DNA of 36,743 bases from an uncultured Alphaproteobacteria bacterium. GTDB lineage: Bacteria; Pseudomonadota; Alphaproteobacteria; Rs-D84. Under the pieces are notes generated by a model. It ran no database searches. It saw only the letters and a list, made by a program, of their open reading frames with translations, and had not been told where the DNA came from. Shown here piece by piece: positions 1 to 36,743 of this stretch. Each line of letters begins with the position of its first letter. The first letter of the stretch is position 1. The stretch is from NCBI GenBank assembly GCA_944389185.1, contig CALXLL010000001.1, forward strand, positions 157,014 to 193,756, given 5' to 3'. The position numbers and the translations under genes are program-made.

Positions 1-37
1 ATTTCTTTTGATGAAATCATAAATAAGGGTAATAGTT

Positions 38-424
38 ATGACAAGATATGGAATTAAAGATAATCAGGTTCGCGCCTTTAATAAGATGATTCGTATCAGC
101 CACCAGAAATTAAACTTGGTTTGTGATATGATACGCGGTTTGCCTGTTGAACGCGCAATTGATGTCTTGAAGTTTTCAAAAAAACGCGTTGCTGGGGAAG
201 TATTAAAAACTTTGATGTCAGCTGTTGCAAACGCTGAACATAACAAAAATCTTTCTGCGGATTCTTTATTCGTAAAAGAAATTTGGTGCGGTAAAGCGTT
301 GACTATGAAGCGCATTTTCCCAGGACCACGTGGTAGCGCGCGTCCTATATTAAAACCTTTTTCCAATTTAACGATTGTTTTGGAATCTGGTAAGGCGCCA
401 AGTAAAAAAGAAAAAAATAAATAA
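38..424 (+). CDS. rplV: Large-subunit ribosomal protein L22
   Basis: Protein of 128 aa that binds 23S rRNA; its long beta-hairpin lines the peptide exit tunnel. The C-terminal half carries the typical signature WCGKALTMKRIFPGPRGSA, which forms that hairpin. The tail is Lys-rich and a little longer than in most homologues. An AAGGG ribosome site lies about 10 nt before the ATG. rpsS would normally precede it, but the first 37 nt do not encode a recognisable S19 end in any frame. rpsC follows after a wide 93-nt gap. Confidence 0.97.
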   Translation: MTRYGIKDNQVRAFNKMIRISHQKLNLVCDMIRGLPVERAIDVLKFSKKRVAGEVLKTLMSAVANAEHNKNLSADSLFVKEIWCGKALTMKRIFPGPRGSARPILKPFSNLTIVLESGKAPSKKEKNK

Positions 425-433
425 AAAGGTTAC

Positions 434-496
434 AAGCAAAGTGGTATAGGTAGAAATACCTTGAATAAAACCGAACGGTTTCAAGAACACTTGCTT
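434..496 (+). promoter_or_regulatory. Predicted three-way RNA junction between rplV and rpsC
   Basis: An outer stem pairs 434-443 (AAGCAAAGTG) with 488-496 (CACTTGCTT), leaving one bulged A. Inside are two hairpins: GGTAT/ATACC (443-447 with 456-460) and AAACC/GGTTT closed by GAAC (468-481). The rpsC ribosome site and ATG follow 20 nt later. The placement suggests control of rpsC translation or mRNA processing. The fold is hand-derived and the function inferred. Confidence 0.5.
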
Positions 497-517
497 AGAA
501 AATAAGGAAAAAATAAA

Positions 518-1222
518 ATGGGACAGAAAGTATCACCTATTTCATTTCGTAGTTCTATAAACAAGTATCCAGATTCTCGTTGGATTGCTGGTAAAAAAGA
601 TTATGCTTCTTTATTAAGCGAAGATATTAAAATTCGTAAGTTTATAGAAAAGAAGTTGAAAAAAGCCGGGTTGGCGAAAATAGTAATAGATCGTTTTGCA
701 AAAAAAGTCGTTGTGACAATTCATACTTCAAGACCTGGTATGATTATCGGTAAGAACGGTGCTGATATAGAAGCTTTACGCAACGATATCAAAAAGTTGG
801 TTAAAAACGACCAAGTAGTAGTAAATATTTATGAAGTTCGTCGTCCTGATTTAAATGCTCAATTAGTAGCACAAAGTATAGCACAACAAATAGAAGGTCG
901 TGTATCTTTTAAACGCGCAATGAAAAAAGCTATACAAAATGCTCTTAAAGCTGGTGCACAAGGAATAAAGGTGATGTGCTCTGGTAGATTGAATGGTGCA
1001 GAAATTGCTCGTAGCGAGCAAATACGTGAAGGTCGTATACCATTGCATACTCTTCGCGCTGATATAGACTATGCATCAATTCAAGCAAAAACAACATACG
1101 GTGTTATCGGGGTAAAGGTTTGGATTTATACCGGTGATGTTGTTAATAAAGTAAAGCTGGCTTCTGAAATGGCTCGTCCAACTGAATATGCCGGCACAAG
1201 CGAAAGAAAAACAAATAAATAA
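518..1222 (+). CDS. rpsC: Small-subunit ribosomal protein S3
   Basis: Protein of 234 aa, normal for the family; part of the 30S head and the mRNA entry channel. The N-terminus [11 protein letters not shown] is a variant of the usual MGQKVNPIGLR. A type II KH domain is visible with its GxxG loop in [11 protein letters not shown] (about residues 75-85). The C-terminal domain holds [20 protein letters not shown], which is typical of S3. An AAGGA site lies upstream of the ATG. Confidence 0.98.
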
Positions 1223-1263
1223 TTTCCTATATGGAATTATAAAAAGTAATAAGGGTTATTATC

Positions 1264-1677
1264 ATGTTAATGCCAAATAAAACGAAATTTCGCAAACAGC
1301 ATAAAGGCCGTATACACGGTGTTGCTAAGGGTGGCAGCGAATTAGCTTTTGGTTCTTTTGGGTTAAAAGCTATGACACCTGAACGCGTAACTGCGCGTCA
1401 GATAGAAGCAGCTAGACGTGCTATTACTCGTCATATGAGACGTATGGGTAAGTTATGGATTCGTATTTTCCCAGACGTTCCAGTTACAAAGAAACCTGCC
1501 GAAGTCCGTATGGGTAAAGGTAAAGGTGCGGTTGAATACTGGATTTGTCGCGTAAAACCTGGTCGTATCATGTTTGAACTAGACGGTGTTAAACCAGAAG
1601 TTGCATACGAAGCTTTTGCTTTGGCGGCGGCAAAATTGCCTGTAAAAACAAAAGTCGTAGAACGTAAAGCAAACTAA
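1264..1677 (+). CDS. rplP: Large-subunit ribosomal protein L16
   Basis: Protein of 137 aa, the family's usual length; it organises 23S rRNA near the A site. The start [16 protein letters not shown] and the conserved [12 protein letters not shown] stretch (about residues 79-90) identify it. The first ATG is preferred because L16 normally starts two residues before MP, and AAGGG lies upstream. It is flanked by rpsC and rpmC as in other spc/S10 clusters. Confidence 0.98.
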
Positions 1678-1686
1678 TTTAACTTG

Positions 1687-1710
1687 CTGCTTGGATGAAA
1701 ATCAGGGCAG
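1687..1710 (+). promoter_or_regulatory. GAAA-capped hairpin before rpmC
   Basis: The arms CTGCTTGGAT (1687-1696) and ATCAGGGCAG (1701-1710) form nine pairs, two of them G-U, with one G-A mismatch and a GAAA loop. It lies 20 nt before the rpmC ATG. No U-run follows, so it is not a terminator. Confidence 0.45.
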
Positions 1711-1729
1711 GGCTTAAAAGGTAAATAAA

Positions 1730-1921
1730 ATGGCTGGAAAGAAAGTTGAAAAAGAATCTTTGACAATGGAAGCGTTACAAAGTAAATTATCTGATCTTAA
1801 AAAAGAACAGTTAAATCAACGCTTTCAACATAAGGCTGGTCAGATGCCGAAAACGCATGTTATTCGTCAGACTCGCCGTGAAATTGCGCGCGTAAAAACA
1901 AAAATTAACGCGGCAAAATAA
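1730..1921 (+). CDS. rpmC: Large-subunit ribosomal protein L29
   Basis: Short two-helix protein of 63 aa that sits near the exit of the peptide tunnel, where it helps dock chaperones and secretion factors. The segment LSDLKKEQLNQRFQHKAGQ followed by RQTRREIARVKT matches the family core. It begins with a few extra charged residues. It lies between rplP and rpsQ as expected. A 154-nt gap with its own promoter follows. Confidence 0.95.
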   Translation: MAGKKVEKESLTMEALQSKLSDLKKEQLNQRFQHKAGQMPKTHVIRQTRREIARVKTKINAAK

Positions 1922-1998
1922 AAATTGCTGATTTTTGTTGAGATTTCTATTTTTTTAGATATCATAAACCGAAGTCAGATAAGTAAAAACAATAAAAT

Positions 1999-2049
1999 AG
2001 TTGCTTATTCGCATGAATATTTGTATAATTTATGCGCTTTTAAGCAACT
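1999..2049 (+). promoter_or_regulatory. Nine-base inverted repeat bracketing the rpsQ promoter
   Basis: AGTTGCTTA at 1999-2007 is perfectly complementary to TAAGCAACT at 2041-2049. An inner pair, CGCAT/ATGCG (2010-2014 with 2032-2036), lies inside it. The left arm contains the -35 box and the right arm lies just past the likely start of transcription. In read-through RNA this would be a long hairpin; in DNA it could be an operator. Function is inferred. Confidence 0.5.
2001..2029 (+). promoter_or_regulatory. Sigma70-type promoter for rpsQ onwards
   Basis: TTGCTT (2001-2006), a 17-nt spacer and a perfect TATAAT (2024-2029). It lies in the 154-nt gap after rpmC and would start transcription near 2036, about 40 nt before rpsQ. 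It implies that the spc segment can be transcribed separately from the S10 segment. Confidence 0.65.
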
Positions 2050-2075
2050 TGAAAATGTAATAAGGGACAAAAGTT

Positions 2076-2345
2076 ATGCCAAGACGTATACTGCAAGGAA
2101 CAGTTAAAAGTGCAGCAAATGACAAAACAGTCGTCGTAGAAGTAGAACGCCGTTTCCGTCATCCGCTGTATGGTAAGTTCGTAAAGCAGAATAAAAAATA
2201 TAAAGCTCATGATGAAAACAACGAATATAAAGTTGGTGAAATCGTGGCTATTGAAGAACATCGTCCGATATCTAAGACGAAGACTTGGGTTGTAAAGGGG
2301 CGCGTAGGTGTCTCGAAGGACGATAAAGTAGAAATAGTTGACTAA
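2076..2345 (+). CDS. rpsQ: Small-subunit ribosomal protein S17
   Basis: Protein of 89 aa with an OB fold that binds the 5' domain of 16S rRNA early in assembly. The N-terminus [20 protein letters not shown] and the later [19 protein letters not shown] are characteristic. An AAGGG site lies upstream of the ATG. It is the first gene after the internal promoter at 2001-2029. Confidence 0.97.
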
Positions 2346-2409
2346 ATCAAAACAGGCTTTTTGAGGTCTGGTTATAATAAAATAATCAAGACAGTCGAAG
2401 CCTATAACA

Positions 2410-2433
2410 AAGCAGTGGGGGATGGCCCTGCTT
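2410..2433 (+). promoter_or_regulatory. Hairpin before rplN
   Basis: AAGCAG (2410-2415) pairs with CTGCTT (2428-2433), and GG/CC can extend the stem past one bulge. It lies in the 108-nt rpsQ-rplN gap, about 20 nt before the rplN ATG. No U-run follows. Confidence 0.4.
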
Positions 2434-2453
2434 GCAGGATAAGGATATAGATC

Positions 2454-2828
2454 ATGATTCAGAATGAAACAGTTATGACAGTTGCTGATAACTCTGGTGC
2501 TCGTAAAGCTATGTGCATCAAAGTTCTTGGCGGTTCTCATCGTCGTTATGCGACGGTTGGTGATAAAATAGTTGTCGCTATTAAAGACGCTATACCACGT
2601 GGTAAAGTTCAAAAAGGAACTGTGCAGCGTGCTATTATAGTTCGCACTAAGTTCCCAGTTAAACGTCCAGACGGATCTATCATCAGATTTGATGATAATG
2701 CGGTTGTTTTAATTAATAAAAACAACTTTGAACCAATTGGAACCCGTATTTTTGGACCAATTGCGCGTGAAGTTCGTCGCAAGTATGACGTTCAGAAAAT
2801 TGTGTCTTTGGCACCAGAAGTAATATAA
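2454..2828 (+). CDS. rplN: Large-subunit ribosomal protein L14
   Basis: Protein of 124 aa, close to the usual 122; it forms an intersubunit bridge with 16S rRNA helix 44 and helps bind L19. The N-terminus [18 protein letters not shown] and the end FGPIAREVR are near-diagnostic. It follows rpsQ and precedes rplX as in most bacteria. A GGATAAGGA ribosome site lies upstream. Confidence 0.98.
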
Positions 2829-2871
2829 CAGATGGGTCTTTATATCCATAAGTTAGATAAAGGGTTAAAAA

Positions 2872-3174
2872 ATGAAAATTAAAAAAGGCGATGAAGTCAT
2901 AGTTATTTCAGGTAAGTATAAGGGCGTCAAAGGCAAAGTGCTGGAGGCTCGTCCTAGTGAATCTCGTGTTGTGGTTGAAGGTGTTAACCGTCACAAATGG
3001 CACATTAAACCGACACAAGAAAAACCAGGTCAAATAATTGACCGCGAAGCACCAATTCATGTTTCTAACGTTGCTGTGCTGGATCCAAAGTCTAAAAAGG
3101 CTACGCGCGTTGGGTATAAAATGGAAGGTGATAAAAAGGTTCGCGTTGCAAAGAAATCTGGCGCTGAAATATAA
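2872..3174 (+). CDS. rplX: Large-subunit ribosomal protein L24
   Basis: Protein of 100 aa that helps nucleate 50S assembly. A KOW motif fills the N-terminus ([20 protein letters not shown], residues 4-23), followed by the conserved [15 protein letters not shown]. In most L24 proteins the segment is VNxxKKHxKP, so this is a mild variant. AAAGGG lies before the ATG. Confidence 0.97.
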
Positions 3175-3185
3175 TAAACAACCGG

Positions 3186-3203
3186 TTCCCGCTGTTACGG
3201 GAA
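3186..3203 (+). promoter_or_regulatory. TTCCCG-CTGTTA-CGGGAA hairpin before rplE
   Basis: A perfect 6-bp stem with a six-base loop, 21 nt before the rplE ATG. The first 17 nt (3186-3202) recur exactly at 5145-5161 before rplR. rplE and rplR encode L5 and L18, both 5S rRNA binders. A role as a shared RNA control element is inferred. Confidence 0.55.
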
Positions 3204-3224
3204 TAAAACGTTAAGGATTAAAAA

Positions 3225-3770
3225 ATGCAAAGCAGATTGCGTGAAATATATGAAAAAAATATAGTTCCTGAATTAATTAAAGAATTCGGCTATAAAAATG
3301 CTTTAGAAGTTCCAAAGTTAACTAAAATAGTTTTAAATATGGGCGTTGGTGAAGCTGTTTCTGATAAAAAGAAACTGGATGCGGCCGTAGCTGACTTGAT
3401 GGCTATTGCAGCGCAGAAACCTGTTGTCACACACGCTAAAAAATCTATTGCAACATATCGCTTGCGTGAAGGGCAGGCTATTGGAACAAAAGTAACTTTG
3501 CGTGGCAAAAGAATGTATGACTTTTTGGATAAGTTGATTGTTGTTGCTTTACCACGTGTAAAAGACTTTCGTGGCTTATCAAAATCAAAATTTGATGGTC
3601 GCGGAAATTATGCTTTCGGTATTAAGGAACACTTGATCTTCCCTGAAATATCCGTTGATAAAATAGATTCTATTCGCGGTATGGATATTGTAATCGCAAC
3701 AACGGCAAAGACCGATGACGAAGCGCGCGCTTTGCTTACTAAGCTGGGGTTGCCGTTAGTTTTGAAATAA
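3225..3770 (+). CDS. rplE: Large-subunit ribosomal protein L5
   Basis: Protein of 181 aa, normal length (about 179). It binds 5S rRNA in the central protuberance and contacts P-site tRNA and S13. Recognisable segments are [18 protein letters not shown] near residue 30, the mid-protein [20 protein letters not shown], and the C-terminal [18 protein letters not shown]. It is preceded by the hairpin shared with rplR. Confidence 0.98.
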
Positions 3771-3786
3771 TTAAAAAGGTAAAAAA

Positions 3787-4089
3787 ATGGCTAAATTGGC
3801 TTTAATTAACAAACAAAAAAGACGTGAAAAATTAGTCGCTAGATATTCTAAGAAATACGAAGCGAATAAGGCAAAAATGTCAAGAAATGCTACGCCTGAA
3901 GAACGTAAAGAAGCTATGCTTAAGATGGCTAAATTACCACGTAACGCAAATAAGACTCGTTTGCACAATCGTTGTTCCGTTACAGGTCGTGCACGTGGGT
4001 TCTTCCGCTTGTTCGGTTTATGCCGTCAGCAGGTTAGAACTATGGCTTCGGAAGGTAAATTACCTGGCGTTCGTAAATCTAGCTGGTAA
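3787..4089 (+). CDS. rpsN: Small-subunit ribosomal protein S14, zinc-free form
   Basis: Protein of 100 aa in the 30S head near the decoding site. It is the long form without the CxxC zinc pairs of short S14; the conserved core reads RCSVTGRARGFFRLFGLCR. It starts 16 nt after rplE with AAAAAGG before the ATG, so the two are probably translated in series. The long form is the usual one in Proteobacteria. Confidence 0.97.
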   Translation: MAKLALINKQKRREKLVARYSKKYEANKAKMSRNATPEERKEAMLKMAKLPRNANKTRLHNRCSVTGRARGFFRLFGLCRQQVRTMASEGKLPGVRKSSW

Positions 4090-4099
4090 AAATTAAAAC

Positions 4100-4146
4100 C
4101 CAGCTGTGGACAATGCAGCTGGTCGTGTAATGCAGGGTAAACCTGC
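4100..4146 (+). promoter_or_regulatory. Two consecutive hairpins before rpsH
   Basis: CCAGCTG (4100-4106) pairs with CAGCTGG (4116-4122) around a 9-nt loop. GCAGG (4132-4136) pairs with CCTGC (4142-4146) around GTAAA. Both lie in the 76-nt rpsN-rpsH gap, and the second ends just before the AAGGAG ribosome site. In E. coli S8 controls the spc operon by binding its mRNA near rplE; whether these hairpins play a similar part here is untested. Confidence 0.5.
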
Positions 4147-4165
4147 GGTATAAGGAGTAAAAAAG

Positions 4166-4564
4166 ATGTCATTATCACACCCAATCGGAGACATGTTGAC
4201 TCGTATTCGTAATGGTCAGAATGCTGGTAAAGAATATGTCACCGTTCCTAATAGCAAACTGCGTGCTGCAGTTTTAGAAGTCCTGAAAGACGAAGGTTTC
4301 ATCACTGATTTTCGTAAAGAGCAGATTGATGAACATCGTTCAAATCTTGTAATTGAATTGAAATATATTGGTGGTAACGGTGCAATACAAGATATTTCTG
4401 TTGTATCAAAACCAGGTCGCCGCGTATATTCTAGCTGTGCCAAGATGCCAAAAGTATTAAATGGTTTAGGTATAGCTATTGTTTCTACACCGAATGGCGT
4501 TATGACTGATCATAAGGCAAGGTTGATGAATGTCGGTGGCGAAGTTTTATGTAAGGTTATCTAA
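4166..4564 (+). CDS. rpsH: Small-subunit ribosomal protein S8
   Basis: Protein of 132 aa, the normal size; a primary 16S rRNA binder in the 30S platform and the feedback regulator of the spc operon in E. coli. The N-terminus SLSHPIGDMLTRIRNGQ and the middle VSKPGRRVYS are typical. The C-terminus has GIAIVSTPNGVMTDHKAR; most S8 proteins have GI.ILSTSKGVMTD there. A strong AAGGAG precedes the start. Confidence 0.98.
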   Translation: MSLSHPIGDMLTRIRNGQNAGKEYVTVPNSKLRAAVLEVLKDEGFITDFRKEQIDEHRSNLVIELKYIGGNGAIQDISVVSKPGRRVYSSCAKMPKVLNGLGIAIVSTPNGVMTDHKARLMNVGGEVLCKVI

Positions 4565-4582
4565 TAGAAATAAGGATTTATT

Positions 4583-5131
4583 ATGTCTCGTGCAGGAAAA
4601 CATCCAATAAAAATTAAAGAAGGCGTATCGGTTTCTATGACTGATAATGCTTTGCTTGTGAAAGGACCTAAAGGCGAATTAAAATTGTCTTTGGACACTA
4701 AGAATGCAGGTTTGGTCGAAGTCGTTATCGAAGCTGATCAAATAGTTGTTACACCGAAAGATGCAGAAGAAAAAACGTCTCGCACTATGTGGGGAACTAT
4801 GACAAGAAACATCCGCAGTGCAATGGAAGGGGTTACAACAGGTTTTTCAAAAGAAATGTATATGAATGGCGTTGGTTATAAAGCGTCTTTGAATGGCGGA
4901 AAACTTGTGTTAGCTGCAGGTTATTCACATGATGTTATAATTGACGTTCCGGCAGGTTTAAGCGTTCAGGTAACAAGTCCAACGGAATTTGTTATCAGCG
5001 GTATCGATAAATGCTTGGTAGGTCAATTTGCAGATAAAATTCATAAGGTTCGCAAGGCGGATCCTTATAAAGGTAAAGGCATCTTCTATAAAGGCGAAAG
5101 AGTTCGTCGTAAAGAAGGTAAAAAGAAATAA
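4583..5131 (+). CDS. rplF: Large-subunit ribosomal protein L6
   Basis: Protein of 182 aa made of two similar domains; it binds 23S rRNA near the sarcin-ricin loop and the factor-binding site. The start MSRAGKHPIKIKEGVSV, VGYKASLNGGKLVLAAGYSH in the middle and the C-terminal DPYKGKGIFYKGERVRRKEG are clear matches. It begins 18 nt after rpsH. Confidence 0.98.
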   Translation: MSRAGKHPIKIKEGVSVSMTDNALLVKGPKGELKLSLDTKNAGLVEVVIEADQIVVTPKDAEEKTSRTMWGTMTRNIRSAMEGVTTGFSKEMYMNGVGYKASLNGGKLVLAAGYSHDVIIDVPAGLSVQVTSPTEFVISGIDKCLVGQFADKIHKVRKADPYKGKGIFYKGERVRRKEGKKK

Positions 5132-5142
5132 TTAATTAAAAA

Positions 5143-5163
5143 GCTTCCCGCTGTTACGGGAGC
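5143..5163 (+). promoter_or_regulatory. Second copy of the CTGTTA hairpin, before rplR
   Basis: TCCCG/CGGGA closed by CTGTTA. The 17 nt at 5145-5161 equal those at 3186-3202 before rplE. G5143 and C5144 can pair with G5162 and C5163 past a bulged T. The hairpin ends about 20 nt before the rplR ATG, the same spacing as at rplE. Confidence 0.55.
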
Positions 5164-5181
5164 AGTAAAAAAGGAAACGAA

Positions 5182-5538
5182 ATGTTAAAACATTTGTCTA
5201 CTGAAGAAAGACGCACGTTAGCAAATCGCAGTGCGCTGAAAAGAAAAAATCCTGGCAAAATTCGTTTGTCTGTTTTTCGCTCTGGCCGTCATATAGAGGT
5301 TCAGGCAATTGATGACGCAAAAGGTCATACTGTATGCGCTGCTTCTTCTAAAGAGAAGAACTTTGCCGGTAAAGGCTGGAACGTTGCTGGTGCAGAACTG
5401 GTTGGCAAAGCTATGGCGGAACGCATTGTTGCCGCAAATATTGCTGATAATTGTTATTTTGACCGCGGTGGTTATCGCTATCATGGTCGCGTTAAGGCTC
5501 TGTGCGAAGCAATCCGTGCAGGTGGCGTTAGAATATAA
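5182..5538 (+). CDS. rplR: Large-subunit ribosomal protein L18
   Basis: Protein of 118 aa, typical; it binds 5S rRNA together with L5 and attaches it to the 50S subunit. [18 protein letters not shown] near residue 30 and the C-terminal [20 protein letters not shown] are the family signatures (usual form [21 protein letters not shown]). AAGGAAA precedes the ATG, and the hairpin shared with rplE lies just upstream. Confidence 0.98.
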   Translation: [118 protein letters not shown]

Positions 5539-5559
5539 TTTTAATATACGGAGTTTATT

Positions 5560-6123
5560 ATGGCACGTTTTGATGATAAAAAATTACAGACGGATAACTT
5601 GGTAGACAAATTAGTTTCTATCAATCGTGTATCCAAAACTGTGAAAGGTGGACGTAATATGTCTTTCTCGGCTTTGGTAGTTGTCGGGGATAAGGCAGGT
5701 AGAGTCGGTTTCGGTAAAGGTAAAGCTTTGGAAGTTCAGTCTGCTGTTCAGAAAGCTACAAAAGCAGCTAAAGCTAAAATGATACGCGTTCCTTTGAAAG
5801 AAGGTCGCACTTTGCATCATGATAGCTCGGCTAAATACGGTGCAAGCAAAATAGTTGTTCGCAGCGCTGTTCCTGGAACTGGTATCATTGCCGGTGGTGC
5901 TTTACGTGCTGTTTTTGAATGCTTGGGCGTCCAAGACGTGGTTGTAAAATCTCAGGGTTCTAATAATCCTAATAATATGATACGTGCGGCTTTTTTGGCG
6001 TTCAATAAAATGAATTCACCTAAAACTGTTGCAGCAAGACGCGGTAAAACGGTTGCTGAAATAATCGCTGGACGTGACGGTAAAAAGTTAGAACCTGCCA
6101 CAGAAGTCACAGAAGATAAATAA
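5560..6123 (+). CDS. rpsE: Small-subunit ribosomal protein S5
   Basis: Protein of 187 aa with a slightly longer C-terminus than E. coli S5. It lies at the mRNA entrance and affects decoding accuracy. The N-terminal double-stranded-RNA-binding-like domain carries [20 protein letters not shown]. The second domain has [20 protein letters not shown] and later [16 protein letters not shown]. The acidic tail [10 protein letters not shown] is an extension. It follows rplR after 21 nt. Confidence 0.98.
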
Positions 6124-6155
6124 TTATGGGCGAATAAAACTAGGAGTTTAGAATT

Positions 6156-6332
6156 ATGGCAAAAATAATTGTAAAGCAAATTAAAAGTTTAATTGGTCGC
6201 CCAGAAGAACAACGCAAGGTTGTTAAAGCTTTGGGCTTGGGTCGTGTCGGTAAAACTAAAGAATTAACTGATACACCTGCTGTTCGCGGTATGGTTGCAA
6301 AAGTGTCTCATTTGGTGACAATCGTCGAATAG
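6156..6332 (+). CDS. rpmD: Large-subunit ribosomal protein L30
   Basis: A 58-aa protein found by reading the gap between rpsE and rplO. It starts [20 protein letters not shown] and contains [20 protein letters not shown], the L30 signature, ending VSHLVTIVE. The length is right for bacterial L30. A TAGGAG ribosome site lies 13 nt upstream. L30 binds 23S rRNA at the base of the central protuberance. Confidence 0.96.
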
Positions 6333-6375
6333 TTTTTATATTAACCGAGTATATAACTTGTTTATATGCGAAAAA

Positions 6376-6393
6376 AGACTATATTAATAGTCT
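6376..6393 (+). promoter_or_regulatory. Small hairpin before rplO
   Basis: AGACTA (6376-6381) pairs with TAGTCT (6388-6393) around TATTAA, 23 nt before the chosen rplO ATG. The hairpin makes an upstream in-frame ATG at 6366 an unlikely start. Confidence 0.35.
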
Positions 6394-6416
6394 GTAGGAA
6401 AATAAGGAATAAAGAA

Positions 6417-6875
6417 ATGAAATTAAATGCTTTGATGGATAATTTCGGTGCAAGAGCCAACGTAAAGCGCGTAGGTCGTGGTATCGGTTCTGGTATGGGT
6501 AAAACATCTGGTCGTGGTAATAAAGGTCAGAAAGCGCGTAGCGGTTCTCGTAAGCAAGCAACTTTCCAAGGCGGTCAAATGCCTATTTTGCGTCGCTTTC
6601 CAAAGTTTGGTTTTAATAATCCGTTCGCAAAAGAATATGTAACTATCAATTTGGGCGATATAGAAAAGTTTATCGCTGCCGGTAAAATTGATGCAAAAAA
6701 GCCTATTACTATTGAATTTTTGTTTGAAGCAAAAATCATCAATCGTAAATTATCTGGATTGAAAGTTCTTGCAAAAGGTGAAATTAAATCATCTGTTAAT
6801 ATAATTGCTGATAAGTGGTCTAAATCTGCCGAAGAAGCAGTTGTAAAAGCTGGTGGTTCTATTAAAAATAACTAA
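6417..6875 (+). CDS. rplO: Large-subunit ribosomal protein L15
   Basis: Protein of 152 aa in the 50S core, entering late in assembly. The reading frame stays open to an ATG at 6366, but 6417 is preferred because MKLNALMDNFGARAN matches the usual L15 N-terminus (MKLNTL.DN.GA) and AAGGAATAAAG lies just before it. Further signatures are RVGRGIGSGMGKTSGRGNKG and the mid-protein FQGGQMPILRRFPKFGF. Confidence 0.97.
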   Translation: MKLNALMDNFGARANVKRVGRGIGSGMGKTSGRGNKGQKARSGSRKQATFQGGQMPILRRFPKFGFNNPFAKEYVTINLGDIEKFIAAGKIDAKKPITIEFLFEAKIINRKLSGLKVLAKGEIKSSVNIIADKWSKSAEEAVVKAGGSIKNN

Positions 6876-6883
6876 TTTGTTTT

Positions 6884-6907
6884 CGTATGTTGCTTTTGCA
6901 ACATACG
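6884..6907 (+). promoter_or_regulatory. Perfect 10-bp hairpin between rplO and secY
   Basis: CGTATGTTGC (6884-6893) and GCAACATACG (6898-6907) pair completely around a TTTT loop. The following bases are ATTAATATATAAAG, not a U-run, so it is a poor intrinsic terminator. It probably serves as an RNA-stability or processing element separating ribosomal-protein from secY expression (inference). Confidence 0.5.
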
Positions 6908-6930
6908 ATTAATATATAAAGTTTAAAAGC

Positions 6931-8247
6931 ATGAGATTTATAAAAAACTTTTTTACAAACCTTTCCGATTTACAAAAGCGTATTTTATTTACTTTGGGGG
7001 CTTTGATTGTTTATCGTATAGGTTCTTTCATTCCTCTTCCAGGTGTTAACGCTTCTGCCGTTTTACATCTTTTTACGGGTGAAGGCAGTGGAATGATGGG
7101 TATGTTTGATATGTTTTCAGGCGGTTCTTTGTCTCGTATGTCCGTCTTGGCATTGAATATATTCCCTTATATCTCGGCTTCTATCGTTTTGCAATTACTT
7201 ACAGCAACAAGCAAATCTTTGAACGAACTTCGTAAAGAAGGCGAGTCTGGTCGTATAAAAATTAATCAGTATACACGTTATTTGGCCGTTTTCTTGGCAA
7301 TTGTTCAAGGTTGGGCGGTTGTTCGTGGATTGGAAGCTATGGCACCGGTTAATGGTGTATCTGCTGTTGTTAATCCAGGGGCTGCATTTGAATTATCTGC
7401 TGTAATAGCTTTGGTTGGTGGAACCGTTTTTGTCATGTGGTTGGCAGAACAGATTACCGCACGCGGTATAGGGCAGGGCGCTTCTTTATTAATCTTTGCA
7501 GGTATTATTGCCGAAGTTCCTGGCGGTATAGCAAAAGTTTTATCTTTGGGCTCTGTCGGTCAAATGTCACCTGCTATGATAGCTTTGGTTATCGGGTTCG
7601 TTGTAGGTATTGTTGCTTTGATAGCTTTCTTTGAACAGGCACAGCGTCGTATTCAAATATTGTATCCACGTCAAGTAATGGCTAATGGTGTTATGAATAC
7701 AAACGCTTCTTACTTACCTATTAAGGTAAACATGTCTGGCGTTATGGGGCCTGTTTTCGCTGCAAGTATTATGATGTTGCCGGCTTTTATACAACGTTTC
7801 GTCCAAAGTGAAAATATTATTGTTCAAAACATTATGGCGTTCTTTACTTATGGAACGTGGTCTTACATAATTACTTATACTGTTCTAATAGCGTTTTTTG
7901 CTTACTTTCAGACGGCGGTTATATTTAATTCTGAAGAGACAAGTAATAATCTGAAAAACGCCGGTGGATATATACCAGGCGTTAGACCGGGTGAACAAAC
8001 TATGCATTACTTGGATTCTGTTGTTTCAAAGACAACTGCAATCGGAGTTATGTATTTAATTGTAGTTTGTGTTTTACCAATCATATTAAATACACATCTT
8101 GGGATGCCTTTGGCTATCGGTGGGACAAGTGTATTAATTGTGGCTGGTGTTGTGCTGGATACTATGAATCAAGTTCAGTCGTATCTGGTTGCAAAACAAT
8201 ATAAAAGTGTTATATCAAAAACACAGAAAAAAGGGCGTTTCCGTTAA
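6931..8247 (+). CDS. secY: Protein translocase subunit SecY
   Basis: Protein of 438 aa, the usual size, forming the channel of the Sec translocon in the inner membrane with SecE and SecG. About ten hydrophobic segments are visible. Signatures are RIGSFIPLPGVN (residues 30-41), NIFPYISASIVLQLLT, GIGQGASLLIFAGI, YPRQVMANGVMNTNASYLP and GGYIPGVRPGEQT. No good ribosome site precedes the ATG (TTTAAAAGC), so it may be weakly initiated or coupled. adk, which often follows secY, is absent. Confidence 0.98.
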   Translation: MRFIKNFFTNLSDLQKRILFTLGALIVYRIGSFIPLPGVNASAVLHLFTGEGSGMMGMFDMFSGGSLSRMSVLALNIFPYISASIVLQLLTATSKSLNELRKEGESGRIKINQYTRYLAVFLAIVQGWAVVRGLEAMAPVNGVSAVVNPGAAFELSAVIALVGGTVFVMWLAEQITARGIGQGASLLIFAGIIAEVPGGIAKVLSLGSVGQMSPAMIALVIGFVVGIVALIAFFEQAQRRIQILYPRQVMANGVMNTNASYLPIKVNMSGVMGPVFAASIMMLPAFIQRFVQSENIIVQNIMAFFTYGTWSYIITYTVLIAFFAYFQTAVIFNSEETSNNLKNAGGYIPGVRPGEQTMHYLDSVVSKTTAIGVMYLIVVCVLPIILNTHLGMPLAIGGTSVLIVAGVVLDTMNQVQSYLVAKQYKSVISKTQKKGRFR

Positions 8248-8282
8248 TATCTTTTTATGGGTGTTGTGGAAATAAAACTAAT

Positions 8283-8310
8283 TTGACTTTTGTCGGTTTT
8301 ATTATAAAAT
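8283..8310 (+). promoter_or_regulatory. Promoter for rpsM-rpsK
   Basis: TTGACT (8283-8288), a 16-nt spacer and TAAAAT (8305-8310), inside TTTGACTTTTG...TATAAAAT. It lies in the 165-nt secY-rpsM gap and predicts a leader of about 95 nt. The same TTTGACTTTTG and TATAAAAT words occur before rpoA. Confidence 0.6.
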
Positions 8311-8368
8311 AATACGGCAAAATAAAGGATGTAATTTACTGATGTTGGTATCTTACGTCTTAAGTGGA

Positions 8369-8386
8369 AATGCAATTAATTGCATT
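8369..8386 (+). promoter_or_regulatory. Perfect 18-bp palindrome in the rpsM leader
   Basis: AATGCAATTAATTGCATT equals its own reverse complement. It lies 26 nt before the rpsM ATG, inside the transcript expected from the promoter at 8283-8310. As RNA it gives a 7-bp stem with a UUAA loop; as DNA it is a symmetrical protein site. It is a candidate for alpha-operon autoregulation or a repressor site. Confidence 0.5.
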
Positions 8387-8412
8387 CTAATTAATAAAAA
8401 GGAAAATGAAAT

Positions 8413-8790
8413 ATGGCACGTATAGCAGGTGTTAATATCCCATCAGAAAAGCGCATTGAAATTGCTTTGCGTTATATCCATGGTATCGGGCCGGCAAAAT
8501 CTGCACAGATTTGTAAGGCTTTGAAGTTAAAAGATGGTTTGCGCGCAAAAGACTTAACTGACGAGGATGTTGTTAAAATATCTAAGTATATAGAAGATAA
8601 CTTTAAAGTAGAAGGTGACGTCCGTCGTGAAGTTGCTATGAACATCAAGCGCTTACAAGACTTGAAGACTTATCGCGGTATTCGTCATCGTAATCGTTTA
8701 CCGGTTCGCGGTCAGCGCACAAGAACTAATGCTCGCACTCGTAAGGGTAAGCGCGTCGTTGTTGCTGGTTCCGCAACTAAGGGTAAGTAA
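8413..8790 (+). CDS. rpsM: Small-subunit ribosomal protein S13
   Basis: Protein of 125 aa, typical of Proteobacteria, at the top of the 30S head where it contacts the 50S subunit and P-site t[37 protein letters not shown] (helix-two-turn-helix) and [20 protein letters not shown] identify it. AAAAGGAAAA precedes the ATG. It heads the alpha-operon segment with its own promoter. Confidence 0.98.
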
Positions 8791-8848
8791 TATTAACAGG
8801 TAGAGATTAACACGATAGTTAATTGAAGACATCTAAAAGGTAAAAAAT

Positions 8849-9232
8849 ATGGCTATTACAAAAGCAAAAAAGAAAGTAGTAAAAAAAGTTTCACATGGGA
8901 TAGCTCATGTAGTTGCTACTAATAATAACACTCGTATTACAATTACAGACCAGTCTGGTGCTGTTTTAACTTGGGCAACAGCAGGCGCAAATAATTTTAA
9001 AGGTGCAAAGAAATCTACGCCTTATGCGGCAACGGTTGTTGCAGATGCTGTTGGTAAAAAAGTTGCAGAAATGGGAATGAAAACAGTTGATGTATTAATG
9101 CGCGGTATCGGGCAGGGTCGTGAATCTGCTGTTCGTGGTTTGGCTAATGCTGGGTTAATAGTGCAATCAATTACAGATACAACACGCATTCCACATAATG
9201 GTTGTCGCCCAAAGAAAGTTCGTCGTGTTTAA
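8849..9232 (+). CDS. rpsK: Small-subunit ribosomal protein S11
   Basis: Protein of 127 aa on the 30S platform, near the mRNA exit and E-site codon. Clear motifs are TRITITDQSGAVLTWATAG, AATVVADAVGKKV, GIGQGRESAVRGL and the near-invariant end DTTRIPHNGCRPKKVRRV. rpsD, found after rpsK in E. coli, is absent, as is usual in Alphaproteobacteria. A terminator and a new promoter follow before rpoA. Confidence 0.98.
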   Translation: MAITKAKKKVVKKVSHGIAHVVATNNNTRITITDQSGAVLTWATAGANNFKGAKKSTPYAATVVADAVGKKVAEMGMKTVDVLMRGIGQGRESAVRGLANAGLIVQSITDTTRIPHNGCRPKKVRRV

Positions 9233-9246
9233 TATATTACAGTGAA

Positions 9247-9275
9247 AGTCCTGCAAAATATTTGCGGGGCTTTTT
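9247..9275 (+). terminator. Intrinsic terminator or attenuator between rpsK and rpoA
   Basis: AGTCCTGCAAA (9247-9257) pairs with TTTGCGGGGCT (9261-9271), eleven pairs including two G-U, around a 3-nt loop, followed by TTTTT. Placed inside an alpha operon, it should reduce read-through from rpsM-rpsK into rpoA, which has its own promoter 30 nt on. Confidence 0.75.
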
Positions 9276-9304
9276 ACCGCTTTGTGTCAGACAAATAATG
9301 AAGT

Positions 9305-9333
9305 TTGACTTTTGAATTTGTCTGATATAAAAT
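9305..9333 (+). promoter_or_regulatory. Promoter for rpoA-rplQ
   Basis: TTGACT (9305-9310), a 17-nt spacer and TAAAAT (9328-9333). It is preceded directly by a terminator and predicts a leader of about 65 nt. It shares TTTGACTTTTG and TATAAAAT with the rpsM promoter. Confidence 0.65.
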
Positions 9334-9404
9334 TTTTCGGCACCTAATAAATTAAGTGCTGACGTTATGGTGAAAATGATAAACTAAGCCTAATGGAGTA
9401 AATT

Positions 9405-10433
9405 ATGATAGAAAAAAATTGGATGACTTTAATCAAGCCGAAAAAACTTGATTTAAAAGTAGATGAACATAACTCAAATATCGCAACTTTGATTGCAGAG
9501 CCGTTGGAAAAAGGTTTTGGATTGACTTTAGGAACGGCTTTACGTCGTGTATTGTTATCTTCTTTACAGGGTTGCGCACCGATTTATATCAAGATAGACG
9601 GCGTTCAGCATGAATTTTCCAGCTTGTCTGGTGTCCGTGAAGATGTCTCTGATATAATTTTAAACTTAAAAGGTGTTTATTTTAAAGCTTTGACCGAAGG
9701 TCAGCATAAGGCTTATTTGAAAGTTAAAGGACCCGCTGTCGTTACTGCCGGTATGATAGAGACTTCTGGTAGTGTTGAAGTTATGAATAAAGACGCGGAA
9801 ATATGCAACTTGGACAAAGGTGCAGAACTGGATATGGAAATAACTTTGGGAACAGGGCGTGGTTATGTTCCAGCAAGCGCACATGCAGAAGGTTTGCCTT
9901 TGGGCGTCATACCTGTTGATTCTATCTTTTCTCCTATATTGAACGTTGCTTCTGAAGTTTCTCAGACGCGCGTCGGGCAAAGCACTGATTACGATAAATT
10001 AGAATTAACGGTTAAGACAAATGGCAGCGTTTCACCTGAAGATGCGATTGCTTTTGCAGCTAGGATTTTAACAGACCAGTTAAATGTATTTATTAACTTT
10101 GAAGATCCTGCACAGATAAGTGCTCCGACAGAGGAAGAAAAAGCAAAAGATGCTTTGCCGTTTGATCCTAAGTTATTAAAGCACGTTGATGAATTAGAAT
10201 TATCTGTTCGTGCAAATAATTGCTTGAAAAACGATAAAATCAATTGGTTGGGTGAATTGGTTCAGAAAACAGAAGCCGATATGTTAAAGACGCCTAACTT
10301 TGGTCGTAAGTCTTTGAACGAAATAAAAGTTCAATTGGAAGCAATGGGCTTAAGCTTGGGTATGGAAGTCCCAGGTTGGCCACCAGAAAATATTGCGGAA
10401 CTTGCAAAAAAATACGAAGATCCGTATAAATAA
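9405..10433 (+). CDS. rpoA: DNA-directed RNA polymerase subunit alpha
   Basis: Protein of 342 aa, the typical length. The N-terminal domain starts [19 protein letters not shown] and contains [18 protein letters not shown], part of the dimer and beta/beta'-binding surface. The C-terminal domain (about residues 255-342) binds UP elements and activators and carries [15 protein letters not shown] and [20 protein letters not shown]. It is insulated from rpsK by a terminator, so alpha and S11 levels can be set separately. Confidence 0.98.
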
Positions 10434-10439
10434 TAATTC

Positions 10440-10531
10440 TTTGGCTTGTTGCCAAAAATAAACCGTAATTCTGAAACGTTATGTTTTGGGTTACGCGGTC
10501 TCGAAACAATCCCTGGCGAAAGTCGCCAGGG
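10440..10531 (+). promoter_or_regulatory. Two hairpins in the rpoA-rplQ gap
   Basis: TTTGGC/GCCAAA (10440-10445 with 10451-10456, loop TTGTT) directly follows rpoA. A strong 9-bp stem, CCCTGGCGA/TCGCCAGGG (10511-10519 with 10523-10531), closes on only three bases, 25 nt before the rplQ ATG. Neither is followed by a U-run. They may protect mRNA ends or tune rplQ translation. Confidence 0.45.
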
Positions 10532-10555
10532 CAGAAAAAAATAAAGGAGTAATCT

Positions 10556-11071
10556 ATGAGACATATGAAATCAGGTCGCACTTTTAATCGTGACACTAAT
10601 GCTCGCAAGGCTTTGTTCATTGGCTTGGCAAAGAACTTGATTGAAAAAGAACAAATAAAAACAACTTTACCAAAAGCCAAAGATTTACGCAGAGTCGTTG
10701 AAAAATTGATTACTCGCGCAAAGGTTGATTCTGTTGCTAATCGTCGCGTTATAGCAAGCGAATTAGGTAATGGATGCGATGCAACTGTTAAAAAGTTATT
10801 TACTGTATTGGGACCACGTTATGCAAAACGTCCTGGTGGTTATACTCGCGTTTTGAAAGCCGGTTTCCGTTATGGTGATGCTGCACCTATGGCTATCATA
10901 GAGCTTGTCGATAGAGACGTTAACGCAAAAAAGTTAGCCACTAAACCTGCAGATAAAGCAGACGAAAAAGCTGCTGCAGAAAAAACTGAAACAGAAGCAA
11001 AGTCGGAAGAAAAAGTTGAAAAAAAGCCGGCTAGAAAATCTGCAACAAAAAAAGCAGAAAATGATAAATAA
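10556..11071 (+). CDS. rplQ: Large-subunit ribosomal protein L17 with a charged tail
   Basis: Protein of 171 aa. The first 120 or so are a normal L17 that binds 23S rRNA near the tunnel exit: [32 protein letters not shown] and [20 protein letters not shown]. The last 50 residues are low-complexity Lys/Glu/Ala (for example [15 protein letters not shown]), a disordered extension of a kind known in alphaproteobacterial L17. AAAGGAG precedes the start. Last gene of the ribosomal block. Confidence 0.97.
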
Positions 11072-11099
11072 AAAATCGCCTTTACGGCGATTTTTTTTT
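11071..11099 (+). terminator. Intrinsic terminator of the ribosomal block
   Basis: AAAAATCGCC (11071-11080) pairs with GGCGATTTTT (11086-11095) around TTTAC and runs into T9. It overlaps the rplQ stop codon. The same ATCGCC/GGCGAT stem core ends two later transcripts (30488 and 35811). Confidence 0.9.
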
Positions 11100-11140
11100 G
11101 TTCTTTTTATATATTTTTTTTGTTTGTAATTAAAAAGGTC

Positions 11141-11169
11141 TTTGGTTTTTTTACTTGTTGTGATAAAAT
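11141..11169 (+). promoter_or_regulatory. Possible promoter for the cysteine-rich tandem pair
   Basis: TTTGGT (11141-11146), 17 nt, TAAAAT (11164-11169), in the 120-nt gap after the rplQ terminator. The -35 box is poor. A promoter is needed here because a strong terminator precedes the gene. Confidence 0.3.
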
Positions 11170-11193
11170 TATTAAAATGATAGGAAGGCCTTG

Positions 11194-13974
11194 ATGAAAA
11201 AAATATTAGTTTTACCATTGATTATTATGGGGGTTGTATCTGTTGCAGATGCGGCAGTGTCGTCACAAAGAGAAGTTTCTCAGACAACCGTGACACGCGG
11301 AACAAATACAGCGGCAAACATGCGCAGCACAACAACGGCTGCTAGAAGTGCTACGACTGTTGCAAGAGCGGCCACGCCAGCTGCAACAACAACAAGAAGT
11401 GCCACAACAGGCAGGACAACAGTTGCAAGATCTTCTGCAACAACGTCTGCCGATACACCCACAGTTTCTGCACGTGCGGCAACTACGAAAGGCGTCATTG
11501 GAACGGGAACAAAGATTGCTACAGCTGCGAAAAACGTTATCGTAAGTGAAGAATGTCAGCAAAAGTATGAAGGTTGTATGGATGCTTTTTGTATGATTGA
11601 TAATGATAGCGGTGGAAGATGTATTTGCAGCGATAGAAATGCAGAGTTGGATGAAGTTTTGGCTCAAATAGAATTGTTAGATCAGCAAAGCTATCAGATG
11701 GCGACTTATGGTGTTGAAAGAATCGAAATGGGGGCGGATGCAGATCAGGTTTTAGCAAATGCAAATGCTGTTGCTAATTCTATTTTAAACGAGGTTGAAG
11801 AAGAAGATAAAAAAACTATCGATTTGTCTTTATGGAATACCCCTATAACTTTTGAAGACGAAGATATTTTTGCTTCTGAAGATATCTTTGCTAATTCTGT
11901 TGAAGGTAAGGAAGGCGATGCATTATATAGCGCTGCCGATTCTATATGTGCTGCCCAGATACCAGAATGTAGTGCCGAGATTTCAATGTTGCAATTAATG
12001 TATAGTCAGAAAATCAAATCTGATTGCACAGCTTATGAAAATAGTTTAAAGCAACAGAAAAACGCAAGTGCAAATAAGTTGGCGGTTGCTGAAAAGGCTT
12101 TACGTGACGCTGCGCTGGAGCAATTTAGAACCGCAAATAAATATGATTTAGGTCAATGCACTTTGCAATTTAAAAACTGTATGATGACAACAGGCGGTTG
12201 CGGTGAAGACTTCTCTGGTTGTGCAACAATATCTGCTTTTGATAATACAAACAGTGCACAGTCAGATAAAGATGTCGCAACTTATACAATAAGCGGTAGT
12301 GCAACAAGTATAGAAATATATGCTTCAACTTATGATGCTTTGTTGTCTAAAAAGCCTTTGTGCGATAATATCACAAATAGCTGCGTGGCAGTGAAAGATC
12401 AGGTGTGGGATACTTTCTTGAAAGAAGTCGCACCGCAAATCAAAAGCGCAGAATTAATAGCCGAAGACAACGTAAGACAGAATTGTGTAAGTTCTATATC
12501 TGAATGTTTTCAAAACGCTTGTAAAGAAACGATGGACCCTAATGACCCAGACGGTTCTTACGATTTGTGTTTGACGCGTCCTGAATCTATGCTTAATTTA
12601 TGTAAGATTCCGTTAAACGCTTGCGGAATTGATTCAAGCAGTGAAGAAGCGGCTATGGAATCTTCTATATGGGACTATGTAGTTGCAAGACTTGCTTCAA
12701 TGCGAGTTGACTCTTGCACAACGCAGGTTAAAGAATGCTTACAATCAGAAGATAGATGCGGTTCCGATTATAGTCAGTGTATTGGATTGGATACAGAAAG
12801 TATTCTTGAATTATGCCCAATTGAAAAATTGACGGGGTGCGTAATTGAATATGGTGAAGAAGAATTACAATCTGAAGAAAGCAGTGCATATGCTCAGCTA
12901 GAAGTTCTGATTCAAGGTATTATACTTAATATAGATAACAGCATGTTAACGCAATGTCAGCAGGCTTTGGATACTGCGATGATAAGCGTTTGCGGTGATA
13001 CGGAAAATTGCGATTCATTGGTTTTAGATGAAGGACTGGGGGGCGGTTCTTTGGAATATAAGTTATGCGAATACGATTCAAGCGCAAAAATTAATTATAA
13101 TAATTGCAGAACTAATATTTCTCAGATATCAGATTCTGAACTGGGGCGTATTTCTGGTGGAACAGAAAACGGTTTGGGGGCTATTACTAACTTTGCCGGT
13201 GTGATAGACGGAATTATACCTTGGGAAACTGTTTCGTTTGACGATGACGGTAATCTGCAGTTAACGAATACGAAAAACGATGATTTAGAAGTTGTTTCTT
13301 TGGCAACAGAATCAAATCTTTCTACTGCAAAAGACTATATTTCTAAAGCAGCGCAAACATTGCAGCTTAGCACAGAAAAACAGGACCAGGTTGTATCAGA
13401 GCTTGCTTTGTTGCAAAAGAATATTGCTTCTGCAATACAGACAATAGAGTCTGACCCAACAGTTCAGTTCTGTATGACAGGTCGTCAAGTTCAAGGTGTA
13501 AGAACGGTAATCGGAACAAACGTAGGCAGATTCCCAGAACTAACAAATCAAGTTCGTTTGCAAATAGCTATTTCTGCATTGAATAAGGCAAGAAAAAATT
13601 ATAATGACAGATATGAAGAACTGGTGGAACAACAAGCTTTGGATAACGTAGAATTGGCAGAACGTATGGCAGAAATCAGGGGCGAAAACGCACTGGAAGC
13701 AAGACGTGAATCTGCTAGGATTTCTTGTCTTGGCGTCTCAGATGGTTCATCTTTATCTGATGAAGCTGCGTCTAATTCAGGCGGTGATTATGTAAGTTCA
13801 AATGTTAATGAAGATTGGAACTATAAAGAAACAGTCACTTCTACATTTAATTCTGAAACTTTAATTTGTCATAGATGTGTTAGAAGTCAAAGTTGTGCAG
13901 ATCCAAAAGGTGGAAGAAAAATGTGTAAGAAATGGAACGAACCTGTTGAAACTTGCACGGATATTCAATTCTAG
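11194..13974 (+). CDS. Large secreted cysteine-rich protein, first of a tandem pair
   Basis: No family recognised. The ATG at 11194 (926 aa) is preferred over a TTG one codon earlier because AGGAAGG is then properly spaced. Signal peptide MKKILVLPLIIMGVVSVADA, then about 85 residues rich in Thr/Ala/Ser/Arg. The mature part has about 38 cysteines in clusters: ECQQKYEGCMDAFC (near residue 119), CMMTTGGCGEDFSGC, CLQSEDRCGSDYSQC, and a four-Cys group starting CHRC before the end CTDIQF. Helical stretches such as NSLKQQKN lie between. The following gene is a paralogue throughout. Export and extensive disulfides are likely; the function is unknown. Confidence 0.9.
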   Translation: MKKILVLPLIIMGVVSVADAAVSSQREVSQTTVTRGTNTAANMRSTTTAARSATTVARAATPAATTTRSATTGRTTVARSSATTSADTPTVSARAATTKGVIGTGTKIATAAKNVIVSEECQQKYEGCMDAFCMIDNDSGGRCICSDRNAELDEVLAQIELLDQQSYQMATYGVERIEMGADADQVLANANAVANSILNEVEEEDKKTIDLSLWNTPITFEDEDIFASEDIFANSVEGKEGDALYSAADSICAAQIPECSAEISMLQLMYSQKIKSDCTAYENSLKQQKNASANKLAVAEKALRDAALEQFRTANKYDLGQCTLQFKNCMMTTGGCGEDFSGCATISAFDNTNSAQSDKDVATYTISGSATSIEIYASTYDALLSKKPLCDNITNSCVAVKDQVWDTFLKEVAPQIKSAELIAEDNVRQNCVSSISECFQNACKETMDPNDPDGSYDLCLTRPESMLNLCKIPLNACGIDSSSEEAAMESSIWDYVVARLASMRVDSCTTQVKECLQSEDRCGSDYSQCIGLDTESILELCPIEKLTGCVIEYGEEELQSEESSAYAQLEVLIQGIILNIDNSMLTQCQQALDTAMISVCGDTENCDSLVLDEGLGGGSLEYKLCEYDSSAKINYNNCRTNISQISDSELGRISGGTENGLGAITNFAGVIDGIIPWETVSFDDDGNLQLTNTKNDDLEVVSLATESNLSTAKDYISKAAQTLQLSTEKQDQVVSELALLQKNIASAIQTIESDPTVQFCMTGRQVQGVRTVIGTNVGRFPELTNQVRLQIAISALNKARKNYNDRYEELVEQQALDNVELAERMAEIRGENALEARRESARISCLGVSDGSSLSDEAASNSGGDYVSSNVNEDWNYKETVTSTFNSETLICHRCVRSQSCADPKGGRKMCKKWNEPVETCTDIQF

Positions 13975-13986
13975 TGATTGAAAGTT

Positions 13987-16900
13987 ATGAAAAAATGCCT
14001 CGCAATTTTTATATCTTTGATAACTCTGAGCTTTTACAATCCTGTTGTAGGAGCTCAGGTTTCTTCAAATAGAGTTGCCAGAGGTCAAACTAATTCCAGT
14101 ATATCTAATGATACAGAAACAGCTTCTGTTTCGGCACGTAGTGCGACTGCTGTCAGGTCCGCTGTTGTGCCTTCCGCAGCTTCCAGAACATCGGCTTCGG
14201 GTAGAACAACGGTAACTCGTTCTTCCGGAACGTCTGTTAATTCTTCGCCAACTGTTACTGCCAGGGCTGCCACAACCAGCAGCGTAATAGGAACAGGAAC
14301 AAAAGTAGCAACTGCAACGCAGAACGTCGTAATTTCGCCCGAGTGTCAACAGAAATATGAAGGTTGTATGGATGCTTTCTGTATGCTGGATAACGTTAAC
14401 GGTGGAAGATGTCTTTGCAGTTCTTCTTACGAAGATTTAGAAGCCCAGCTTGCAGAAATAGAAGAAATGAATCTTCAAAGCTATCAACTGTCTACTTTGG
14501 GGGTGGAAGTGATTGAATCTTCAAATGCTTCTTTGTTGGGGACAGACGAATATAATGGCGTAGATTTAAGTCTGTGGAATCAACCGGCTGTTCAAATAGA
14601 ACCGGAAGAAGGTGATGAGCCAATTGGATTGGCTTTATATGCAGAATCTGATGCAATATGCCAAGAAAGAATACCAGAATGTGCAAATCAAATTGATATG
14701 TTGCAACTTATATATAGCCAGAAAATCAAATCAGATTGCGTTGCTTATGAAAATAGCTTAAAACAACAGAAAAACGAAAGCACCACAAAATTGGCCGAAG
14801 CACAAAAGGCGCTTAGAGATGCTGCCTTAAACCAATTTCAAACTTCAAATAAATATGACTTGGGACAATGCATTTCAGAATTCAAAAATTGTATGATGAC
14901 AACAGCTGGCTGCGGTGAAGATTTTTCCGGTTGTGCCACAACTGCAGCTTTTCATAATACGAATCCTGTAAACGAAGAAGATGTCACTGTTATACCTATG
15001 CATTCTATAATTGGAAGCTCGTCCAGTATAGATATATATGCTTCTACTTATGATGTTTTGCTGGCTAAAAAGCCTATGTGTGACAGCGTTACGAATAACT
15101 GCGTGGCTGTTAAAGACCAAGTTTGGGACGCTTTCCTTCGTGAATCTGCACCGCAATTAAAAAATGCGGAACTGATAGCTGAAGATAATATCAGACAAAC
15201 TTGCGTATCAGATATTTCAGATTGCTTTCAAAAAGCTTGTAAAGATAATATAGATCCAAATGATCCGGACGGTTCTTATGATATGTGCTTAACGCGTCCT
15301 GAGTCTATGTTAAGTTTTTGTAAGTCAGAATTGAATTCTTGTGGTATTGATACTTCAAGCGATAAAACTGCAAAAGAATCTGAAATATGGGATTATGTTG
15401 TCGCAAAACTTGCTTCTATGAGAGTAGATTCTTGCACTGCAGAATTAAAGGCTTGTTTGCAATCGGAAGATAGGTGCGGTTCCGATTACAGCCAATGCGT
15501 GGGTTTAGATACAGAAAGTATAATTCAGCTTTGTCCTTACGATAAATTGACCGGTTGTAAAATTGTGTATGGAGAAAAAAATATCAAAGGAAATGACGTT
15601 TATGACGAAGTTTATAGGCTGGTGCAGGGTATAATGCTGAATATTGATAACAGCATGATAGCGCAATGTCAGCAAGCCGTTGACGAAGCTATGTTGAAAG
15701 TGTGTGGCAGCACAGATAATTGTGATAATCTGATTCTGGACGAAGGTTTAGGGGCGCGTTCACTGGATTATAATATTTGTGAATATTCATTAACTGATGG
15801 TACTTTTGATATAGATTATTCCACTTGTGTTTCAGATGTAGAAAATGTTCCTGATGAAAAGTTGGGAAGAATACCAGGTGGTGCAATTGACGCGCTGGGA
15901 CCTGTAGCACCTTTGGTTGGCGTTTTAGACGGAACTATATATTGGGAGTCTGTGGATATTGATAGTGACGGGCAATTAATGACTGCTGAAGAGTATTTTG
16001 CAAAAGTCGGTGACGAAGGCGTTAAAGATTTTCAGAAGGAAAGAATAAGCGATGAAATAAACTTGCTGCAAAGAAATATTAACAGTGCGATATCAATGAT
16101 AGAATCTGACCCGACGGTTCAATATTGTATGACAGGAAGAAAGGTTCAAGGTGTAAAATTAGAGCTGGGAACAGATGAAGGGCGCTTTCCGCAGTTGACA
16201 AGAAGTGCCAGATTGCAAATAGCAAATTCTGCTTTAAGTAAAGCCAGAAAAAATTATGCAGATAAATATGAAGAATATAACGAAAAAATGTCGCAAGATT
16301 ATGCCAGAATGGCAGAGCGCCTATCAGAAATCCGAGATGAAAACTCTAAGGACGCAAGAAGAGAAACGGCAAGAATTGCTTGTGTAAGTTTGGCGGACCT
16401 TGGTGCATTGCCCAAATCCCCGACTCCGAAAAGTCAGATAGGTAAATATATTACAATAGCAGTAGTAGTAGCAACTGCAGTCGTTGTGACTGTGTTTACT
16501 GCGGGTGCTGGAACAATTGCAATGGGTGCAGGAATTGCTGCTGGTGTTGAAGCTGGTGGTAGCACTGTTGCTGCCGCGGCAGGTGCTGCGGCTGGAATTG
16601 GGGCTGCCGGTGGCGCTGCCGGCGCAATAGCGGGATCGGTATTTGGTGCGGGGGGGGCAATAGCAGGATCCGCAGCAGGCACTGCTGCCGCGGCATCGTT
16701 GGCTACAAGTGCGACAACTGCAATTGCTACGGGTGTTGTGGGCGGTGCACTGGGAATTGCCGGAACGGCCGCTGAATTAAGTGTTACGGGAAACGCTTCT
16801 AATGATGCAAGCTCGCAAAGTTATTTATCCGGATATCATAAAACAGATCAATGGAACTTCCGCGAAACTATTACTACGGAATTTGACTTGGATTCTTTGG

Positions 16901-17022
16901 TCTGCAAAAAGTGTGTCGTGACTCAGCAGTGCAAAAAAACAAAAACTCCTTTGTTCGGCGATTTGTATTGCGACGAGTGGGAAGAACCTTCACCAGAAAC
17001 TTGCACTGATATTCAATTTTAA
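13987..17022 (+). CDS. Large secreted cysteine-rich protein with a glycine-zipper domain, second of a tandem pair
   Basis: Paralogue of the preceding gene, 1011 aa from the ATG at 13987; a TTG at 13978 is also possible and no clear ribosome site is seen, so it may be translationally coupled to the gene ending 12 nt earlier. Signal peptide MKKCLAIFISLITLSFYNP to about VVGA, then a Ser/Thr/Ala/Arg linker. By my count the 38 mature cysteines match the first protein one for one. Near residues 820-930 it has a long Ala/Gly hydrophobic insert (for example AAGIGAAGGAAGAIAG) with membrane-like glycine-zipper spacing, which the first protein lacks. It ends in the same CTDIQF. Function unknown. Confidence 0.9.
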   Translation: MKKCLAIFISLITLSFYNPVVGAQVSSNRVARGQTNSSISNDTETASVSARSATAVRSAVVPSAASRTSASGRTTVTRSSGTSVNSSPTVTARAATTSSVIGTGTKVATATQNVVISPECQQKYEGCMDAFCMLDNVNGGRCLCSSSYEDLEAQLAEIEEMNLQSYQLSTLGVEVIESSNASLLGTDEYNGVDLSLWNQPAVQIEPEEGDEPIGLALYAESDAICQERIPECANQIDMLQLIYSQKIKSDCVAYENSLKQQKNESTTKLAEAQKALRDAALNQFQTSNKYDLGQCISEFKNCMMTTAGCGEDFSGCATTAAFHNTNPVNEEDVTVIPMHSIIGSSSSIDIYASTYDVLLAKKPMCDSVTNNCVAVKDQVWDAFLRESAPQLKNAELIAEDNIRQTCVSDISDCFQKACKDNIDPNDPDGSYDMCLTRPESMLSFCKSELNSCGIDTSSDKTAKESEIWDYVVAKLASMRVDSCTAELKACLQSEDRCGSDYSQCVGLDTESIIQLCPYDKLTGCKIVYGEKNIKGNDVYDEVYRLVQGIMLNIDNSMIAQCQQAVDEAMLKVCGSTDNCDNLILDEGLGARSLDYNICEYSLTDGTFDIDYSTCVSDVENVPDEKLGRIPGGAIDALGPVAPLVGVLDGTIYWESVDIDSDGQLMTAEEYFAKVGDEGVKDFQKERISDEINLLQRNINSAISMIESDPTVQYCMTGRKVQGVKLELGTDEGRFPQLTRSARLQIANSALSKARKNYADKYEEYNEKMSQDYARMAERLSEIRDENSKDARRETARIACVSLADLGALPKSPTPKSQIGKYITIAVVVATAVVVTVFTAGAGTIAMGAGIAAGVEAGGSTVAAAAGAAAGIGAAGGAAGAIAGSVFGAGGAIAGSAAGTAAAASLATSATTAIATGVVGGALGIAGTAAELSVTGNASNDASSQSYLSGYHKTDQWNFRETITTEFDLDSLVCKKCVVTQQCKKTKTPLFGDLYCDEWEEPSPETCTDIQF

Positions 17023-17029
17023 TTTTCCT

Positions 17030-17057
17030 TTGACAAGCTATTTGTTATATATATAAT
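17030..17057 (+). promoter_or_regulatory. Consensus promoter with almost no leader
   Basis: TTGACA (17030-17035), 16 nt, TATAAT (17052-17057): both boxes perfect. The expected start near 17064 is only a few bases before the ATG codons at 17068 and 17074, and no ribosome site fits between. Predicts a leaderless or near-leaderless mRNA. Confidence 0.75.
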
Positions 17058-17067
17058 AGCTTCCGCT

Positions 17068-17778
17068 ATGTTTATGAAAAGTAAATATTCTTTAAATAAA
17101 GAAACCGCGGCAGAGCTTTTTAATAAAAACTCGCCGGCTTACGTTATATCCAATGAAGATTTACGACTGGTAATGAATACAGTTAAACCAAACGGTAAAG
17201 ATGTATTAACTGTCGCAGGCAGTGGTGATCAACCTTTGTTCTTTCAGCTTGCCGGTGCAAAAATTATAGATACTTTCGATATCTCGATTAATTCTAAACG
17301 TATGATGAATGTAAAAGTAGCCGCAATAAAGTCTTTGAATTATGACGATTACTATGACGTTATGAAAAGTATAGCTGGGGGAAGCGCAGATTTCCCGGTT
17401 AAAAAAACTTATTTGTCTTCTTACTATATGCCATTAAAATCAGAATATATGGCGCTGAAAGAAAAAGTTAATAAACCTTATAATTTTATTCAGTCTGATT
17501 TGTATTCTTTATATAAAAATCTTAATAAAAAATACGATATATTTTATTTCTCTAATATCATTCAATATGATTTTGAGGCAAAAAAAATTATCGGTTTGTT
17601 GAATAATTTAAGACCTTTTATGAATAATAATGCTTTGATTGTATTATATGTTGCTCCGTATTTTATAATGGAAGAAATCGAAGGTTTTAGAAAAATTCAA
17701 AGCTATGTTAAAAAATGGGCCGGCGTTAATTTTGTTAGAAATTCGTCTCAGATGACTTGTGTGGTTAAGTCATTATAA
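17068..17778 (+). CDS. Probable SAM-binding transferase, DUF3419/BtaA-like fold
   Basis: Protein of 236 aa (or 234 from the ATG at 17074). DVLTVAGSGDQPLFFQLAGA (residues 45-64) is a Rossmann SAM-binding loop, and IDTFDISINSKRMMNVKVAA resembles the next strand of DUF3419 proteins, the family of BtaA, which makes betaine lipid headgroups. BtaA itself is much longer, so the substrate is uncertain; many short relatives are unassigned. No signal peptide, so cytoplasmic. Has a perfect promoter, is probably leaderless, and converges with the next gene, stop codon against stop codon. Confidence 0.6.
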   Translation: MFMKSKYSLNKETAAELFNKNSPAYVISNEDLRLVMNTVKPNGKDVLTVAGSGDQPLFFQLAGAKIIDTFDISINSKRMMNVKVAAIKSLNYDDYYDVMKSIAGGSADFPVKKTYLSSYYMPLKSEYMALKEKVNKPYNFIQSDLYSLYKNLNKKYDIFYFSNIIQYDFEAKKIIGLLNNLRPFMNNNALIVLYVAPYFIMEEIEGFRKIQSYVKKWAGVNFVRNSSQMTCVVKSL

Positions 17779-18711
17779 GTCTTCAAGCTTATTTATAACT
17801 TTTATCCCGACAGATTGCCATTCAGAGATTTTTGATTCCAAGTCTTGAATGTTGTCTTGATATAAGTAAATAATCGGCTGTTTATGCGTGATGTCTTTAA
17901 GCGTTAAGAGCTTTTTAATAGGTGATGCTTTTTGTTTGCCGGCTGCAAACCAAAAATCTGGATCGGCAATCCAAAAAGAAGAATCACTGTGAACAGCAAT
18001 AACAGAATCTTTCGTTTCTATAATATCTTCTGAAATTGTTGCGTCTGGATACTTTGCTTGAATTTGTTTTAATATTTCTTTTTCTGACATTTCATTATTT
18101 TGTTTTGTGGGCTCTGCATCAAAGTTTAAATCTGTAAATACAGGTATTTGTTCTTTTTGTTCATCGTCTTCATCAGATAAAGAAAAATCAAAATTATCAG
18201 GAATCGGTATTTCTGGTTCTTGTTGTGTCGTTGCCTGTGGCTGTTTTTCGCTTGATTGGGAACTAGAAAATTGTTCTGTAATCGTGGGAAAATATTTTTC
18301 TCTGGCTCGTAATCTTATAAACGCATTTACCAATTCCGTCGGAAGATTTTCTGGAAGATTATCATCTGGTGCAGGTTCAAGTTCTTTTTTTGCTTCTTCT
18401 TTGACTTCTTCTTTTTTTTCTTTCTTCTTTGTAGGAAACAGCTTGGGAATAGTAAATAAAGGTTTTTTTGTTCTGGCTATTATAGCTGTGGTGGCTATGT
18501 ATAAAGGCAGGGCAGCAAGTATCATTATGCCAAATGCAAAACCGGCAAAACCAACAAGTCTTGCATGTAATAAACGATGCCAGTTTTCCATAGAAAATAA
18601 ATTAAAGTTAAATAAAAAATACAAAATAAACCACACCGCAATAATATAAAAAAAAGTCCATAATATCGCGTATTTATTGCTTTTTATAAAATCTTGTATT
18701 TTTTTTATCAT
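17773..18711 (-). CDS. Two-helix inner-membrane protein of unknown function
   Basis: Unrecognised protein of 312 aa. The frame is open further upstream, but the ATG at 18711 is chosen because a perfect promoter ends 7 nt before it and an earlier start would run into the divergent gene. Two hydrophobic helices (WTFFYIIAVWFILYFLFNF and GFAFGIMILAALPLYIATTA) are followed by a Lys/Glu linker (KKKEKKEEVKEEAKKE), an acidic Gln/Ser-rich stretch and a compact C-terminal domain of about 100 aa with DSVIAVHSDSSFWIADPDFW. The C-terminal domain probably faces the cytoplasm. Its stop codon abuts that of the convergent gene. Confidence 0.75.
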   Translation of the reverse strand: MIKKIQDFIKSNKYAILWTFFYIIAVWFILYFLFNFNLFSMENWHRLLHARLVGFAGFAFGIMILAALPLYIATTAIIARTKKPLFTIPKLFPTKKKEKKEEVKEEAKKELEPAPDDNLPENLPTELVNAFIRLRAREKYFPTITEQFSSSQSSEKQPQATTQQEPEIPIPDNFDFSLSDEDDEQKEQIPVFTDLNFDAEPTKQNNEMSEKEILKQIQAKYPDATISEDIIETKDSVIAVHSDSSFWIADPDFWFAAGKQKASPIKKLLTLKDITHKQPIIYLYQDNIQDLESKISEWQSVGIKVINKLEDL

Positions 18712-18718
18712 ATAACAT

Positions 18719-18746
18719 ATTATAGACATTTCTGTATTTTTGTCAA
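18719..18746 (-). promoter_or_regulatory. Consensus promoter for the two-helix membrane protein
   Basis: Read on the minus strand: TTGACA (18746-18741), 16 nt, TATAAT (18724-18719). The -10 box ends 7 nt before the ATG at 18711, so transcription would start at or next to the A of ATG. A leaderless mRNA is predicted. Confidence 0.75.
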
Positions 18747-18838
18747 TGTTCTTTTTGAACCTTAAAAATCTTTTGTAAAAGTGCTTTTTTTTATAATGTT
18801 TTTGTGGCATAATATAAAAGATAAAAGGGAGATATTTC

Positions 18839-20911
18839 ATGCATAATTTGTTTAAATTATTCGGTATTTCGGCCATCAGTTTCGGGGCGTTGTTCTGTTG
18901 CTTTTCTGCAGAATCTGCGGAAAGTCTGGGCAGGGCGGCCTATAATGTCACTCGGTCTAATCGCACTGGGGCATTGACCGCAGCCGGTCAACGTATGCCT
19001 ACAATGCCGACTTTGTCTATAAATACCGTTGGAAATATGTCTCCTGACTTACCAACAACACCTTCAAATCCTGGCGGTGGGGACGGTGGCGATGATGATA
19101 ATCCTGATAATCCAGACAATCCAGATGAACCAACTTGCCCAGATGGTGGGGTTGAAAACTCGGATTATACAGTTGAAATGTGCATGAATGATATTCTGAC
19201 TTGTATTAATAATGGGGCTTTGTCTGGTGGATTAAATGACTTATTTAACGAAGATTTAAGAAATGCTATTGTAAACGGTATGGGGCTTTGTTCTGCTCAG
19301 GTCGAAAGATGCGTTGATGAAGTTCGCAAAGATTGCGATTATGTTTATAGCGGTTCCGCAGACGTTTGGATTGACTTTAACGCAAGAATTATCCAACCAG
19401 AATATTATAATTTCGTTTTACGTAAAACGGGTTTAACACCAAACCAAGCGGAAAATACTTGCTTGTTATTAGATAGAAATACTTACGGTTCTTCTTTCAA
19501 TGCCGTTTCTAATACCGGGGCGGTCACATCAGAATATAATCAAACCGTCGGTGCTTATAATAACCAAAACGGTAATGTGTTGGTTAAAAATCAACCGCAA
19601 GGCGTAAACGTAAATCAAGGTAATCTTGGGGTTGACGGTCAGCGTGGACATTATGCAAGATGGGATGCAACGACCGCCGAATGCTTAATCAGAGTCGCCG
19701 CTTATAATAAAGACGATCAAATAACGAATAGTTGGTTGTTCGGTGCGGCTGGTAACGACCAACCTGCAGAAGTATGGAAAGCGGCAGGTGACACATTCAC
19801 TTGCAACAGAGATTTATTCGGTTTTTCTCTTATGAATCAGACTAACACAGCAGCTGTCGTTGGGGTAGGTGGCGGTGCTTTACTTGGTGCTGGTGTCGGG
19901 GCTTTGGCCGGTCATGGTGATAGAGCGTTCGATTGTAATAATAAAAATCAGCTGAAAAAATTATCTGAAGATTTGAATAAGTCCGGTAATATCGCGATTA
20001 TAAACGAATATATGACTAATCAAATTCCTATGAACGGTGGGGATTTAACGCTTGCTCAGTGTCAAGAACTTGTAGAATTATATAATGTTTATAATCAAAT
20101 AATCACGGCTTTGGAAAAGTGCCCAGATACAAATCCTAATGTTTCCGTATCTAGCAGCTATTTATCAGAAGAATATACAATTAGCTGTGATGGTTATGAT
20201 ATTTTAGATGATTGTTTCGCTGCTAATGATGAAACTAAAGCTTGTGTAGGGAAGGGGTTTGAATACCCTCAAGACTGTGCAGATTTTCTTAGCAGTTATG
20301 AATCAGATACTTCTGTAACGTCAAGTTATGATAATAATTGCTTGTTTAAGCCGATTAATAACGCAAAAATTACAGGGAATAGTATTTATTGTATAGAACA
20401 GGGGGGAACTTGCATAGGTGCCAAAGACATGCGTCAAGAAATCAACAGAATGAAAACTGTCTTTGATAATCTTACGATACTTGGTGGTGAAGATTCTAAT
20501 ATGGGTAAGGCAATCGGTATCGGTGTCGGTGTAGGTGCTGGTGCCGGTGGATTGGCAACTGCTATTACGGCTTTTGTAGAAAGTAGCAATATTAATTGCC
20601 GCGTAGGTGACGGACTGGATAAAGTGGGATACGGTAAAGCTTATTCTATCGGGTCTTTGAAAGATTTCTATGTAAAGTGGAACCTTCGCTTGCCTGATAC
20701 GGTTGCACCGACAGTCACTGTAACAGATTGCGAATCTTGGAAAAAAGCTTGTGCGACTTTAACAGATTTGAATCAATGTAAAGCTGCGCAGATAAACTAT
20801 AAACCGGCAGATGCCAAGACGGTTACACTAGTAAAATCTGCGTGCACTATATCAGGAAGCGATTGCATAGAAAATTATCCGGTTGCGAAGTCTTATGGCG
20901 CATGCGAATAG
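18839..20911 (+). CDS. Secreted cysteine-rich protein with two glycine-zipper segments
   Basis: Unrecognised 690-aa protein. AAGGGAG stands 7 nt before the ATG. Signal peptide MHNLFKLFGISAISFGALFC to about ESAES, then a Gly/Asp/Asn/Pro linker with NPDNPDNPDEP near residue 90. The middle has paired cysteines (CSAQVERCVDEVRKDCDY, resembling the QVKEC units of the tandem pair). Two Gly-rich hydrophobic stretches, VVGVGGGALLGAGVGALAG (about 340-358) and AIGIGVGVGAGAGGLATAI (about 558-576), could insert in a membrane as hairpins. The C-terminus has more Cys pairs (CESWKKAC, CTISGSDC). Transcribed divergently from the membrane protein and closed by its own terminator. Function unknown. Confidence 0.85.
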   Translation: MHNLFKLFGISAISFGALFCCFSAESAESLGRAAYNVTRSNRTGALTAAGQRMPTMPTLSINTVGNMSPDLPTTPSNPGGGDGGDDDNPDNPDNPDEPTCPDGGVENSDYTVEMCMNDILTCINNGALSGGLNDLFNEDLRNAIVNGMGLCSAQVERCVDEVRKDCDYVYSGSADVWIDFNARIIQPEYYNFVLRKTGLTPNQAENTCLLLDRNTYGSSFNAVSNTGAVTSEYNQTVGAYNNQNGNVLVKNQPQGVNVNQGNLGVDGQRGHYARWDATTAECLIRVAAYNKDDQITNSWLFGAAGNDQPAEVWKAAGDTFTCNRDLFGFSLMNQTNTAAVVGVGGGALLGAGVGALAGHGDRAFDCNNKNQLKKLSEDLNKSGNIAIINEYMTNQIPMNGGDLTLAQCQELVELYNVYNQIITALEKCPDTNPNVSVSSSYLSEEYTISCDGYDILDDCFAANDETKACVGKGFEYPQDCADFLSSYESDTSVTSSYDNNCLFKPINNAKITGNSIYCIEQGGTCIGAKDMRQEINRMKTVFDNLTILGGEDSNMGKAIGIGVGVGAGAGGLATAITAFVESSNINCRVGDGLDKVGYGKAYSIGSLKDFYVKWNLRLPDTVAPTVTVTDCESWKKACATLTDLNQCKAAQINYKPADAKTVTLVKSACTISGSDCIENYPVAKSYGACE

Positions 20912-20931
20912 TTTTGACTTGCTAAAATAAC

Positions 20932-20960
20932 AAAAAGCACTACGAAAGTAGTGCTTTTTT
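20932..20960 (+). terminator. Intrinsic terminator after the 690-aa protein
   Basis: AAAAAGCACTAC (20932-20943) and GTAGTGCTTTTT (20948-20959) form a perfect 12-bp stem with a GAAA loop and a U-run. Confidence 0.92.
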
Positions 20961-21224
20961 ATTGGACGGTATAATGTTTATTTCCGGGTATAATTCTGGC
21001 ACGTTTAAAAAAAATATCCGTATAAAAAAGAACTAGTCGTGTAATTAAAGTCCTAAATATAATTATTTGCTTCACGATATTAATATCACGTAGCGATAAA
21101 TATGTTGATTAATATTATTATTGTTGTTTTACGTTTTAGATAGGCTTTTATATTAAATAAGCGAAAGTTATATGTATATAATTTACATATAAAAATGTAT
21201 CTGTTGAATATGTCCCTGTAAGCA
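20961..21224. other. Gene-free stretch with two symmetric sites
   Basis: No credible reading frame or known RNA is seen. It lies between two terminators, so it is probably little transcribed. It holds the palindrome GATATTAATATC (21076-21087) and the inverted repeat TTATATGTA/TACATATAA (21168-21176 with 21184-21192), whose loop contains TATAAT (21177-21182) but no matching -35 box. Two other TATAAT words (20970-20975 and 20989-20994) also lack a -35 box. Confidence 0.5.
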
Positions 21225-21259
21225 AAAATAAAGGCGTAACAAACTGTCGCCTTTATTTT
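21225..21259 (-). terminator. Terminator of the three-gene minus-strand operon
   Basis: AAAATAAAGGCG (21225-21236) pairs with CGCCTTTATTTT (21248-21259) around an 11-nt loop. On the minus strand it directly follows the operon's last stop codon and ends in a U-rich tract. The symmetry lets it work in both directions. Confidence 0.8.
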
Positions 21260-21286
21260 ATAATGTTTTATATAGAATTAATTTAT

Positions 21287-23074
21287 TTACATTTGTTGAT
21301 TTACAGCGTTTGTATTTTCTTGTTCGGTATTATTTTGAGCGTCTTTCGGATTATTTATAATCAAGTTACCCACAATACTGCCACCTGCACCAACGCCAGC
21401 TGTTATAGCACCTGCTGTTAGATTTGACTTTGTTTTTTCTGCTTGTTCTGATAATTGTGCAGCGTCTTCACCGCTGGTATTAGTTAAAGCACGATATACA
21501 GAAGCATAAGTGCCGTTTGTAATACCGATTGATGTGTCGTCATATAAACCAGAAGTGGCTTTATCCATAACGACTTCTGATTCTATACCAGGTGACATAT
21601 TAAGTGCTTCTTTACGTTGTTTTAAGTCAGCGGCAAGTTGTTGATATTCTGTATACAAAGGAAGTAATATGTTTGCGCCTGGCAAGGTGATATTTGCATC
21701 ACCACCTTTTGCTTGATAAGAACCATATGTGCAGCGGAAAGTGGCGATATATCCGGACATATCAAGTTCAGCTGCTGCATCAGCACTTTGTTCTGCCAAA
21801 GCGGAAGTCGCCATCATACCACCGATACCGGTTGCGCCGATACCGGCCCCGCCAAGTAATGTATTAGCAATTGATTGTTCGTTTGCTTTTGCTTCGTCTG
21901 CTTTTGCTTGTAATTCAGCAATTTCTTCTTCCGTTGCAGGTTCTACGTCTGAAACTTCGCTTTCTACACATTTACCTTTGCTTACTTCATAGCCTTCTTC
22001 ACATTTTGTAGCTTTACATTTACCGTTTTTTAGCTGACCTTCAGTTGCTTTAAATATTTGTGATAATTGTTCGGATGTGCAAGCGCCTTCCGATTGTTCG
22101 CAGCCGTTTTCATAATCGTTTGGCAGAAAACCGTCAGCACATTTTTTTACTACGCATTTTAATTCTTTGTCTTGTATTTGGTATATTGCACGAACTACAT
22201 TACTTTTGTTTTCTAAAGTGTTAATACAATCTTTGTTTTTTAAATCTTCGCAGGCGCCTGTTTCTTCATTATATTTATAGCGTGGTTCTTCACAAACAAT
22301 ATTTTCGCATTTTTTATTTTTTAGTTCATAACCTTTTTCACAAGCAGTTGGTATACAAATACCTTTTTGTAATTCACCGGCAGAAGCATTAGGGTCTACT
22401 TGTTTTACTGTATCTGTGCAATCACCTTCACTTTTGATACAAGTCGTTTTATCTTCATTTGCTATATAGCCTTTTTCACAGGTTTGTATTTCACATTTAC
22501 CGTTGTTACCATAGGTTGCTTTAGTTGCTTGTGGAACTTGGGCTTTAACGGTGCTTAAACAGTCGTCGCCTTTATTACTGACGCATTTGTTTGTTGACGG
22601 GTTTACTTTTAAGCCTTGATTTGGATCGCAAATAATTTGGCATTTTGTATTTGGTGCTGCGCCTATTAATTCGTAACCTTTATCGCATTCTATTGGATAA
22701 CATTTGTCTGTTTTTTCATCGTATTTTGTTTGTTTGTTTGGAAAATTATTTTTACATGATGTAATTACCGCTTCATCTAGCATATCTTTATCTAAATCTA
22801 GATCAATAGTCATATTTTCTGTTGGATTTGAAATAGTCTTATCTTCATAACCAATTAAAGTTACTGTTATAGGTTTGTTGTCAGGAACGGTGAGCGAGAA
22901 ATTACCTTTATTATCTGTTTCGCCACCATAAGGAGTGTTCCCTTCATAATAAACTATAGACGCATATGGAACAGTTTCGCCTGTTTCGGAGTCAATAACT
23001 GTTCCTGACACTGTTTTTGCGAGTGTCGGTAAAGATAATAAAATTAAACAAAATCCTAATAATATTTTTTTCAT
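21287..23074 (-). CDS. Secreted protein with a CarboxypepD_reg-like domain and four cysteine repeats
   Basis: Protein of 595 aa. Signal peptide MKKILLGFCLILLSLPTLA. Residues 21-95 resemble the carboxypeptidase-regulatory-like beta-sandwich common in Bacteroidota surface proteins: VSGTVIDSETGETVPYASI, GGETDNKGNFSLTVPD and VTLIGYEDKTI. Residues 171-371 hold four tandem units of about 50 aa ending in CE.GY and KC (CEKGYIANEDKTTC, CEKGYELKNKKC, CADGFLPNDYENGC, CEEGYEVSKGKC). A glycine zipper (LLGGAGIGATGIGGMMATSA, 407-426) and a second one near the C-terminus follow. Last gene of a three-gene operon. Surface or periplasmic; role unknown. Confidence 0.85.
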   Translation of the reverse strand: MKKILLGFCLILLSLPTLAKTVSGTVIDSETGETVPYASIVYYEGNTPYGGETDNKGNFSLTVPDNKPITVTLIGYEDKTISNPTENMTIDLDLDKDMLDEAVITSCKNNFPNKQTKYDEKTDKCYPIECDKGYELIGAAPNTKCQIICDPNQGLKVNPSTNKCVSNKGDDCLSTVKAQVPQATKATYGNNGKCEIQTCEKGYIANEDKTTCIKSEGDCTDTVKQVDPNASAGELQKGICIPTACEKGYELKNKKCENIVCEEPRYKYNEETGACEDLKNKDCINTLENKSNVVRAIYQIQDKELKCVVKKCADGFLPNDYENGCEQSEGACTSEQLSQIFKATEGQLKNGKCKATKCEEGYEVSKGKCVESEVSDVEPATEEEIAELQAKADEAKANEQSIANTLLGGAGIGATGIGGMMATSALAEQSADAAAELDMSGYIATFRCTYGSYQAKGGDANITLPGANILLPLYTEYQQLAADLKQRKEALNMSPGIESEVVMDKATSGLYDDTSIGITNGTYASVYRALTNTSGEDAAQLSEQAEKTKSNLTAGAITAGVGAGGSIVGNLIINNPKDAQNNTEQENTNAVNQQM

Positions 23075-23094
23075 TTCTTTTACTTTTTGCGGTT

Positions 23095-25026
23095 TTAGTT
23101 ATACATCAATTCATATAGTTGTTTTAGGTCGTTGTTTAAACAGCTGGGGTGATATGAAAGACATTGTTTCCTTGTATAGCCCTTGTGACACTCAATCACA
23201 CCATAGGAATTACAAAATATCGCTTCGGTGTTACTTAACGGGGTATTTATATACTCGTCCCATGTTATATTTTGTTTCGTTGTTGTATTTGATAAAGCTT
23301 TTTTTGCAGCAGCTTGTTCTTTTTCTATCATTTCGTTTGTTTTCTGTATTGCTTCTTCTAGTTCCGTTTTTTTAGAGGTATTTGTAGCAGAAGTTAATTT
23401 ATCTCTTGATATGGTATCCCTTGAAGCTTGAGAAGTAGTTACAGTTGCTTTTATGTTGTTTGTGGTTTGTATTTTTTGTATTTTATCACTTGATTCTTGG
23501 GCAGAACTTGTGTCTGAAATATTTGTAGATAGATCAGAGTTTTCCTTTATTGAGTTATTAACATCATTTATTGTTGAATCCATTACTTCTGAATCAAGTT
23601 GTTCCTTTAATGCTGCCATGTCTGGTTCTTCTGATGTTGTTTCAGTTGCATTTCCATCTGATGATGCTGTTTCTGTTGGGGCAGCTTCATTATTCGAAGC
23701 ATCTTCTGAAGCTTCGGCAGTAGGTTGTGGTAATTCTTGTGCGCGGCTTGCTTCCGCTTCTTCCAAAGCTTTTTCCGCTTTTTGTGTTTCTATCGCACGA
23801 CTTATCGCACCAGAAGTTATCGCACCAATACCAAGACCAAGACCTGAACCCAATACGGATGAAGTCGCAGACGTTTCTGAACGTGTAAGCCTATACGCAT
23901 TTTCCATAAATGTCGTTACGTCAATGCCAAACCAATTAGGATTACAATCAAAGTCAGAACCTGCATAGACCTTCTTTGACGCATAAGGTGATGAAGAATT
24001 ACCTGCGTAAAAGTTTACCGTATATACGCAGTCCAGAGTTCTTTCATCAAACATTGCACCTAACATAGCGCACTGATTACGCATTAAATCTCTTAATTCG
24101 TAAAGTCTTTCTTCGTCTTTCTGTATCTGTTTTTCCGCGTCTTGACGAAGTGTAGCAAATACTTCCATTGCTCTGGATGCCAGACCGCTGTCTTGCTGTT
24201 TGCACTCTTGTGCAATAGAGTCACATTTTGATATCGCTGCATCACCAGCTGATTTACCTAAGCAATTATTAAAGTTCTGACCGCATTGCGTCACTATACA
24301 ATTATTATATCTGTTACCACAGTTTATAACCGCAGTATATGCCGCCAGTTCTGCGTTTATATCCCTGTCTGCTTTTATTTCCGCAGAAAATGCAGTGAAC
24401 TCTTCGGTCGTGCAATTTGACCTTATGCGACAAGATTCCATCTTGTCACCCCATAAAGTATCACTGTTATTTGCACAATTAGAAAAGTCGTTTCCGCATT
24501 TTTCCTGCATACATTTACGTAATTCTGTATCACAAGCGTTTTGACCGGCACTTATTGCGGCTTGCGTCTTTGCCGTTGCCGCAGATACTGCATCAGCCGC
24601 ATCCAGTGCAGCCCTTTGCTGACGTATCATTTCAGCCAGCTGATTATCAGAACTGCTTAAACTGCCAGAGCTAACAGAAGAATCAAGTATGCTTTCAAAT
24701 TGTGACGATTTATCTTCTATTTGTAATTCTTCAATATTTGTATCTTGGTATATAACTTCTTCAGAATTATCAGGCTTGCTGGCCGATTCTGTAACGGGTT
24801 CGGTTTCCTGTGCTGATTCGGTTGTTACAGGCGTCCTGGATGCAACATTGTTCGTTCTTGCAACTGTCGGACGAGAAGCCGTTGTCCCACGTGATACAAC
24901 AGACGCACCATGCGCAGCATTTGAATAAATCCCCAAGACGATTATCAAAGAAAACAATATGCCCCTGGATAGCTTGTTTTTGCTTGTTCGTTTTGTTTGA
25001 TAAAATAGTCTTTTTTTGTTCGTCAT
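23095..25026 (-). CDS. Secreted cysteine-rich, coiled-coil-rich protein
   Basis: Unrecognised 643-aa protein. A long basic N-terminus (MTNKKRLFYQTKRTSKNK) precedes the hydrophobic core GILFSLIIVLGIYSNAAHGA, a likely signal peptide. A linker with SRGTTASRPTVARTNN recalls those of the tandem pair. Cysteine motifs CMQEKCGNDFSNC and CIVTQCGQNFNNC link it to the same family. A glycine-zipper segment (VLGSGLGLGIGAITSGAISR, about residue 392) is followed by a long acidic Ser/Thr/Glu/Lys region, probably helical, and a small terminal Cys cluster. Starts 7 nt after the upstream gene, so probably translationally coupled. Confidence 0.85.
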   Translation of the reverse strand: MTNKKRLFYQTKRTSKNKLSRGILFSLIIVLGIYSNAAHGASVVSRGTTASRPTVARTNNVASRTPVTTESAQETEPVTESASKPDNSEEVIYQDTNIEELQIEDKSSQFESILDSSVSSGSLSSSDNQLAEMIRQQRAALDAADAVSAATAKTQAAISAGQNACDTELRKCMQEKCGNDFSNCANNSDTLWGDKMESCRIRSNCTTEEFTAFSAEIKADRDINAELAAYTAVINCGNRYNNCIVTQCGQNFNNCLGKSAGDAAISKCDSIAQECKQQDSGLASRAMEVFATLRQDAEKQIQKDEERLYELRDLMRNQCAMLGAMFDERTLDCVYTVNFYAGNSSSPYASKKVYAGSDFDCNPNWFGIDVTTFMENAYRLTRSETSATSSVLGSGLGLGIGAITSGAISRAIETQKAEKALEEAEASRAQELPQPTAEASEDASNNEAAPTETASSDGNATETTSEEPDMAALKEQLDSEVMDSTINDVNNSIKENSDLSTNISDTSSAQESSDKIQKIQTTNNIKATVTTSQASRDTISRDKLTSATNTSKKTELEEAIQKTNEMIEKEQAAAKKALSNTTTKQNITWDEYINTPLSNTEAIFCNSYGVIECHKGYTRKQCLSYHPSCLNNDLKQLYELMYN

Positions 25027-25033
25027 TTTTATA

Positions 25034-25900
25034 TTACTCTATCAGCTGGCATGCTGTTTTATAAAATCTGCATAATGTTTCTGCCATTACCCTTTCCGAT
25101 TCGTAATCCGAATCGCATTTGTTTTTCATGTGTTGCGCACAGACCGTCTGAACACAAGCGTTAAAACCCGCGTCGTTAGTGCAACTTGATTCTGCAGATG
25201 ATAATTTCTGTGCACGTGCGTTTTGATATGCTTTCGCAACATTGTCTATAAGAGTTTGGGCGTTCACAATCGCATTGTCACGGCTGGAACGTAAGTCCGT
25301 TCTGATGTCTGATAAATATTCGTCACAACCTGTCGCTTCGACACTGCAAGAAGCAAAAAAACTGTTAAAGCTTGCATCTTCTTTACAACCACTGAAATTG
25401 GCCCCGCATTTGTTGTCCGCAACCAAGCAAGATTGTATCTGGTCAGAACAGCTGGTTTTACTTACCGTTTGCTTTAAGTTAGCGCTTAAACTTGTCATTT
25501 CTGCGGTTATACCTGCAGCTTTGCAAGATTGTTCTATTAAAGAGTCATACACTTCTGATACGTCGTTTGCTGTGCATCCGCTTATTTTTTTTATGCACTC
25601 TGCCGTTGCCCAAGCATACCTTTGACCAGGATCTGATGGTGCACTTTTAAGTTCTTTTTCTGATAATATATATTTAGACGATACGCCCAAGGAAACACTG
25701 CGCATTGCACTGGAAGAAGGACTGCCCGCACTTGCAGTTCCGCAATATTGGCACCTGGCCGCAGGATTAGACGAAATGTTTATAGCGCAAGCGGAATCCA
25801 AGCATTGGGTTAGATTTATGCGCGAACAAGTCGCCGCCATAGAAGAGTAGGGCGCTGTTAATAATACACATAGGCAAAAAAATAAAAAAGGATGCTTCAT
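25034..25900 (-). CDS. Small secreted cysteine-rich protein, first gene of the operon
   Basis: Unrecognised 288-aa protein. Signal peptide MKHPFLFFCLCVLLTAPYSS to about MAA. The mature part opens with a Cys cluster (CSRINLTQCLDSAC, then CQYC) and later has CLVADNKCGANFSGC, the island's CGx[DN][FY]xxC core, plus CNxC-like pairs near the end. No glycine zipper, so it may be the soluble partner of the two zipper proteins encoded after it. AAGAGAG precedes the ATG, and a promoter lies 16 nt upstream. Confidence 0.85.
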   Translation of the reverse strand: MKHPFLFFCLCVLLTAPYSSMAATCSRINLTQCLDSACAINISSNPAARCQYCGTASAGSPSSSAMRSVSLGVSSKYILSEKELKSAPSDPGQRYAWATAECIKKISGCTANDVSEVYDSLIEQSCKAAGITAEMTSLSANLKQTVSKTSCSDQIQSCLVADNKCGANFSGCKEDASFNSFFASCSVEATGCDEYLSDIRTDLRSSRDNAIVNAQTLIDNVAKAYQNARAQKLSSAESSCTNDAGFNACVQTVCAQHMKNKCDSDYESERVMAETLCRFYKTACQLIE

Positions 25901-25915
25901 TTCTCTCTTAAAAAA

Positions 25916-25944
25916 ATTATATCAAAAAACCTTTTTATCTGCAA
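25916..25944 (-). promoter_or_regulatory. Promoter of the three-gene secreted-protein operon
   Basis: On the minus strand: TTGCAG (25944-25939), 17 nt, TATAAT (25921-25916). It gives a short leader with AAGAGAG before the ATG at 25900. The -10 box is perfect, the -35 box half matched. A divergent promoter starts 20 bp away. Confidence 0.55.
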
Positions 25945-25964
25945 AGGTATTTTTTATTTATCTA

Positions 25965-25993
25965 TTGACAAATATTATGTTTTGTATTATATT
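25965..25993 (+). promoter_or_regulatory. Promoter for the 219-aa anchored protein
   Basis: TTGACA (25965-25970), 17 nt, TATATT (25988-25993). Expected start near 26000, with AAGGA ahead of the ATG at 26024. Confidence 0.75.
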
Positions 25994-26023
25994 GTTTAGT
26001 GTAATATGAAAAAAGGATAAAAA

Positions 26024-26683
26024 ATGGCAATTACAAAAAGAACTTTTGTTAATTTAGGTAATGTTGCTTTGGGGGGGATTATAGTTGCTTGCGTTTTTTT
26101 GGGGATTAATAAATGCTCGTCCGATAAAGACAAAGTTTTGGAAACTGCACAAAAAGATGAAATAGTTAATAATAAAGGAACTATCGTTATAGTAAATGGT
26201 GATAGCGTTAACGTTAAAGTAGGCAATAAAGTTGATAATAATTCTGAAACGACTATTACTTTCCAAAAAGCAGCTGATTCTTTGAAGAAAGAAACAGCTA
26301 AGCCCGTCAACGAGAAGAAAGAAAATGTTCCTGTTAAATCTAATAAACCAGCTGTCAAAGATTCTAAGATAGTTACAGCAGATCCTGTTTCTTCTACAAA
26401 GATAAATATCAAAGAAGATTCTAAAAATAGTGGACATATAATTGTTGCGCCTAAAGAGGCAGGAAATACCGAAATTAATATAGAAGGTAATTCTTCTAAT
26501 AGCGGCACGATTTTTGTGGGTGATGTAGTTTTAAATCTTGTAATTTCTCCGGCTGCAAAGGACACGTTGGAAAATAAAAAAGTCGTTGATACTGTATTCG
26601 TAGAAAAGGCTAAGCAAGAATGGCAAAAACAAACTGCCGTTGTAAAAAAAATAAAAGAGAAAAAAGTTATCAGATATTATTAA
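26024..26683 (+). CDS. Membrane-anchored low-complexity protein of unknown function
   Basis: Protein of 219 aa with one N-terminal hydrophobic helix (VALGGIIVACVFLGI) after a short basic start, then about 180 polar residues rich in Lys, Asn, Val and Thr. Two stretches look alike: NNKGTIVIVNGDSVNVKVG, and SGHIIVAPKEAGNTEINIEG followed by NSGTIFVGDVVLNLV, suggesting short beta-strand repeats. The end is strongly basic (KKIKEKKVIRYY). It has its own consensus promoter and terminator, so it is a single-gene transcript. Probably periplasmic and anchored in the inner membrane. No family recognised. Confidence 0.75.
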   Translation: MAITKRTFVNLGNVALGGIIVACVFLGINKCSSDKDKVLETAQKDEIVNNKGTIVIVNGDSVNVKVGNKVDNNSETTITFQKAADSLKKETAKPVNEKKENVPVKSNKPAVKDSKIVTADPVSSTKINIKEDSKNSGHIIVAPKEAGNTEINIEGNSSNSGTIFVGDVVLNLVISPAAKDTLENKKVVDTVFVEKAKQEWQKQTAVVKKIKEKKVIRYY

Positions 26684-26686
26684 TAT

Positions 26687-26715
26687 AAAGTCCGTCAAAA
26701 TGACGGACTTTTTTT
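26687..26715 (+). terminator. Intrinsic terminator of the 219-aa gene
   Basis: AAAGTCCGTCA (26687-26697) and TGACGGACTTT (26701-26711) pair perfectly around AAA and run into T7. An in-frame ATG for the next gene at 26700 lies inside this hairpin and is therefore not its start. Confidence 0.92.
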
Positions 26716-26768
26716 GTAGACAGATAATTCATTTCTGTGTTAAACTAATTAATACAGAGAGAGTTATC

Positions 26769-29700
26769 ATGAAATATATCAAAGCTTTATTATTTGCTAT
26801 TTTCTTTGTTCCAACGGCAGTATTTGGGGCTTCTACAACTGGTTCAAGTGATTTTATGCTGGCGGCTCAGTTATTGGCAGCTGCTAAAAATGCTGATATT
26901 CAGCAAGTTCAAGCTTTGGTTAATAACGGTGCAGATATCAATTTTGTTGACAGCACAGGACTTTCTATTGTTTGCACTGCTTTAATGAATAATGATGTCA
27001 GGGCAGCTCAGATTTTGCAGATGTATGGCGCAGACGCTTCTAATTGCGACAGGCAAATAAAGCAATATGAAAGTAAAAACTCTACGGAAAGTAGCGGGGG
27101 GCTTTTTAGTGGGCTGTCGTCCGCCCAGAATATTTCTTTGGCGGCGGCTGGGGCCGCCGTAGTTGTAGGTGGACTTTTCTTATTAACAGATGTTTTAGAC
27201 CCTGGCAATAATAATGTAGGTGGTGGGACGTCTTCTGACGGAACAAGACCTGGTGGTGACGGCAGTGGGGGAGGAACTGGAAATGCTACGGCAGCTTTCA
27301 CTATTCCTTATGGACCGGCTATGCCAAATGCTGAGTCTGAAACGGCAAACTACGTTTCTAATCTTAATTTATATAGTCCTTCTACTACGGGCGTCACCCA
27401 AAGTAATTTTGATTTAATGACTGATACTTATGGACAAAACTATTTGTTGATGATGCATGGGTATTCACCATTGGCACGCGGTTATATGGGAATGAGAACT
27501 TTAAGAAATAGTCAAACTTATGCACCTATAAGTTTATCTGGTAATAATCTTGGAACTGACCCTGTTATGGGGGGAAGACCCGTTAATGTGGCTTTGGTAA
27601 CGGCAAACGGCGTTAATTCTTCACCAAAACCTGCCGGTGCGCTGACCGCAGAAAATAATTCTTTGGACGATGAAATCTTGCTTTGGACAACGCTTAATAA
27701 TAACGGGACTTCGTCTAATGGGGCAAGCAATGAAATGATTTCTAGCAAGTATTATAATAACAAGATTATTACAGGAACTGATACCGCCACTGTAACAGAT
27801 GATTCCACAATAGAAGATTCAAGTCTGCTTTCAACTTTTGATTTGTCGGGTTTCGGAACGGCTATTAATAATGTAAATGCTTCTAGCACTGATAATTTGA
27901 TAGCTAAGATTGTTGGTGGGGCAAATTCTGGTTTTTCAACGGCTGATTTTATAGGGTTTATGCCAAACGGTCAGATGACTATTTTCAGAACAGGGGGTGG
28001 CAGCGGTATGGTTGCGCTGGAAACACCAACTAATTCTGGCACTTATACTATGGCGGGGGCCAGCCTGGCGGCTAATGATACCTTGACTATATCAGGAAAG
28101 ACTTTAACAATAACCAAAGTTGAATCCAACGTTATAACTGCAACCGATGAATCTGATAATGTTTATAACGGATACATCGGAACAGATGGTTTGCTTTATA
28201 TTTCAAGCACTTCTGGTGGTGAAATAAACACGGCTTATAATTTAACCGGTGGTAATTTAATGCTGACTAAGCAACTTGAAGATATAGATTATTATAATTA
28301 TCAGGCTTTATTAAATGCAGGTAATCTTTGGGCGGCGGGTGATGCCGTTAGTGGTGGCAGATCAAGACCCGATGTTATTGCTAATGCTTCTGTAATCGCA
28401 CCATTGCAATCTGCAAGCTCTGCTACTATTGGTGATGTATTGTCATTAAACGGGCAAACTTTGCAAGCTGCTGCATTTATAAACTATGTTAATCAATATT
28501 ATGATGTTAATAAAACCGACGGAACAGACGGTGCGGACGCTCTTCCTGGAACTGCGGCTTATTCGTTCTTTAATATGTTGGGTTCTGCTTTTTCGCCATT
28601 AACAATATTTGCAACTGGATCCGCCCAAACGGGAACTAATTGGATTGGTAAAAATCTGGAGGCAAGCTTTGAAAACTCGGCACCGTTGGTATTTAATAAC
28701 TTAGAACATCTATTTATGTCTGTCGTTCCTGTCGGTTTGGCAGGTGGAACAACTGGAACCGATAATGTAAGCGGTTTTAGCCCAAAAGGAAAATATCAAG
28801 TATCTCAGTGGTCAAATAATAATGGAACGCCAGATAATGCAAGCGATGATATATTTTATAAAGGGCGAGTGTGCGGAATTGCGGGTTCTGGTGCAAATGG
28901 AATTGACCCTTGGTGCTTTGCGGCTGCTGGTATGACAGATGAATTAGCCGTAGCTAGTGCTGCAGGTGCGGCTGGCGTTATTCAAGGGGCTTTTTATAAG
29001 ACTTCGGACGGTCGCGGATTAAGTAGTAAAGAGTTATTTTCATTGTTGGCGTTAACTGCTGATGGTGCTTATTTAGCAACTGATTCTGCAGGTAAAGCTT
29101 TTACTGAAGACGGTTTAATTTCTTATCTGCAAGGTATGTATCAGATGCCATACGAGTATGAATATCGTTGGAAAGAAGGTGGTGAAAATTATCTGGACGT
29201 ATTCAAAGAAGTTTTCGGTTATGGTTTAATAAATCTAGAAAGAGCAACTACACCGGGAACAAGTATATATTATTATAATGGTTCAAATATAGTTTCGGGC
29301 GACGGTAATGCTTATTGGCGTGCTGCAACAAATACTACATTTCGTTCTTCTTCGGCGTTCAGTCCAAGTGCCGCAACTATCAGCGCACCGTTTTACGATT
29401 TGCTAGAAAGCATTGACGGCGAACTTAGTATGCCTAGAATATGGCAAAATGAATTTGCTTTGGGAACGCAAACTAAGCGCGGGCTTTATATGGGGGATGT
29501 TCTTGGTGATTTACATACTACGAAAGTCAAACCGGCAGAAACACAATTTGGTAATTTAACTATGTCTATGGCTATATCGGAAAGACAATATGATGATTAT
29601 CTTTCTGGGTTAGACTCTTTACAATTTGATTATGAATCAGGTAAGTGGAGCTTTGGGGCAGGTTATCAACACCACTTCACAGATGGTCAGTCAAGATTCT

Positions 29701-30488
29701 TTGGTTTGTCAAATCCCGTTCTGGCTTTGGCTTCTGATGTTATAGCTTCTGATTTTCAATATAATATGGGGCGTTGGTCTTTCGGGAGTAGAGCTTTTTC
29801 AGGTGCCATTACAGATGAAGGTTTATTAGAAAATGACCCAACGATTTCTTCACAATATATGCCGGCAAGGCTTGGTTTGATGCAGGGAGCGCAGTCTAAT
29901 ATTTCTTGGAATGGTGATAAGTTTAATTTTACAACTTCGGTCGGTTCTGTTTACGAATCTGATACCTTGCTGGGGGCACAGACGGGCGGTTTGCTAAACT
30001 TAGGAAACGGTAATACCACATATATTGATACAGAGTTGAAATATAAACCGACGGAAAATATTTCTTTGACTATGCGTTCTACTTTTGCGCATACGACAAG
30101 CGATGCAAGCGGTGAATTCATTTTAGGTATGTCCGATATAGAATCTAATGCGTTTGCTTTCGGCGCAGAAATAGGTAATTTCAGCTTTGGCATTTCGGCA
30201 CCTTTGGCGGTTACATCGGGTAGTATGCAATATGCTTATGCAGATTACGAATCCGTGGAAAACGAAGACGGTAATTTTGATTTAGTTGTTAAAGATACGC
30301 ATATTGAAAATCTTGCTTTAAGCCCAGAAGCGCGTGAAGTTCGTTTTATGGGGCAGTATCGTCATAGTTTAGGGGCTTGGACAGATGCTGCGCTGGGCTT
30401 TATATATCGCGTAAATCCGAACCATACAAAAGAATTCGGAAACGAGTCCATATTTATGATGAAAGTTTCTCATAGATTAGGAATATAA
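26769..30488 (+). CDS. Autotransporter-like protein with ankyrin-like repeats and a degenerate subtilase passenger
   Basis: Protein of 1239 aa from the ATG at 26769; upstream ATGs fall in the previous terminator. Signal peptide MKYIKALLFAIFFVPTAVFG. Residues 27-92 look like two ankyrin repeats (VQALVNNGADINFVDSTGLS). A hydrophobic helix follows (121-141), then a Gly/Asn linker. The passenger has S8-subtilase landmarks with altered catalytic sites: VALVTANGV (about 274, Asp site), SGFGTAINNV (about 361, His site) and CGIAG...WCFAAAG...ASAAGAAG (700-738, Ser site), ending FGYGLINLERAT. From about 865 a porin-like barrel resembles alphaproteobacterial S8 autotransporters (FGISAPLAVTSG, LALSPEAREVRFMGQYRHSL). 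Probably a non-proteolytic surface protein. Confidence 0.75.
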   Translation: MKYIKALLFAIFFVPTAVFGASTTGSSDFMLAAQLLAAAKNADIQQVQALVNNGADINFVDSTGLSIVCTALMNNDVRAAQILQMYGADASNCDRQIKQYESKNSTESSGGLFSGLSSAQNISLAAAGAAVVVGGLFLLTDVLDPGNNNVGGGTSSDGTRPGGDGSGGGTGNATAAFTIPYGPAMPNAESETANYVSNLNLYSPSTTGVTQSNFDLMTDTYGQNYLLMMHGYSPLARGYMGMRTLRNSQTYAPISLSGNNLGTDPVMGGRPVNVALVTANGVNSSPKPAGALTAENNSLDDEILLWTTLNNNGTSSNGASNEMISSKYYNNKIITGTDTATVTDDSTIEDSSLLSTFDLSGFGTAINNVNASSTDNLIAKIVGGANSGFSTADFIGFMPNGQMTIFRTGGGSGMVALETPTNSGTYTMAGASLAANDTLTISGKTLTITKVESNVITATDESDNVYNGYIGTDGLLYISSTSGGEINTAYNLTGGNLMLTKQLEDIDYYNYQALLNAGNLWAAGDAVSGGRSRPDVIANASVIAPLQSASSATIGDVLSLNGQTLQAAAFINYVNQYYDVNKTDGTDGADALPGTAAYSFFNMLGSAFSPLTIFATGSAQTGTNWIGKNLEASFENSAPLVFNNLEHLFMSVVPVGLAGGTTGTDNVSGFSPKGKYQVSQWSNNNGTPDNASDDIFYKGRVCGIAGSGANGIDPWCFAAAGMTDELAVASAAGAAGVIQGAFYKTSDGRGLSSKELFSLLALTADGAYLATDSAGKAFTEDGLISYLQGMYQMPYEYEYRWKEGGENYLDVFKEVFGYGLINLERATTPGTSIYYYNGSNIVSGDGNAYWRAATNTTFRSSSAFSPSAATISAPFYDLLESIDGELSMPRIWQNEFALGTQTKRGLYMGDVLGDLHTTKVKPAETQFGNLTMSMAISERQYDDYLSGLDSLQFDYESGKWSFGAGYQHHFTDGQSRFFGLSNPVLALASDVIASDFQYNMGRWSFGSRAFSGAITDEGLLENDPTISSQYMPARLGLMQGAQSNISWNGDKFNFTTSVGSVYESDTLLGAQTGGLLNLGNGNTTYIDTELKYKPTENISLTMRSTFAHTTSDASGEFILGMSDIESNAFAFGAEIGNFSFGISAPLAVTSGSMQYAYADYESVENEDGNFDLVVKDTHIENLALSPEAREVRFMGQYRHSLGAWTDAALGFIYRVNPNHTKEFGNESIFMMKVSHRLGI

Positions 30489-30514
30489 AAAAATCGCCGT
30501 AAAGGCGATTTTTT
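30488..30514. terminator. Bidirectional terminator between the autotransporter and grpE
   Basis: AAATCGCC/GGCGATTT around GTAAA, with A and T tracts on either side. It touches both stop codons and can end transcription from both converging genes. Confidence 0.88.
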
Positions 30515-31082
30515 ATTTACTTACTACAACCATAGCGGTTCTGATAACAGTATCACCGAACATATATCCAGTCTGCATTTCTTCTACTATGGTGTTCGGA
30601 GCAATTGTTTCATCAGATTCTTTTTTTGTTTCAATCACTTGTATGGCATTATGTAATTGAGGATTTAATTTCTGACCAACTGCTTCTATTTTTGTTATAC
30701 CTAGTTGCGCAAAAGTAGTTTCCATAACTTTTGCCATGGATTTTACACCTTCGTCATCTGGCGTGTGTTTCAGTGCAGCTTCTATTGCATCCATAACAGG
30801 AAGAAACTTAGACGCAATTGATATAGCACGATTTCTGACAGCAGATTCTATATCTATGCTTGAACGACGACGAGTGTTTTCAAGTTCTGCCGCAGTTCTT
30901 AAATATTTGTCTTTCGTTTCTTCAAGTTCTTTTTTTAAAGCTTCAAGCTGTTGTTCACATGTTGTTACTTTTTCAGATTCTTGTTGTTTTGTATCTTTAG
31001 TATCTTTCGTTTGGTTTTCGGCTGGTTCAACCTGTTCTTGAATAGATACTTCTTCTACTTTTACGTTTTCTTTCGGTTCCAT
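30513..31082 (-). CDS. grpE: Nucleotide exchange factor GrpE
   Basis: Protein of 189 aa, normal for GrpE, which releases ADP from DnaK in the cytosolic Hsp70 cycle. An acidic disordered N-terminus precedes the long coiled coil (KKELEETKDKYLRTAAELEN) and ENTRRRSSIDIESA, matching the usual EN.RRR. The C-terminal beta domain carries LNPQLHNAIQV and ends MQTGYMFGDTVIRTAMVVVS. AGGTGA precedes the ATG. It is 22 nt behind tpiA, so the two are probably co-transcribed; dnaK is not adjacent. Confidence 0.96.
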   Translation of the reverse strand: MEPKENVKVEEVSIQEQVEPAENQTKDTKDTKQQESEKVTTCEQQLEALKKELEETKDKYLRTAAELENTRRRSSIDIESAVRNRAISIASKFLPVMDAIEAALKHTPDDEGVKSMAKVMETTFAQLGITKIEAVGQKLNPQLHNAIQVIETKKESDETIAPNTIVEEMQTGYMFGDTVIRTAMVVVSK

Positions 31083-31104
31083 AATAATTCACCTGTTTTT
31101 TTAT

Positions 31105-31809
31105 TTACTTTATACTTGTTATTATAGATATAAAGTCGTCTGGTTTCAAGGACGCACCGCCAACAAGAACTCCGTCTACATTATTTAAGCTCATTATGTC
31201 ACCTGCATTTAAGCCGTTAACGCTTGCACCATATAAGATAGGTGTTTCATCTAATTCAAGAGAATGCAAGGTTTTTGCTATCAAACTATGGGCTTGTTCA
31301 ATTTCTTCATGCGTAGGTGTTATACCTGCACCAATTGCCCATCTGGGTTCGTATGCTATGATTATATGACCGTTGCTGTTATTTGGGACAGACTCTTTTA
31401 CGCCAGATTCTATGATTTCCATGGCTTTACCTGCTTGTTTTTCTTCCATAGTTTCACCAACGCAAATAATAGGTATTATTCCGTTTTGAATCGCCATTTC
31501 AGCCTTTTGGCGAACGATGTCATTATCTTCGTTGTGGTATTGACGTCTTTCACTGTGACCGACTATTACATATTTTGCACCAGCTTCTTTTAACATAGCG
31601 CCTGATATTTCGCCCGTATAAGCGCCTTTTTCGTGATTACTGATGTCTTGGGCGCCAAGGTTTATTTTGCCAGTTTCAGCACCAAGCATAGTAAATGGAA
31701 CGCATAATATAATTGCATTATCTGTATCTATTTTATTTAATTCAGCCGTCATTTCTTTTAACGCTTGTTTAGAGCCGTTCATTTTCCAATTTCCTGCAAT
31801 AATCTTCAT
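31105..31809 (-). CDS. tpiA: Triosephosphate isomerase
   Basis: Interconverts dihydroxyacetone phosphate and glyceraldehyde 3-phosphate in glycolysis. Protein of 234 aa, slightly shorter than the usual 250. Catalytic residues are in place: Lys9 in GNWKMN, His85 in VGHSERR and Glu154 in AYEPRWAIGAG (most have YEPVWAIGTG). The phosphate-binding GASVNGLNAGDI and VDGVLVGGASL are also clear. GGGAG precedes the ATG. It is divergent from the PpiD-like gene, with overlapping promoters, and leads a two-gene unit with grpE. Confidence 0.97.
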   Translation of the reverse strand: MKIIAGNWKMNGSKQALKEMTAELNKIDTDNAIILCVPFTMLGAETGKINLGAQDISNHEKGAYTGEISGAMLKEAGAKYVIVGHSERRQYHNEDNDIVRQKAEMAIQNGIIPIICVGETMEEKQAGKAMEIIESGVKESVPNNSNGHIIIAYEPRWAIGAGITPTHEEIEQAHSLIAKTLHSLELDETPILYGASVNGLNAGDIMSLNNVDGVLVGGASLKPDDFISIITSIK

Positions 31810-31828
31810 ATTTTTTCTCCCTTTTTTA

Positions 31829-31865
31829 TTGATTTTTATTATACCATTTTGCTATGGTATCGCAA
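31829..31865. promoter_or_regulatory. Overlapping divergent promoters around an inverted repeat (tpiA / ppiD-like)
   Basis: Minus strand: TTGCGA (31865-31860), 16 nt, TATAAT (31843-31838) for tpiA. Plus strand: TTGATT (31829-31834), 18 nt, TATGGT (31853-31858), weaker, for the PpiD-like gene. The perfect inverted repeat ATACCAT/ATGGTAT (31841-31847 with 31854-31860) overlaps both -10 regions, a good place for a shared regulator or for competition between the promoters. Confidence 0.55.
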
Positions 31866-31876
31866 AAGGGGAATAT

Positions 31877-33289
31877 ATGCTAGAATATTTAAGAAATGCG
31901 GCAGATAAACCTGTTGCTAAAATCTTGATTGGAATACTTGCGTTTTCATTCGTAGGTTGGGGTGTTGCAGAATGGATTTTCGGCAGCGTGGCAGGTAACG
32001 ATACTTTGGTAACCGTTGGGGATAAAGAAATTACTATCCAGCAATTTAATCTTGAAAAATCCAGGGAATTGGCCAAACTTGATCGTGAAGAACAGCGCTT
32101 GATTTATACGGACGAACAGGCAGGACAGGTTTTCACAGATAATATTTTAACTACTTTGTCTTCACAGAAAATGGCAGAGAATAGGGCGGAAGATTTAGGG
32201 TTCGTTGTAACTGATAAACGAATCGCGGAAGAAATAAGCGCGTTCCCAGAGTTTCAATTAAACGGTCAATTTTCGACTTTCTTATTTGACTCGGTTTTAA
32301 GCGCGTCTGGTTATACCGAAGCAAGCTTTGCCGAAGTTTTAAGAGGTCAAGTATTGCGTTCTATGGTTTTGGGGGCAATGTCTGTCCCAATGGAAGTTCC
32401 AGACTTTGCCGTTACTGCTGCTTATAACGCCAGATATCGTGAAATGGATATCGATTATGCAACCGTAAAGTTTTCTGACTTTGATGTAGGACAACCAAAA
32501 GAAGAAGATTTAAGAGAGTTTTATGCTAAAAATCCTCAGTTCGTTCCAGAACAAAGGCAGGTTTCTTATGTGTTTATTGAATGTGATTTATCAAAGCCGG
32601 ATGTTTATGATTCTGTTTATGAACAAGCGATGAAATTAGAAGATGATATAATCGCAGGTGAAACGTTAGAACAAGCAGCAAAAAACAATAAAGCAAAATA
32701 TGTTGCTTTGGGAACGCTATCAAAATCAAAATTACCAAAAGATAAAATATTAACAGAAAGAATGGTGGATAGCATTTTTGCTATGGACGAAGCCGTTGAA
32801 AGTGAATTAATAGAAACTAAAGACGGTTTCTTGATAATTCGTGTTGATAAAATAATTCCGGAACATAAGGCAAGTTTTGAAGACGTAAAAAAATCTTTGG
32901 TCAGTGCTTGGAAAAAAGATGAACAAAAAAAGCAGGCTTATATCAAAGCTAACGAGCTGTTAGTAGATTTGAATCAAAATGGCGTTCTTAAAGATAAAAA
33001 AACTGCGACTGTTTCAAGAACATCGGGGGCACCAATTGATGTTTTAAGTGCCGCCTTTAATTCTAAGACTGGTGATAATTCTATCGTAACTGCTGGTGAT
33101 GCTTACTATGTATTGCACGTAGATAAAGAAATAAAACCAGATATAGACGAAAAGAAGAAAGCACAACTTCGTAAAGAATTACAGACTATGTCCGAAAAAG
33201 AAGTTATGGATGATTATAATTCCTTTTTAATAAGAGAATATCCAGTAGAAATTAACGAAAAGTTGTTTAATAGATTCTTTGCTAAGTAA
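31877..33289 (+). CDS. PpiD/SurA-type periplasmic folding chaperone, membrane anchored
   Basis: Protein of 470 aa from the ATG at 31877, chosen for its AAGGGGA ribosome site; the frame is open further upstream across tpiA. The N-terminus MLEYLRNAADKPVAKILIGI plus a hydrophobic helix (LAFSFVGWGVAEWIF) is typical of PpiD. A SurA-N-like helical domain follows (ITIQQFNLEKSRELAKLDRE), then a parvulin-like region (YVALGTLSKSKLP and DGFLIIRVDKIIPEHKASF) that is diverged and may lack isomerase activity. Likely folds exported proteins beside SecYEG. Alphaproteobacteria commonly pair this gene with tpiA and then trpE; trpE is absent here. Confidence 0.85.
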   Translation: MLEYLRNAADKPVAKILIGILAFSFVGWGVAEWIFGSVAGNDTLVTVGDKEITIQQFNLEKSRELAKLDREEQRLIYTDEQAGQVFTDNILTTLSSQKMAENRAEDLGFVVTDKRIAEEISAFPEFQLNGQFSTFLFDSVLSASGYTEASFAEVLRGQVLRSMVLGAMSVPMEVPDFAVTAAYNARYREMDIDYATVKFSDFDVGQPKEEDLREFYAKNPQFVPEQRQVSYVFIECDLSKPDVYDSVYEQAMKLEDDIIAGETLEQAAKNNKAKYVALGTLSKSKLPKDKILTERMVDSIFAMDEAVESELIETKDGFLIIRVDKIIPEHKASFEDVKKSLVSAWKKDEQKKQAYIKANELLVDLNQNGVLKDKKTATVSRTSGAPIDVLSAAFNSKTGDNSIVTAGDAYYVLHVDKEIKPDIDEKKKAQLRKELQTMSEKEVMDDYNSFLIREYPVEINEKLFNRFFAK

Positions 33290-33306
33290 AAAATAAGATA
33301 AAAAAT

Positions 33307-33331
33307 AACCGCCATATTGGCGGTTGTTTTT
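33307..33331. terminator. Bidirectional terminator between the PpiD-like and DUF1015 genes
   Basis: AACCGCC (33307-33313) and GGCGGTT (33319-33325) around ATATT, with a T-run after one A-to-G interruption on the plus strand and an A-rich tract on the other side. Serves two converging genes. Confidence 0.8.
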
Positions 33332-34569
33332 TATGATAATTTATGAATTACCAAACCACTGCGTAACTTCGGTTCAAACCAAGTTGTTTTAGGAGGCATG
33401 ATATTTCCTGTGTCTGCTATGTCAATTATTTGACGCATCGTCACAGGATATAAAGCAAATGCAACCGCCATTTCACCGCTGTCTACGCGCTTTTGTAATT
33501 CGCCAAGACCACGTATACCACCGACGAAGTCTATACGTTTACTTGTGCGTAAGTCACCAAGATTTAATATCTTATCAAATACTAAGTTTGATAATACCGT
33601 TACGTCTAAAACCCCTATTGGGTCGTTATCGTTATAGGTCCCTTCTTTCGCAGTTAAAGAATACCATTTACCATCAAGATACATAGCAAAGTTATGTAAT
33701 TTAGCAGGATGATAAATATCCGTCCCCATTTCTTTTACGTCAAAAGATTCTTTCAGTTTTTCTATAAACTGTTCTGGCGTTAACCCGTTTAAGTCTTTTA
33801 CTACTCGATTATAGTCTATGACTTTTAACTGGCTTTCTGGGAATATAACAGCCAAGAAATAATTGTATTCTTCATTACCTGTATGATTTGGATTCGCTTT
33901 ACGTTTTTCTTCACCAACCAAAGCCGCGGCCGCGGTTCTGTGATGCCCGTCTGCTACGTATAAAGCCGGTATATCTTTAAAGATTTCCGTTATACGATTT
34001 ATTATTTTTTCATCATCAATCTTCCAGAAAGTATGACCGAAACCGTCTGCAGCAACGAAGTCATATTCTGGTTCGTGACTAGCAACGTAATCACTGATTA
34101 TTTTGTTCATTTCTTCAACGTCTGGATATGCAAAGAAAACAGGTTCTATATTAGCATTTTGGATTCTGACGTGAATCATACGGTCTTCTTCTTTGTCTTT
34201 ACGAGTTAGCTCGTGCTTTTTTATTTTTCCTGTCATATAGTCTTCAACGTTTGCAGCAGCAACCAAACCGTATTGAGTTCTGCCGTCCATGGTCTGCGCA
34301 TAAATGTAATACATTTCTTTCGGATCTTGAACCAACCAACCGCGTTCTTGCCATAATTTAAAGTTTTCAACGGCTTTATCGTATACTGACTGAGAATGTT
34401 CATCGGCAATAGGATCAAAGTCTATTTCTGGTTTAATTATATGTAATAAAGATTTTTCGCCGGCTTCTGTTTTTGCTTCCGCAGAGTTTAAAACGTCGTA
34501 AGGACGTGAAGCTACTTCTGCTGCAAGCTCTTTTGGTGGGCGAACACCTGCAAATGGTTTTATCTTCAT
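33331..34569 (-). CDS. DUF1015 family protein
   Basis: Protein of 412 aa, the family's usual length. MKIKPFAGVRPPKELAAEVA with SRPYDVLN near residue 22, the highly conserved YVADGHHRTAAAALV in the middle and IMPPKTTWFEPKLRSGLVIH at the end are diagnostic of DUF1015. The biochemical role of the family is unproven; the HHRTAAA motif resembles that of ParB-like domains, hinting at nucleotide or DNA chemistry (inference). Cytoplasmic. AAGGAG precedes the start and a single-gene promoter lies upstream. Confidence 0.93.
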   Translation of the reverse strand: MKIKPFAGVRPPKELAAEVASRPYDVLNSAEAKTEAGEKSLLHIIKPEIDFDPIADEHSQSVYDKAVENFKLWQERGWLVQDPKEMYYIYAQTMDGRTQYGLVAAANVEDYMTGKIKKHELTRKDKEEDRMIHVRIQNANIEPVFFAYPDVEEMNKIISDYVASHEPEYDFVAADGFGHTFWKIDDEKIINRITEIFKDIPALYVADGHHRTAAAALVGEEKRKANPNHTGNEEYNYFLAVIFPESQLKVIDYNRVVKDLNGLTPEQFIEKLKESFDVKEMGTDIYHPAKLHNFAMYLDGKWYSLTAKEGTYNDNDPIGVLDVTVLSNLVFDKILNLGDLRTSKRIDFVGGIRGLGELQKRVDSGEMAVAFALYPVTMRQIIDIADTGNIMPPKTTWFEPKLRSGLVIHKLS

Positions 34570-34597
34570 ATTAAAACTCCTTATTCCATGCTTAGTG

Positions 34598-34625
34598 ATT
34601 ATAAACCCATTAAAACAAAAGGCAA
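34598..34625 (-). promoter_or_regulatory. Promoter for the DUF1015 gene
   Basis: On the minus strand: TTGCCT (34625-34620), 16 nt, TATAAT (34603-34598). About 28 nt separate the -10 box from the ATG, with AAGGAG between. Confidence 0.55.
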
Positions 34626-34630
34626 ACTAT

Positions 34631-34657
34631 AAAAGGCGTTAAATAACGCCTTTTTTT
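34631..34657 (-). terminator. Terminator after the choloylglycine-hydrolase-family gene
   Basis: AAAAGGCGTT (34631-34640) pairs with AACGCC plus the following T-run around AAAT. It overlaps the end of the minus-strand gene stopping at 34656, and the A-run at 34631-34634 gives a U-run in that transcript. Confidence 0.8.
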
Positions 34658-35741
34658 ATTGCTTTATTTCTACAGGTATAATCGTTTCAGCTTTCGTTTC
34701 ATCCAGCGGATAGTATTGATAAGGTATATTAGCAAAATCTATTTTATCCAAATCTATGCTTCGTATTACGCGGTTATACATAGTGTGATAGTATATCATC
34801 CGATTCGTCATATCCGTTGCGATTGTCCATTGCGTTGCAGACGGCATATTTACAGGATATTGTCCCAAAGGGAACTCGGTTCCCAGCGGAACGTCAAAAT
34901 TATTTAATATATGAAATGCTTCCATCGCAGATTCATAACCAGTGTTTTGCTGAATAGAATAAGTTTGGAAAAAAGCGGCGCGAACGAATCGTGATGGCGG
35001 CGTAAAGTCACCAGGCAGCCCCAGCATACCGCTGCCGGCACCAAAAGCTTTAATAACGATGTTGCCAAGATTTACAGGACCGGCAGTCCCTGGTATAATG
35101 TTAACGTAATTATTTAAGTTATTTATTTGCCAGTCATAACCAGGCGAATTCGTTAATACGCCAAGCTCGCTGTCATAGAAAACAGGTTGTCCGTTTATTA
35201 TTTCCAGAATCACTTGTTTGCCGCTGCTGTCTGTTATTCGCCAGTGAACAGTTGAAGCACGTGGGTCAAGTTGAACTATGTGTATGTCTTTAATGGCAGT
35301 CTTTACTTGGTCAACAGTAGAAAAGTTTGAAAGTATCCAAGAAACCAATTGTAAATCTGCAATAGTTTTATCTTTTTGTTCCGGGTCAAACTTTTGATAT
35401 TCACCGTAATTAGGGAAATAGAATAAACCTGCTGATAATCCGGCTTCGTTTATACCGTCAACTACGAATTCTGGCTGAACGACAGCAAGACCTGCAAAAC
35501 CATATAAAGAATCAAACTTTAAGCCATCCGATGTTCCGTCTGGAAGTAAAGATTGCTGAGCGTGATTTCTGGGAACAATCACATATTGGTTATCAATTTC
35601 CGATTCGCCCCATTCAATTGTTCGCGCTACTACGATAGAGTTGTCTTTGGCTTTTAAAGTTATCCCTGTGCAGGCATTAGCAGATTGAATTAAAGTTAAA
35701 GCGGTTAATAAAACGGATGTAAAGCAAGTTTTTATATTCAT
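34656..35741 (-). CDS. Exported choloylglycine hydrolase / penicillin V acylase family enzyme
   Basis: Ntn-hydrolase of 361 aa that cuts linear amides such as conjugated bile salts, penicillin V or N-acyl lipids. The ATG at 35741 is preferred over a TTG one codon earlier (AGGAGAG spacing). Signal peptide MNIKTCFTSVLLTALTLIQS to ANA, then Cys24, the nucleophile, which signal cleavage would expose as residue 1 (CTGITLKAKDNSIVVARTIEW). Family residues: Arg in VARTIEW, Asn in LTNSPGYDWQ and Arg in PPSRFVRAAFF. The acidic partner is Glu (TIEW), as in many acylases. Periplasmic in a Gram-negative cell. The substrate cannot be read from sequence alone. Confidence 0.9.
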   Translation of the reverse strand: MNIKTCFTSVLLTALTLIQSANACTGITLKAKDNSIVVARTIEWGESEIDNQYVIVPRNHAQQSLLPDGTSDGLKFDSLYGFAGLAVVQPEFVVDGINEAGLSAGLFYFPNYGEYQKFDPEQKDKTIADLQLVSWILSNFSTVDQVKTAIKDIHIVQLDPRASTVHWRITDSSGKQVILEIINGQPVFYDSELGVLTNSPGYDWQINNLNNYVNIIPGTAGPVNLGNIVIKAFGAGSGMLGLPGDFTPPSRFVRAAFFQTYSIQQNTGYESAMEAFHILNNFDVPLGTEFPLGQYPVNMPSATQWTIATDMTNRMIYYHTMYNRVIRSIDLDKIDFANIPYQYYPLDETKAETIIPVEIKQ

Positions 35742-35810
35742 CAATCTCTCCTATGTATATTAAATATTATGAAGAAATCTAGAAATAAAACCATAGGAAA
35801 AAATAAATAA

Positions 35811-35837
35811 AAAAATCGCCCGAAGGCGATTTTTTTA
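35811..35837 (-). terminator. Intrinsic terminator of the SIMPL-domain gene
   Basis: AAAAATCGCC (35811-35820) and GGCGATTTTT (35825-35834) around CGAA. It abuts the stop at 35835 on the minus strand. It shares its stem with the terminators at 11071 and 30488. Confidence 0.88.
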
Positions 35838-36560
35838 ATCTAGGTAATACACTATAGTAGAAACCACGCGAACGGTTTTGTTTATTTGCTCGCTTTCATT
35901 AGTTCCTGGTATTTGCTCGCGCGGTAATACTGAAAATACGCCTTGATTTGCAGTTTTTATTTTACCGACTTTACTATCAGAGCTTTTTGCAAATTCGTCT
36001 GCGGCAAGCTTTGCATTTTTAGTCGCTTGTTCAAGCATTGTAGGTTTTATTTCATTAAGGCCCGTAAATAAATAAGATACAGGCGAATAATATTGATTAT
36101 CAAATATTACGCCTTTTGATACTAACGAGCTTATTTGGCTAAGGGCTTTTTCTACAAGCTCTACATTTTCGGTTCTAAGAGTAATCGTTTGATCAAGAAT
36201 ATATCTTGAATCCATACTTTGACTTGAAGAACGATACGGGTCCGCCATTAAATCGTTAGTATTAATTCTTTCAACTGTTATTTCCGCGTCTTGGAAACCT
36301 TGTTCTTTTAAGAAGTTTTTTATTAAATCTAAATCTGTATTTAATTTTTTCTGGGCTGCAAATAAGTCGTTACCTGTTGTTTTGAATTTAATTTTCCAGA
36401 AAGCCAGATTAGCTTTGACTTCCATTTCTGCCAGACCTTTTACGGTGACCGTTCTGTTGTTGATATGAGAAGTATAGTAAAAATACCCCGGGAAGAAACC
36501 CGCAAGGACAAGAGCCAAAGCAATTATAATAATGTTTTTCGTTTTTTTGAAAAAGTTCAT
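35835..36560 (-). CDS. SIMPL-domain (DUF541) periplasmic protein
   Basis: Protein of 241 aa from the ATG at 36560, which has AGGAGAG 6 nt before it; an ATG nine codons earlier lacks one. A basic start and one hydrophobic helix (NIIIIALALVLAGFFPGYFY) anchor it or act as an uncleaved signal. The rest is a SIMPL domain: RTVTVKGLAEMEVKANLAFW, DAEITVERINTNDLMADPY, YILDQTITLRTENVELVEKA and the end KTVRVVSTIVYYL. The family is envelope-located and poorly understood; some members affect outer-membrane stability or oxidative stress. Single gene with promoter and terminator. Confidence 0.88.
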   Translation of the reverse strand: MNFFKKTKNIIIIALALVLAGFFPGYFYYTSHINNRTVTVKGLAEMEVKANLAFWKIKFKTTGNDLFAAQKKLNTDLDLIKNFLKEQGFQDAEITVERINTNDLMADPYRSSSQSMDSRYILDQTITLRTENVELVEKALSQISSLVSKGVIFDNQYYSPVSYLFTGLNEIKPTMLEQATKNAKLAADEFAKSSDSKVGKIKTANQGVFSVLPREQIPGTNESEQINKTVRVVSTIVYYLD

Positions 36561-36594
36561 AATAATCTCTCCTATTATTTTGACCATTAAAATA

Positions 36595-36600
36595 ATTATA
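36595..36600 (-). promoter_or_regulatory. Extended -10 promoter for the SIMPL-domain gene
   Basis: On the minus strand the -10 box TATAAT (36600-36595) is preceded by TGT, giving a TGn extended -10 element. The -35 region is weak (TTAGCT, 17 nt upstream). About 34 nt lie between it and the ATG, including AGGAGAG. Confidence 0.5.
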
Positions 36601-36653
36601 ACACTTTTTTATATAAAAGCTAACGGATGTTTTAGAAATAATCTGAATAATTA

Positions 36654-36673
36654 AACCGCCTTTTATGGCGGTT
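36654..36673 (-). terminator. Hairpin at the end of the right-edge gene
   Basis: AACCGCC (36654-36660) pairs with GGCGGTT (36667-36673) around a 6-nt loop. On the minus strand it is followed by TTAATTATTC, a poor U-run. It includes the stop codon of the reading frame that enters from the right edge. Confidence 0.4.
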
Positions 36674-36743
36674 GAATTCTTGGTTGGGGCAGCTGGATTC
36701 CCTCGGCATTATAAATGCCTGCGGGGCATTCGTTTGCGTTCAA
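36663..36743 (-). CDS. C-terminal end of a minus-strand gene cut by the window edge
   Basis: On the minus strand one frame stays open from the edge for 26 codons and ends in TAA within a hairpin, as terminator-proximal genes here do. The fragment contains NECPAGIYNAEGIQ and the Pro/Gln-rich end LPQPRIQPP. The other two frames are less convincing. Too short to assign a family; the CPAG element would suit another cysteine-containing exported protein, but that is speculation. Confidence 0.4.
   Translation of the reverse strand: MNANECPAGIYNAEGIQLPQPRIQPP

Follow-up and report, generated by a model that had tools for sequence, protein, structure and literature searches.

The DNA analyzed here, referred to as the window, is a 36,743-nucleotide stretch of a 796-kb, 97% complete genome from Candidatus Enterousia, a member of the alphaproteobacterial GTDB order Rs-D84 with a reduced gut genome. 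The initial annotation had placed six large ORFs of 926, 1011, 690, 595, 643 and 288 aa side by side in this region, and all six are confirmed with these sizes and positions. We refer to them as P1, P2, P5, P6, P7 and P8. The conserved block runs past position 25900, up to the autotransporter-like ORF at 26700-30488, and contains the following features:

11191..13974, forward strand: P1, exported cysteine-rich protein, 926 aa from the ATG at 11194 or 927 aa from the TTG at 11191; founder of the P1 family, helical, with 38 cysteines and no zipper.
13978..17022, forward strand: P2, 1011 aa from the ATG at 13987 or 1014 aa from the TTG at 13978; tandem P1 paralogue with a Gly/Ala-rich hydrophobic insertion.
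16432..16791, forward strand: glycine-zipper segment of P2, residues 819-938, with 26 glycines.
17068..17778, forward strand: DUF3419-like (methyltransferase-type) ORF amid the cysteine-rich genes, seen again near P1-type genes at some loci.
17773..18876, reverse strand: P4, 367 aa, with two predicted membrane segments; a recurrent neighbor of P5.
18839..20911, forward strand: P5, 690 aa, exported and cysteine-rich, with two glycine zippers; present in every genus genome searched.
19841..19918, forward strand: P5 zipper 1, residues 335-360.
20501..20587, forward strand: P5 zipper 2, residues 555-583.
21287..23074, reverse strand: P6, 595 aa, with a CarboxypepD_reg domain, cysteine repeats and zippers; the OmpA C-terminus of most relatives is missing here.
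21350..21427, reverse strand: P6 zipper 2, residues 550-575.
21794..21871, reverse strand: P6 zipper 1, residues 402-427.
23095..25026, reverse strand: P7, 643 aa, exported, with two Cx6C-x4-Cx6C units, a conserved CxV...FxC..FG module and then a zipper.
23791..23874, reverse strand: P7 zipper, residues 385-412.
25034..25900, reverse strand: P8, 288 aa, exported, with 20 conserved cysteines; leads the P8-P7-P6 run.
26024..26683, forward strand: 219-aa protein with an N-terminal hydrophobic segment, divergent from P8; most relatives have an ORF of similar size at this place.
26700..30488, forward strand: 1262-aa ankyrin-repeat protein whose C-terminal region resembles an autotransporter barrel; beside P8 in 68/71 loci.

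As the initial annotation had read from the letters, all six proteins begin with an N-terminal hydrophobic signal segment and are rich in clustered cysteines, with 19-39 apiece. Cysteine makes up 3-7.6% of their residues, as compared to a median of 0.9% over 155 proteins of the same genome. The spacing of these cysteines departs from that of shuffled sequences: Cx6C pairs occur 11 times in P1 (1.5 expected, and none of 2000 shuffles as high), 11 times in P2 (1.4 expected), six times in P7 (0.6 expected), six times in P8 (1.2 expected, p 0.0015) and five times in P5 (1.0 expected, p 0.004). P6 has no excess of Cx6C and is instead enriched in Cx4C, so that one cysteine grammar holds for five of the proteins and another for P6. 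An alignment of 17 members of the P1 family contains 24 invariant columns, most of which are cysteines. A second short signature, 'RMPT[MI]', follows the signal peptide in 29/36 P5 and 37/83 P7 sequences and is not found in P1 or P8.

Hydrophobic, GxxxG-rich segments are present in P2, P5, P6 and P7, exactly the four proteins to which glycine zippers had been assigned, and P1 and P8 have none. The further division into zipper proteins and zipper-free soluble partners fails as a rule, as P1 and P2 are tandem paralogues with 55-57% identity that differ in just this feature, and zippers have been gained and lost between paralogues.

The claim that the proteins belong to no recognized family stands for P1, P2, P5, P7 and P8, which have no meaningful Pfam or NCBIfam match, and has to be given up for P6. 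Residues 20-108 of the latter match PF13715 (CarbopepD_reg_2) at E 1.4e-11, with a score of 44.7 bits where the curated threshold is 32.2, and TIGR04056, the N-terminal stretch of SusC/RagA proteins, at 2.5e-14. P6 resembles the SusC/RagA-type proteins of Bacteroidota in its N-terminal CarboxypepD_reg domain but lacks their TonB-dependent barrel, in place of which cysteine repeats and zippers come next. Among 59 P6-family proteins, 44 carry the CarbopepD_reg_2 domain and 41 end in an OmpA peptidoglycan-binding domain (PF00691). The window copy of P6 lacks the OmpA domain, and none of the three downstream frames on its strand shows a remnant of it. Pfam matches within the P1 and P7 alignments are scattered and either weak or of low complexity, apart from one P1-family protein that matches Gly-zipper_OmpA (E 3.6e-5). 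The island resembles the OmpA family and the Gly-zipper_OmpA/YMGG/Omp families in the OmpA domain of P6 relatives and in this single P1-family member; the cysteine-rich parts belong to none of these families. A phage origin was rejected, as a search of PHROGs gave no match to any of the six.

Profile comparisons show that several of the proteins are related to each other. An hhalign comparison of P1 with P7 gives a probability of 95.1% (E 3e-8), followed by P7 with P8 at 79.9% and P1 with P8 at 68.6%, and the unit that links the three profiles is Cx6C-x4-6-CGx[DN][FY]xxC. Judged by their profiles, P1, P2, P7 and P8 are a single superfamily with a common, presumably helical Cx6C unit. The match between P5 and P7 is weak, with 15% for the module before the zipper and none for the N-terminal part. 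A post-zipper module common to P5 and P6, suspected from motifs, received no support from profile comparison.

Structural searches return no reliable relatives. A model of P1 (residues 100-927) was obtained with moderate confidence (pLDDT 75, pTM 0.52). It is mainly built of long helices; beta structure occurs around residues 622-691 and at the C-terminus. A Foldseek search of the PDB with this model returns nothing reliable, the best match being a designed protein (E 0.032, probability 0.30, TM 0.10). Searches with the P1, P5 and P7 sequence profiles give no meaningful relative among solved structures. PDB matches to P7, such as huntingtin and chains like it, were set aside; they fall beyond profile position 384, within or close to the low-complexity tail. 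The predicted structure of P5 was poor (pLDDT 57, pTM 0.37) and was not used.

Genes of the island co-occur across relatives, and P7 and P8 stay adjacent. The relatives retrieved with P8 are Candidatus Enterousia and other gut Alphaproteobacteria, for which the GTDB order is Rs-D84 (PMC12306168). P5, P7 and P8 are present in 24/24 genus genomes searched. P7 directly follows P8 in 77/80 loci, usually with genes that overlap or nearly touch, and the remaining three P8 loci lack P7 immediately downstream. P6 lies no more than three genes downstream of P8 in 59/65 loci, and the ankyrin/autotransporter-like ORF no more than three genes upstream of it in 68/71. In most full-length loci the next genes are either P5-P4-P1/P2 or a second P1-type cluster encoding proteins of 730, 834 and 812 aa. 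The host genome contains at least seven P1-type genes, counted as distinct genes (raw match counts include split matches), which together encode about 6,200 aa and take up some 2.3% of the genome. Of 190 genomes drawn from the class as a sample, three match the P1-family profile, and all three are Enterousia. The 1262-aa ORF encodes an exported protein with N-terminal ankyrin repeats; we take its passenger to look like that of a subtilisin-type autotransporter, and there is no conserved catalytic serine in it.

Outside the genus, family f5 of Rs-D84 has an uninterrupted run of such genes, of which three are P1-type, one is P8-like and one is P7-like. The run lies downstream of the ribosomal alpha operon, with an integrase-type recombinase gene ahead of it. 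The ribosomal setting of the window, noted in the initial annotation, is seen again in f5; within the genus it is unstable, since rpoA/L17 is within range at only 3/80 P8 loci. In families f2, f3, f4 and f6 the cysteine-rich versions are shorter or divergent, several with the CxV...C...FG module and hydrophobic segments. Comparison of the f4 partner proteins with P5 gave no support for homology. In the P1-family tree, whose long branches leave the deeper forks unsure, the 730-aa paralogue groups with an f5 protein (support 100/99), and at least the 730-aa line is therefore older than the separation of these families. In one relative the P1 and P2 sequences cluster by genome, a pattern that points to recent duplication or conversion.

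The island most probably encodes an envelope protein system specific to this lineage. Its protein families are new as a set, and in kind it is like known cysteine-rich envelope proteins. Among the closest of these is the chlamydial cysteine-rich outer membrane complex (OmcA/OmcB with DsbA/DsbB), which shares with it exported cysteine-rich proteins, a host-dependent, reduced-genome Gram-negative bearer and a DsbA-like enzyme (PMC6752827). The two have no common sequence family in Pfam and NCBIfam scans, and the Rs-D84 proteins differ in being larger, helical, multiplied and furnished with glycine zippers. A second likeness is to the twin CX9C (CHCH) hairpins of CHCHD4 substrates, which likewise pair two helices through cysteines at fixed spacing (PMC12114033). 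Here the spacing differs, being Cx6C...Cx6C with putative disulfides; the units sit inside exported bacterial proteins of 300-1000 aa, and no Pfam CHCH match is found.

A candidate for disulfide formation, a DsbA-like Thioredoxin_4 protein, is encoded in 19/21 genomes. The copy that was read has a CPYC motif and N-terminal membrane segments (locus L053, contig G000:C4, 16921-17742) and lies 6 kb from a second P1-type cluster. DsbB and VKOR were each found in 0/21 genomes, a further difference from the chlamydial complex, which has DsbB (PMC6752827). Cysteine-rich exports and a DsbA-like enzyme in cells with no respiratory chain and no detectable DsbB or VKOR present a puzzle.

The envelope location of the system is well founded, because the OmpA domain occurs in most P6-family proteins and is joined by the co-occurrence of the genes, the adjacency of P7 and P8 and the unit common to P1, P7 and P8. 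The envelope idea of the initial annotation is largely supported; the function in detail we infer. Our best explanation of the whole, to which we assign a probability of about 0.5, is a disulfide-stabilized surface assembly specific to Rs-D84, anchored in outer membrane and peptidoglycan and used for cell contact. Its components would all be exported by Sec, as their signal peptides indicate, and oxidized in the periplasm, as the conserved cysteines and the membrane-anchored DsbA-like protein suggest. P1-type proteins, P7 and P8 may then form helical, disulfide-clamped rods of repeated Cx6C...Cx6C units, the helices being those of the P1 model. The glycine zippers of P5, P6, P7 and of those P1 paralogues that have them would enter the outer membrane, and the OmpA domain found in most P6 relatives, though missing from the window copy, would tie the assembly to peptidoglycan. 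The P8-P7-P6 run, P5 and two slowly evolving P1 paralogues could make up a constant core, with the multiplied, faster-evolving P1/P2 paralogues varying the exposed part. On this reading the proteins would reach the surface and not be kept in the periplasm, and their likely job would be that of a rigid outer-surface structure attaching to cells that supply metabolites to these auxotrophs. Points that tell against it are the failure to find DsbB or VKOR in the 21 genomes, the OmpA-less P6 of the window, the three P8 loci with no P7 directly downstream and the scarcity of rpoA/L17 near P8 within the genus.

Such a role would fit the biology of the order, whose uncultured members occur widely in the guts of animals and are held to depend on other cells for their living; published work interprets them as obligate symbionts or parasites that may draw metabolites from partner cells, and their genomes encode many membrane-bound proteins lacking explanation (PMC12306168). 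Conserved, lineage-specific exports without known relatives are an obvious candidate for how Rs-D84 contacts cells, and with the parts now named the question becomes testable. In its fullest form, the proposal is of a previously undescribed, order-wide cell-contact apparatus, in which helical rods clamped by disulfides, and anchored in the membrane through zippers and in peptidoglycan, have multiplied into variable surface copies that bind partner cells and perhaps draw metabolites from them; we put this forward tentatively and hold it to be rather doubtful as a whole.

Much of the same evidence could also describe a coat that stiffens the envelope and is not adhesive, with cross-linked periplasmic or outer-membrane proteins toughening the wall much as the chlamydial complex may do. 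The high cysteine content at conserved positions, the peptidoglycan-binding domain of P6 relatives, the DsbA-like protein and the host-dependent lifestyle with its reduced genome all agree with a coat. Large, diversified paralogue sets and an autotransporter-like neighbor are, however, less expected of a uniform layer, DsbB was not found in the 21 genomes, and Rs-D84 reportedly has RodA, MreB and MrdA, genes of rod shape (PMC12306168), so that peptidoglycan is probably not replaced. We regard such a coat as unlikely to be the main role. That the proteins are unrelated surface proteins which merely sit together, with convergent cysteine richness and separate roles, is less probable still. The separate origins of the P6 domains (CarboxypepD_reg and OmpA) and the want of a confident P5-P7 match would be explained in this way, but the P1/P7/P8 profile matches, the Cx6C excess that extends to P5, the tight P8-P7 linkage and the similar sets in other Rs-D84 families all argue against it.

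The proteins might instead belong to the type IVb pilus or to the VirB-like type IV secretion system that the genome encodes, either as accessory components or as exposed ones. A T2SSE ATPase is encoded in 25/25 Rs-D84 genomes, accompanied by matches to PilO, T2SSF, secretin and TcpQ and a VirB4-type match, and because a type IV pilin gene ends a run of cysteine-rich genes in f2, this link stays a serious rival. Against it, the pilus and VirB stretches examined in Enterousia contain no match to the cysteine-rich genes, no examined locus other than that of f2 has a type IV pilin motif, no such Pfam or NCBIfam family matches P1, P2, P5, P7 or P8, and the signals of these five are Sec-like, unlike prepilin leaders. 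We give this alternative a low probability and retain the disulfide-stabilized surface assembly as the preferred reading.

Several other genes were seen along the way. Type IVb pilus genes of the R64/TCP-like kind lie at L154 (G000:C3) 6750-11402, with T2SSF, T2SSE and PilO, and at L156 (f5) 7698-14699, with the same three plus secretin and TcpQ; the published description gives type IV pili for UBA9783 only (PMC12306168). The prepilin-like gene of f2 is at L169 2379-2879 and closes a run of cysteine-rich zipper genes on the downstream side. At L158 660-3372 and L155 8168-9124 there is a gene of VirB4 type, recognized by Pfam on the overlapping stretch L154, with a small ORF like VirB3 next to it, and also a VirB11-like ATPase; from sequence, these suggest a P-type type IV secretion system in this reduced gut genome. 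Other very cysteine-rich ORFs occur at L054 15620-17917 and L164 15352-19998, with 61 and 89 cysteines, respectively. In the window itself, the ORF at 34656-35744 resembles, by eye from its sequence, the choloylglycine hydrolase family (Ntn hydrolase), and it recurs at many P8 loci.
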